Source: Polyporus tsugae
Lineage: Eukaryota > Basidiomycota > Agaricomycetes > Polyporales > Polyporaceae
Assembly: GCA_024305745.1 (NCBI GenBank)
Contig: JAHRBS010000009.1
Location: forward strand, 558,001 to 622,000
DNA: 64,000 bases
Direction of reading: 5' to 3'
Shown: one piece after another, positions 1-64,000 of the stretch
How the letters are laid out: each line of letters opens with the position of its first letter
How positions within the stretch are numbered: position 1 is the first letter of the stretch
The notes under the pieces: model-generated
The model's input: the letters and a program-made list of their open reading frames with translations, nothing else
What the model was told of the DNA's origin: nothing
Database searches by the model: none
Made by a program: the position numbers and the translations under genes

Positions 1-1097
1 TGCACATCCGGCTCCAGATTCGGGAACAGCCCATCAATACGCCGCCCCAGCGCGACAGCCTGCTCCTGCGCGACCGTCTTGTGCGTCTGACACGCGACTC
101 GGAGTGTGCGCAGAGGGTGTCCCCACTCGCACTGGATCATTCCTCTCGGGAACAGCGCGCCCCCGCCTTGAGCCTGAGACTGGCCCTGGGTATCCGGGTC
201 TGCGCACACGAGGTTCAGCCGGGGCAAGACGAGTTCGTCGAGGTTCCCGCAGCCCGCCTCGAGATACACGAGCGCGTCGAGCGTCGGGAGCCAGCGCGAG
301 ACCTGCACGCTGCTCAGGACCAGCCGGCGCAGGTTCGGCCATGCGCGCGCGACGACCGCCGCGTCGTCATCGCTCACCAACATCGCCGACGCGCGGAGCC
401 GCACCTCGACGTCCTCGAGCGTCGCGACGCTCATCATGGGCCGGAACACGCACCCGAGCGAGACCTCCGAGTAGCGCGGGACCTCTTCGGTCTCCTCGAA
501 CTTGGCCGTGCGGAGGCTCGGGAGGCGCTGCGGGGAGAGCTGGAGCGAGTAGGCGTGGTCGTGGGTGTCGGCATTCAGCTTGTTGAAGTGGTCCCAGAGC
601 GAGCGGTGGAACTTGACTTCGAGCTTCTGCAGCGCTGGCGCGTGGAGCGCGACGAGGAACTGGTAGGCGTACGGCAGCCCGCCGCGGATCGTCAGACGAG
701 TCAGGGTCGAGGATGAGAGCTCTGGGAGCGGTTCCGGGCCGAACAGAGGCAGCTCGAGGTGTAGGCTCGTCAGGACGCTGTATCCGGTGAACAGCTGTTG
801 CAGGAGTGGGAGGTGGGCGAGGTCCCGCAGGCGGCACTCGACGTGTGAGAGGACGATCGCTTGTGGCCCCTGGAGGTACTGCAACGTGACCGGCTTGTGG
901 CTCACACCTGCGGCTGAGAGCGACGCCACGAAGGGGGAGAAGTGTGGGATGTTCTTGAGTTCGATGTTTCTCAGGGTGACGATGTCGTTCTCATGTCCGG
1001 TAGTGTCTGACACGGCGACTGTGAGAACGAGAGGCCCGGATTCGCATTCGGCGGAGCCTGGAAGAGCTTGGGCGAGTGCGCGGGGGAGCCTACCCAT
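1..1097 (-). CDS. F-box/LRR-like protein, C-terminal part, runs off left edge
   Basis: One minus-strand frame is free of stops from an ATG at 1097 to the window edge. Its translation has repeated short leucine-rich units (for example LTRLTIRGGL, LRRLVLSSVQ, LDELVLPRLN) spaced like the leucine-rich part of agaricomycete F-box proteins, and near the edge a motif ending LFPNLEPDV. These proteins usually act as substrate receptors of SCF ubiquitin ligases; no F-box is visible in the part present. Just upstream on the minus strand the triplet at 1101-1103 is a TAG inside a typical 3' splice site (TTTTCATAG). The ATG at 1097 is therefore probably internal to an exon, and an earlier exon may lie within 1101-1355. 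The ABM-like gene starts divergently about 380 bp away. The coding call is firm, the family call moderate, and the true start unknown. Confidence 0.6.
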   Translation of the reverse strand, partial: MGRLPRALAQALPGSAECESGPLVLTVAVSDTTGHENDIVTLRNIELKNIPHFSPFVASLSAAGVSHKPVTLQYLQGPQAIVLSHVECRLRDLAHLPLLQQLFTGYSVLTSLHLELPLFGPEPLPELSSSTLTRLTIRGGLPYAYQFLVALHAPALQKLEVKFHRSLWDHFNKLNADTHDHAYSLQLSPQRLPSLRTAKFEETEEVPRYSEVSLGCVFRPMMSVATLEDVEVRLRASAMLVSDDDAAVVARAWPNLRRLVLSSVQVSRWLPTLDALVYLEAGCGNLDELVLPRLNLVCADPDTQGQSQAQGGGALFPRGMIQCEWGHPLRTLRVACQTHKTVAQEQAVALGRRIDGLFPNLEPDV

Positions 1098-1479
1098 CTT
1101 CTATGAAAACCGGGGGAAAGTGGCGCAGAGGCCACTGAGGAAGTTCGACTGAAGGAAGAGGGAAGGAACAGACAGAGCGGGGACGCCTGACGCATTTTGA
1201 CACGAAATTCTGATGTGGATGAACCGCCTTTGATGTTGATGCTTCCCCGGGCCCAAGTTGGCTTTGACATAACCACTTCCAAAGCGTTTGTCCATTAGTG
1301 GAGGAGATGCCGCATCGATGACAAAGGAAGGTGCTCGCACAGTGTCACCTTTCACGCGGCGAGCGCGAGAAGGACTGTTCTGATCGTCCGGCAGCAGTTA
1401 ACCAGCTCCGTGGGAGATGGATCTTGGGTACATATACCTACTCGAATGCACAATCGTTAACGAACCCTCTTGGCGAGCC

Positions 1480-2247
1480 ATGTCCATTCAACGTAAGTCA
1501 TCCGCTTCTATAAGCACTAAGATGAGCACTGACGTTGGACTCCATATAGCAAAGATCGGTCAACTCGTACCTCTCAAGGCGAAACCCGACCAGGGCGACG
1601 CCTTGCAACAGTTCCTAATCACCGGCTACGGCCTCCTCTCTGGCAACCAGGAGCCGGATACGCTGCAGTGGTTCGCGCTCAAATACAACACCCCCGAACC
1701 TAACTACGCAATCTTTGACACCTACGCGGCGGAGAGCGGACGGCAGGCGCACATGACCGGCGAGGTTGCGAAAGCCCTCTTCGCTAACGCTGACACCCTC
1801 CTCGCGACCGTTCCTGATCTCCCCGCCACCAACTTCAACCTCCTCGCGAGCAAGATCAAGCCCCTCTCCGGGGTTGAGAGCGATTCCAAGAAGGGGTTGG
1901 CAGTAGGGTTGAGGGTATTGATCAAGGCGAAGCAGGACCAGATTGCTGCCGTTCGAGAGTTTCTTCAGGTATTGTGCGAACAAACTGAGGTGTTTGAAGG
2001 GAAACTTACCAGGCATGCATAGGGTGCGCTTCCTCTCGTAGAGGAGGAGCCCGAGACCGCGGTTTGGTACGCCATTGAATTCCCTGGAACGAATGTTTTC
2101 GGTATCGTGGACTTCTTCGCGACCCAGGGAGGGCTGGATGCGCACCTCAAGGGAAAGGTTGCTGCAGCTCTGTTCGCGAATGTGGACAAACTGTTAGAGG
2201 AGGGTCCCGAGGTGATCACGACGGAGGTGCTGGCGGTGAAAATCTGA
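1480..2247 (+). CDS. Tandem ABM-like (antibiotic biosynthesis monooxygenase fold) protein
   Basis: Exons 1480-1492, 1550-1968 and 2023-2247 join in frame to about 218 residues. Introns of 57 and 54 nt carry GTAAGT..ATATAG and GTATTG..GCATAG. The protein begins MSIQPKIGQLVPLKAKPDQ and holds two similar halves. Each has a beta strand of the 'LV.LKAK' / 'LRVLIKAKQ' type, a helix, a 'W(F/Y)A(L/I)(K/E)' strand, an 'F.I.D.(Y/F)A..(G/S)' segment, and a 'H..G.VA.ALFAN.D.LL' helix. This is the dimeric alpha/beta-barrel (ABM) pattern duplicated in one chain. Such proteins may be cofactor-free oxygenases or stress proteins; the substrate cannot be told from sequence. It stands alone and is transcribed divergently from the F-box/LRR gene. 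The upstream in-frame ATG at 1417 was not used because it would require reading through the first intron. Confidence 0.75.
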
Positions 2248-3662
2248 GGCTTGGCAGAATCGGCTGGGTTAATAGAGGCCTGGTGTATATGTACTAGTAA
2301 GACTGAAAGAAGGGATTTGTGGGTATCTATGAATCATGCAACGACTGGAAAAACAACTTACGGAGAAATTCAGACAAGAGGCCAAGGTCTCTGGCCCATC
2401 CCCTGACACGGGATACAAGGATGCGTCAAGAGACCTCAAATCCTGGAAAATAGTGACATTGTGCGGAGCTGGTCCTTGACAGAAAACTTGTACGGGTGCG
2501 GTGGCGAGACAATACCGCGCGGGATGGTCGTTGGAGTCGGTGGATGTAGGACGAGGGGCGTGAAAGGTGGGAGAAAATCGCAGAAACCGACCTTAGAGAG
2601 CACAACGCCACGAGCTCAGTCCCTTGTGCACTTTAAATATACTTGAAATCGAGTCCAATGTCAATCGTCGACTCATGCTGGATATGCTAGTGCGCATATA
2701 GCTACTGTAGCCCAAATCAGCCGTGGCCCATGGACCATACGATCGCATAACATACCTTTGCCGCCTCCCACAGATGTTATCTTCTACTAGAAGTGATGAA
2801 GAGAGGTCATTGCAGGCATCCTGGGGAGTCTACTGAAACATTCGTTTGAAAGTACTCGGTATTGGACGGGTAGTTGATTTGAGCGTCCATTTCGGAACGT
2901 TCCGGGGTACTCATTGGCTGAAAAGACAAGTATGGTAATTCAGACGCCCATGAGAGAAAGCCACGTCATCGCCATCCGTGCTTTCTGCACAACGTCCAAG
3001 TCTCCATGACAAACAAGTCAACATCTACTATGGCAGCGCAGAGGAAGATCTCAGAGGGTCTGCTCCAGGGAGGTAACGCGAGATAAAGCTGGGGCTATTC
3101 GCAGGTGAACGGGTCGCAGTGGAGTCATCTACTAATGTTTTCGTTTAATGTCTTCTCACTCAGGATTCTGTGTCCAGTTCAGGGTCAAGCGGAGCTACTT
3201 TGTATCCATACACGTAAGAGGGTCTTTTATTGTCAGTCTGAATTTTTTTTTTCATTTTGTGTGCAGCGGATATCATCTGTATGGGAACACAATTTGCAGT
3301 GAGGCTGAAGGGTAGACAGCTGACAACTGAGGGCGTTCCGGGGGCTGCTTGCAATACACCTATGGTGCAGGCGAGTGCCACTTTCATTGCTTCTGCCACA
3401 TCCTGTCTGTAGCGGGGAGACAACAATGGGTCATACCTGCACACAGCGCGTCCAGCCCGAAGACTGTGGCCCAGTAAGGCAAGGCTACGCTTTGGTTACT
3501 GACCGTAGACCAGACTGTCTATTGTGCTCCATGAATGGTAACATAGATTGAGCCGCCGCCTAGCGGATGTTGAATTCCACCTTCAGGTTCTAATCAACCG
3601 CCATCCCCTCTTCTCCCATCCCCAGCGCCTTTGTATGTCAACTCTCCACGTCTCCAACCACC
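2248..3662. other. Intergenic, no gene recognised
   Basis: Only short overlapping ORFs on both strands, none with recognisable motifs. A T-run lies near 3244-3253. The last ~100 bp are pyrimidine-rich and probably form the leader of the kinase A1 gene. Confidence 0.5.
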
Positions 3663-5294
3663 ATGATTGCGCCGATCGACTCAGAGGAAACACCGTGCTA
3701 TCCGCGGACCGCCGACAGCGTCAACAATGGCATTGGCAAGATTACCCTCAAGCATTATCGTCGGCAGTCCACGATCGACCTCGCCAATCGCTCCGTCCGG
3801 ACGAACTCGGTGTACGAGTTTCTCAACGGTCTGCTGCCCTTCCGACCCGGCCGCAATTCAAGCCTACAGCGGCCGACGTGGACGACGAACCCCTTCCAGG
3901 AGCTTGAGCATGCAGACACTATCGTGGAAGCGGAGGTGGTTGAGCTCTTCGTGAGTATCACGATGTTCGTGTGGGTGGTTGGACGTAAGCTGAACTTCAC
4001 AACCACTAGGTGGAGGCTGTGAACAGCAATGGACTCATTCCTGGGCTTGTGATGGCTAGCTGCGAGAACAGGGCCGACCCGAGGAAGCTAGACGAGACCG
4101 GGCAGAAGATCGACGCTGCGTTCTTCCGGTCCGCGGACGCACTAGACGACGAACGCCCTCACTGGGCTGACTAAGCGGGGGGCGCTGAGTTCAAGAGCGG
4201 CAAGCCGGGCGTCGAGACGAAGGACCCATTCAGCGACCAAGTGGGAAACCCCGAACCCCACTCCGCTGAGCGCACGAAGAACCGAGGGCAGGCGATGACC
4301 TTCGGCGAGCTCGTCTGCGCTATGCAGCAACGCGTGTTCCTGTTCATGCTGTATGTCAATGGGCGGCGATTCCGCCTGCTACGCTGGGACCGGGCTGGGG
4401 TCATCTTCTCTCCGCTAGTCGACTACTTCGAGAACCCGGAGCCTCTGCTCGAGTTCTTGTGGCGCCTCTCGCATCTTGGGGACACTGCGCTTGGACTCGA
4501 CCCGTCAGCTACGCGTCTGTCCTACGAGGGACGGGATTGGAAGACGATGGACCGAGTGGCTCACGACGCACGGTACGACTTCAACCATGAGGAGCGGGAC
4601 CTTGACGCCGACGAGGTCGTGCCAGAGAAGTTCACCTGGCAATACGTCCGCTCGATGTTCGCGGAGTCGATCGCAGACCCCGAGTGGCCTCGATACAAGC
4701 TTCACGTCAATGTCGCCCCCAGAACGACGCGCCCGTTCCTCGTTGGGAAGCCCGTTGTCCGAGCGGACGGTCTAGTTGGCCCTGGCACGCGTTGTTACGT
4801 TGCGTTTGACTGCGACGACCGCCGTTTTGTGTGGCTCAAGGACTCGTGGCGGGCGTCATACGACCTTGTCGAGACCGAAGGCGACGTCCTTGCCTGCTTC
4901 AACGCTGCTGGGGTGGAGAACGTTCCTACTCTTGTGTGCCACGGCGACGTGCGTAAGCAAGTGACGTTGACCGCGCAGTGGTGGGAGGCTCAACACCCGA
5001 AGGGCCCTGATCCCGCGCAAGCACCCCCTCCCCGTCATCGGGCTCGGCTAAACAGTCACGACGATGCACACGGAGCGTCCGTACCGCAACCTGACAACCA
5101 GCCCCCTTCAAGCCCAGGCTTTCGAACGGATTGTCCCATACGCCAACTAACGCACTATCGTCTTGTCACGGAGGAGGTCTGCATGCCTCTGAACGAGTTC
5201 GAGGATGGGCAGCAGCTAGTTTCCGCCGTGCTCGATTGCTTGAATGGTACGTCTCGGCTTTGTCTTGAGATGGAAACTATGCTGATGTTTCTCT

Positions 5295-5299
5295 CCCAG
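5295..5299. repeat. Target-site duplication, left copy (CCCAG)
   Basis: The five bases before the 5' LTR match the five after the 3' LTR (12486-12490). The sequence was the end of a FunK1 intron, including its AG acceptor. Confidence 0.9.
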
Positions 5300-5493
5300 T
5301 GTTACGATACAACTTTTATGATTAGTAATACCACCTGTAACAACCTGTACGACCTGCCCTGAAGCACCTGGTCCGTGCGCAGGCTCCAATACAATATATA
5401 AACCCCTCGAAGCTGCGGTAATTCCCCAGCTTTGAGTTGGTCTTTAGTCCCCCAGTCTTTCGCTTATTGCTAGCGTAAGGTCTGACCTTATCA
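5300..5493 (+). repeat. 5' LTR
   Basis: Begins TGTTACGATAC and ends CTTATCA. It matches 12292-12485 except at 5311 (A versus G), 5351 (G versus A) and 5433 (T versus C). A TATA box and a proposed start site divide it into U3 (5300-5427) and R-U5 (5428-5493). Confidence 0.95.
5395..5402 (+). promoter_or_regulatory. LTR TATA box with start site proposed at 5428
   Basis: TATATAAA lies 33 bp before AGCTTTGAGTT (5428-5438), a normal TATA-to-start spacing. An inverted repeat (CTCGAAGCTG at 5406-5415; CAGCTTTGAG at 5427-5436) surrounds the proposed start. It is perfect over 10 bp in the 3' LTR. Confidence 0.55.
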
Positions 5494-6240
5494 TAACTCG
5501 AAGCTACCCTTTCCTCGACCTACGGCGCACCGTCTTCGTTGCCAACTGTGGCATCCTCATCATCCTCCACTTCTCTCCCTGTCCCGAACCCTCCGCTCAT
5601 CGTGCGTCTCGCCGATGGCACCACCCACCACCTCGTCCCTATATACACCCTCACCAACTCGTCGCCGCCGTCTCCATCGTCGACACCACCCATCCCAATT
5701 CCGCCCCCGCACCTTCATCACCGATCCCCAAGTCCCCTTATCAACTCAGACTCCGATTCCGACTCCGCCACCGCCGTAGATTCTGACTCTGACTCCAACT
5801 CAGACGCCGGCGTCCCCGTTCACATCGCCGTATCCTGACACGTCAATCCCGCGCACGCCACCTTCATCCAAACAAGGGTCAACGCCCCGCTGTTCCAAGG
5901 AACAGAAGTTATGGCGTACATCCCACGCTCCCTTTACTCCGTCCTTCCCGGACACGTCATCTTCCGCTTCCCCGCCACCCCAACAACTCCCGCCTACTCT
6001 CTTTACAGCATCATCGCATCTGTACAACCCACCTATTGGGTATTTCACATCTCCCTTATATCTTACGTTATCGACCAGACCGCTATCTTACACGTGTCCA
6101 TTCCAACCGAGTAGTCAGTGACCACGTGTCACAACTCGGCGCAGGAGACCCCGGTTAGCCATACCGCGGTAAAACTGCTAGTGTAAACCATACCTTGTCA
6201 CGTACCGTACACTTACCCACACCTTCTTTGTATCTAGTGA
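5494..6240 (+). other. Retroelement leader, no firm gene
   Basis: Between the primer-binding region and the first ATG-led ORF. A 99-codon open stretch at 5539-5838 (Ser/Pro/Asp-rich, containing RLADGTTHHLVPIY) has no ATG start, so it is either untranslated leader or the remnant of an N-terminal coding part. Confidence 0.4.
5495..5505 (+). other. Probable self-primer binding site (Tf1-like)
   Basis: AACTCGAAGCT starts one base after the 5' LTR. It is the exact reverse complement of AGCTTCGAGTT at 12420-12430 in the 3' LTR, and pairs with the 5' LTR copy at 5428-5438 with one G-U wobble. No TGG start typical of a tRNA-primed site follows the LTR. In Tf1-type elements the first 11 nt of the mRNA pair with such a site to prime reverse transcription. 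Confidence 0.6.
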
Positions 6241-6873
6241 ATGGACCCTTGGGATCTGCTGCTTGAATCGTACCCAACTCTGTCTCCATCCCCTCCACCG
6301 GTTCTCCGCGCTATAAATGCGCGGGAAGCTAGGGCAACACGGCTTGCGCAGGACAGCGGCACTGTCAATTCCAGAAATCAGACGACGTCAGAGTTGACGC
6401 ACACCTCTTCGACGGCAATCTCCACCAGTGCCACAAACAACCGTGTCCTAACTGGTACCACAGCCAGAACCCCATCGCCTTCCAACTCCCAGAATACATC
6501 CCAATCCCGCGCGAACCGCCACCGGAACCAACAGCTCCGGTACCTGGAGCAACTCACCCAAGAACTCGTGCGCGTCAGCCGACCCCTGAGCCCATTGTAC
6601 GCCCCGGAAGTCCGTACCCACGCACCCGTCCAGAACGCCAGCGAGAACCTACCCCACCTGTCGCACACATCCCCATCCCTGTCCAAGTCGCGGGATCCAC
6701 GGAAGCGTCCCCGGTCGCCGGAAGTAGCCAATTCGAATACCGAGAACTCCCGGAAGAACCCTCGCCTCCAACAGACTCAGACGACGATCAGGAACCTTCC
6801 AGACGTCATAGATCTGACTCAGACGGATTCATCCGTGCCCTCAAGAACCTTGGTCTCCGCGCTTCCCCCATGA
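6241..6873 (+). CDS. Retroelement ORF1, Ser/Pro/Arg-rich, upstream of gag
   Basis: A 210-codon ORF begins with ATG at 6241, directly after the leader. The protein is low in complexity, rich in Ser, Thr, Pro, Arg and Asn, with a short helix-like segment (RNQQLRYLEQLTQELVRVSR, about residues 95-115) and a basic RDPRKRPRSPE stretch near residue 150. No known domain is recognised. Its stop overlaps the gag start as ATGA (6870-6873), an arrangement that would allow termination-reinitiation or a frameshift to make gag. It could be the N-terminal part of gag, a separate accessory protein, or translated by chance; the length and overlap favour a real ORF. Confidence 0.5.
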   Translation: MDPWDLLLESYPTLSPSPPPVLRAINAREARATRLAQDSGTVNSRNQTTSELTHTSSTAISTSATNNRVLTGTTARTPSPSNSQNTSQSRANRHRNQQLRYLEQLTQELVRVSRPLSPLYAPEVRTHAPVQNASENLPHLSHTSPSLSKSRDPRKRPRSPEVANSNTENSRKNPRLQQTQTTIRNLPDVIDLTQTDSSVPSRTLVSALPP

Positions 6874-8258
6874 CCACAGGATCCTTACCCGCTTCCCAAA
6901 ACCCCATCCAACCTCCCGTCCAAACCGCCGGCATCAGCCAACCACCCCGCGCTCATCGAGCAATGGCGCAAACATTTTCATTCAACGCGGCAACACAAGC
7001 GTGGATCTCGGGGGAGATCGCAAACTTCATCGCGGCAACCCAACCCCAATGCGGAGGTAGGAACCACGCCCCACCTAGACTCGCCCAGCCCGAGTACTTC
7101 GACGGCCTCAGCCCAGACTTCGAACAATGGAAGTCTGATGTCCAGGTCTACGTGGCCGGCCTGGACAAAGATCCAGCAATATCTGCCATCTTAGGGTTGA
7201 TTTGCGGCACAACTGTGAACAGATGGAAGCGTAATCTCGTAGAGGACAAGTTTGTGGCAAATGGGAATAGATGGAACTACCCGGACGTAGCAGCATTCTG
7301 GGCTGAGTTGACAGCAAAGTTTAGACCAATAAACTACGTCAACGACGCAATCATCGCACTCGATCAGATTCACATGGGCAATCGCCGGGCCGAAGACTTC
7401 TTTGACGAATGGGAAGATCTGACAGCCCATGCCACGGAAAACAGAGACACGGCTAACAATATTTACCGGCTCAAAAACGCACTACCATCCAGCTACCTAG
7501 TTGCGATCAGCATGATGCCGGTAAAGCCTGTCACCTACGCCCAGTGGAAATCTACGATCATCGCCATGGATAACAATCGCATCATCTTCAACCGCCAGAT
7601 CCGTGACTTCACACGTCGACCACCCCCGCAACAACCACCCCCACGTGCTCCACCTCGGTACCCACCACCGAATGCACCCCCGCGCTATGGTAATCCTCCC
7701 CCACGATATCCGGGAAATGCCCCACGGTATCCATCACAATACCCAGAGTACTCCCCGGTGTTCCCTCCGTCACAATACCTGCCGTACGCCCCAACATCAC
7801 AATACCCGCTGCCCCGACCCTACTACCCACAACGTCCCCAGGTACCCACAATGCCGGGAGACAGACGCACAGGTACAGGAGTCACGTACGGAGGAGCCGG
7901 ACAGCCAATGGACATTGATCGGCTCAGGGCCCGACCATGCCGAAAGTGCGGCGCAAAGCAGACCGAGAAGGGCTCATGTGGAGACATGTGGCATATCCCC
8001 AACCGGACCGGCGCAGCCGCGGTACAGAAGCGCCGATGGGAAGAACGCGACAGTCGCGAAGAATTCCTCGAAGAGGTCAGACGTTTCCATCAAGAAGACC
8101 CCGAGGACTTCCTTGCACAGATTGCCGGGGTAACGGTCCCTACCTATCACGAGGACCCAGAACCACAACACGCACCGGAGGAATACACGGATGGGTACAA
8201 TGAGATACAGCAACAGATGGACGAGTACGAGCAGCATTTTCCCTACGGTCCCACGTAA
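6870..8258 (+). CDS. gag: Gag polyprotein of the chromovirus
   Basis: 462 codons. Residues about 70-240 fit the retrotransposon gag fold (EYFDGLSPDFEQW, then NYPDVAAFWAELTAKF and RRAEDFFDEWEDL). A Pro/Tyr/Arg-rich repeat region follows at about residues 250-335. Near residues 357-375 is a cysteine cluster with spacing C-X2-C-X9-C-X4-H instead of the usual zinc-knuckle C-X2-C-X4-H-X4-C. The C-terminus is acidic. No internal stop is present, so this protein could be made. It forms the particle shell in the cytoplasm and binds element RNA in this family. The start codon overlaps the stop of the preceding ORF, and pol starts 95 nt downstream in another frame. Confidence 0.85.
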   Translation: MTTGSLPASQNPIQPPVQTAGISQPPRAHRAMAQTFSFNAATQAWISGEIANFIAATQPQCGGRNHAPPRLAQPEYFDGLSPDFEQWKSDVQVYVAGLDKDPAISAILGLICGTTVNRWKRNLVEDKFVANGNRWNYPDVAAFWAELTAKFRPINYVNDAIIALDQIHMGNRRAEDFFDEWEDLTAHATENRDTANNIYRLKNALPSSYLVAISMMPVKPVTYAQWKSTIIAMDNNRIIFNRQIRDFTRRPPPQQPPPRAPPRYPPPNAPPRYGNPPPRYPGNAPRYPSQYPEYSPVFPPSQYLPYAPTSQYPLPRPYYPQRPQVPTMPGDRRTGTGVTYGGAGQPMDIDRLRARPCRKCGAKQTEKGSCGDMWHIPNRTGAAAVQKRRWEERDSREEFLEEVRRFHQEDPEDFLAQIAGVTVPTYHEDPEPQHAPEEYTDGYNEIQQQMDEYEQHFPYGPT

Positions 8259-8353
8259 GCGCACATACGCGGCGACCATCACTTTACAATAGTTTTCAGA
8301 ACCGGTTTTCTGCCCTGGACTCGGATGTACCCGTTCCGGGTTGTACTATACCT

Positions 8354-11300
8354 ATGCCTACTTATTCCCCGGACAACTCCACCATTCCCCACCCTACCCA
8401 GTTACGTACTATACTTATTAAAAACAACGAGACGACTGATTGTCAGAGCCAACCTACAGGCAACGATCAGCGCGGCGGGTTAGAACCCATGCTTAATTTC
8501 TCGTCCAAAAATAACAAAAAAATCGAAAAAACCCCTAGTGCGCCCATTAACGCCATCCGAGTAATGTCTTATGGTCCGACGTACTTCAAAGTCACACGCG
8601 GTACCGGAAGCAAACAACTAGACATACCGGTCATGATCAAAAACCTAGAAACTCTTCAGGTTTACGACACCAAGGCTCTCTGCGATACCGGTTGTACCGG
8701 TTTGTGTGTCAATAGAAACTTCGTTCAGCGTGCAGGCCTATCACCTAAGCCATTCCCACATCCCATTAACGTATTTAACGCCGATGGATCTCCCAACATA
8801 GGTGGTAGAATCACGCATTACGTTGATGTACAACTACAGATCGGAGACCACGTGGAACAAATCCCGCTTCTAGTCACTGATCTTGGCAAAATGGACATAT
8901 ATCTCGGACACGACTGGATTGAGCATCACAATCCGTCTATACATTGGAAGAACAAAACCATTGAGTTTGACCGATGCCCGAGCACTTGCCATCACATCGT
9001 CAGCGCTGGTGATCGAATCTTCTCCCTACATACCCAATCGTGGCTTGACGCCCGATCAGTCCACATACGTGCGAAATCGTCGGTAGCAATGGAAATCGCA
9101 ATCAAACAGAATGAGGCCAAGGCAGAACAAACGTTCGAGGAAATGATTCCAGAGTACTATCGAGATTTCCGCGACGTCTTCGACGAAGCGATGTTCTCCA
9201 CTCTTCCCGAGCGACGGCCTTATGACCACGCGATTGAATTAACCGTGAACGCTAAACCGTATTGTGGAAAAATATACCCCATGACCCTAGACGAACAACA
9301 AGCGCTAGACGTATTCTTAGAGGAAAATCTATCCACGGGTCGAATTCGCCCATCGAAATCCTCGTGGGGGGCTCCGTTCTTCTTTGTCAAGAAAAAAGAT
9401 GGCAAACTGCGTCCCGTTCAGGACTACAGACAGTTAAACGCCTTGACCAAGAAAAATGTGTACCCCCTTCCTCTAATGCTACAGATCCTAGATCGGCTGA
9501 AAGGCGCCCAGTACTACACCAAGTTAGACATACGTTGGGGATACAATAATATTTGTATAGTCGAAGGCGATGAGGAAAAAGCAGCATTTATCACAAATTG
9601 CGGCTTATACGAACCTCTCGTCATGTTCTTCGGCTTAACGAATTCCCCGGCAACTTTCCAAATGATGATGAACTCGATCTTTCAAGATCTGATTCTTCGT
9701 GGAAAAGTCATTGTGTACTTGGACGACATCATCATCTGTACAGCCGATCTAGAGGAACACAGACGCATAGTATGACAAGTCCTCCAGATCCTTCGAGACA
9801 ATCACCTTACGTGTAAACCCCAGAAGTGCGAGTTCGAAACTCAGGAAACCGAGTACCTAGGTCATATCATCACCCCCGGTGAGATCCGCATGGACCCGGG
9901 CAAGGTCAAAGGTGTCACTGATTGGCCGGTACCCACGTGCAAACGCGATGTACAGAGTTTCCTCGGATTCGCAAACTTCTACAGACAGTTTATCAAGGAC
10001 TTCTCAAAGATCGCTGGACCTCTGAATCATCTCACAGGTCTTAACGAATGGACATGGACTCCAGAGCATCAACTCGCTTTTGAAGGGATCAAGGGCGCAA
10101 TCACACACACCCCCGTGTTAGCCATACCCAATGACACGGATCCCTTAAAAGTCGAATGCGATGCCTCGAACTTTGCGATCGGAGCCGAGCTCTCGCAGTG
10201 TCAGAATGGTCTATGGAAACCTATTGCCTTCCTATCACATTCCTTAACACCCGCACAAAAAGGGTACGAGATCTGGGATCGAGAGATGTTGTCGGTTATC
10301 ACCGCGTTACAAGAATGGCGTCACTTCCTCCAAAACGCGCGAGAATTCGAGGTCTATAATGACCACAAAAACCTCGAATACTTCCGAAAACCACAACGGC
10401 TAAACACGCGACAAGCGCGTTGGGCGACAACTCTCGCAAACTACCATTTCAAGTTACACCATAAACCAGGTTGTACCATGGGCAAAGTAGACGCTCTGTC
10501 TAGATGCGTGGACCATGAAACCGGTCCCATGATCGAAAACTTCACGTTGCTCAAGGAACACTGGTTTGCGGCTTCTCATACGATAGACGGAGCAGACAAT
10601 CTAAAGAAAATGTGTCTGGAACACGCTACTCTTTATGACCATCTTGTCGTCGAGAAACTAGGAAAGGACAATGATTGGGAGTTAGCCGAGGACGGCTTAA
10701 TCTACAGGAGGGGGAGAATGGTCGTTCCAAACCACTCGGGACTTCGCGGACGCATCATCGCTTCACACCACGATTCAATCGCGGCTGGACACCCGGGCGC
10801 AGCCAAAACACAAGATCTGATCATGAGATCTTATTGGTGGCCGTCCATTCGGAAAAACGTTGCCAAGTACATCGCCGGATGCATCACGTGTCAACGCGTC
10901 AAGATTGATCGACAACCACGTGCCGCACCACTTCACCCCAACCCTATTCCCGATCAGAACTGGCAATTCGTCACCATGGACTATATGACCGGACTACCCG
11001 AATGCAACGGACATGATGCCATATTAGTCTTTGTCGATATGAAATCCAAAGACTACATCACTATTCCCTGTTCAAAAACGCTAGACTCGGAAGGACAAGC
11101 AAGACTCTTCATCAAACACGTAGTTGTACCCCACAGCCTGCCCAAACGCATATGGTCGGACCAAGGTCCCACCCTTGTGTCCTCCTTCACCAAAGAAGTC
11201 TACCGACAGATGGGGATCGAAGGCAATCCTAGTACAGCCTATCATCCCCAGACCGACGGCCAGACCAAGCGCATGAATCAAGAGATCCAGACCTATCTAC

Positions 11301-12157
11301 GGATCTTCATCAATCACAAACAGGACGACTGGGTCGAATGGCTACCGCTAGCAGAGTTTGCTTACCGATGTCGTGTACATGCGTCCACAGGAATGTCCCC
11401 TTTCTTCATGACTCACGGTCACAAACCCAACACCGGAGTCGAGACTTTGAAAGACGGCATCAACGAATCCGCCAAGCAATTCGCCGAGCGAATGCAACGC
11501 ATCGGGAAGCAAGCAGCGCAGGCGCTGGAGATAGCACGAGAAGCAATGAAGCGACATTACGACAAGCACTGACAACTGTCACGAGATTACAAGATAGGCG
11601 ATTACGTATACATAGATGCACAGAACTTCCCCACCGACCGACCAAACAAGAAACTCGAAGACAAGCGCTACGGCCCTTTCCGAGTTAAAGAAAAAGTCGG
11701 CGCTAGTGCATATCGCCTAAAACTTCCACCCAAGTGGAAGTTACGTCATCCCGTATTCAACGAAGTACTGTTAACCCCTGCACACGATCCCAAATTCCCA
11801 AATCAAGGAAAAACCAGTCGAGAAGTACCCACTCTTCTGGAACCCGATCGAGAAGTTGAATCGATCTTAGATTCAAAGATCGTGGAAGGATCGGGTCGAT
11901 CTCGCAAAGTTTACTACCTCGTTCAATGGTGTGGACTCACACGAGCTGACCGCGAATGGGTACCTTCGGATACCGATGAACTCCAGACGGACGAGGCCAA
12001 GAAACTCATCACCGCTTTCTACGCCGCGAACAAGTTCGCGCCGCGCATCCACGTTCGCTACCTACTCACCGCTATGGACAAACATGGACAAATAATCACA
12101 TACGACACAGATTCCTATGACTTTTGGACACGTAGATATAATGACTGGAAACGATGA
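8354..12157 (+). pseudogene. pol: Pol polyprotein (PR-RT-RNaseH-IN-chromodomain), two TGA stops
   Basis: One reading frame of 1,268 codons starts at ATG 8354. Counting through the stops, it holds an aspartic protease (LCDTGCTG, Asp about residue 111), reverse transcriptase (YLDD about 455), RNase H (ECDASNFAIGAEL, then DALSR), integrase with an HH-CC zinc domain and a DD35E-type core, and a C-terminal chromodomain (about 11845-12035; YYLVQWCGL, EWVPSD). In-frame TGA codons lie at 9773-9775, between RT and RNase H, and at 11570-11572, after the integrase core. Both look like CGA (Arg) codons changed by C to T. The third integrase catalytic residue is Lys (AAG, 11267-11269; TDGQTKRMNQ) where Glu is normal. 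This copy therefore cannot supply full Pol. Confidence 0.93.
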
Positions 12158-12277
12158 AATCCTAATGAAAGTGATACACAACCGGACTATGTACGACGCT
12201 TTGCTTATGACTAGTTAACCCATTGCATTAACGACTACCCACTATTAACGCCTTACAGCTTCCTGGGACATGAAGCT

Positions 12278-12288
12278 AAAGAAGGGGG
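12278..12288 (+). other. Polypurine tract
   Basis: AAAGAAGGGGG ends three bases before the 3' LTR (12292), the expected place of the plus-strand primer. Confidence 0.75.
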
Positions 12289-12291
12289 TAA

Positions 12292-12485
12292 TGTTACGAT
12301 ACGACTTTTATGATTAGTAATACCACCTGTAACAACCTGTACAACCTGCCCTGAAGCACCTGGTCCGTGCGCAGGCTCCAATACAATATATAAACCCCTC
12401 GAAGCTGCGGTAATTCCCCAGCTTCGAGTTGGTCTTTAGTCCCCCAGTCTTTCGCTTATTGCTAGCGTAAGGTCTGACCTTATCA
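12292..12485 (+). repeat. 3' LTR
   Basis: 194 bp, 98.5% identical to 5300-5493. It is followed by CCCAG (12486-12490). Confidence 0.95.
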
Positions 12486-12490
12486 CCCAG
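12486..12490. repeat. Target-site duplication, right copy; regenerated splice acceptor
   Basis: CCCAG is followed at 12491 by the next FunK1 exon. The AG at 12489-12490 is where the acceptor of the interrupted intron would lie, as judged by paralogues B1, A2 and B2. Confidence 0.85.
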
Positions 12491-13445
12491 CCCACCGTGA
12501 CGCAATGGAGAAACCCAGCCAGGGGAGGCTGCATCGCAACATTACCGACAGGAGTACTCTCATCTGTGCCAAGGTATTCACAGACGACGCGGGGGCGAAG
12601 TCTGTCCAATGGCGGGGAATCCTCGCCAACTGGGAGTTGTCCAAGGCTACGGGTACGGTCACAGCGCGCCAGCCCGAACGAAACGTGAGTCACAGCACCA
12701 GAATTTCATGTTAGTACGTTCACCCACAAGGGTCAATTAGGGGTCGTGGCAATTCATGTCCGTCAATTTGCTCTCCATCACGCCGACGCGCTTTTCAATT
12801 GCCGACGACATCGAGTCTTTGGTTCTGGTCCTCATTTACTACGCTGTCCGATACCTCTCATCCAGCATCCAAGAGAACCGCCATGTTGCGACATTCCTCG
12901 AACAGTGCTTTGACAGCTACACCGTAGGCAACCGCAAGGTCCTTTGTGGAGAACGCAAGACGGACGTCATGAAGGAGTGTGGGGAGCTCGTCCACTACCT
13001 ACCTGGAACCGGCCGGACCAGGGTGTTCTTCAAAAGCCCTCTGGATGGACTCTTGGCCACCGTCCTAGGTTGGTTCCGCCTTCACTACAAGGTCTTGAGT
13101 TGGGAGGCCGATGTTGCGCTACACCCGAGCTTGGCACGGGCCCAGGCGCAATTCCAGACCCCTGCCAAGTCCTCCCACCCGTATATCGGCAATGATGGGC
13201 CTCGTCGTCAAGATGATGGTGGTGTTGAAAAATCAGAGCTCCAGCCGGCCCCCACCTTGGACGAGAAAACGCTCGCGTTGAGAGCGTTGGCGCATTCGTT
13301 CATCATCGACGAATTCTCAGACACTGTGGACTCAGCTCTGTGGTCCGGCACCGATAGGCATCTAGATGGGGACCGAGTTCCTAAAGGATGGTTATCAACA
13401 CTGGATCCTGTACCAGAGTATTGCCTCTCTGATGATTCACCGTGA

Positions 13446-14076
13446 GCAATCGCTGAGTGGTGCATTTTCTACTCGTGACGGTAGGCCCGGGAGATGAACT
13501 GTTGGTATTAGTTGTAGTTATGTTGTCATTCCATCGTTGTCCAAGTTAGCGTCGTATCCTGTGGCTACGAGTATTTACTCAAAGATAGTTTTATGTACGT
13601 ACTCCCCATGTGATTTCCTTACCATGTTCCATGTCATTATGCAGTACAGTGACTGTACGGTTTTTATGACCAGCGCTTGACTCGAGGGCTGCGAGTAATT
13701 GTTGTGATCTTAACGTGTTCAAACTTGCAACCGTCACTTGCTGCGATGTTGTAGCTACGGGTGAGCTGGACCCACTCGTTGGGCGATCGACAAATTTGCG
13801 CGTTCCACCTAAGAGTACCAGAGGTGACTGATCATCTGCCAGCGGGTATAGCACTGAGCAGCGGGTTCGGAAATCGGCGTCTACACCCAGCGTGCACTCC
13901 CCGAAACGGCAACTGCCATTAAGCGCTTGCGGATGTTCAAGCTTGAACTCCAACCACCATTGTCTCCTCGTCGTCGCTCTCCGCTAAGAGGACAGACTGC
14001 GCCTCAAGCCTGCACCTATCTCTGCTCATATCATCTCAACTCGTCTATTCTTCACTGTTTACTCAGTCTCTTCACC
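13446..14076. other. Intergenic between kinases A1 and B1
   Basis: No supported coding sequence. A minus-strand open stretch at 13591-13953 has no recognisable motif. The end is pyrimidine-rich, probably the B1 leader. Confidence 0.5.
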
Positions 14077-16672
14077 ATGACGAACGGCGTAATCCATCTG
14101 GAGTTCGACGGTTTCTGCCACCGATTCCTTGATTGCCCCAGCCGCACCTCTCGCGCAAAACGCTTGCAATCAGGCTCTTTCAAGGCTCTTAAGAATGCGG
14201 ACGACATGCCCCCTAACGAACTGTCCGATGTTTTCGTAAGTCAAAGTGGTGTTCGCACATCTGTCCTTTGGCTGATCACTGTAACAGATCAATGCCGTGA
14301 ATACCCACAAGCTGATCCCTGGCACCACGATATCGTGTTATAAACGCGAGGTCTCTGCCAGCGAAGATGCGAGGCACAAAATCGACGTCGCAATTTTCCA
14401 GCGCGGAAGCCGGCGCGAGCATGAACCCTTCTCTTGGAACGACCAGGCCATTCCCGTGGTGCTTGTACAACCCGCCACCGGTGCAGATCCTTTCGACGTT
14501 GCGGAATCCGACTGTCCTGATGATGAAGTGAAGGACGTTCAAGCACTGTCATTCAAACGAATCTCCACCACCGTGGAGCTCCTCTTCGCCGCTCAGCATC
14601 GCGTCGCAGTCTTCATGCTCTTCGTTATTGGCCGGAAGTTCCGTTTCACTCGCTGGGACCGCGCTGGGGTCATCGTCACACCTGCCATAGACTACTTCGA
14701 GAACCCCGCCGCTCTCTGCGACGTGTTGTGGCGCATCTCCCGACTTGATGCCGCCGCGCTTGGGTTCGACCTCAGCGCCACTCTTGTCCTCCCAGATACC
14801 CCAGACTTCTTGCAGATGGACTCTACGGCTCGAAAACACTCTGACGACGTAGATCACACCGAGCGCGACTTGGAGGGTGGCGAGATTGATGGTCCCTTCG
14901 CATTCGAGTACGCGCGGTCATTATTCCGTGCTTCCCTCGCTGTCTACTGGCCGCGTTATCGATTGGAGGTTTCTTCGGAGGCTCCGACGCGCTACTATCT
15001 GGTCGGCAAGCCTACGTTTATCGCAGACGGTGTGGCGGGTCGTGGAACGCGTGGTTACGTCGCCCTGGACTGTGAGACTGGTCACTTTGTGTGGCTCAAG
15101 GACGTCTGGCGGATGTCATACATGACCGCGGAGAGGGAGGGTGACGTCCTTCAACGTCTCAACGCGGCGGGTGTTGACGGGGTTCCGACCCTAGTCTGCC
15201 ACGGCGACGTCCTTGAACAGGTGACAGTCACGAGTGGCTGGTCGTGTACGCCTTCTACGTCCGCTTCCCCACGCAACTCTCAATCCTCATCTCCCGAACA
15301 CTCGACTTTGCCCAAAGATCAGAATATTTCCGATCTGACCGTGCGCGGACCCCTTCGGCAACACACCCACTACCGCATCGCAGTAGAAGAGGTTTGCCTA
15401 CCATTGGATAGTCTCGCGAACGGCAAGCAGTTGGTGTCCCTAGTGTTGGACGCTTTACGCAGTAAGCTTTCAGACACACAACTCTCGGTCGCGATGCTCA
15501 CGATATACCCCATAGCTCACTATCAAGCCGCCACTAACCCACGGACGCATTTGCTTCATTGCGACGTCAGCGGCGGGAACATTATGATCTATCCCAAGAT
15601 CAAATGCAACGGAGCTGACGGGGGTGCTTCCTTGGTGTGGACGGGCATCCTCAGCGACTGGGAGCTGTCGAGGTCGGTGGACGCCAAGCAAGCCCCCTCC
15701 AGCGCAACACAGGCTCACCGCTTGGTACGTTCGTCGCGTTTTTAAGTGGTTACACCACCGCTCACCGTTTATCAGGGGACATACCAGTTCATGTCCGTCA
15801 ATCTCCTCCAGGAACCTTCCCGGCCCGTTCAGATTTCGGACGAACTCGAATCGTTCTTCCACGTGCTCGTCTACTACGCTATGTGTCACCTCCGGTCGAC
15901 TTGCGATCGCCCCTCGTCGTGCATCGTGGACTACTTCCATCGCTATGCCGGCCCCCAGCGATTGGGCGCATGCGGACTGAAGTCCACCGCCATCGAAACC
16001 CGTGGCCGCCTGGAAACACTATCTCCACCTGGTCCCCTTTTATTCTTCAGCCCTCTTGACGACCTCCTCTTCACCGCTCTCCAGAGTTTCAAAGCGCATT
16101 ATCAGGTCATGGACCACGACCGTCAGCAAGCCTGCGTCCCGCCTGCTCCATCCCCTCCCATGGCTGCCATGGACCCAGCCCGGAAACGTCTTCGATGCAG
16201 AAATTATCACGTCGATGAGGAGGTCCGGGCGCAGCTTCGCGCCGAGCGCGCCATGCGGAATCCGGTCGGGCACGGACCAACAGCAGAAGAACGGGATCTG
16301 GCGGCCAAGCTCGTCGACCACACGTTCATGCTCGCCCATCTGGAGAAATTCCTTCAAGATCCACGCTGGGCCGACGACGATCGTATCCCTCTACCTCCAC
16401 CTCTACCTCCACCGACGTCGTCATCTCGCGGAGACTCGCAGCCGAACGCGAGCGCGAAGTCGAACCCGGACCTCAAGGCCGCCGAGGTGGGTAAACGCCC
16501 TCGTCCTGCGGAATCGTTGAGCGACGGGGACCGCGCTGCCAAGCGCCAGCGGACGTCGAAGTCCAAGCCTATCCGTAAGGCACCCGCCCCTGCCTGGTCT
16601 CCTACACACACAATGCGCACACGCAGCCAGACGCGGAGAGAGAGAGCTGCCCGAGGTGCTCAGGCGAGATGA
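14077..16672 (+). CDS. FunK1 fungal-type protein kinase B1
   Basis: Exons 14077-14235, 14288-15461, 15516-15724 and 15776-16672 join in frame to about 812 residues, with introns of 51-54 nt. FunK1 kinases are a fungal group thought to phosphorylate proteins; substrates are unknown. The N-terminal helical region is followed by the N-lobe (RFTRWDRAGVIVTPAIDYF), VWLKDVWRMSY and PTLVCHGDV, then HYRIAVEEVCLPL. The catalytic loop is LHCDVSGGN, so the usual HRD Arg is Cys, while Asp and Asn are kept. The metal-binding site is DWELS. The C-terminal tail is rich in Lys/Arg (AAKRQRTSKSKP) and looks like a nuclear localisation signal. It shares the HCD motif, tail and N-terminus with B2. Complete and apparently functional. 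Confidence 0.87.
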
Positions 16673-18261
16673 CCGATGCACTCGCACACCCGGTAGAGCG
16701 ACGATGCAACACGCCATGCGCCCTGTGCAGCTTCCTCTACCTCGCTTGACCTCTCGCGACGAGTGTGACGCTCAGGCTGTGGCGATGCTCGCGTACCGCC
16801 TGTGATCGCCTCCGAGTGTCCCGGAGAAACCCACGTACATACTTGGACATTCCCTGCGATCACGGCCCCGGTCGGCGTTCACTTGCTGCCTAAAGCTATA
16901 CATCGGCAGTCCAAGGCGCAAGGTGTTCGTCCGTCCGTCCCCGTCCTTATTTGGACGAGCGTCGGCTTGTGCCCTTGCCGGCTGCATGTCGGTACATGCG
17001 ATTCATCCGGCGCCTTCCCTTGGGCAAACCTTGGCTCCGCCCATGGTTGCGTTTGGACCTCTATCGCTGCCACCCCTTTAGTAATACTGACAGCAATAAT
17101 TGTGCTACCTTCCAGGAGCACCTTAATCTCTCCCCTAATTTTAGTGTTATAGCTCGGGTGTAGTGTTCTTTTTTCCTCGTTCCCTCTGGCCTACGTGGGC
17201 ATGAACTTTGTTTGGACTCAACGCGAAGCTTGGCTCGTGTACTTACATTTTGCTGTAGACCCGGATATATCTTAGAGTTATTCATCTTGCGCTCTGTCTG
17301 CCGATCAGTGGTTGGACGCGGTGTGATTTCATTCCCGCTCCTCCTGGTTGCGTCACAGAGGCTGGTACAATCCTTATCTCGATCGGGCGCTTACAATGGC
17401 ACGACACGTAGCAAGCACCGTCGATCGCAGGAGGCTATGCTTTGCATTGCTACGACCTTTGGCTCTCATATCCACCTGAAAACTGCACATTGCATTCACC
17501 CTACCCACATGTGATGCTCAGCTGTCGTCCTACGATCCCAAGGTTGAGGTCACTCATGCTTGTGGTGTCCGATTCCACTGTCGACCGCGGCGTGCCATCT
17601 TGAGGGATGCGGTCTATTGCTGTGGCATGCATGCGTGTAGAACTATAGAAGGAGCTCAGGTAGGCCTTTCACGACGGTCATAGAATGACTACTGTGGACT
17701 TACTTCATTCCCTCTCAAATCCAGACAAAGAGGCTGATTCAAGTTGATACGAGTGGCTCGCCGCCGTACGGAGTGAATGTCTCTTCGACTTTTATATGCC
17801 TGAACATTGTCTTCATTGAGCTTCTTAATTGTGCTCATGAAAGACCACAAGTGTTTCTATACCAGTCTGGGTCCATATCCTGTGTACGTCTAACAGTTTT
17901 GCGTGGCCTGGCCTCATAAATCTGTCCGAATGCATGTTCTGTGCCGTCCAGATGATACCCTATTATATGTGAGTACTTCCGTCTCCTTTATTCCTTGACA
18001 CACCAGGTGGGCTAATGAACTTGGCCCACGCGTAGCCGGCTTCATGTTTTCGCGGAAAGCTGCGTTGACCGCGGCCACCACTTGCGGTGCGTGTATTGTT
18101 CCGTCCCAGTTTCTATTGTTCTCTTCCACAGTGCTTTCCCGAAACCCGTGCGTGATAGATTCAACTACACGGTCACGTTGCCTGTTTCAGACCGCGGTCG
18201 GGTGCAACTTGAAGTCAATTGCGGTGGTTGCTCGTGCGTTCCTCCCCCTCACTCAGACTCC
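16673..18261. other. Intergenic between kinases B1 and A2
   Basis: About 1.6 kb with only short unsupported ORFs. No repeat, LTR remnant or RNA gene recognised. The end is probably promoter and leader of A2. Confidence 0.45.
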
Positions 18262-21200
18262 ATGGCTAGCGACGGACCCGAAGAGTCTCCCCGTGTGTCG
18301 CGGAAGCTACCCAGCCTCCTCAATTCTGTGGGCAAGGTCACGCTTCCCCAGTATCGTGCCCAGTCTATACTGGACATCGCCGGCCGCGTCGTGCAGGCAG
18401 AGTCCGTCGACGAGTTTCTCGACGAACTGCTTCCCTACCCCTCATCTCGCAAACGCGCACTCAGGATACCCAAACAGCCCCATGCAAGCGCTTCGAACAA
18501 CCCTTTTCGCTCCCTCGAGAAGGCTGGCAACATGTCGGAAGACAAGGTGGTTAGGCTATTTGTGAGTACTCCGGCTGTCGGTCCTTCGTGTCCTAGATCT
18601 CACAATCATTACTACTGTAACACTAGGCTGCTGCTGTCAAGAAACACAACCTTACGCCAGGGATGGGCTTGGGTCGCTGCCAGCACAAGCCGGACAAACG
18701 CAAGAGGGCGCGCAAAGGACAGGGAGGGGAGGATGTTCCGAAGGTGGACATGATGCGCCAGAAGGTCGACGCAGCGTTCTTCCGGGAGCAACATGTCCCG
18801 AAGGACGGTCGTCCTCATTGGTCTGGCCAGACTGTCCCTGTCGAGTTCAAGGGTGGCAAGCGGGGTGTCGCCTTGGACGCCTTCGAGAACCAAGATGACC
18901 ACACCGCCGAAGAGCAAGGCGACCTGGACGACATCGAAGAGCAAGACGAGGACGACTTTGCCGAAGCAGAGGAGGTAGAGGGGTTGTTGGATGTCGAAGA
19001 ACTGGATGAAGCCCGGGGTTCAGATGGCGGTGACGGTGACGACGATGAAAGCGACGAGGACGAGGACGAGTACGACGATGAAGAGTCCCCGAAGCTGGCC
19101 ACTCCACCACTCGAACCCCGCGCTACTACTCGCAAGGAAGTGCGTGGGCAGATCACCACTTACTCCGAACTTCTGCAACTGATCCAACACCGAGTCGCCG
19201 TCTTCATGCTCCTCATTCTGGGTCGACGCTTCCGCCTCCTCCGCTGGGATCGAGCGGGGGTCATCGTGACAAAGTCCATTGACTACTTCAAGAACCCCCA
19301 CCCGCTGTGCGACTTCCTGTGGCGCATCTCCCACCTGTCAGACGCAGCCCTTGGGTTTGACCCTAGTGCCATCCGCCTCTCTGGTTCGGATCCCGAGTGG
19401 GCCGATATGACCCAGCGCGCCATTGCACTCAAGTCCGATCTCGACAGCACACCTCGCGTCCTCGCACTCGACAAAATTCCGCTCCCCGGCCTCGGCATGG
19501 AACGACCGTACTTCGTCTTCGACTACGTGCGGAAGATGTTCGCAGAGTCTATCGCGGACTCGCGGTGGCTACGGTTCAAGTTGCGTGTATCCGACGGCCG
19601 AGAGAAGGCTCGCGACTTTCTCGTCGGCAAACCTGTCTTCTCCGCAAACGGGGCTGTCGGCCGTGCCACTCGTGGTTACATCGCGGTCGACTGCCAGACT
19701 GGTCGCTTCGTGTGGTTGAAGGATTCGTGGCGGGCCGCGTATGAGGGCGTCGAGCAGGAGGGTCTCATCCTCCAGCGTCTCAATGCCGAACCACGGATCA
19801 AGGATGTCCCGACACTGGTATGCCACGGGGACGTCTTCGGACAAAGGACACTCACGGCTGATTGGTGGGAAAGACAGAACCCTCTGTCGCCGTCTTCCGA
19901 TGCTGCTGGGAGTGATATACAAGGGAAGAAGGCGGACACTGTCGCTCCTGTTCCTCTTGAGCCCGCACAGGCTGCCACCGCTGGACCTCGTGGAGTCAAA
20001 CGTGAGAGAGGCGATGATCCTCAAGAGCCATTCGCCAGCCCTGTCGATGACGTCTCCGAGTTCCGAAAGGACTCGCTCATTCGCCATCACAAGCATTACC
20101 GACTGGTGGTGGAGGAGGTCGGCATGCCGCTCAAGAAGTTCCTCACCTTGCATCAGCTTGTCCAGATTCTATTGGACTGTCTTTGCAGTGGGTATCACTG
20201 GGCGGTCTTATCACATCCGAGTCGTCGTTGACATTTGGTTTTCTAGCCCACAAACTCGCCGCGACGTGTGACAATCTTCAAATCCTTCATCGTGACATTA
20301 GCGATGCGAATGTGATCATCCTTCCGAAGCTGGTTGCCACGGCGGACGGCCAGTCTGTGCTCAATTGGACGGGGATACTCACCGATTGGGAGAACTCAAA
20401 ACCCATGGACATGCAGCCCCAGGCAAGACCACGCCAACCAGAGCACACGGTATGATGGACCGCTACCGTGAATCTGTTGGTAGATGCTGATATTTGATTG
20501 GAATTGACAGGGAAATTGGCAGTTCACGTCCGTCAACCTCCTGAACCACCCGAAGGGAGTAAAGATCCCTGACGAGCTGGAGTCGATCTTCCTCATCCTG
20601 ATCTATTACTGCATCCGTTACTCGATGTCCAGCATTCCTTCCCGAGAGGCCGTCGCGGGTCTTCTCGACGAGTGCTTTGACTGCTTCACGCTGCAGGATG
20701 GCAAACTGATGTGCGGAGAGCGGAAGGACGCGCTCATGCGGGAGGGCAAGTTTTCATACTATCTGCCGCAATTCGGGCTTCAGCGCATCACTTTCAACGG
20801 GTCGCCGCTGGATCACCTTATTTCAGAGTCGCTCAAGCGATTTTCTGCCAAGTACAAGGTCACAACGTACGATACTTGGGTTGCTCAAAACCCCGAGGAA
20901 GTGGAGACTGTTCCTTCGCTCCCGATCGTCCGCAACGGCGTTCAGCTAGTCTACGTCGTTGACAAGCATGCCATGTTGGATGACGATCCTCAAGCAGCTG
21001 GTTTTGAGGCAGCACTAGGTCCTCCACCGGAGGCGTCCGCGTCGACACATCAGAGACAAACCAAACCGCCGGAACCAACCCCGGAGGAAAGGGCTTTGGC
21101 GGCGAATGTGTGGGGCCATAATTGGATGGGCTGGATGTTTAGGAGAAGTTTGAAGACGGCTGGATGGGAGAAAGTCGTCAGGGTCAAGAGAGACCGAGTC

Positions 21201-21293
21201 CCGAAGGGCTGGGTGTCGCCACACCCAGCCATACCCTGCGACTCGTCTCTCGGACACAGCCTGAGTAACACCATGGCCAAGGGCTCAAGGTAG
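18262..21293 (+). CDS. FunK1 fungal-type protein kinase A2
   Basis: Exons 18262-18561, 18627-20187, 20247-20449 and 20511-21293 join to about 948 residues, with introns of 59-65 nt. The canonical catalytic loop LHRDISDAN lies near residue 635, with a DWENSK metal site. N-lobe RLLRWDRAGVIVTKSIDYF, VWLKDSWRAAY and PTLVCHGDV are present. Unlike the other copies it has a long acidic insert of Asp/Glu runs (18889-19110) before the kinase-like region. The tail lacks the basic signal of the B type and ends with a DRVPKGW motif shared with A1. This is the only gene of the four with a fully standard HRD..N loop. The minus-strand ORFs opposite the acidic region are codon shadows. Confidence 0.88.
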
Positions 21294-21844
21294 TAAACAA
21301 GGCTGATTTAGTAGTATATATGCTCTTGCATCGATCTCGGCCTTATGCACCTGTTTCCTACGAGTACTATGTTTTGTTGACGGACTCTCAGGACTTCAAT
21401 GAGTCCACCAATGTAATTAGTTGTCCCCGGCGGCGTTTGTATCTTGATTTTCTATGAAATGACATATAAACGCTCATAAAACCTGTCTTAATCCGGAAAA
21501 AAAAACCTACTTGGTCCCTTGGAATTGCATCAGGGTTTCAGTATTGTCGCAGAGGTAAGGGTAGTGAGGCGAGCCTTAATATGCCGTCCGCCGACCGTGC
21601 TTCAAGGCGCCTACCCCACCGGCCTTTGCCGAGCTGCCATTGTTTGTCCAGAAATGGCAAGCAAGGCGCGTGTTCGTAAGTTGGACTTGCCAGTGACTCA
21701 CGCGTCTATTGTTGCCGCGTTTGTTCCTTTGTAACCACCAGCATCCCCTTCCAACCGCTGCCACTGCTCACTTCTACTCTACTCTACTCTGCTTCCCCAT
21801 CATACACACCTACTTCGACAACGTCTTGTCTCTACGCACGCGCC
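21294..21844. other. Intergenic between kinases A2 and B2
   Basis: No coding sequence supported. An A-run lies near 21500. The last 100 bases contain CTACTCTACT repeats of a leader type. Confidence 0.5.
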
Positions 21845-24459
21845 ATGACAACCTCCGCGGTCCATCTATCCACGGAGGAGTTCTACGACGCGTTTTTCGC
21901 ACCATCACGTCCCAATGATACATCTCCTCCAAGTCCCCCACTGAAGAACCCTTTCGCTTCATTGAAGGATGCGAACAAGATGTCTGACGGCAATATCTCT
22001 GAGCTTCTTGTGAGTCGTTTCTAGTCTTTTTGGTGGCTGCAGTGTGTTAACCGGCAAACCAGGTTTCCGTTATCAACAGCAATGATCTTGCCCCTGGTTT
22101 TACAACTTCCAGATACAAGGCCCACACGGATTCAGTCATCGATGAAGCAGCGTGCAGTGACTCCACCGCGATCTTTAGCGCCGCCCAGGTACCCTCAAAG
22201 GAGCAGCCTCGCTGGTCGAGCCTCAGCGTTCCCGTTGAGGTCTACACTCACCACCGCGGCATCGATCCTTTCGATACCGCTGGATCCCAAGAACACGATT
22301 CCATGTCCCAGTCACGTAAACATCTCTTCGACCGCATCTCCACAGTTGCCGAAGTCCTCGTCGCTGCCCAACAACGGATATTCCTCTTCATGCTCTTGGT
22401 CATCGGTCGGAAGTTCCGTTTCCTTCGCTGGGATCGTGCAGGCGTTATTATCACTCCAGCCATAGACTACTATGACAATCCCCATGCACTTGGCGACCTT
22501 CTGTGGCGCATCTCCCTACTCGACGACACTTCGCTCGGCCTTGACTCCAGCGTTACTCCAGTCCTGCCCGGAGACGTCGACTTCTCGCACATGGACTTCC
22601 TCGCTCTCAGGAATCCGTCTGATCTGCGTGATGCCGAGCGTCCGGTCGAAGAGTCTGAACTCGATGGCCCTCTAGTTTTCGAGTACGTTCGCGCCATGTT
22701 CTGGAAGTCGCTCGTCGGCGATTGGCCACGATACAGGGTCCAGGTCGGTTGTGGAGAGGAGACACGAGACTATCTCGTTGGAAAGCCTACCTTTCGCGCT
22801 TCCGAGATGTTTGGGCGTGGTACGCTAGGTTACGTCGCGTACGATTGCAAGACCCACCGCTTCGTGTGGCTCAAGGACGCCTGGCGAGCTTCGTACATGA
22901 TCGCCGAGACAGAAGGCGACGTTCTCCGCAAGCTCAATGCCTCTGGTGTCCAGTACGTCCCCACTCTTGTCTGTGACGGCGATGTGCGGGACCAGACCAC
23001 GATCACGGCCGATTGGTGGGAGCAAAAGCACTTCGATCCATCGACCCCTATACGACCATCTCCATCCCTGGCTTCTGGCTCCTCCTCCACAACGCTCGCT
23101 TCCTCCGTGTCCCCCGGAAGTCGGAAACGGAAGAGAGCGCATGCTACCCCGACGTCACAACATGGCAAGTGCAGTCCCAACGCCACCATGCACTCGGACT
23201 GCCCTCTCCGTCAGCATAAACACTATCGGGTCGTCGTCGAGGAGGTGTGTATGCCGCTCAGAAATTTCCAATACGGACGACAGCTGGTGTCCGTTGTCTT
23301 GGACTCCTTGCGCGGTATGTCATGTCGTACATTTGTTATCCATGTCAATGATACTGATCCTCGTCCTCTCAGCGCACTATCAGGCGGCCACTTACCCTAA
23401 GACTCGGCTCCTTCACTGCGATATCAGTGGTGGAAACATCCTAATATGTCCAACGATTAGGCGAGATCCGACTGGGAAGAACCCCATGGTCGTATGGACG
23501 GGAATTTTGAGCGATTGGGAGTTATCTAAGCCAGTGGACGCGCAGGATACGGCCTCTTGGGCTACCCAAGCTGATCGCATGGTACGTTTCCCCGAAATCT
23601 CTCCCAAATTTGTTGCCTGACGATTGCTCGACCGTAGGGAACTTACGAGTTCATGTCTGTGAACCTGCTCAACCACATCGCCCAGCCGGTCAAGATCTCG
23701 GACGAGCTCGAGTCATTCTTCCATGTCCTCGTCTACTACGCCGTCCGTCACCTCCGCTCGAACTGCACCAATGTCACATCCTGGATCGACAACTACTTTC
23801 GCAAATACTCCGGTCCCGAGCGGATGCTCACATGTGGGCAGAAATCGTACGCCGTCGAAGTCACCGGCATGCTCCAGATCCGGTCCCCAGACGGGCCACT
23901 CCTCTTCCACGGTCCCTTAGACGATGTCCTTGCTACGATCCTCGAGAGCCTCCGAGCGCATTACAAAGTCGTGGAATACGACACCGCCAAGGCCCAGCCT
24001 CCTCCTCGTCCCGAGACCCCACCTCCTGCACCTCCGACTGCCAATGCGCCGCCCGTAATCATTCGCGACTTCGACTTCGACGACGTGGACGACGAGCAGA
24101 TTGCGCAATGGGAAGCTGAGCTCGACGCCGGACCGCCCGACGACAGCCCCACTCCTAGGGACCGGGAACTCGCGAACAAGGTCGCGGACCACAAGTTCAT
24201 GCTCAACCATCTCTTACGGATGCTCCGGGACCCACGGTGGGCGGCTGACGATCGTATTTCTGAATCTCCGGCTCCTGAAATTCCGACGGCCAAACCCAGC
24301 GGGGAGCCCTCCGATTCGGAGCCCGCGCCGCCACCGAGAAACAAGCGGCAGCGGACGTCCGGCCCCGAGCGCAATGTATCCCTGCCTGCTCGCTTGCGCG
24401 CCTCCACTCGGCGCACGCGCACGCATGCACGCACGCACCCTATTCGCGCGAGGCGGTAG
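21845..24459 (+). CDS. FunK1 fungal-type protein kinase B2
   Basis: Exons 21845-22009, 22063-23314, 23373-23581 and 23638-24459 join to about 815 residues, with intron phases identical to the other copies. It has N-lobe RFLRWDRAGVIITPAIDYY, VWLKDAWRASY, PTLVCDGDV, HYRVVVEEVCMPL and catalytic loop LHCDISGGN (Cys in place of the HRD Arg, as in B1). The metal site is SDWELSK. The last exon begins GTYEFMSVNLL and has a Pro-rich stretch. It ends in a highly basic Arg/Thr/His tail encoded by a CACGCACG-type simple repeat (near 24415-24440), which may be a nuclear signal and a length-variable site. Complete and apparently functional. Confidence 0.87.
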
Positions 24460-25062
24460 GCGGTAGGCGGACTTGTATGTATGCACATCCGACAATCGCG
24501 ATATCCCCATTCTCCCCTCACATTTCGTGCCCCTTGCGTCGTAATTGTAAGTCTGTATATGTATAACCTCCACATCGGTGCGGCTTCATCCCGACCACCG
24601 CCCCCCTCTTTGCGCTACCTCCTCACCGAAGGTTCTCTTTTTTCTCCTATATTGGTCGTGGTCATGCATTAGGCATGAGTGGATGTGTAGATTTAAATTA
24701 TTACCGGACTGTTTCAAGTGTACTAGACTCATTAGACTTGTTCCCTACTGTATACCACCATCTCTACGTCCCACTGCTCCATTTACGGTGACTGCGCCAC
24801 AGGCGACGTGGAGCGACTGACGATTGGGCGCCAGAAATCGCGCTTTTTGATTTGAAACCACGACGTACCACGGCCGGGTTGTCTGACTGTCTCCCAGTCA
24901 TAACGAAAGTAAGTATGTATATACTGAAATATACTAACTATTCCACTCACGCACCAAGTATAACTACCAGCACACATATACCTCTTACTGCTGGCATAGG
25001 GGCACTCGTGCCTTGGACGCTCCGCTGACCGCGTACTCGGGCCCGGCAGAAACCTTGACACT
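24460..25062. other. Intergenic between the kinase array and the composite-gene array
   Basis: No coding sequence supported on either strand. It marks the switch between two different tandem gene families. Confidence 0.5.
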
Positions 25063-28000
25063 ATGGCGAAACCGCTGGTTGTCATCCTGTGCCTCGAGGA
25101 CTACTCTCTTGAGTTGTCGTTTAAGATCCACCGTCACCTCCTCTCTACTCTTCCAAACAGGGCCGAGGTTCGCCAGGCACTGAAACCCTGGCAAGCACGT
25201 CGGTATCTGACCAGTACGATTCGCCCTCACGCGGTCATCGTCGTCGACTCCGCGCTCGCGCATCCCTGGTATCGCGATATCCTCTGGCTGCTGGGGAGCT
25301 ATGTCAAGGCTGGTGGCACTGCGATCTTTTCCGGGATGTTCATCAGCACGATTCCGGACATGAGCTTCGACGAGATCTGGAGGGACGTCTTTCTCCTGCG
25401 CTGGCGCGCATGCTTCCCGGACAGGGGCTCTAAATGTGTACTCAACTCTCATGTGGATGCACTCGACGTCGCCGAACTCCCCTCAGGATACAAACCATCG
25501 AGCGGAAATGCGACGTGGATCAACGGCGTTTCTCCTGAACATGCGGTGTATATGGACAGTGGAGAAATTAAGAAGTTGGAGAAGGGGAAGGAGGCAGAGA
25601 CGTCAGGTCAAGCGATGGTGAAAACGCCTATCGCATTCGCGACACACAAGAAGGGCCGCGTCGGGTATGTCGGAGATATGAACATCGGAGGCAGCAAAGA
25701 CGCAGCCCAGGTCATCCTCGCTATGTGTTTCTATCCTGGATCTCAAGCTCCGGTTGCTCCTGGCACAGGGGGTCCTCTGGTGAGCACCATTCTTTTTTTC
25801 CCTACTTCTTCAGTTCTCCAACAATCGAGGTATCTTCAGATTTCTATGGGGCCGATGTCCACCGACGAGCACCTCCCACGGCGCAACATCTTGATCCTCT
25901 CGCTCCAGAAGCAAGAATGGACCGACAACACGTATGCGCAACTCTACAACGCCCTCCGTATCAATGCAAACGTTCCTCCGGCGCCGCCTTCACAGCCCTG
26001 GCCGCGACTCCTCAACCGGACGTGGTCTTCGTCTCCGACGGTGCAATCACCGGTCCTCAACACAGTCGCGTCCTCAGCAAGCTCGTTGAGTACGTGCGGG
26101 CAGGTGGCGTGGTCGTCCTCGGGATGCACTTCAGCAACTTCTTCCCGCTCAGCGCGGGGCGCAGCTTCTTCGGCCCGTGGGGCCTCCCGTGGGACCTGGG
26201 CGAGTACCACCGCACGACGTTCGCCGTGAACCCGGACGGCGTCCCTGTGCCGCTCGACAAGGACACACTCGTCCCAGCCTTCAGCATGAAGGCGCTGCAC
26301 ATCAAGGGCGCGGCGCGCGAGCATGCGGTGTACCTCCCGACGGCCGAGTCGCGCGTCCAGTCGTTCGTGTGGGCACCCCAGCCCATCACAGGAGAGCTCG
26401 CGCAGGAGAGCCCGGCGGTGTTCGCACGCGTCGGCGAGGGGCACCTGGGGTACGTCGGGGACGTCAACGGGGAGCAGGGCTCGACGCGCATCATCATCGA
26501 GATGTGTGGGGTCAAGATCCAGCTGGGCGATATGGGCTCGCGGAGGCTCCCGAATAGCTTCAGGATGCGCCCCAATGGGACGGCCGATACGGTGGGGACG
26601 GAGGAGGAGGTGTTGCTGCCCGTACCGCCTCGCCCCCCTCCCCTTCCCCGCGCACCTCGCGCGCGCGATGAGGAGGTCCGGGCTTGGGACCATATGCGGG
26701 AGATGGACCGGAAGGAGATGATCGAGGAAGCGGAGGAAGACAAGACGGAGGTGCGCAGTTGACGCCATTCGACCCGCGATAACGTGTTCAATTTCTTACA
26801 GGGCAACGACCTGTTCCGAGCGGGGCAGTGGCAGGAAGCCGCGGAGAAGTATCGCTCTGCAATCATGTGCAGGGGTCCACAACCTGTCTACCTGGCCAAC
26901 CTCGCTGCGGCGCTCCTCAAGCTCGAATTGTATGTTCGCTTTCAGGCACTTTCCACCCGATTTTGACTATGTCATCTCCTCTCACGGAGCCCAGATACGA
27001 AATCGCTGACAGTGCTGCATCTCGTGCTCTCATGCACGACCCGAAGCACATCAAGGCACTGTACCGACGCGCCCTCGGGCGGAACGCGTTGGGTCGTTCC
27101 AACGCTGCGATGTACGGTCAGCGTCTTCCTTTTTTCCTCCCTTGCGCGTGCGTGTGGACTGAATCCCTCCTGGCACAGACATCACCCGCTTGCTTGCGTT
27201 GGAGCCGACGAACGGCCCCGCGCGCGACGAGCTCGGGACGATGGTGCGGTTCGAACGGGGGGTCAGAAACGTCAACTGGCCAGGGGACGGTGAGCTTCTC
27301 CTGAAAGAGCCCACGGACATAGAACTTCCGCTGGAGATCGATGACTCCGACTGCGACCCGTTTAAAGCGCTCTCGGTCGGGAACGGCGAGGAGTGCAGAG
27401 CGTGGAACCATGACGGGTGTGAAGACGGGGACCATTGTTCGTTCAAGCACGCCCCTGATGGGCAGAGCGTCCGGGACGACTTGTGCGTACTTTTCCATTA
27501 CTCGCCCGCAGTGTGTATATCCTGACGACGGGGAAAATCAGACGGCGGAACGTCTGCCTATCCTGGCTGCTCGGAGAGTGCCGCTTCGGGGATGATTGCT
27601 TGTACGCCCACGATGAGGAGTACCTCCCTCCTCAGGGGTGGTGGACGGACGACGCGCGGCTCTCGCGACTCTGCCAGGAGTTCCAAATCGCCGTCAAAGA
27701 AGCACCCCTGGACTTCGGCGATGGGCCCGTCTCGGAGTGCATCCTCGCGGAGGCTCTCAAGCCTTTGCACTGGCAGTTCGACTTGTGGTTCACCGCGGAG
27801 TACGACCACGATGCCGACGACAGGATGGTCAATGAACCCCCTCAAGCTCTAGACGACGAATCGGAATGGATGGAGGAGGAGAGGATGGAGGAAGGAGATT
27901 TTGATCCCGAGGCATTGGAGGAGGAGCTCTTGGAACGCGCCAACAACTACGGGTTTACAGAAGCAGACGTCGAGGAGATTCTGATGTACGGCATCAAGCC

Positions 28001-28122
28001 CTACGACCCCGGTGCCTACGTATGTACTTTCCTTCGCGTCCCATTTCAGCCACTCACCGCAGTACATGCAGGACGAGTTGACGCAAATACAACTCATAAC
28101 AGGCTCCGGAGGGCGCCGCTAG
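25063..28122 (+). CDS. G1: double Rossmann-like/TPR/double CCCH zinc-finger protein, one frame discontinuity
   Basis: Exons 25063-25779, 25840-26750, 26802-26929, 26995-27116, 27179-27482, 27542-28019 and 28063-28122. The first exon encodes one Rossmann-like domain (MAKPLVVILCLEDY, RPHAVIVVDSAL, KAGGTAIFSGMF, RVGYVGDMN) and the second a related domain (RNILILSLQKQEW, RAGGVVVLGMHFSN, LGYVGDVNGEQGSTR). Then come a TPR module (GNDLFRAGQWQEAAEKYRSA, HIKALYRRALGRNALG) and two CCCH fingers, both C-X7-C-X5-C-X3-H. The fold is class I amidotransferase/ThuA-like, but no catalytic Cys elbow is seen. Near 25958-25995 the frame changes relative to G2. Either a frameshifting deletion occurred, or a 38 nt GT..AG segment is removed, which is very short for an intron. 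Function unknown; an RNA- or protein-binding role is inference. Confidence 0.65.
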
Positions 28123-28899
28123 TCATCCATCCTTGGAGTAAAACTTGTTTATAACGAAGCGAGAAGTTTCCTGGAGCGTCGACACAGTTTTTACCGCGGA
28201 TTGCCCATGTCAACTTCCTCTCCGAACTGTATGACAGCTCTGCAGGGTACCTTCTGATCCCTCCGGGTGGAAGTGGTCCTACTCAGGACCTGGCCCGGGG
28301 CGTGCCGTGTGTTTCCGTGAAGAGCCATCCGAGTGGTCTTTGGCAAAGTTCCCTCAACGCTAATCTCGACCAATGAGCCTCAATGACAAAGTAGTGTGTA
28401 TTCCGATTGAGATTGTCTTTCGGAAGTAGTTTGCATTGCAAAGTGGCAAGCTCAAGCTCGCGCGCAGGACAGCTGTGGCACGGCATCACGGTGATTAGCC
28501 AGGTCGCCTTACGCGATCACGCAGCAGCACGCGACCTGAAAGGCTACTAGTGGCGAGCCTCAGCCTCGAGGCTCATCGCGACTTGTCTCCGACTCCCATC
28601 CACCGTCCTACCTAGCAGGGACGTTATCATCCACCACATAGTTCGGTATGTCGAATTTAAACACGAGAGACGTAGGGTACTGACACTGCATACATCTGAA
28701 TCTAGGTAGAGTCTAACGTCTAGCCTTGAAAACCGAAACCAGCTCATTGCACCATCGAGCCACTCCAAGCGTGGTAAGTCGTCGAAATAATATCAACTTG
28801 TACTTATATACCGGAACCCCGCTCCTTATGTTGCACCTAGAAATAGTTATTGCTTGGTGTGGCGTTTCCAACCAGATAGGCACACAAGCCGAATCACCC
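28123..28899. other. Intergenic between G1 and G2
   Basis: No coding sequence supported; it should contain the G2 promoter. An in-frame open stretch continues upstream of the chosen G2 start (28900). The start was set by alignment with G1 and G5, which begin MAKPLVVIL and MAAKPLIVVL. Confidence 0.5.
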
Positions 28900-31879
28900 A
28901 TGTCGGTCAAACCTCTGGTTGTCATCCTTTGTCTCAAATATGAGGTGGGCTTTGATAATGTCTACGCCCATCTTCTTTCGGTACTCGCACAGAAGGATGT
29001 GATCCGCAAAGCGAGGTCCCTCTCCCAGGCGCGTCGATATCTCACCAGTACCACCCGTCCCCATGCGGTCATTCTCGCCGATGCTGACGTGACGGAACCC
29101 GAATACCACGAGCTCCTCGCGCGGCTCGTCGAATATGCTGTAGCAGGCGGAACCGTGATATATGCAGGGCCATTCAACTCGGCAGCCCTTTATCCTGACC
29201 TCAATACCACGTTCGAGAACGTCTGGGGCCTACCATGGCGCGTATCCACATCATGCTCCAGCGGCAGACACGCTGTCAACCCGCATGTCAAAGGCTTCAA
29301 TACCAAAGGCCTCGTCAAACAATGCTCATTCACCGCACCTCCCGTCGATAACGTAGCGCTCGAAGATGCTGTCTACGTCACCCCTAGCCTTGCGAAGACG
29401 CTCGAGAATGGCCGACCGTCACCTCCCAGGACCTACAAAACTCCTGCCGCTTTTGCGAAGGTTGGACGCGGTAGCGTCGGATATGTAGGAGACGTTCTTG
29501 GGAAGCCTGCTATGACCAACCTCATCCTTGCCATGTGCTTCTGGCCCGGATCTCGCGCACCAATCGCCCCAGGTGACGGTGCTCCTGAAGTGGTATGTGT
29601 TTCGTCTGCATCGATCTCAACGGTCGTCGGAATTCACCAGCAAGAGCACAGATCCTCAGAGATCTACCCTCCGCGGACGGGGATGCGGCCTCTCGCGCTT
29701 CGACCTCCGATGCCGCCGACCAACCAAAACGCAACATCCTCATCATCTCCCTCAAGAAAGAAGAATACATGGACGAAATATATGCGCAATTCTACCAAGC
29801 CCTTCGCAAGAACGCGACCGTCACCGAAGTCGAGCAACCTCGCGGCGCCCAGGCCGCCCTCTCCGCAACCCCTCGCCCAGACGCGATCGTCCTCTCCGAC
29901 CCCGCCCTGGCCAGCTCCAAGCACAAGAAGATCCTCACGAGCCTCATCGAATACGCACGCTCGGGCGGGACAGTTGTCCTCGCCTTGCAGTTCAGCAACG
30001 AGATCAAGCCCGGGCAGATGCGGCCCTTCTTCGCGCGCTGGGGCGTCCCGTGGGACCAGGGCTCGTACCACCGCACCACGACCGCGCTCAACCCCGCTGG
30101 CATTCCCGCCCAACTCGACAAGAACGCACTCCTGCCTTCGCTCAGCGCGAAGGCCGTACATGTCAAGAACGCACCGCGCGAGCACGTCGTGTACCTCCCC
30201 ACCGCGACCTCGCGCATCGAGTCGCGCGTGTTCGCCCCGGAGCCGATCACAGGCGAGATGGCGGAAGAGAGCCCGGCGGTGCTCGCGCGCGTCGGAGAGG
30301 GGTACCTGGGGTACGTCGGGGACGTGAACGGGGAGCAGGGCTCGACGCGGCTCATCTTTGAGATGTGCGGGGTGAAGATCCAGCCGGGGGATTTGAGGAT
30401 GAGGACGGTCTCGACGGGGATTACCGTGCATCCGGATGGAAGGACGGAGCCGATCATGGAGATGGAGGAGGAGGTCTCCTTGCCGGCGCCCCCTCCGCCG
30501 CCGCGTGCCCCCCGTCCGCGCGATGCGGAGGTTGCGGTGCGCGCTGAGGCACGCGCGAAGGTCCGTGAAGACAAGCGCAAGCGCGCGGATGAGCTCAAGA
30601 ACGAGGTGCGTGCTCGTGCAAGCTGTACGACGGGATCTGGCTGACATTGTGTCCAATGACATGCAGGGCAACGATTTGTTCCGACAGGAGGAGTGGGCCG
30701 AGGCGGCAGAGAAGTATCGCGCAGCGGCCTTGCTCGGAGGACCACAGCCGGTCTACCTGTCGAACCTCGCTGCGTGTCTGCTGAAGCTAGACCTGTGGGA
30801 TCTCGCAGACAGCGCTGCGACGCGCGCCCTCATACACGACCCAAAGCACATCAAGGCGCTGTATCGCAGGGCTCACGCACGGAGGGAGCTCGACAGGTTG
30901 AAGGCCGCGCTCGCAGGTACGCAGCTCACCTCCCTAGTACCAGAACCTCAGTTGACACCGTGCGAGTAGACTTGGAGTGGCTGCTCACGATTGACAGGCT
31001 CAATACGCCCGCGCTCCAGGAGAAGCTGGCCGTCAGCGAGCTGCTCAACCTTGTTGGTAGCATCGACTGGCCGGAAGACACGTCCGTCCGTTCTCAGCGA
31101 GGCCAGGATGTTGCGATCGAGATTGAGGACGAGTCGGACTCGGAAGACTTTGCGCACCTGGGCACCAACATCGCGTGCAGGTACTACAACACGAGCGACA
31201 CGGGCTGCCGCAACGGGAAGACGTGTCGCTTCAGGCATGCCCCAGACTCGAAGAGCGTTCGGGACGAACTGTGAGTACGCCTGCGACCGCTTGTCTGTTC
31301 GTAGAATTTGAGCACTGACTATGACTATACGCAGAGGGAGGAACGTGTGCGTATACTGGCTCCTCGGGCACTGCCGCTTCGCCGCGGTGGGCAACTGCGT
31401 GTACACGCACGACGCGACGTATCTCCCCGAGCGCGGGTGGTGGAACGACACCGCGCGCCTCGAGCGCATGCGCGCGGAGTTTGACGGCGCGGCCCAAGCG
31501 GAACCGCTCGACCTCGGGGCTGGACCGATGACGGAGCGCATCCTCGCGGAGGCATTTGTGCCGCTGCCGTGGCGGAAGGACCTGTGGGCCGTCACGTCGT
31601 ACGACGTGGAGGTGCTGGGGTCCGACGAGGATAGCGAGGACGACTACGGGTACGGGTACGGCTCGGATGACGAGGAGGAGCGCGGGGAGCTGAACGAGTT
31701 CGGGGTCACGGACGCGGACGTGGAGGAGATGTGGGAGTATGGGATCAAGCCGTGGGAGGACGATGCTTACGTGCGTGCACTCACTCTTTTCTGGGGTCTA
31801 CTGTCGCGTTGCTGACATGGTGGGGTTGGATTTGCAGGCAGAGATGCTGAGCATCCGACGTGCTTTGAGTCATTTCTAG
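28900..31879 (+). CDS. G2: intact double Rossmann-like/TPR/double CCCH zinc-finger protein
   Basis: Exons 28900-29592, 29652-30605, 30667-30916, 30970-31270, 31335-31770 and 31838-31879 join without a stop to about 891 residues. The order is: Rossmann-like domain 1 (about residues 1-230; MSVKPLVVILCLKYE, RPHAVILADADV, VGYVGDV); related domain 2 (about 250-480; RNILIISLKKEEY, WGVPWDQGSYHRTT, GYLGYVGDVNGEQGSTR); a charged linker; a TPR pair (GNDLFRQEEWAEAAEKYRAA, HIKALYRRAHAR); an acidic segment; CCCH finger 1 (C-X7-C-X5-C-X3-H); finger 2 (C-X7-C-X7-C-X3-H); then an acidic tail ending MWEYGIKPWEDDAY. The TPR is on one 250-nt exon, whereas G1, G3 and G4 split it 128+122. This is the best template for the family. 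Biochemical role unknown. Confidence 0.82.
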
Positions 31880-32589
31880 TTTGGGGCCCCGGGGCTTTGA
31901 AAATTGATAGTGTTACCTACCCTGGGGCATCAAGAGGCTGGCGCAAGTGTACAATGCATGATTCTGATCATCTAATTAAGCGCACGCGTTGAAAAGTGGA
32001 ATGTTTAGTGTGACGGTCAATTCACCATCGGCGACGTCGTTTTCATCGCATCTACATCCCGTCGGCAGTGTTGGCATCCCTATCGCTTGAAGTTGGGGGA
32101 CGTGGATGAATACGTACGACTGTTACCTCGTCCAAATGTGATCGCTTCGGTCTGGCTCATGATTGGTTGAGTGTTCCTACGGAACAGAGAGCTGAGGCTG
32201 ACGGAGAAACAAGTGGGACGCAGGAATTGTCATGTCGGACTGTTCAGTGGATCTAAGTCAGCCGGCGGCCAAAGCCCTAGGCGCGGACCTGCCGCACACA
32301 TTGCGCACGTACTTGATCAGCCTACTGTACGTTACAAATAGCAAGGTCTTCAATTGTTGTTCCTCGACCCTTTCTCCCTACCCTCTTCCACTGTTCTCCC
32401 AACCAAGTTCATTGCCATCACTGTTGAGCTCACCGACTCGAAAAAAAGGCGGCGAAGGCAGTGAGAGTCAATGCATCTAATCTTATCTCTTATGTCGCGT
32501 GCTTACATTCGTTCCCCCGGTCTCTTACTCATCCTCGTCGACCACGACATATTACAGCCTGTCTGCGACTCGGACGTCCTGGCACGACC
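31880..32589. other. Intergenic between G2 and the F-box gene
   Basis: No gene recognised. The 3' half is pyrimidine-rich (32350-32450) and probably promoter and leader of the F-box gene. Confidence 0.5.
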
Positions 32590-34760
32590 ATGGCGTCGCA
32601 CTCCATCTTCGAACTCCCTGCAGAACTCGTCGAGAGCATCCTCATCTCCACGGCGGCTGGCGGCTTTCCTCAGGCGATCGCCGCGTTCGCACAGACATGC
32701 AAGACCCATCACGCTCTGGTCTACAACACCGCAGACAACCACCTTTGGCGCGAGATCTTTCTGACGACGTTCGATGACCCCCGCGCATCGGGCGGAGGGC
32801 CAGGCTGGGGCCAGTGCATATCTTCGCATGCGCAGACGGAGGAGGCGTTCGACTGGGGCAGGCAGTTCAGGCAGCGCGTCTGGGCGGCGGGCTACATCCG
32901 ATGGCAGACTGACCCGGTGGCCAAAGACTCAGTGGACCCGGTCACGGACCTGGAGCAGAGCCTGCGGAATACATGTGCGTTCAACACGATATTGTCTGTG
33001 ATGCGTTCTGCGCTGCCTTGTCCCCCAACGCTCGTCTTCTCTTTCCTCGACTGCGCCGACGCGCACGAGACGAATCTCACCACCACCACGAGCTCGAGCT
33101 ACCCCACCTTCCCCCCGCTCCCGCAGGCGATTGGTGGTCCGAACCCGACGGACACGCGAGGCCGGGTATTTGGGCACTCGCTCCGCGCGAGCAACACCAC
33201 CTGGCTCGAGTCCGTTCTGGAGAAAGGGCTCCCGCCAGAGGTCACCGCGGCGTTCTCCGGGAACAAGTGGGACGGCGGCCTCGTTGGCCAGTTCCTCTGC
33301 GAGCCCGAGCTCTGCGAAATGCAAGCCGCAGCGCATATCATCGCCTGCACCGGCTTCATCCCCCAGCCAGACCCTTCTTCGACATCACCTGCCCCCGGCG
33401 AACGCGTCCCGTCCGCGGCCGCTGCCTCGTACATGACCGTGGAGAACCAGACGAAGCGGGCACGCCGGCTCGCGCGTATGCGCGTCTACAATATGCGCTA
33501 TCTCGCGCCCAACCGCCACTGGGGGCCGTTCTTGCCGTGCTCGGAGGTGGGTCACAGGGCGACGGACGCGGTCGCAGACGACGACGAGCTTCTGCAGCCG
33601 ATCCTTGCGCTTTTTCGCGTCACGCCCGATTCTGAGGACATAGATACCCATGTCGACGAAGAGGATGGGGAAGAAGTAGAGGAAGAGGAAGTGGAAGGCG
33701 AGGACGCGGTAGCTCGCGCGGAACCTACCTCGCGGGACGGCGTGCCTGAGGGAGCTCCCTCGTCGGCGCAGCTCTACACGGACTGGGCGTATCTCGCAGC
33801 GGTGCGTATCGTGGCGGAAGCGAACCTGCGCGAGTCTTTCCAGGCGCAGGACCTCCGTGGACTGTTTTCGCTCGATGGCCTGCGGCGGGGGAGCGCGCCC
33901 TACGACTGGACGGCGTACAGGCCGCCGTCTCCGGTGGAGAGCAAGGATGAGAAGGGGAAAGGGAAGGCGAGGGACGACGGCGAGGTCGAGGGCTGGGACT
34001 GGGCTGGGGTGAATGGCGTGTGGAAGTGCGTGTCTCCTTCTCGCGGTTCATTTCATGTGGTGCCGGCTGACGAGGGAGTGACTGCTCTCAGGCGTTGCAT
34101 ATGTTGGCTGGACTACCGCGACTTGATTCGTGAGTGCTCCCCTCCATGCCTCTTCCGAACGCCTTGCTAACCGAGCGCTATCCACAGTGCACAACGTAAG
34201 CTCATCCCTTGTGAATGTAGGCTGAAGGAGCACCCGACTCACCCAGGTCGAGTTGCAGCTTTCAGGCGAGTTCGAAGACCCACATCTACAGGAAGCCGTG
34301 CGGATCGTCTCGATGCGCCTCCGTATCAAGTCCTACTCCAAGTCGGAGGTGCCGGGGTACGCTCACCTCCCGACGATCCACTTTGTCGGCGAGACGACTG
34401 GCGCGACGATCCATGGGCAGCCTCGCTCGTTGCGTGGGACGGTGTCCGTCATCGCGGACGGCAGCGTTCGCTGGGTGCTGGTCAGTCCGGCCGCACTTCT
34501 TTTCCCTCGTCGTCGCTGACCCTGGTTGATGTCCTCAGTGTTCAACGGTAGAGGGGGGTGATATGGACGAGTGGCTGTCAGAGGGCGTCCAGGTCGGCGG
34601 GGTCGCGTCCGCGATGGGCGTCCTCGGTCTGTGGACCGGGGCGCAGCATGAACGCATGGATCCCCTTGGTGCGTATCATTCACTATTCACATCATTGTTA
34701 ATCTAAGCCTCGTACCGACGTCCATGTGTAGGACCGTGTTGGTCTTGGAAGGTCGGCTGA
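32590..34760 (+). CDS. F-box protein
   Basis: Exons 32590-34025, 34092-34129, 34188-34195 (an 8-nt microexon), 34247-34480, 34539-34668 and 34732-34760 join in frame to about 624 residues. The N-terminus (SIFELPAELVESILISTA) is a clear F-box, the Skp1-binding part of SCF ubiquitin ligases. An acidic run of Glu/Asp follows near residue 360, and the C-terminal half has the WVL..EGVQVGGVASAMGVLGLWTG pattern ending GPCWSWKVG, seen in agaricomycete F-box proteins. The joins at the small exons are supported by frame and by this C-terminal pattern. It lies between two oppositely oriented groups of composite genes and reads toward G3. Substrate unknown. Confidence 0.8.
34188..34195 (+). other. Candidate 8-nt microexon of the F-box gene
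   Basis: TGCACAAC sits between CCACAG and GTAAGC. It completes a Leu codon and adds His-Asn. Skipping it would break the frame. Confidence 0.55.
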
Positions 34761-35398
34761 ACACGCCGGTTTTGTTCTCCCGATGGATGCGATTGACATA
34801 AACTCGCCCGAGTCGCCCTTGCTTTTTGCTGTGCGTTGTCTTTGCTGTCGGTTCCGAGACTTTCAGTTCTCGTCGGTCGGTTGTTTGCTCTGCGGTTGCT
34901 GTTGTCGGATATCAAAGCTGCACTTGTTCGCGCTATACGATTACAAGGAGCTAATATTCTAATGTGTATACCCAATCATCATTGCCAGCGTCAACTCGTT
35001 GCGGACGGTGCTACCAGACATAATAGCAACCTGAACAAGGCATGCCGGGCTTGTTTACGTACGGTATATAATGCGAACTGTCTGCATGCCGGTCCTACTC
35101 AGCTGCGAGCGTCACTATTGCAATAAGCTATCGGAAGCCGTGGCTTCCCCTAGGGAGGCATATCGATCCCAGATATGATACATCCAGACCATGGTACGCT
35201 ATCTTACACTATTTCCTACCATGCCCGACCGAGGGTTTTCCTGATCCCGATTGGCGTCCAGCGCTCCTAGACAGACAGGCATCGTCAGAACTCGATGCAG
35301 AACAGATCTAGCGATGGCCGGCGCATGGACAGAGATGAACAGAGGACTCACATTCATCCATAGCCCCGACCACCCATGACTGGAAGTCGTCCTGTTTA
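34761..35398. other. Intergenic between the F-box gene and G3
   Basis: Convergent 3' ends meet here. No supported gene or RNA seen. Confidence 0.5.
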
Positions 35399-38291
35399 TC
35401 AATACGCCTCATCGTCATCATCCTCACTTCCATCCTCCGCGACCCTGCACGGCGTCGTCACCCACAAGTCGTTCCGCCACGAAGCTGGACGCAGCGCCTC
35501 TGCAAGGATGCTCTCTCGCGCCCCACCTAGTAGCCCAGGTAGGGGCATGCGCTCCACAGCAGCGTTGAACTCCTCGCGGAGCCGTGCAAGCCGTGCGGAG
35601 TCATTCCACCAGCCCTTGGCGGGGAGGTACGTCGCGTCGTGCGTGTATCGGCAGATCCCGCCTTTCGTCGGCACACATTCGCCTACGAGCCAGTACAGAC
35701 ATACGTTCCTTCCCCTACTCACGCGAAGAAGCAGAGTCAGTCAGTGGTCGCTAAAGACTTGCATAGGGAGATCGTGGCACGTATGTACAGCTCGTCACGG
35801 ACGCTGCGCGCGTCGGGCGCATGCCTGAATTGGCAGCGCTTCCCCCGATTGCAACCGTTGCCGTTGTAAAATTTGCACGGGGTCCCGTTTCCATCGTGCA
35901 CGAAGTCCTCCGTGTCCGACTCATCCTCGAGCTCGAGCGGTTCGTCGCTAGCACCTGGTTCAAGCTCGTCCCCAGGCCAGTCCATGGTTAGGCGGGTTTG
36001 CTGGTAGGACCGGACAGCCTGCAACTCCATGCGCGCATTTGTATTTGCGCCGTCCATCGACACAACCTTGTTGAAGTCTGCGGCAAGCACGATTAATCGC
36101 GTACAGGAATTCCTCCCATGGAGCTGGCTTACCGGCCTCTGCGGCGGTGAACCGACCCAATTCCTTTCGCGCGAGCCCCCTGCGGTAGCGCACCCTGGTG
36201 TTGTCGGGATCATACAGGAGTGCTCGTCCCGCCGCGCTCTCCGCAGCTGCCCACCTGGGATTGACACAATCGATTTCAGATGCACTGGTTACAGCCACTA
36301 GATAACAAGCACTTACTGTTTCAGCTTGATGAATGTCAGGGCGAGGTTCGACAGGCATATAGGATGGGGGCCACCCAACAAAGCGGCTGCGCGGTACTTT
36401 TCCGCCGCCTCAACCCACATCTGCTTCTTGATCAAATCCACGCCCTATTGGGGGGTTGCGTGTGGGTTAACAAGAATATACACAGCAGAAGATCGACATC
36501 TTATCCCACTGTGATACCTACCTCTTTCGCCAACACCTCTATCTTCTGATCCTTTTCAGCCCTTACGTGTGCCCTCGCCTCCGCGCGCGCTCCGAACCAA
36601 CGTTGCAACGCCCGATCTCAAGGTGTAATCTTGAGGTGTAGCAGTGCGCAGCACTGTATCGGAGGCGTAGGGCAGGGGTATCTCCGGCTCTTCCGTTATC
36701 TTCTCCTCGAGCACCACTCCCCCACGAATCCTGGTCTCGCTCACAAACCTCCGGCATCCCATATCCCCCGGCTTGATCGCGACCCCGCACATCTCGAGCG
36801 TCAGCCGCGCAGAGCCCTGTTCCCCATTCACGTCCCCGACATATCCGAGGAAGCCCTTACCGACGCGCGCGAACGCGGCTGGGGTCATCTGCGCCTCGAC
36901 GCCGGTAATCGACGATGGCGCGAAGACATGCGACTCGATGCGCGAGTCGGGAGGTAGACCGCCGCCTCGCGTGCGACGTCCTTCAGGTGCACGGCCTTCA
37001 TGCTGTACGACGGCTGGAGCGCACGCGCCGACAGTGGCGCGGGGACGCCTGCGGGATTGAGCGCAAACGTCGTGCGGTGGTACGCGCCTGCATCCCAGGG
37101 CAGACCCCAGCGGCCGAAGAAGGTGTGCGCGTCCCCGCCCGGAGTTCGCTGCTGAATTCCATCCCGAGGATCACGGTCGCGCCTTCATGTGCAAACAGGA
37201 TGAGCTTGTAGAGGAGGGCGGTGTGGGTGGGCTCGCAGACGGCCGCATCCGCGATGAGAACGACGTCGCCGGGGCGGGGTGGGGCGGAGACAGTGGTCGC
37301 TGCTGTGTCCGCATCGCGGATTACGACGATGGATGCGTCGCGGGTGAGCCCGCAGAAGATCTGGGAATATTCTTCTTGAAGCTTGCGCTCGCTTTGCAGG
37401 GAAAGGATGAAGACCCGGCGGAGAGTCTTAGTGTGAATAGTCAGCAGACCCAGAGAAAGCGGCGAGGTGAGGTTGGCTGCAGTTGCTGCATGAGCGTTCG
37501 GATTCGGATGGGGACTTGAGGACATGCTTCCAGCCGACCCCTGAGCATTACCACTTGAGCGGACTCCATTGGAGGCGCATATATGAACGTCGAGAACTCA
37601 CCGGTGCTGAGATACCCGTACCAGGAGAGGCGGGTGCACGAGATCCGGGGTATAGGCACATGGCTAGCACGAGGTTCGTTGTGCCAAGCTCCCCGTTGAC
37701 GTCGCCAACGAAGCCAAAGCGACCTGCACCAATGATTGTGAACGTTGCAGGAGCTGTGAACTTGGCACCCGAGGCCCGCTTCGTCTTCAAGGCATCAATG
37801 TACCGCCCGTCGAGGTAGAGGGCATCCTCGCACTTGACATTGTCGAGGAGGATCGTCTTCATAGAATATGTCTGGACGAGCTGCGGGACATGCATTCCTC
37901 TGGTACTAGAGGGGTTTGCGGTAAAGTCCGCACGGTAGTACTCTCCAAAGCGCCACGGCAAGTTCCATACGGTCTCGAAGTGCGCGGAGATGTCAAGAGG
38001 CCCAACGAAGCTACTGAGACATCCTGCGTAAAGCACGGTGCCGCCAGCCTTGACGTAGTCGACGAGCTGGAAAACGATGTCCCTATATGCGTGCTTGGTG
38101 ACAAAGCCGTCCGCAGCGATGACGGCTTGAGGGCGAGCTGTGCTGCTGAGGGCCCGTCGCGCCTGATCTGGAGTGCTTACTTCACGAACGTGGACCTTCT
38201 GGATCAGAGTGTCCCGGAGGTGAGTGTAGACGGAACGGAAAAGGTCGTCTTGCTCCAGGGAAAGTATGACAATCAACGGCTTTGGCGTTGC
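35399..38291 (-). pseudogene. G3: decayed member of the composite-gene family
   Basis: All the family parts are present in order on the minus strand, but broken. Domain 1 (38291 to about 37600; TPKPLIVILSLEQDD, RFGFVGDVNGELGTT) has no ATG where relatives start. Domain 2 (about 37525-36560) crosses three frames: a shift after FSSELRAG near 37135, and a second near 36945-36955 that fits loss of 7 nt relative to G5 (TACCTCCC then GACTCG). A third shift lies near 36565, before the linker. The TPR exons 36317-36444 and 36133-36254 (128 and 122 nt), the exon 35789-36077 with finger 1 (C-X7-C-X5-C-X3-H), and the exon 35399-35714 with finger 2 remain open. The acidic tail is shortened, ending DDDDEAY at a TGA. 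Not expected to make a full protein. Confidence 0.75.
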
Positions 38292-38396
38292 TAAAGAATG
38301 CTCGTGAGTTGTACATGGGACGTGACATTGGTCTACTCATGATCCCATTGCCGCGGCGATGTTCGTCGAGCTACACCCGCTACACTGTGAGGGCCT

Positions 38397-38520
38397 CACC
38401 GGGTGATTTTCACCCGGCTATTCAACCGTTTCTCGAGTGATAACAAACCCCTCACCGGATGACTTTCAACCGGCGCTGATTGGAGTAACCCGATGTGCGG
38501 GTTGCTGGCACCGGGTGAAT
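38397..38520. repeat. CCGGGTGA-rich repeat cluster, left
   Basis: Contains TCACCGGGTGA, TCACCGGATGA, and CGGGTTGCTGGCACCGGGTG near 38496-38516. Confidence 0.45.
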
Positions 38521-39294
38521 GGAACTCGAAATTTGGCCGCCTTCATCCAGTGCACACCGGGGTATGACCGGTTGAAAGTAACTGTAACTCGACCGTGCAG
38601 GGTTACCAACCTGGTGAATTTAACTCGGTCTTCTTGTTAGTTTCACTGGTTGGTCTGGCAGTTTCAGCCTTTCAGAATCCCCGCACTGGCCATCCAGTAG
38701 GCATAATAAATGCTACGGTAAAAATTGTATTATATCCATGCGTATTACATCACAATTTTATTGTACTCGAAGACTACCTTATTCGACTACTACATTGAGA
38801 AGCACGCCAGCAATGGCCCTCACAGCGGCTGGCCCGGGCAAATGATTGTGATGACACATACCTCGGGTCCACAGCGTATCCACTGCCATTCCCCATGCTC
38901 GTTTTGGCCTCCACGTTACATCGGATGGATCATGGAATACCTGAAAAAGTGTGAGCATCGCGCGCCATCACCGCTGGACTTACCGAGACCCGGTGGTCAG
39001 CCAAACGCTACACAGCGGTACCGGTACTGACCTTGTATCCACACACACACTTACAGGACCTACCTCGCTAATGGCAGAACCTGATAAATGGACGCACCTG
39101 GCGCCCCGCGCAGAGGAGATGGAAGTAGTGGGTAGCCAAGGTGCACAGGCGTCGACGTGGCACTGGCAGCAGTCGTGCACCAACTAAGTTGTGGGAATAG
39201 ATGAGTAAGGTGAGCTCCGGCCGGGCTCATGGGCGCTAATTCTGGCTCGCGTTCAGAAATTTCTAAGTCTCGCCGTCGGGTTACAATCAACAGT

Positions 39295-39410
39295 AAACCG
39301 GATGATATGGAGACCGGGTTGCTGGCGGGTGAAACTCACCCAGATGGCAACTAACTCGGTCATCACCCGGTGCCCGGATGAACCGGACTTTTCATCCGGT
39401 GCCCGAGTGA
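39295..39410. repeat. CCGGGTGA-rich repeat cluster, right
   Basis: Contains AACCGGATGA, ACCGGGTTGCTGGCGGGTGA, TCACCCGGTGCCCGGATGA and TCATCCGGTGCCCGAGTGA. Confidence 0.45.
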
Positions 39411-40130
39411 TTTTGACACGGAGGTGCCTTCACAGTGCTACCGATGACTCTTCTTGTGGAGCCCTCCGATCCCTTCAGTGGGTCGCGTTTACCGTTGTCT
39501 TCAAGCAGTCGATGTTTCTTCTGGCCTGCATGCAAATTTTTGTGAATATGGTATACGTAGTGGTAGTGCTTGTGGGAGAGAGAGAGAGAGATATGAAGAA
39601 CAATTAGGGGTTAAGCGAGTTGACGCCAGTTCGGCGCCAAAGTGAATGCAAGTTGGGATAACTACATACGCTTGTTTTATGTTCCGACTAGCTAGTGCAC
39701 ATTTACGCAAACCACAAGCCCGCACTTGAACAACGGATCCGTGCAAGTGCGTGAACAATGGAGACTCCTCCCAATTGGCAGCCCCAAGGTCCAATTGACC
39801 CATATGTAATGCTGGAGAAACCGTCTCACGGGTTTGCAGCATCCCCATTGGCATGGCTTTATCATCATGCACCCGGGACATGAACAAAAAGCTCTCGATA
39901 CTTAATGGGGATTGGAACTTCTGGGTGCCAATTGTGAGGGGTGTCCGTCAGCCCCTCCTCACTGGCAGCATGCAGGAGTTTCGGTCTGCAGCCAGTTTGT
40001 CCGAGTCGTTGTCCGAGTCTTTCTGTTCTGCTCAATAATCGGTCGCTGCATCACCGCAAGGGCTTAGTAGTCAGTGGTGGGATGAGTACAGCCATGCGGC
40101 TATGCAAGGGAAGTCAATTATCATGCAGGA

Positions 40131-42447
40131 TTACATCCCGAGCCGTCGTTCAACCTCGCTCATCAACATGAGCTCCCTCTCTTCCTCGGAAATCCCCATC
40201 TCGTCGGCGACGAAGTCGACCACCCTCGCGTACGTCTCCATATCCACCGCGCCTAGGTACTCATCTATCGGCAGGCCCGTCGCGGCTCCATCACCGTCAT
40301 CCTCGTCGGAATCGTCCTCCCCCTCTGAGTCCTCCAAGTCCTCGTCGCGCAGCGCGTCCAAGGCCGCACCCATCGCCTCGTTGTCAAAGTTCGCCCACAC
40401 CCACGCGTCCTGCATGTACGGCGCCGGTATGAGCGCCTCCGCGAGGATGCTCTCCTTCACGCGCCCGTTGCCGAGGTCAAGGGGGGACGCCTTGGCGGCG
40501 TCGTCGAACTCCTTACGCAGGCGGTCGAGCCGCGCGGTATCGGTCCACTAGCCGTTGGCCGGGAGGTAGTCGCCGTGGTGGACGTACACGCAGGTGCCCG
40601 TGTCGTGCTTGCCGCACGCGCCGACGAGCCAGTATACGCAGACGTTGCGCCCGCTGCGCCAAGGAGCCAGTGCAAGTGAGCCATAGAGCATGCCAGTGGA
40701 AAAGGGCGAATGGCAAGGGAGAACGAAAAGAGAAGACTCACAGCTCGTCGCGGACGCTCTTCCAGTCCGGGGCGTGGCGGTACATGCACACCGTGGGGCC
40801 GTACCTGCAGCCGCGCTGGGCGCGGTTGTGGAACCTGCACGCGATGCCGTTGCCCTCGTGCGCGTAGTCGTCTGTGTCCGACGGGTAGTCAAGGTCGAGT
40901 GCGCGATCGTCGTCTTCTGTTCGTCTGGTGCGAGTGGGCCGCCGTCCGCCAGGTCCGGGGCCAGGGCGAGGGCGGGCGCCGCTCTCGCCGGCAGCTTGCA
41001 GGCGTTGCAGGATTTGCTGTTCGGCTAAGGCGGGGCTGTTGTCCCTCTCTACCTCGAGGAGACGCGATATGTCTGTTGGCAGAACAAATCAACCATTGGC
41101 GTCGACTCGAGACATAGCAATGGATTGCCGACCGTTCATTGCACCGTCGATGTGCCCTAACTCTTTACGTGCCAGCGCCCTGCGGTAGAGGGCTTTGACA
41201 TGCTTCGGATCGTGCATGAGTGCCCTTGAGGCGGCGCTGTCTGCGTACTTCCACCTATACGCGCAATATATCAGGACCCAGCTACAGAGACGCCACTGGC
41301 ACGCTCCTGATCTTACAAGTTGAGCTTCAACAACGCCGCGGCGAGGTTGGACAGGTAGGTCGGCTCAGGTGCTGCCATCACCGCGGATGCGCGGTACATC
41401 TGCGCTGCCTGCCGCCATGCCCCCCGGCGAAAGAGCTCGTTCGCCTATGGTAACGTGGTGGCACGCAACGCGGGTCAGCCTTCAATTGACGCAAAGTCCA
41501 AGGGAGCAAAGATGGCTTATACCTCATCTTTGTTTTCCTCTGCAAACTTCCGCTTTCGAGCTCGGACTGTGGCCCTCTGCAGGCAGCGGAGGGTGACATC
41601 AAACTCGCGGGGCCTTCGTGCTCCCTCGACGGGCCCCTTGTTCTCTACAGGATCCTGCACCATATTCAGCTTCCAAACGACTCGGACTGTTTAACTCAGC
41701 ACTCACCGATGAAGCCGGCACTCCAGTGCCTAGAGGGCGATGGGCGCGCGAACCGGGGTAGAGGCACATCGCAGCGATGAGCCTCACAGTCCGAGGGTCG
41801 TATTCCACATCCCCAACGTATCCTAAACGACCGCGCCCGACCGCCATAAACGCAAAGGGCGTCTTGTACGTCTCGCCCTGCGGGGGTTTCCACTCCTTCT
41901 TACCCTTGCGCTTCCCCCCAGCGAGCTGATTGGCCACGCGAGAGTCCAGGTAGAGCGCATCCTCGAGCGCGACCGCCCGTATCCAGTTCGCCCGCGTCGC
42001 GTACTTCTTCGCGAGGCCGGCGTGGTCGACGCGGACGGCGTGACCGTTCGTGAACGCGTTGAGCGAGGTCTCGGCGGAGCCCTCCTCGTGGGCGCGCCAG
42101 GGCACCTTCCAGTCGTCCATGAACATGAGGCCGAGCTTCGCGGGGCCGACACGCTGGGCGAAGCCCCCGTCGAAGATGACGGTGCCGCCGTCCCGGGCGT
42201 AGTGCACGAGCCTCGGGAGGAGGCCCCGGTGGTCGGGCTTGAGCACGGCGGCGTCGGAGACGACGATCGCGTACGGGCGCACGGTGCTGTTGAGGTACCG
42301 GTGGGCTTCCGCGGACGTCTTGGCCTCGCGGACGACGGTGCGGTTGGCGTGTGTGGAGCGGAGATGGTGCGTCAATGGATGGGTTCCGTCCCAGGCGTTG
42401 TCGAGGCCCAGGATGACGATGAGGGCTTTCAAGTTTGGGTTGGACAT
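40131..42447 (-). pseudogene. G4: single Rossmann-like/TPR/CCCH protein with internal TAG
   Basis: Minus-strand exons 42447-41707, 41654-41523, 41444-41317, 41254-41133, 41072-40742 and 40653-40131 join in one frame of 659 codons. Only one Rossmann-like domain is present (LKALIVILGLDNAW, RPYAIVVSDAAV, GRLGYVGDV). The second is absent, and a short 44-codon linker exon (EFDVTLRCLQRATVRARKRK) connects straight to the TPR (ANELFRRGAWRQAAQMYRAS, KYADSAASRALMHDPK). Finger 1 is C-X7-C-X6-C-X3-H and finger 2 is C-X7-C-X7-C-X3-H. A TAG at 40548-40550 stands where relatives have Trp, just after finger 2, so the product would be about 519 residues without the acidic tail. The exon plan is otherwise clean, so a truncated protein is possible. 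Called pseudogene because of the stop. Confidence 0.65.
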
Positions 42448-43060
42448 GTTCGTTCGCTAAGATGATCTACGCTCTCTCAAGCCTTTGTCCTAAGTTGTTA
42501 AGCCCAACAACTTGCTCACCTTTAAGTGCGAGTCTGTACTCGTCTAATCAGTTGTACAACGTTTGACCACGACGGCTCGACAGGTCCCTGATGGTTGGTT
42601 TGGTTTGGTGCCACTTGATTCGGAGATGGGAAGTCGATTGCGGCGGACGCTGGCGGGAAGCTGATAAGAGAGTGAGGAACGGCATGGGGAACATAATGAG
42701 AGGCATACCAAAGACAATCGGTTGAAAATTACAGGAAGGTCTGGAGTGAATATTGAATACTGGCGAGTGGTAATGGCGCGTTGAGTAACGTCGCAACCAA
42801 CGTGCGCTTCAAGTTTTTAGCCGTCTCCCTACCGAGCGCTCGTGGCATATGGCACGCGTACTGCAGACACGTGATCGCGTCTTGCGCAGTCGCCGCGCGA
42901 CAAAGACCGTTTGAGAAGACGTTGCCCACAGAGTCCTGACCATACCACGGATACCCATTATAAGAATATTCTACGTTGTGCACCACTTGCAAACATTATC
43001 CATCGCTTCGTCATGCACATTGCGAGCCACCCATCGAAACCTCCGCCCTATGGGAAGTAC
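42448..43060. other. Intergenic between G4 and G5
   Basis: Upstream region of G4; no coding sequence supported. Confidence 0.5.
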
Positions 43061-46047
43061 TCACGCTTGAGCTAGAATGTTCGAAGCCCGTCGGACCCTC
43101 AACATCTTCTCCTGTAAATCCAAAGCGTGAGCAACCATACATCCGACGCATGAACAGTTGAATGTACGCACATAAGCATCATCCTCCCACGGCTTGATCC
43201 CATACCCCCACATCTCCGTAGTGTCCTTCTCCGTGAACCCAAACTCGTTGAGCCGCCCAGGGTCCTCGTCCTCCGACTCGCACAGGTACCCGTCATCCTC
43301 GTAGAACCCCGAACCCACGATCGCGGAGCTTCCCGTTGTACGTCGCGATCGCCCACAGGTCCCTCCGCCATGGCATCGGCACAAATGCCTCCGCGAGGAT
43401 GCTCTCAGACACGCGTCCATCCCCGAGGTCGAGCGGCTCTATCGCAGTGGCAGCGTCGAACTCCGAGCGCAGACGATTGAGGCGCGCGGTATCGTTCCAC
43501 CACCCGCGTTCGGGGAGATACGTTGCGTCGTGCGCGTACACACACTTGCCCGCCGCGTCCAAGCGGCAGTGGCCGAGGAGCCAGTACACACAGACGTTCC
43601 TGCCTCTGCGTGTACGGTATCGTAGTCAGAGTGTGAAACAAGCTAGGAATTTTGACCACACTCACAGTTCGTCCCGAACGCTCTTCAAATCCGGGGCGTG
43701 CTTAGAGTAGCACGTCTTCCCGTTCCGACAGCCCGTGTCGCTCTTGTTGTGATACCTGCACGCCATGCCAGTACCTGGGTGCGTGAAATCCTCCGAGTCC
43801 GACTCGTCCTCGATTTTCAGCGCCCTCTCATGGTCGCGCCGAGAACGGAAGGACTTGTTCTCCATCCAGTCGGGGTCTTCGTCGAGACCGAGCACCGTTT
43901 CTCGTATTCCCACCTTTTCCGTGAGCGCGGACATGTTCATCTTGTCGATCGCAAGAAGCCACTCCAGATCTATGAACAGCATGTTAGCTGTGCGACGTGA
44001 AGTTCTAGCAGGGATTCCCCGCGATGCGCACCTGCGAGCGCGTCTTTGAACTTCTCAAGCCCCTTCCGCGCCAGGGACCTGCGATATAGCGCTTTGACGT
44101 GCTTGGGGTCATGTATGAGTGCGCGTGTCGCCGCGCTCTCGGCGACCTCCCACAGCTCCATCTTCAACAGGCACGCAGCGAGGTTGGACACATAGACCGG
44201 TTGTGGTCCAGCAAGCAAAGCCGCGGCGCGATACTTCTCTGCCGCCTCAGCCCATTTCTCCTGTTTGAACAAATCATTCCCCTGGATATCACATGTCAAG
44301 TTAGCTAAAGTCGTCGGACATCCTGCTCGAACACTCACCGCGTCCTTGAGCACGCCCGCTCGCTTACTCTTGTCCTCACGGACCTTCGCGCGTGCCTCCG
44401 CCCGCCTTGCCACCTCCGCCTCGCGCAGACGAGGGCCGCGCGACGGCACCGGAGGCGGAGCCGGCGCAGACAACGGGATCTCCTCCTCCGTCTCCATAAT
44501 CGCCTCTACCCTCCCATCCGGATGAACGCAGACCCCCGTCGAGTACGTCCTCACTCCCAAATCGCCCGGCCGGATCCTTACCCCGCACATCTCGAACACG
44601 AGCCGCGTCGAGCCCTGCTCCCCGTTCACGCCCCCGACGTACCCCAGGTGTCCCTGCCCGACGCGCGCGAGTACCGCGGGGCTCTCCTCGGCCATCTTGC
44701 CGGTGATGGGCTCCGGGGCGTACACGCGCGACTCGATGCGCGAGTCCGCGGTCGGAAGGTACACGGCGTGCTCGCGGGCCACGCTCTTCAAGTGTACGGC
44801 CTTCGCGCTGAGCGAGGGCAAGAGCGCGTCCTTGTCTAGCGGTGCGGGGATGCCGGAAGGGTTGAGCGCGGTCGTCGTGCGGTGGTAGGCACCCTTGTCC
44901 CACGGGACGCCCCAGCGCGCGAAGAAGGAGCGCAGCTCCCCCAGTTTGATCCGGTTGCTGAACTGCAGGGCGAGGACGACGGTCCCGCCAGCGCGTGCAT
45001 AGCTGACGAGGCTCGTGAGGATCTTGCTGTGCTTGGGCTTGGACAGAGCGGGGTCGGAGAGGATGATCGCGTCAGGGCGAGGGGTGGCGGAGATGGCTGC
45101 CCGGGCGGCGGCGGGTTGCTCGACTTCGGTGAGGTTCGCGGTCTGGCGGAGGGCTTGGTAGAATTGAGGGTAGAGTTCTTCCATGTGTCTATCTCTCTCG
45201 AGTGAGATGATGAGTATGTTGCGCTTCGGTGTATCAGCGCCGGCAGAGTTTGAAGCGCGAGGCGGCACGTCCTCCTCCACAATGGCCACACCTGTATGGA
45301 ACTGCGTAGTTGCCAATGAGCTCCAACAACCATTGAGATTGACGCAAAAACACATACCACTTCAGGAGCGCCGTCACCTGGAGCGACGGGTGCGCGAGAT
45401 CCGGGCCAGAAGCACATGGCGAGCATCACGCTCGTCGTTACAGGCTCTGGGCTGAAGTGCCCCAGATATCCGACGCGACCGCGTCCAATCTTCGCGAATG
45501 CGGCGAAAGTTTCGTAAGTCTTGTTATATGAGGGCTGGCCATGTTCGAGCTTCTTGGCAGTGCTAGGGTTGACGTAGACAGCGTCCTCGAGCGCGACGTT
45601 GTCGATACGAGTCGACTTCACCATACACTTCTTGACAAGCTCCTTGGTACCGATGCCCTTAACGCGTGGGTTGACCGCATGGCTGCCGCTGGTGTGTGCG
45701 CATACACTCCATGGTAAGCCCCAGACGTTCTTGAACATCGCCTTGAGGTCCGGATAGAGGACATTCGAGCTGAATATCCCTGAGTAGACCACTGTTCCTC
45801 CTACTCTGGCATATTCTACCAGCCGCGGGAGGAGCTCGTGGTTTTCCGGGTACGTCACGGCAGCATCGACTACGATGACTGCGTGGGGGCGCGTGGTACT
45901 GGTGAGATAGCGACGCGCCTGGGTAAGGGTCTTCGCCTTGCAAACCACGCCTTTCTGAGCGAGTGCCGGAAGGATGTCCGGGTTGATTTCGTCTAGGATC
46001 GTCGAGGATTGAAGACAAAGAACGACGATGAGAGGTTTAGCAGCCAT
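43061..46047 (-). CDS. G5: double Rossmann-like/TPR/double CCCH protein, frameshift near the 3' end
   Basis: Minus-strand exons 46047-45358, 45301-44339, 44281-44032, 43969-43666, 43605-43172 and 43111-43061. This is the closest paralogue of G2: the same domain order, a fused 250-nt TPR exon, a related first intron, finger 1 C-X7-C-X5-C-X3-H and finger 2 C-X7-C-X7-C-X3-H. In the last long exon the frame changes by one base near 43310-43325, after ATYNGKL and before the acidic tail (ESEDEDPGRLNEFGF, MWGYGIKPWEDDAY). As written, the protein ends about 15 residues past that point. The tail and last exon (EKMLRVRRASNILAQA) remain well conserved in the other frame, so the lesion is recent or a sequence error. 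Function unknown. Confidence 0.68.
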
Positions 46048-46893
46048 GGGTGGTTGTCTGTATGTGGGTACCTAAAAGAAGCTAGTCAGCATACTGAGGA
46101 ACGTTGGAAGGCCCAATATGAGGAGGTCATGCGCTTGTAAAGCTAGCAGCAAATTCATCCTGCTACAGTTGTAACCATTTCCTCGGCCAGTGCCCGAGGC
46201 TCGAGGCTCGAGGCTGTGATCTTTTCGCACATGATGCGGCGACTTGGGCGCGACCTACGGTGTAGGTTTGTGCGAGAAAGAACGCTCAAGCGCACGCATA
46301 TAAAATTTCCCTTTGCAGGGGGAACACTTGGAGCCACTGCAGATAATCCGGTTACCTTGAAGGTTACTCACCACTGACGTCCTGAGCGTGCTTTTGAACG
46401 ATATGTTCTGGCTCGTACCTAAATATACAGTGTAGGTCGCTACTTGATGCCTCATTCACAGACGACATACCCGATAATCCTACGACTCAGCGCAGCGGAT
46501 GGGAGAACAAGGCAAAGTCGCGATGGTGGCGCTCGAGTCGCAGCATGCCAGTGGCCACGTGATCGCACCATCGAAGTTAATCGGCGACGAAAAACCACCT
46601 GAGTCCGACTTGAGACCCTTCCCTTTAAATGCAACCTCTTGAATATTCTGCGCCCGACACACTGCGTTCATTTTATTTGAAGACAGGCCTCTCATTAAGC
46701 ATTATCGATATCAGCTGAGTAACATCGAGATACGGCGGCAATGTGTCGAGGTCCTCACTGGCAGCGGCATTCAAACTCAGACAAAAGAAAGTCTTTCAAA
46801 GCCACCAAACCTCTCTAGCTATCGCCGTAGAACGCTGCTATCTGTAGGACCCATCGACCACCACCGTTCGTCGCTGCGCTCCAACATTCCCTC
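46048..46893. other. Divergent intergenic between G5 and the APH-like kinase
   Basis: It should contain both promoters. A TATAAAA-like motif lies on the plus strand near 46299. No gene supported. Confidence 0.45.
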
Positions 46894-47814
46894 ATGGAAC
46901 ACGTTTCTCCGAACGACACCTCTCTCGCAATGATGCCAAACCCTCTCAGTTCTCTATCTAAGAATGAAGTCCCCAACCGCGCTCTTGTGGACGCCCTCCT
47001 CCTCAAAGCCGGTGAAGATTATCCTCGGATGAGAGGCAATATCAAAAGGCTCGCGTCTCATCTCGTCCTCAAGTCCACGCCTCTCTACCGGTCGCGTGTG
47101 GAGGCGGAAGCAACGCGTTTCATTGCCGAACACTGCCCCTCCATCCCTGTACCCCGTCTGCACCATTACTGGGAAGAAGGCGACGAAGGACACCTCGTTA
47201 TGGACTACGTCGAGGGAGAACCCTTTCAACGCGCTCGACATCAGCTCTCTTCTGCGCAACGCGAGACCGTCATGAAGCAGCTCGCCGGATACGTCGAAGA
47301 CCTCCGCCGCATTCCCCAACCACCGCCACTTGGCACGCGCGAGCTCCCCGAACGGAACTGGATCGGCTCGCCTCTTGGTCGTGCGATGACGGACTTCTCG
47401 ATGACCCAAATGGACGAGCCGCTCGGTCCTTTCGCTAACCAGAGCGATTTCAATGACTGGAAGGTATCGCGATACAAGAAGTTCGGAGACGTCCGTGCGC
47501 AACGCATCGCTGAGATGCGACGCGCTATGCCCGACAACCACGCCGTCGTCTTCACTCATGGGGACATCAACCGCAAGAATGTCCTTGTGCGAGTCAAGGG
47601 CGATGGGCCAGAAGACGCGGAAGTTACAGCGCTGCTCGATTGGGAGCAGGCTGGGTGGCGCCCGGTGTTTTGGGAGAGCTTCAAGTGGCGGTGGGAGGGT
47701 TCGACTTCGGAGGAGTGGAACGATTTCGCACTGCAGTACCTGAGCCCTGGGTACGAGGCTGACGTCGCGCTTGAAGAGGAGCTGCAGCAGATTTCAAGTT
47801 ATTTCACGCCGTAG
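46894..47814 (+). CDS. APH-like (aminoglycoside phosphotransferase-fold) kinase
   Basis: An intronless ORF of 306 residues. The kinase-like fold of the APH family is shown by the N-terminal KRLASHLVLKS strand, the hinge HLVMDYVEG, the catalytic loop FTHGDINRKNVLV (Asp as general base, Asn for metal) and LLDWEQAGWRPVFWE (metal-binding Asp). Fungal members are numerous and phosphorylate small molecules or have unknown substrates; the name does not imply drug resistance. All expected residues are present. It converges tail to tail with a DUF6540-like gene 165 bp downstream. The same pair recurs in mirror order at 58.1-59.7 kb, where this gene's partner is broken. Confidence 0.85.
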   Translation: MEHVSPNDTSLAMMPNPLSSLSKNEVPNRALVDALLLKAGEDYPRMRGNIKRLASHLVLKSTPLYRSRVEAEATRFIAEHCPSIPVPRLHHYWEEGDEGHLVMDYVEGEPFQRARHQLSSAQRETVMKQLAGYVEDLRRIPQPPPLGTRELPERNWIGSPLGRAMTDFSMTQMDEPLGPFANQSDFNDWKVSRYKKFGDVRAQRIAEMRRAMPDNHAVVFTHGDINRKNVLVRVKGDGPEDAEVTALLDWEQAGWRPVFWESFKWRWEGSTSEEWNDFALQYLSPGYEADVALEEELQQISSYFTP

Positions 47815-47979
47815 TATTAAGTCAAACATCGTCATGTCTTATATACTGTGCCTATCCGATTACTTCAACGTGTTTATGCCCTAGATTACAGGATGAACAA
47901 GACAGGATTCCTGTGCACCAACGGTATCTCTAGAACACTTTGAGGAAAACCAAATCCACAGGGACTGCGACGTCCACCC

Positions 47980-48444
47980 TTAGCGCATCACCCCGTCGAA
48001 GAAGTGGTCCTGAAGCGTTTCGCACAAGTCCCACTGCCTTCCCATAGCATCCCGCAACCACGCCATGGTTACGCCGCGCTTGACCGTCACCTTCTCCGGG
48101 TGGTCCGCCAACGCCCGAATCGCGTCCACCGTCCACGCCTGGCAGTTCCAGTTGGGGTTGTTCCTGATGATCGGGACCTTGCTCAGCTTGTCCTCCAGCC
48201 AGCCGTTCGCGACGAAGTCCTCCGAGATCTCGGCGACCTTGACTCCCCCCATGAGCTTGGTCGAGCGCAGGAGATCGCGGACGACGCCCGACTCGAACCC
48301 ATAGCTGTCCGTGTTGCCGACGATGTGGTAGCGCATGGCTTGTCGACTTCCGGGCACGAATGCGACCAGGGACCAGTAGATGTAAGGATACTTGAATGGA
48401 GGGATCTCGTACTGAGCGACGGCGATGGTGATTGTGCGTGCCAT
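47980..48444 (-). CDS. DUF6540-like small protein 1
   Basis: An intronless ORF of 154 residues beginning MARTITIAVAQYEIPPF. It shares with two paralogues in the window the patterns PYIYWSLVAFVPG, YHIVGNTD, GGVKVAEI and NWNCQAWTVDAIRAL. The CQAW segment resembles fungal DUF6540 proteins; that assignment is from memory of the family pattern and is moderate. The conserved Cys could belong to a papain-like fold, but in this copy the His of the paralogues (PHIHW) is Tyr. No signal peptide or membrane segment is seen. A TATA box lies 98 bp before the start codon. Confidence 0.75.
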   Translation of the reverse strand: MARTITIAVAQYEIPPFKYPYIYWSLVAFVPGSRQAMRYHIVGNTDSYGFESGVVRDLLRSTKLMGGVKVAEISEDFVANGWLEDKLSKVPIIRNNPNWNCQAWTVDAIRALADHPEKVTVKRGVTMAWLRDAMGRQWDLCETLQDHFFDGVMR

Positions 48445-50167
48445 GGGAGGAGTTTGGGAAGAAGGTGGTTATGAGAAGGGGACGCGAGTGCGAGCTGAAG
48501 ATGAAGACGTACCGTTCACTGAGTCCTCCCGACCTTTTTATACAACCTCGTGCTGAAGGTGCCGGTGAGACCCCACCCATGGCCAGCCGGGGGGGATAAA
48601 GGATGTGTACTTTGGCACAATGAACGCCCGAGTCCACAGCCAGGTGATCGAACGAAGGGCTTTGAGAAAGATGATAACCGACAAGCGTCAAGTTCACCTA
48701 CCAACGCTTTATTACAGTCCCGATTTGGTGCGGAGTCAACGTTGCGAGGCGGCCGCGTGTACGTTCTGCCATTAAGGTGCGGTTTCGTCGTCAACATCAC
48801 TCGAAGCAGCCGTACAGGTTCGAGACTTACTGTGCTGTTGCAGCTCTAGTCGTGCCGAATAACCAAATCTAGCAGGAGTCGTTTTCGACGGAGCATCCCC
48901 TACAGGTCCCTTTCCATCCAACCAGACCCGACGTAGTAGGTGTCGACCTCGTACGTTTTAGCATTGTCTTGGTGCTTCCAGGTCACGGTGAGGCAGTCGG
49001 GACGCCCGTCGCTCAAGAATGCGTCGGTGTCTGCGTTGGCCCACAGCTGGGGAACGTGCCGTTTGGATCTCCCCAGCGAGAACGTATCGAGTGCGATATG
49101 GCCCCTCTGCCACGCTTCGCCGTAAATTCCATGCGAAAGCACTGTGAGACTAGTAATCTTCATGAGCATTAGGTTCTCAGCGACGACCCGGCGGGACGTG
49201 GGTTATGTTAGTAATAGAAGATGGGATATAGCTGGACCTCCGAAGCGGGACCCTTCATACGCTCGCAGAGTCCATTCCTGGAGCGAAAGATGTGTTCCGG
49301 GATTGCCCACTCACCTTTGTATTCAGTGCGGCTAGAGAGGGGTCTGACGATGAAGGGCCGCAGAACCGCGAACGACGATACAGCAGGCGTACGTTTCAAT
49401 CGGCTTGCCTAAAGCAGGACGGTTATCCCAGGGAACTGCCAGTGAGGTATCGATAAACGCATTTACTACGTACGGCACCTTTGTTGGCCAACTTGCGCAT
49501 ACCTGTCCGGAATCGTTCCTATGATGCGGCGACGGGTTTTCATGGTATTAGAGTTGCCATAAAGCACGTCGAGGAGACGAGACTGCCGCAACGTCAACAT
49601 TGATAGAACCATGCGAAAAAGTAAGAGAAAGATAAAATGAGGAATTAACGAGCCTAGGCTAGCCAGTTCCTCAGCCATGGACTAGTAAGCCCAAAATGAG
49701 CTCACGAGTGGCACGACTTGAGATGGGGAAATCGAAGACCATAAAACAGGGAAATGATGTCGGAAGACGTCGCCGTCCGGGCGACAACGAGAGGAAGGGA
49801 TTGGGAAGGGATGCGCCCCGCCTCACCAGTGGCGGTGCGCAAACCGGATCCGGAGTCCGGACCATCCCAGTAATCATACAAGGCGTCTAAATGCCAACTT
49901 AGAACTCAGTGTTCGTCCCCGGCGATGTTGTCCATCTCATCGCATTGTTTCAAAATATTATTAACTCTTACGGGTACGACATCGTATCTCACATTGACAT
50001 TATATTCGTGTTGAACTGATGCTTGTGGACGATATGGTGGTAATACAAGCTGATGTCTTTGCGGTGCTACCCAAAAACGACGGGGCCGGAAGCATGAAGG
50101 GAGAAGATCCAGAGACAATGAGACCAAATCAACGCGTGGCAGCAAGCACCGCAACATCCACCGCCCT
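48445..50167. other. Intergenic with possible minus-strand coding fragments
   Basis: The first ~450 bp are the upstream region of DUF6540-like gene 1, similar to that of gene 2. Minus-strand open stretches at 48900-49169 (ending YYVGSGWMERDL) and 49208-49399 (YKGEWAIPEHIFRSRNG) have a protein-like composition and might be exons of one small gene, but no splice joins or family could be confirmed. 49400-50167 shows nothing recognisable. Confidence 0.3.
48534..48542 (-). promoter_or_regulatory. TATA box of DUF6540-like gene 1
   Basis: On the minus strand it reads TATAAAAAG, 98 bp upstream of the ATG. Similar boxes precede both paralogues. Confidence 0.55.
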
Positions 50168-50632
50168 TCAGCGCATCGCTCGGTCGAAGAAATGATCCTC
50201 CCCAAACTCGCACAAGTCCCACTGTTCCTGCAGAACCTCCCTCAACCACGTCATCGTCGCGTCTTGCCGCACCGTCACTTTCCCCGGATGCTCCGCCAAC
50301 GCCCTGATCGCGTTGACCGTCCACGCCTGGCAGTGCCAGTTGCGGTCGTTCCTGACGATCGGGATGCCTCGCAACGTGCGCTCCAGCCAGCCGTTCGTGA
50401 TGTTCTCCTCCAGGATCTCACCGACCTTCGCGCCGCCCATAAGTTGCGTCGAGGACAGGAGGTTGTGCGTGCCGCTCGCATCGAACTGGTACGTGTCGGT
50501 GTTGCCGAGGACTTGGTAGCGCGTCGCGTGGCTCCTGCCCGGGACGAAGGCGACGAGGGCCCAGTGGATGTGCGGGTATTTGAAGGGCGGAATCTCGTAC
50601 TGCGCGACCGCGAGGGTAAAAGTGCGTGACAT
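50168..50632 (-). CDS. DUF6540-like small protein 2
   Basis: An intronless ORF of 154 residues, MSRTFTLAVAQYEIPPF, closely related to gene 1 along its full length and sharing its C-terminus (EQWDLCEFGEDHFFDRAMR). The start at 50632 was chosen by alignment with gene 1; the open frame continues upstream but is unrelated there. Conserved His (PHIHWALVAF) and Cys (HCQAWTVNAI) could form a catalytic pair in an NlpC/P60- or LRAT-like fold, which is inference only. It is a direct tandem duplicate of gene 1, including upstream DNA. A TATA box lies about 110 bp upstream. Confidence 0.77.
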   Translation of the reverse strand: MSRTFTLAVAQYEIPPFKYPHIHWALVAFVPGRSHATRYQVLGNTDTYQFDASGTHNLLSSTQLMGGAKVGEILEENITNGWLERTLRGIPIVRNDRNWHCQAWTVNAIRALAEHPGKVTVRQDATMTWLREVLQEQWDLCEFGEDHFFDRAMR

Positions 50633-52176
50633 GGTGAATTCGACTCGGGCACGGTGGTTATGAGATGGGGGCGCGATATGGAGGGCGAGACGAAGATGAG
50701 GCAATATACCGTCATCGATATCCTTCTGGCCGCTCTCTTTTATACCGTAGCTCACGCGGGAGGTGCCGGCGGAGAGGCCAATGCCAACATGGCCAGCGAG
50801 CGGGACAAAGGATCTAGTTTGGGACACAATGAATGTCTGAGATCTGAGCCCGCAGCCATGTCACATCGAACGAAAGCCCCAGAAAAAAATGAATAGCCGA
50901 CGAGCGTCAACCTTCCGCGAACGAATGCTTTGTCGCAGTCCCGTTTTGGTGCTACTATTCCTCAGCCGGTTTTGCAACTGAAAGTACGAATTGGTGCAAA
51001 ACCGCTTGAGGGATAGTACGCCAATGCCACTACGAGGGGGCTGCGTGTATGCTCTGCGATTAAGCAAGAGTCCGGTGGTCAATAGCATTCGGAGTCACTA
51101 TATCAGGCAGACTTAGTACGATGCTGCTCCGAGTCCGAGTTCGTGGTCGTGTCGAGAAGCCAAAACTGGCAGGAGTCATTGTCGATGGGTCGTCAGATCA
51201 TTGTTCAGGCTTCCAAGTTTATCCAGATGGAACCGATGCACTTAGAGCCGATCTCGTTGACCTCAATCCCACCTGAATGTAAAGGCATATTCCTCAACGA
51301 GTCTCGCGGGGGAGAAATACGGTGTGTTATGGCCTATGGGCCTAATGGGAAGGCAACGACGCCAGAAACAGAGGCATCGAAGAAACGCTGGTACGACACC
51401 TTCGTCGCCTAGTAACTAGGGGCCCCAGACTGCGCGAAATCGCTCCCTTCGCTGAGACGTTCATCCTTCAAGAAGTGGCGCAAAGTGCGTAAAGTGGACT
51501 GCAACATAAGCATTGGAGTAAGGAGCAACGTGCGAAATGTCAGACAGGTTGTCACTGACAGAGGTACCGCGGTATTCCGATTGTCGTAACGCCTTTTCGT
51601 CTCGTCTCGCCGATCCTGATGGAGCTTTTCACCGTAGGGCACTCTGATATAACGTTCTGTCAGACACACAAACTCAGCAACAACCGGGGGGCAAGTTCTA
51701 GTCGGAAGGACACCCAACTTTCATAAGATGAGCCGTCATTTAGTCGTCGACATCCCGGGCGAAGGGGGACCGGCGACTACTCAGGTCAGCGCCGGGGATC
51801 GTCGTGAAGCCAAAGACATCGACGTCGACGGTCGTCAAGCGGAGCACCAGGCACATTCTAGATGGCAGAGGCAGGAAAGTATGCTAGATTGATGTGCGAA
51901 AGTACAGTTTCGTTCGGGATTAGGGGTAACCGCGGGGACGACGATCCAATTACTTCCGACGACCGAAGCTTATATGGCGGGTCGGAGAACGACGACGACT
52001 CGATGACTAAACGGGAAGCATTGTCCTAAGCTCCGAATATTTGGGGAGAGCGGGGGGCGCGTGGTACGATAGATGCGGCGCAATAAATATGCTTGTGTGA
52101 AGGGCGTCAGAGGCGTCTCTTTGTGTAGCATATTGGGAGCAGGCGTACCGGTCGTGTCCTTGCGAATCGAAACCGT
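50633..52176. other. Intergenic; left part is a duplicate of the gene 1 upstream region
   Basis: 50633-51190 resembles 48445-48895 in patches, for example GCAGGAGTCATTGTCGATGG near 51170 versus GCAGGAGTCGTTTTCGACGG near 48872. A plus-strand open stretch at 51143-51412 (IFLNESRGGEIRCVMAYGP) is unassigned. Nothing recognised in 51420-52176. Confidence 0.4.
50737..50744 (-). promoter_or_regulatory. TATA box of DUF6540-like gene 2
   Basis: Reads TATAAAAG on the minus strand, about 112 bp upstream of the ATG at 50632. Confidence 0.55.
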
Positions 52177-52938
52177 CTAAAGCAAGTAAGGAAGCAGTTT
52201 ACACCTCACTTTCCCAGCGTAGTCCTCCCACGTGGCCCCGAACTGCTCCGCCAGCTGCCCGTCTTCCACTCTGCACCGTTTGTACAGCGAGTACGCGGTG
52301 AAGAGCGAGCCGTACCGCCAGATGTAGATGAAGACGATGAAGGGGGTATGCGCGATGCCGCAGTGCGGGACGTAACCCTCCGCGCCGAACTGCATCAGCT
52401 GCTCGCCCAGGAGGATGAAGAGTACGCCGGTATACGAGGGGTGCCGCACGTACGCGTACGGGCCCCAGGTGATGAGGGTGTGGTCGTTCTTGATGGTGAC
52501 CTCGTAGGTGAAGAGGGTGCCGAGCGCGCGGAACGACCACAGCCGGAAGAGCGCACCGGCGAAAACGATGGCGACTCCCACGAGGAACCTAGGGGGCATG
52601 TCGAAGAGTGGGTTAAGCTTCGTAGGGCTCGCAGGACATAGCAAGGGTGCGACGGCCGGGATCTTGTCATGGGAGAGTAGGATGACGGATTGGCTCAAGG
52701 ACGGAGAGACGATGACGAACTGAACAGGGACGACGTCTTAGCTCAGTAGCATTCGCGACGAAGAGATGGTACGTACGCATGCAGTGTAGGCCAGAGAACG
52801 AACGAGGTATTCGAATAACTGCCCGGTATAGAGTTTCTGCGTCCTCTCTGACGCCCTCTTCGGGGGGAGGAGCGCAGCGAAGGAGAGAATAGCGGAGCTG
52901 GTGAGGAGGAACGACTTGAGGTAAATATCGAGCATCAT
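52177..52938 (-). CDS. Isoprenylcysteine carboxyl methyltransferase (ICMT)-like membrane protein
   Basis: Minus-strand exons 52938-52777 and 52719-52177 join in frame (intron GTACGT..TTCAG, 57 nt) to about 234 residues. The N-terminus has a hydrophobic segment (LKSFLLTSSAILSFAALL), and others follow (FLVGVAIVFAGALFRLWSF, TGVLFILLGEQLM, FIVFIYIWRY). The ICMT signature WGPYAYVRHPSYTG is present, as is the C-terminal pattern with RVEDGQLAEQFGATWEDY. ICMT enzymes methylate the prenylated C-terminal Cys of CaaX proteins in the ER membrane, using S-adenosylmethionine. Agaricomycetes carry many ICMT-like paralogues, so this need not be the housekeeping Ste14. Confidence 0.8.
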
Positions 52939-55900
52939 GCCGTCAAGGACGTAAGGGAGTGGATACAGCGAGGGCCTAGAGGCGATGTGGGTGGCGGAGT
53001 GTGTGTTGGGAGACTGGCCATTTTATAGGACGTCCGAGCGGCACAGCCAAGCAAGCAGCGACAAACATGACTATCACTGGCTGACAGTGGTCATCTTGTT
53101 CCTGTGGATAACCATTCTACGTCCGTTCCCCTATGCAAATTGATAAGTCCCATGTAAGAAAAACTCATGGGAGTGGGTTACCTCAGGCTGGCCGGCCGTC
53201 GTTCTGTATTCGGACAAGCCGTTCTGACTTGAGGCACCACATGAATCAGGGAGAGGCGCGTAGCATTAGCTTCGATTCCCGCCAACCCCAATCCATGCAG
53301 AGAAGTCTTCCTGTCCTGGTCGGATCTGCTGCCGCCGGGTTCTTCCCATCGGCGGAAGTACGGGAGAAGGGCATTCTTCGTCTACTGCCGGGAGCTAGTC
53401 CTCCACGACCCTAGAATTGGGACGGACACGATGTGGTTGAGCTGCGCAACAGCAACGTCTAAAAGACATGCTCACCTCAACCCGACTGCAGCCACACATC
53501 CCTGATTGACACGCAGGATCGACTAGTACACAATTAAAGAGTTAGATGTATAGATTATGGGCCTGTAAGCATGAATTTGCATGGAATCGGACAAACCATG
53601 GGAAGAACCTCTCGTCTCCCGATGTTAGTAAAGACCGGGACGGCCGGCCAGTTATTTGAGGGAGGAAGTTGCAGGGCAAGGCCCACTGAGCGACGCCGCC
53701 GAATCGGTAGTTTTACGGCAACATCATCCGAAACAGGAATATTTATTCTCACGCCCCCTTTGGTTTGAACATCGTCCCTTTCTCCACTCAATCTCCCGGA
53801 TCTAGCACGGGGAGCCCATTTCCTGCAAGCTTCGATGTTCAACCGACGGTATGTTATTGTACCCAGCTTATGCTCTGCAAAGTAATGACGCAAATACTTG
53901 ACAAATTGATCGGAAGGAGCACCAATACCGGCGCCCTATCGGTTGGACTGAGGCTTCAACTAGGAACAAGCGCAAGGTGTTCGCCTGGCATTGTCGGCAT
54001 ACTGGTCTGAGACGGCCTTCGGTATGTATAGTCCATGCTAGTCACGTACATTTGGCTAGTATAGCGCAACACTAGCGACCCGTAGTTTTCAGGAAGCTGA
54101 CAAATTGCCAGCCGTCTCCCGAACGATATCGGACTGTGATGTCGGTGAGTCTATATGACATGTTTAACTTGGTGGCCCCAATGCAGGCATATAGAGTTCC
54201 GGATGTGCTAATCTACTAATATCAGACTTCTTGCGGCACGACCTTAGTTCGAGACACGAGCCAGCCTTAGTCTTCGGAATGGAACCCTCAGGGCCAGACC
54301 CATCGCAACTTCCCGCAGTATTCGCATGGCTCGCAGGTTCGTTGCCGGATTCAGAACCTCCCAGTCTCGTGAGATCCACCGCAGCTGATATGCAGAATCG
54401 GGCTAGTTCTAAACTTCTTGGCTGCCGTTCCCTTGGGCTGCTATTCTCACCGACCACGCTGCCTCATTGTACTGTTCACAAGGTCTCCGAGTCCTCTCGA
54501 CGGCTCTGCGTGCATGGCACGAACCCGACATAGCCATCATTACTTCTGTACGCTCAGCTTCCTCCCGATTCTGATTTGTAACGTGGGATGCAGGCTCGTG
54601 CGTTTTGACCCTACAGTTCCTTCACCGGGCTCTTGATCAGAAACGATGCTGCCATTCGCCATGCTTCCGCGTCTCAGTCTGGCCGAGCCTTCAAAAACCT
54701 CCAGTGTTCCACGTAGATGATCGATGATCTTGGCTTCCGCAGGTGTATGTACTCGTATTCCGGGGTCTTCTAGTGGGGTTTTTTCAGACCCAACTCAATG
54801 CGTTTCTGTAACAGGAGCGGTGGCGACTGGAATCGTCCAGTCGAAAGGAGATGCCATGTCTGCATTCTGAATATCAAACTCAAGGGCTCATCGGCAGTCT
54901 GTTCCCTTGTAAGTTCGCAATTTACTATCATTCTGGGCATCGCGGATACTGTCACTGACATGCGGGACGATAGGGTGCGGATCTCGTGAGGGTCGTGGGG
55001 CCAATACCCAGCGCCCCGAAAGATGGCACGGTATCGTCAAGCCCCACTAAGGCTGCGCCAGTACCCTCGCAGGCGGTGCGGATTGCTGGCCTTGATGTGT
55101 GCGTCGCTCTCAATAATGTCGTAAAGGACCTACGGCCGCCTCGTATGCCAAGGTGGTGTCGTTTCGCTTCGCGGCTACTACTACTGGCAGTTGACCACCG
55201 GACGTTCTACAGGCCTTCACGTCAAAATGTCCCAATCGGACTCGTTATTCTGCAATACAATACCGAGTGTTCGTCTAGGAGGATATTGTAAGGTTGCGAT
55301 CTTGGCTCGGAGTCCCTCTGTATCCTCTGATCCGACATCGATGGATCGGTCGTTGACATACGTTTCCCCTCATTTCTCCCTTCGTTTTATATGCACTCTT
55401 GTACGTGTTAGAACGTCGCGGAGAAGTTGCTTATACTTATGTTTACTTGACATGCTGAGATTCCTCAATTCACTCGGTAACGGTCTTGGCAGTAGCGCGT
55501 GCAGTGCTACCTCTTTCGGGGGAGCTCCAATTTCCAAATGGCCTGTTAAATGTGAGTCCAGTAAATTCGAGTGATAAATTCTGGTAATGCCTGTGTCGCA
55601 CTGGAGCACGCAGGGCGTAACTGGGAATCCCAGTTGTACGGACTTTTTGGGTAACCAACGGCATCAGCTTCCTGATTTGTGCACACCCTATGTACACAGC
55701 CACATTGCCGACGCTAAGCGCTTAGGACTCGTGGCAGCTTACCCCCAAGGTCCCCCATGTTCCCAGATGTTCCCCTTCAAAGTTAAGGCGAGTCCATCCC
55801 TGAATTTGACTGAATTTCAAAGTAGGAGGTGGTAGTAAGGCCGATCGTCTATATACACTCGACTGATCTTGGCAGGACATTCCCAGTTTATCCGAGCTCG

Positions 55901-58068
55901 TCACCCGCTACTTTACCACTGGCCCCAATGGCTTCCGGTTCAACGGGTTGTCATGGACGAAGTAACTGATTACGGTACCGCAGTCCTCTATCACACAGTC
56001 CCCGAGCTGTTTTCCCTCCAGGACGCCACTCTTACACGAGTCGGACTTCTTCGCATACCCCTCCGGAGGGTCTATCTGCTGAGTTGGGTTCTGGCGCCGC
56101 GACTCATCCCATTCTCGCGCGAAGGTTGCACATACGCTCTAGGCCGGTCCTTACAGAGTGCGAGAAGCCCTGTACTATTATCTGCACACCCGTGTTAAAT
56201 TCGAGGCGTACTGCAGGACACGGCTCAACTCGGTGAGTCCTCTGCTTTATTTTGTGACGCGGTCGCGGTAGTCCATGGCGGTCGCAGGCGATCCTTGAGT
56301 CCAAATACGAATGCGGGAGCGGATGGCCAACAATCGCGCGACGCTCGGAGACAGCGGTCCCGAGAAGGCGTCGGACGAGGATCCACGCATCCGGCCAGAC
56401 CGTACCTGGACGCCTTGCAGTGCGTTCTGGGCCCTGGATGCCGGAATGCCACCGACGCCTTCCTCGATCCTCACAGGCCCACGAAAAGAGTTGAAGCGCT
56501 TCCGGGGCAATGCCCTTGGTATTGGCTCTTCGCGCCATGTGGGAAGAACAGGACATTGAAGGACATCGATGGGAGCATCTACCTTCGTCGACTCCGTGAA
56601 CGATCTAGATCATGAGAGGCCGAGCGGAGCCAGTGGTACCATTGCCGCGAAGCTGTGTCGCGGCATGTGTTACGTCCCTTGCAGCGCTTCACGGGAGGGG
56701 CACCTGCGGCTAAATTCGGATCCGACGACGCAGTGAGGCTCTCGGACGTCCTGCTGACCGTTCATTGTCTTCTCCCAACGCCGACGCAGCAGGTTCTTGA
56801 CTTGATATCGCACTTCTAGGGCGATGCTGCGTAGGATGCTTGGGCAGTTTCATGCGAAGCTGGCGGTGCTTTTAGCTCTGTCCAGGCGGACTGCCGTTTC
56901 CGTGCGTGAGTCGAAGAAGCCCATATCGTCACGTGCACTTGGTTCTGCGGCTTCCTATACTCGGACTCGCCGAAGCCGTGAGCACATGTCATCCGACACG
57001 TAGGAGGGGTACTCCCCTGCGGTGACCTACTCGATTCAATGCATAGTGCAGGTTTGCTTACGCGCGTCCTTGGAGTCGCATTCTCGCTCAGTGTGCAGAC
57101 AAAGGTAAGGACGAGCACGAGTAAACCGTACTACGAGCTGAGTTACGCACCTAGTGAGAGTCACTCACTTGACAGGCCCAGTTGCCTATACCCCGCACTT
57201 CCGGTAACGCTTCCCCTAAGGTGTCGTGCACTCCGTCGATGCGACGAGCGATGGGAGACAACAACGGTGCGCTCTGCGGGACCGCGCCTGCTGCTGTACC
57301 GTCGTATGTAGGCTGGCAGCTTCTCAGTGTTGACTGTGCTTGGTGGCTGCCAACTGAAGAGTAGTCAAGCACCGCTGGTGTGGTGTAGCCGCATTCCTCC
57401 TTCAGTCACAGCCTCAGAGTGTCGAAACTCAGTGCAGACCATGTGGTTAGGACTTGAACTTGGCCTCCTCGTGTCGGACGGCGCGGCCCGGGCGGTTGAC
57501 GACGTAAATGCCGCTGCGATATCTCGTACACGACCTATAACGTGGTTGAGACTGGAACGCGACAGAAACCCGCTGCAAATTCGCATCGCGCCTGAGCCAA
57601 TGGCCTAGACAGCTGCTCAGAGGCGAGTGGCACAGTAATGTGCACTCTTACCATTCTGGTCAGCACTCGGCGACCTTCCCTATCTGGCACACAGGCTTAA
57701 TTGGTTACTTGGTGGTCGGACAAAGCAGCGACTGGCTGAACGCTGGCCATGGTTTGATGGCGCCTTTTACCCCACGAACTCAACCATCGTCGCCATGTAA
57801 CCATGTGCAGTCCCTGGACTCGTGCTGCAGCCATCCACAAACGTTTGGCAGCGTTTCCGTGAACAAAGCTGGCCGGCCATTGGCCAAAGGCATTGTGGGC
57901 CTCATGTTTTCCGGATTCATCCTCCCTGTAGGTATATAAAAGTGCTCAGTTGGCTAGCGGTACGTTCATCATCACGTTCTCGTCCTGCTCACCGCGTCTT
58001 CGTCGTCTTCTCGTCCTACTCATCATCTTCTCATCCTACCCACTCCTAACCACCGCTCGCACCCCTCG
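52939..58068. other. Gene-poor stretch, 5.1 kb
   Basis: Many short ORFs on both strands, none over about 150 codons and none with a motif I recognise. No LTRs, terminal inverted repeats or tRNA-like cloverleaf were found by eye. It may be decayed sequence. The last 140 bp are the promoter of DUF6540-like gene 3. Confidence 0.4.
57933..57942 (+). promoter_or_regulatory. TATA box of DUF6540-like gene 3
   Basis: TATATAAAAG lies 136 bp before the ATG at 58069. It is followed by a pyrimidine-rich leader. Confidence 0.6.
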
Positions 58069-58542
58069 ATGCCGAACCTTACCCTCGCCGTTGCCCAGTA
58101 CAAGATCGAAGGCTTTAACTGGCCGAAGGTCCATGTCGCCCTCGTCGCCTTCTCCCCCGGCCATCCCCATGCCTACCTCTTCCAGCTCTGGGGCAACACG
58201 GATACCTTCGCGTTCCGGTACTCCGAGGTCGACCACCTCCTCAAGGCATCCAAGCTCCAAGGCGGCGTCAAGATCGGCGAAGTCAGCTACGACGTGGTCC
58301 GCTCCGGGTGGTTGAGGGGGGTGCTCGGCGACAAGGTCACCGTCCGGCGCCGGGACCCGTCCTACAACTGCCAGGTCTGGCTTCTCGATGCGGTCCGCGA
58401 GCTGCAGCTGTACCGCGACCAAGTGTTCATCCTTCCGGAGTTCAGTCGCGAGTGGCTCTATACGGCGCTGAAGCGTCAGTACCTGACGTGGGAGCAGGCA
58501 AATGACCACTATTTCGAGACGGTGATGCCGCCGAGGAAGTAG
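58069..58542 (+). CDS. DUF6540-like small protein 3
   Basis: An intronless ORF of 157 residues, MPNLTLAVAQYKIEGF. It is more distant from genes 1 and 2 but keeps LVAFSPG, GNTDTF, GGVKIGEV, YNCQVWLLDAVREL and the DHYFETVM end. His (KVHVALVAF) and Cys (NCQVW) are both present. The downstream neighbour on the opposite strand is a broken APH-like kinase, giving the same pair as 46.9-48.4 kb but inverted. Confidence 0.75.
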   Translation: MPNLTLAVAQYKIEGFNWPKVHVALVAFSPGHPHAYLFQLWGNTDTFAFRYSEVDHLLKASKLQGGVKIGEVSYDVVRSGWLRGVLGDKVTVRRRDPSYNCQVWLLDAVRELQLYRDQVFILPEFSREWLYTALKRQYLTWEQANDHYFETVMPPRK

Positions 58543-58789
58543 TAGTCGTGATCGGTTCGTTCTCTGGAAGAAGTCTTGATATTGTATTATCTGCATCCCT
58601 AATCCCGACTCGCGGTCATTCACGAACATGTTGGTTCCTTACACCCTGTACATACATGCGTTCTGTATACGGACCGTTGTTTTCCAAGCTATACCATTAG
58701 AGCAGTACTAAACGGGTATGTGGCCGAAGATCACATGGAGGAGGCTCCCTTGTAAGACGAATGTCTTCTTCGTAACCACCCGCCACCTG

Positions 58790-59671
58790 ACTCAAACGAA
58801 GTTCGCCCACTCCGTCGGGGTTGAGTCCACCCACCACCACTTCCAGCCAGTATATCGGACACTACCCCGCCTCCTCGACATCTTCAGGCTCGTCTCCGGT
58901 GGCCCGTTCATACGATTGATGTCCCCGTGAGTGAAGACGATGGATGATCGTCGGGCATGGCACGACAGAACTCCACGATGCATTCCGTCGCCGAAAATCT
59001 CGTAACGAGACACGTTCCAGTTGTTTCTGAAGCCATTCTCGCCGGTGAAAGGGCCAAACGAATCGTCCGACCACGTCATGGAGAAGTCGGCCACCGGGTT
59101 CCCCAAAGGAGACCCGAGCCAACGCTGGGGCGGGGGGCTCTGACCCAGGGGCCGGTGGCGTGGTGGTTGAGAGATGCGGCGCAAGTCCTCGACGAACCCG
59201 ACCAGCTTCCGGATTCCGCATGACGCGTGACGGTTTGTCGTTGGCCGGCGGAGAGCACGCGCTGCAGCATGTCATCGCTCTCCATATGCATTACGGTAGT
59301 CCATGACCCGTGACGAGGTACCCCGTTCCGCTTTTCTCCCAGTGGTGATGAAGTCGGGGGACGGAGATCGTGGGGGTGTGTTCGGCAACGAGACGTGTTG
59401 CTTCGGTTTCGATGCGGGCACGATAGGGCGAAGTGGATTTGAGTACGAGATTGGAAGCGAGGCGTCGGACGTTCCCCTTGATAGGGCCGTACTCCTCATA
59501 CGCTTTGTCGAGGAGTGTAACCGAAAGAGATGGGTCGGGCGGAACGCGGTCACGGAGGGGACCCAGGACGTTTATGGCCATCGCAAGCCTGAGAGCCTGT
59601 CTTGTCGACGGCATAAGGACTGGATATGAGGGGTGAAATGCGAGAATTTCAAGTTCTAAAGGGGTCAGCAC
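58790..59671 (-). pseudogene. APH-like kinase pseudogene
   Basis: Minus-strand similarity to the APH-like gene at 46894-47814 is spread over several frames. RRLASNLVLKS, ATRLVAEHTP and VPRLHHHWEK lie in one frame (59671-59291). The VMDY hinge region and MLQRVLSAGQRQTV are in others. FVEDLRRISQPP through FTHGDINRMN is in a further frame (about 59190-58915). The segment with the second metal-binding Asp (LLDW in the intact copy) is missing after GDEPEDVEEAG, and a TAG falls where Trp is expected. At least three frameshifts or deletions are needed, so this is a clear pseudogene. Confidence 0.78.
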
Positions 59672-60626
59672 TCTTCAATCAATGTTGGTCCTAGTTAGTG
59701 GTGTTATTCGTTCTTAGCAGGCGGTCTGTGGTACGTTTTTCTTGTTCGAGTTTGAATCATACTTACTGGGGGCGCGCGCCTCCCGGGAAGGGCCAGTGCT
59801 GACATCCTAGTTCAAGCGCGCCCCGGCTAGCGACTTCATTTGTCTACTATAAGGACGGTAATTCGTTCATGTTTCAATACAGGGTCCAGAGAAAATGTTA
59901 GTCACCTACTTATTCGAAGGACATCGTCTCTGTGAAGTCGTGAATCCAGCCGCTGGCACTGGAGCTGGGGCCGCACGAGGGGTCGGATAACCGGCCCGGC
60001 GGGTCGGAACAGGTCGGAACGAACTCTGAGTCTTTGACGAAACCACCAGGAATCTTCCAGTTATGCACCCAACCATGAATATTGATGCATCCCAATCCGT
60101 TCCAAACTCCTTAGACCTGTCGACATGCCAATGTGCTGGATCGCCGGCGGCACTACCGTTCAGCGTGCCAGCGCAATAAGATGACTGGCTCAGATCTTAC
60201 TTGGGTGGAGTACATTCTCGTTCGAACAGTTATCCCTCTAGATCTGATTATATGTGCCCGTGTTCCAGAAAATACGCCGACAAGCCGAGAATTGACCCAC
60301 CATTGATAAGTTATCGTGCAAGTTTGAACCCAGACAGATCCAGAGCTGTGGGAGCCAAGCCACCGCGCGTCCGCTCACGTGGTTCGCTTGTGCCAACGGA
60401 TGACAACACCCCGCCTACTCGTCTGCGCAATATTGCACCATAACTACTAATCTCTCTGATATTGATATTTTCCTATCGCTCCCCGTTCCACGGAATCTTA
60501 ATCGGCGGAAGGCTCTCGGAGGACGTTCTACAGACCTCAAAAGCGGCTCCCAGCGGTCAATATGACGCGGGTTCTTTCTCTCGCCCCGTGCTCAGCTGCA
60601 CCCCCACGCACTTAGCTTCAAAAACC
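59672..60626. other. Intergenic before the transporter
   Basis: No supported gene. Confidence 0.45.
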
Positions 60627-62485
60627 ATGTCGGGCAAAGCGGATGCCTCCTCCTCGAGTTACCCCTCCTCGATCAAGTCTACAGCAGCGCTAGAGGAGGG
60701 ACGGGAAGATCTTCATGATTTCGAACCCGAACTGGTCAAGCGGACATGGCGGAAGGTGGACTGGGCGATCTTGCCGCTTGCGGTGGTTCTCTATCTGGCT
60801 GCATACATTGACAGGTACGATCGAACATTTTCTAACGACCACCTTGCTCGACTTTTGAGATGTTCTGCTCGCAGGGCCAACATTGGGAATGCCAAAGTGC
60901 TAGGGCTGGCGACCTCCCTCAAACTGACGAGTAACCAGTACAATTGGGCGCTGTCAATCTTCTTCGTCGGTTACGTCATTTTCGAGACGCCTTCGAATAT
61001 CATCCTCCGGAAAACCAGCCCCAGGTGGTACATCCCTACCCTGACTGTAAGTCGTTATGTTCTCGGGGCTAATTTATGTGTATCTAACTGAGTTATATAA
61101 AGGTACTCTGGGGTTTGGTCTGCGCCTTGTTTGCGACCGTCAAAACAGCCCGAGGCCTCTTGGCAATAAGGTTCTTTTTGGGCGCCGCCGAAGCAGGCTT
61201 CATTCCTGGTATCGTTTACTGGCGTGAGTTTGAACTACCCAGAATTCATAAAGTTGTCGTCGGTTAACGAGATAGCTGTGACCTAGTAAGTTGTTGGTAC
61301 CCGCGAACGCTACTCGGGAGTCGCTACGCAGTCCTCTACTCGACCGTGTCGCTTACAGGAGCGTTTGGCGGTCTCCTTGCAACTGCAATACACGCCCTCG
61401 ATGGCACATATGGAATCGCAGGGTGGAAGTAAGTCCGCACATTCTCTACAGTTCATCATCTGCTTGACGCTCGACTCCTTGCAGATGGATCTTCATCGTC
61501 GAAGGATGCGTCACGGGTGGCCTCGGGCTCCTCTCCTTCTTCGTCATGTCCGCGTACCCCACGACGGCGCACTTCCTCTCCGAAGACGAGAGGCGTGTCG
61601 TCCTCGTCGCCAACGAGGCCGACCGCGCGCAGAAGGCCGACGAGCACTTCAGCGGCAAGCAGGTCCGCTCCGCGTTCACCGACTGGCGCACCTGGCTCTG
61701 GGGCCTCATCTACATCTCGATCTACATCCCGGTCTACAGCGTGATCCTCTCGCTGCCCTCCGTGGTGACGGGTCTGGGGTACTCGGGGACGCACGCGACA
61801 CTCATGGCATGCCCGCCGTATGGCTTGGGTTTCGTGATCGTCCTGCTCGCGGGGTGGACGACGGACCGGTACGGCAAGCTGTTCTACCACTACGTCGGCG
61901 CGATCGTCGTGACCGTCGTCGCGTTGATCGTGCTCATGGTGGTCGAGAACCTCGTCGTACGCTATGTCATGTTCTTCCTCGTCATGTTCATGTACGCCCC
62001 TTCGTCCTCTTCTCTCCGCCCAAACTTCCTTCCCCAGCTAACGATGAGCGTGTCCAGGTTCATCCCGGTCTCCGTCTGCTGGACGTGGCTCGGGAGCAAC
62101 GTCGCGAGCGCCAACAAGCGCGCCGCCGCGCTCGGAGTCGTCTTCTCCCTCGGCAACATCGGCGGTACCGTCTCCGGGCAGATCTACCGCGCGGAGTGGG
62201 CCCCGCGATACGTCCAAGGCCACGCGATCAATGTCGGTTGCTACGCCATCGCGCTCGTCGCGGGCGCCGCGCTCTGGTGGAGCTACAAGACGGACAACGA
62301 GAGCCGCGACCGCGCGGCGAACGAGACGGTGAAGAGGTCGATGCAGCACGACCTGTTGGGGGAGGACTTGGGTGATCTCGGTGACCGGTGCGTCCCTCTT
62401 ATCCTTGTTTGTTCTCGAAAAAAGTTGCGTTTGCTCATCGCTGGTTCGTCGATGCAGGCACCCGAGCTTCAGATATTACTTGTAA
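60627..62485 (+). CDS. MFS transporter, anion:cation symporter (Dal5/allantoate permease-like)
   Basis: Exons 60627-60814, 60875-61046, 61103-61223, 61287-61428, 61485-61991, 62058-62387 and 62458-62485 join in frame to about 495 residues. The first helix is preceded by RTWRKVDWAILPLAVVLYLAAYIDR and followed by ANIGNAK. Then come FFVGYVIFETPSNIIL, RFFLGAAEAGFIPGIVYW, GAFGGLLATAI, GWKWIFIVEGCVTGGLGLLSF, an intracellular loop with LSEDERR, and the second six-helix half (GWTTDRYGKLFYH; AALGVVFSLGNIGGTVSGQIY). It ends GDRHPSFRYYL. This is the pattern of fungal plasma-membrane transporters for carboxylates, vitamins or allantoate. The substrate cannot be predicted, and the neighbours give no hint. 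Confidence 0.87.
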
Positions 62486-62737
62486 CGCGCGTTATGATTG
62501 GTAGACGTGATGTAGATTCTCTATCCGAGGTATATGCTAGACGACTAGCTAGAGTCCATGACAAGACTGTGTACGTTACATTGTACTAACTTGCAACTAC
62601 GCTGACTACGAAAAGCTGTGCACCCCAGATCCGATGCTAGTCACCAACCCAGCTGGTGAGTAGCGTCCATAAAATATCCGAGTCCGACATAGCTCGACAT
62701 ATCCGTCCGTGACGGTATCCCGTGCGCGGGCCTCTCA

Positions 62738-63188
62738 TCATCCACCTAGGGTCGGAGTCAATGCATTGCGCATCAGCGATGGCCGTCGACCATGCCCCAT
62801 ATGGTCCTCGTTCAGCGTCGAGACGGACGTCTGCGAATCGCCCAGCCGCACCATCCGCAGATCCTGCAGAGTCGTCTCCAGAATGATGATCTTGTCCTCC
62901 CAATTCCCGTCGTGGTTCAGGCACTTCGCGTGCTGGACCACCTGCTCGAGCACGTCGACCAGCTTGTGCTCGAGCACGCCCGGATAGCGGCGCTCGAGCG
63001 ACGAGGTGTGGGGCGATGCGCGAGATGGGATAGAGCAGCAGCCGCGGCGGCACGTTCTTCCATCGGGAGGTCTCGAAGAACGCCTGGAGGTGGATGAGCG
63101 TGTCGCGGAGGCAGATGACGGGGTGGCAGCCGTCGAGGAAATGCTTGATATCTCCGTCCGTGCGCGCGGTGCTGACGAAGGCGTCCCA
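62738..63188 (-). pseudogene. Unknown coding fragment with a frame change
   Basis: Minus-strand reading gives a protein-like stretch (WDAFVSTARTDGDIKHFLDG, LRDTLIHLQAFFETSRWKN, YPISRIAP). After a one-base frame change near 63010-63025 it continues as SSLERRYPGVLEHKLVDVLE, HAKCLNHDGNWEDKIIILET and VRLGDSQTSV. The two halves look like one helical protein, but I do not recognise the family. No clear start or upstream exon was found. It could be a pseudogene or a multi-exon gene whose splice sites I failed to place. Confidence 0.4.
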
Positions 63189-63287
63189 TGGAATACAGTT
63201 ACTCGTGGCTTGAACGTACGTACCTTCGGTCTATTATCTTACATACAGTACTCATGTCCACCCTCGTCCCGTCTGGTGCATTGACGT

Positions 63288-64000
63288 ATGCTACCATATC
63301 ATCGACAGGGCGAAGAGATCGTGCTCGCGCCTCTTGTCGACGTCTCTCTTGACGCCGTACGGGCGCTTGGAGCCAATGAGCTAGGGGCGTATGTTCAATT
63401 GTACTACTACCCGGGACGTGAAGTCCCCGAGGATCTCACGGAGCGGAAGAGACTGGTCCTCTTGGCCACTGGGAGGTCCCGCGAGTCGTATGCGATCGTT
63501 TGTCCCTATAGCACGCAGGTATATTCCTTCTTGAAGTTCGTCGGACGACTCCACTGGCATCGTACATGTATACAATTTCTGAAAACATACTACCTGAAGA
63601 CCAGAACTTCATGAGTTACAAGAAGAACAGAGCTTGACGACAATGAGCTCCGATTGGAACGATATTGTGCCTCGTCGACCGTCCCACTGCCGCCGTGACA
63701 TCGTGTCACAAGACCACCTCGGACTGGTTCCTTCACCTCTTGATACCGACTATTTATCTCGGGTTCCCCTTTCCTACGCCCCCAAGGACATCGACATCTA
63801 TCCGGAAGTCGCATTGCATGCACCCCCGATGCACCCACATCAACCAGTGATCCCACCTGCCGCGTCTATCGATGCGAAGACCGTCCATCGAGAACTTGAC
63901 GCAACTCGAGACTCGGACGGGTTTGAGGATAAAACAGAACGCGGCCGGGCCAGCGGATGCCGTTCCCCGAAAACTCAACATATATCTAGGGCTTATCTCT
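63288..64000 (+). CDS. Hypothetical gene running off the right edge
   Basis: Two open plus-strand segments may be exons. One is about 63302-63515 (GEEIVLAPLVDVSLDAVRAL, VQLYYYPGREVPEDLTERKR, SYAIVCPYSTQ), ending at a CAG|GTATAT donor. The other is open from the ATG at 63643, or an acceptor just before it, to the edge (MSSDWNDIVPRRPS, IDAKTVHRELDATRDSDGFE). The upstream TATCATCGACAG looks like a 3' splice site, so the ATG at 63288 may not be the start. No family is recognised; the exon joins are guesses. Confidence 0.3.

What the first reader, a model, noticed from the sequence alone, without database searches (positions are those of the whole stretch)
25063..46047. Five-copy array of an undescribed composite gene: Rossmann-like x2, TPR, CCCH x2
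G1-G5 join two related amidotransferase/ThuA-like domains (no visible catalytic Cys), a TPR module, two RNA-type CCCH fingers and an acidic tail. I know of no characterised protein with this order. Rapid tandem turnover beside FunK1 and F-box arrays resembles families involved in recognition or conflict. This is the best candidate in the window for a new system.
Basis: partly seen in the sequence, partly recalled or inferred. Interest (0 to 1): 0.8.

Follow-up and report, generated by a model that had tools for sequence, protein, structure and literature searches.

The report
Mushroom TPR and zinc-finger gene array
A bracket-fungus genome carries five old copies, three of them broken, of a gene that joins two amidotransferase-like domains without the usual catalytic residue to a chaperone-docking type of domain and two RNA-type zinc fingers; mushrooms of another order carry the same parts in the opposite order, which suggests that the parts work together, but I found no test of what they do.

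Summary
The array is real and its ends are exact (G1 start 25063, G5 start 46047), but it is older and more decayed than described. G2 is intact (891 aa). G5 is intact except for a shortened tail, as in three relatives from other Ganoderma species. G1 and G3 have broken frames. G4 has one Rossmann-like domain, not two, and an in-frame stop. All matches found in this genome lie here.

New here: Polyporales have GAT-TPR-CCCH and Agaricales TPR-CCCH-GAT, probably two separate fusions onto an older TPR-CCCH core.

Best reading: an RNA-binding adaptor that docks Hsp90 or Hsp70. Rapid turnover and conflict are not supported: copies have apparent 1:1 orthologues, and omega is 0.17-0.35 for G2 against G5. 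Architecture is shown; function is inferred.

The parts
25063..28122 (+). G1: exons 25063-25779 (D1), 25840-26750 (D2, frame break near 25970), 26802-26929 and 26995-27116 (TPR), 27179-27482 (linker and CCCH1), 27542-28019 (CCCH2, tail), 28072-28122
   Evidence: spliced model with introns of 51-65 nt; P0009 matches in pieces at 88-100%
28900..31879 (+). G2, intact, 891 aa: exons 28900-29592 (D1), 29652-30605 (D2), 30667-30916 (TPR), 30970-31270 (CCCH1), 31335-31770 (CCCH2, acidic tail), 31838-31879
   Evidence: open spliced frame; domains by own HMMs
29652..30605 (+). D2 exon of G2: ThuA/GATase-like domain (aa about 257-481 of the protein) with YHRTT, SAKA and GYVGDVNGE, then a charged helix leading into the TPR
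30667..30916 (+). TPR of G2 with clamp residues K (in LKNEGN, last codons of the previous exon), N (GN), N (SN), K and R (KALYRR)
   Evidence: fold from the model of relative P0001
30970..31270 (+). acidic motif ESDSEDFxH and first CCCH finger (C-x9-C-x5-C-x3-H) of G2
   Evidence: spliced sequence; conservation
31335..31770 (+). second CCCH finger (C-x7-C-x7-C-x3-H), LPERGWW motif, acidic tail and GIKPWE tail motif of G2
   Evidence: spliced sequence; conservation
35430..38285 (-). G3, degenerate: D1 open (38282-37604), D2 broken in several places, TPR and both CCCH fingers still recognisable, no clear start ATG, tail ends early
   Evidence: three-frame reading, tblastn with G2, P0034 and P0150 match in pieces
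40131..42447 (-). G4: one Rossmann-like domain only (42447-41707), short linker exon 41654-41523, TPR 41444-41317 and 41254-41133, CCCH1 41072-40742, CCCH2 in 40653-40131 with an in-frame TAG right after it
43061..46047 (-). G5: exons 46047-45358 (D1), 45301-44339 (D2), 44281-44032 (TPR), 43969-43666 (CCCH1), 43605-43172 (CCCH2; frame lost in the acidic tail near 43300), 43111-43061
   Evidence: P0002 matches in pieces at 78-95% and ends near the same point

Best explanation
The family is a mushroom RNA-binding adaptor built on an older core of a co-chaperone-type TPR, a tandem CCCH pair and a KPW tail. The TPR most likely docks on the C-terminal acidic peptide of Hsp90 or Hsp70, and the CCCH pair binds an RNA. 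The ThuA/GATase-like (GAT) domains are non-catalytic binding modules (client, ligand or self-association); D2 is the conserved one and D1 a drifting duplicate. Together they would bring a chaperone to an RNA or RNP client. In Ganoderma the gene was duplicated before the species split; in this genome G2 and probably G5 still work and the other three copies decay. Shown: architecture, clamp residues, zinc ligands, distribution, low omega for G2/G5; fold by prediction. Inferred: chaperone docking, RNA binding and their coupling.
Confidence: 0.45

Rival explanations
1. A recognition or conflict system: the copies diversify to recognise non-self, alongside the FunK1 and F-box-like genes.
For: Tandem copies; four FunK1-type kinase ORFs (PF17667) upstream; D1 (39-63% identity between copies) and the linker with finger 1 (33-63%) diverge most.
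Against: Apparent 1:1 orthologues across Ganoderma species; G2/G5 omega 0.17-0.35; the family is spread over Polyporales and Agaricales with near-invariant fingers. No site model was run.
Confidence: 0.12
2. The GAT domain is an enzyme or a small-molecule sensor (sugar or nucleotide), and the TPR-CCCH part delivers it to RNA or chaperones.
For: Polar motifs YxRTT, SxKA and GDVNxE are 0.83-1.00 conserved in 15 stand-alone ascomycete proteins and 18 D2-type domains; structural relatives include carbohydrate-active proteins: GH42, Agd3, NDST1, ThuA-like.
Against: No conserved nucleophilic Cys; the matching domains of GH42 and IFT52 are non-catalytic (recalled); the motif residues were not mapped to a pocket here, as no coordinates were at hand.
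Confidence: 0.2
3. A drifting accessory family without a strong cellular role in Ganoderma: neutral duplicates on the way to loss.
For: Three of five copies broken; named in G. sinense only 'transporter' or hypothetical protein.
Against: Low omega between G2 and G5, and full-length relatives in several Polyporales genera.
Confidence: 0.18

Closest known systems
RPAP3/Tah1, SPAG1, OM64, SGT and PP5 type carboxylate-clamp TPR co-chaperones
   Different: No RPAP3 C-terminal domain among the Pfam matches shown for 7 relatives; instead CCCH fingers and GATase-like domains
ThuA-like / GH42 trimerisation / IFT52 GIFT domains of the class I glutamine-amidotransferase-like fold
   Different: 7-17% identity; no Pfam family reaches its cut-off in 10 of 10 GAT-only proteins scanned; own motifs YxRTT and GDVNxE
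Tandem CCCH RNA-binding proteins (TTP/ZFP36 type)
   Same: Two fingers of C-x7-9-C-x5-7-C-x3-H at near-fixed spacing in most members
   Different: Lead-ins are GNGxPC and LGRNVC, not the (R/K)YKTEL lead-in of TTP (recalled)
ZC3H7A/ZC3H7B (animal TPR + CCCH proteins, architecture recalled)
   Same: Combine a TPR with CCCH fingers
   Different: No GATase-like domain (recalled); not aligned here. PMC2478707 (passages) lists their function as unknown in 2008

Membership tests
Carboxylate-clamp TPR co-chaperones | TPR fold of the Hsp90/Hsp70-binding type | tested here: met
Carboxylate-clamp TPR co-chaperones | Five clamp residues (Tah1 Lys8, Asn12, Asn43, Lys79, Arg83) | tested here: met
Carboxylate-clamp TPR co-chaperones | Binding of the EEVD/MEEVD peptide | not testable with these tools
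   own Hsp90 ends in MEEID, binding itself not testable
R2TP / RPAP3 | RPAP3 C-terminal (RUVBL-binding) domain | tested here: not met
   absent from the Pfam matches at E up to 1 of 7 of 7 relatives (for P0033 and P0035 only the best 25 of 26 and 30 families are printed)
Class I glutamine amidotransferases | GATase-like fold | tested here: met
Class I glutamine amidotransferases | Nucleophilic Cys at the elbow | tested here: not met
   the only column with Cys in half or more of the D2 or ascomycete rows is 470, beside a Met in the last helix; it has no Cys in 41 of 41 Agaricales domains
ThuA family | Match to a curated ThuA model | tested here: not met
   no ThuA family among the printed Pfam matches or NCBIfam matches; one source calls P0172 'ThuA-like domain-containing'
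Tandem CCCH RNA-binding proteins | Two intact CCCH fingers | tested here: met
   81-84 of 85 cores keep each of the eight Cys/His
Tandem CCCH RNA-binding proteins | RNA binding | not testable with these tools
   none
ZC3H7A/B | Homology over TPR and CCCH | not tested
   no ZC3H7 sequence fetched

The most novel reading that the evidence does not exclude
A mushroom-specific class of RNA-guided chaperone adaptors: a clamp TPR recruits Hsp90 or Hsp70, a tandem CCCH pair selects RNAs, and an unclassified ThuA-like module binds the client or a metabolite. The class was assembled twice, GAT added in front of a complete core in Polyporales and in place of the tail in Agaricales, and its acidic SD(S/T)xD motif before the first finger may be a phospho-switch.
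Probability: 0.2. Interest if true: 0.75.

Novelty: new variant of a known kind. Interest (0 to 1): 0.5.

Why it matters
If right, it would add an RNA-directed branch to the Hsp90/Hsp70 co-chaperone network in mushroom-forming fungi. It also points to a fungal domain family without a Pfam entry that reaches its members (stand-alone in Ascomycota, present up to four times per protein in Agaricales). The same three modules joined in two orders is evolutionary evidence of a working link that can be tested with binding assays.

Tried and rejected
Circular permutation through tandem fusion (Trametes versicolor P0057 and P0015 look like such intermediates, or are merged gene models): less likely than two fusions, because the KPW tail motif of the short core is kept in 20 of 30 GAT-first proteins but 0 of 32 GAT-last ones, and Polyporales GATs group with ascomycete ones (59 rows, 100/94), apart from Agaricales GATs. 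The tree is rooted at the midpoint and its backbone is weak (45/91), and one clade of all fused GATs is not rejected (AU p 0.143), so this stays open.

R2TP recruitment through a CK2/PIH-type phosphopeptide (SDSED): the PIH1 search of this genome found nothing, but it rang in no control genome either. Left as speculation.

A TPR-CCCH paralogue outside the array: of 16 matches five lie outside; one (L033) reads as another CCCH protein, the other four cover only the TPR part of the query and were not read. A GAT remnant behind the fingers of short relatives: none (best E 0.22; 12 of the 22 were examined). Paper searches on the architecture and on fungal ThuA-like proteins gave no paper; one search gave three, none on this architecture by its listing; searches gave nothing that I used; led only to PMC2478707. 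Sequence search of D2 against the PDB: best E 0.72. G2's own exons were never scanned against Pfam, because my four attempts failed; relatives stand in for them. A single-base assembly error cannot be excluded for G4 and G5.

Full report
What is there. The window is part of a 43.2-Mb genome in 18 contigs; its best relatives are from Ganoderma sinense, G. leucocontextum and G. adspersum, so the host is a Ganoderma or close kin. Five members of one family lie between 25063 and 46047, two on the plus strand (G1, G2) and three on the minus strand (G3, G4, G5). Spliced models with short introns give G2 as an intact 891-aa protein. A search of the whole genome finds 12 matches to the D2 exon and 6 to the second-finger exon, all inside this array.

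State of the copies. G5 reads through D1, D2, TPR and both fingers and loses frame only in the acidic tail; P0002, P0005 and P0006 of three other Ganoderma species end within about ten residues of that point, so this may be harmless. G1 is broken inside D2, while P0009 is continuous there. G3 is broken several times. G4 has a single Rossmann-like domain and an in-frame TAG just behind the second finger. The statement that G1-G5 all join two domains therefore fails for G4, and only G2 is intact by every test.

Age and selection. G1, G2 and G5 match P0009, P0126 plus P0003 (apparently one gene split in two models) and P0002 of G. leucocontextum better than they match each other (matches under 55% identity were not printed). 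NG86 estimates give G2/G5 dS 0.42-0.85 and omega 0.17 (TPR, 83 codons) to 0.35 (D2). The other pairs have dS 0.74-2.08 (one undefined; values over 1 are near saturation) and omega 0.26-0.69, mostly involving decayed copies. This is an old array that decays slowly, not a rapidly turning one. Arrays recur elsewhere: relatives share a contig, judged by equal contig length only, in G. sinense, G. leucocontextum, Trametes versicolor, T. coccinea and Lentinus tigrinus.

The TPR. Solved neighbours are OM64, RPAP3, SGT, SPAG1, PP5, Sti1 and CHIP. The five clamp residues as listed in PMC13153604 (passages; four of them also as the clamp in PMC4058522, passages) are complete in 57 of 64 TPRs of GAT-bearing proteins and in 5 of 22 without GAT. 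Those five are the Jaapia, Artomyces, two Dentipellis and Lactarius proteins; the short Agaricales paralogues lack clamp residues. The seven GAT-bearing exceptions are P0015, P0023, P0026, P0033, P0034, P0035 and P0065. The genome's Hsp90 ends in MEEID.

The fingers. In 85 TPR-CCCH cores each of the eight zinc ligands is present in 81-84. A motif SD(S/T)xD..H.GN precedes the first finger; its S, S/T, last D/E, H and G are each present in 82-85 of 85 and its first D in 79; one pattern for it matches 81 of 85, another 77. Its role is unexplained.

Distribution and order. In one search (98 proteins) two layouts appear. Every named GAT-first protein is from Polyporales and every named GAT-last protein from Agaricales. 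Sixteen species were looked up: six Polyporales, seven Agaricales, and Jaapia (Jaapiales), Artomyces and Dentipellis (Russulales) with the core only; the other genera were placed by recall. Core-only proteins also occur in Agaricales. Exceptions: Mycena P0041 is TPR-GAT-GAT without fingers, P0057 and P0015 are tandem fusions or merged models, P0022, P0024 and P0025 have one GAT, and several rows are fragments. On the core tree GAT-first is one clade (31 cores from 30 proteins, 100/99). Polyporales GATs fall with ascomycete ones, apart from Agaricales GATs (100/94), but the tree is rooted for drawing only and one common clade of fused GATs is not rejected (p 0.143). The KPW tail is present in 20 of 30 GAT-first, 0 of 32 GAT-last and 7 of 22 core-only proteins. 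I read this as two fusions onto an older core, in front of it in Polyporales and in place of its tail in Agaricales; one fusion followed by permutation is not excluded.

Mechanism. The best-supported reading is an RNA-binding adaptor docked on Hsp90 or Hsp70 with a non-catalytic ThuA-like binding module. Parts and residues are shown; docking, RNA binding and coupling are inferred. I found no description of the architecture. [quoted passage not shown]) look like automatic transfers, some perhaps from the TPR alone.

Noticed in passing
window 6241-11572: A Ty3-like retroelement: a gag-like ORF by eye, then aspartyl protease, reverse transcriptase, RNase H and integrase domains in two separate ORFs.
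   Followed up: partly
window 4241-5359, 14297-15742, 18663-20228, 22303-23397: Four ORFs with a fungal-type kinase domain (FunK1, PF17667), all on the plus strand upstream of the array.
   Followed up: partly
window 32461-34170: 569-aa ORF between G2 and G3 that looks like an F-box protein by eye but matches no Pfam family at E 0.001.
   Followed up: no
window 38394-39422: About 1 kb between G3 and G4 with degenerate CACCCGG/CCGGGTG direct and inverted repeats, possibly a small mobile element.
   Followed up: no
window 46894-47814: APH-type phosphotransferase ORF, divergent from G5.
   Followed up: no
G000:C9 2956174, 2966835, 2977496: Three Hsp90 fragments with the same score exactly 10,661 bases apart, as if inside a tandem repeat unit; their sequences were not compared.
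   Followed up: no
85 TPR-CCCH cores; window 30970-31270 and 31335-31770 in G2: Near-invariant acidic SD(S/T)xD..H.GN motif before the first finger and a KPW motif near the C-terminus; both unexplained.
   Followed up: partly
P0076-P0091 and P0093: 17 short TPR-CCCH paralogues without GAT lack clamp residues (9 of 17 read KDSEV in place of KNNKR), while in five of six species seen with both kinds the GAT-bearing paralogue has the full clamp; Agrocybe P0065 lacks the Arg.
   Followed up: partly
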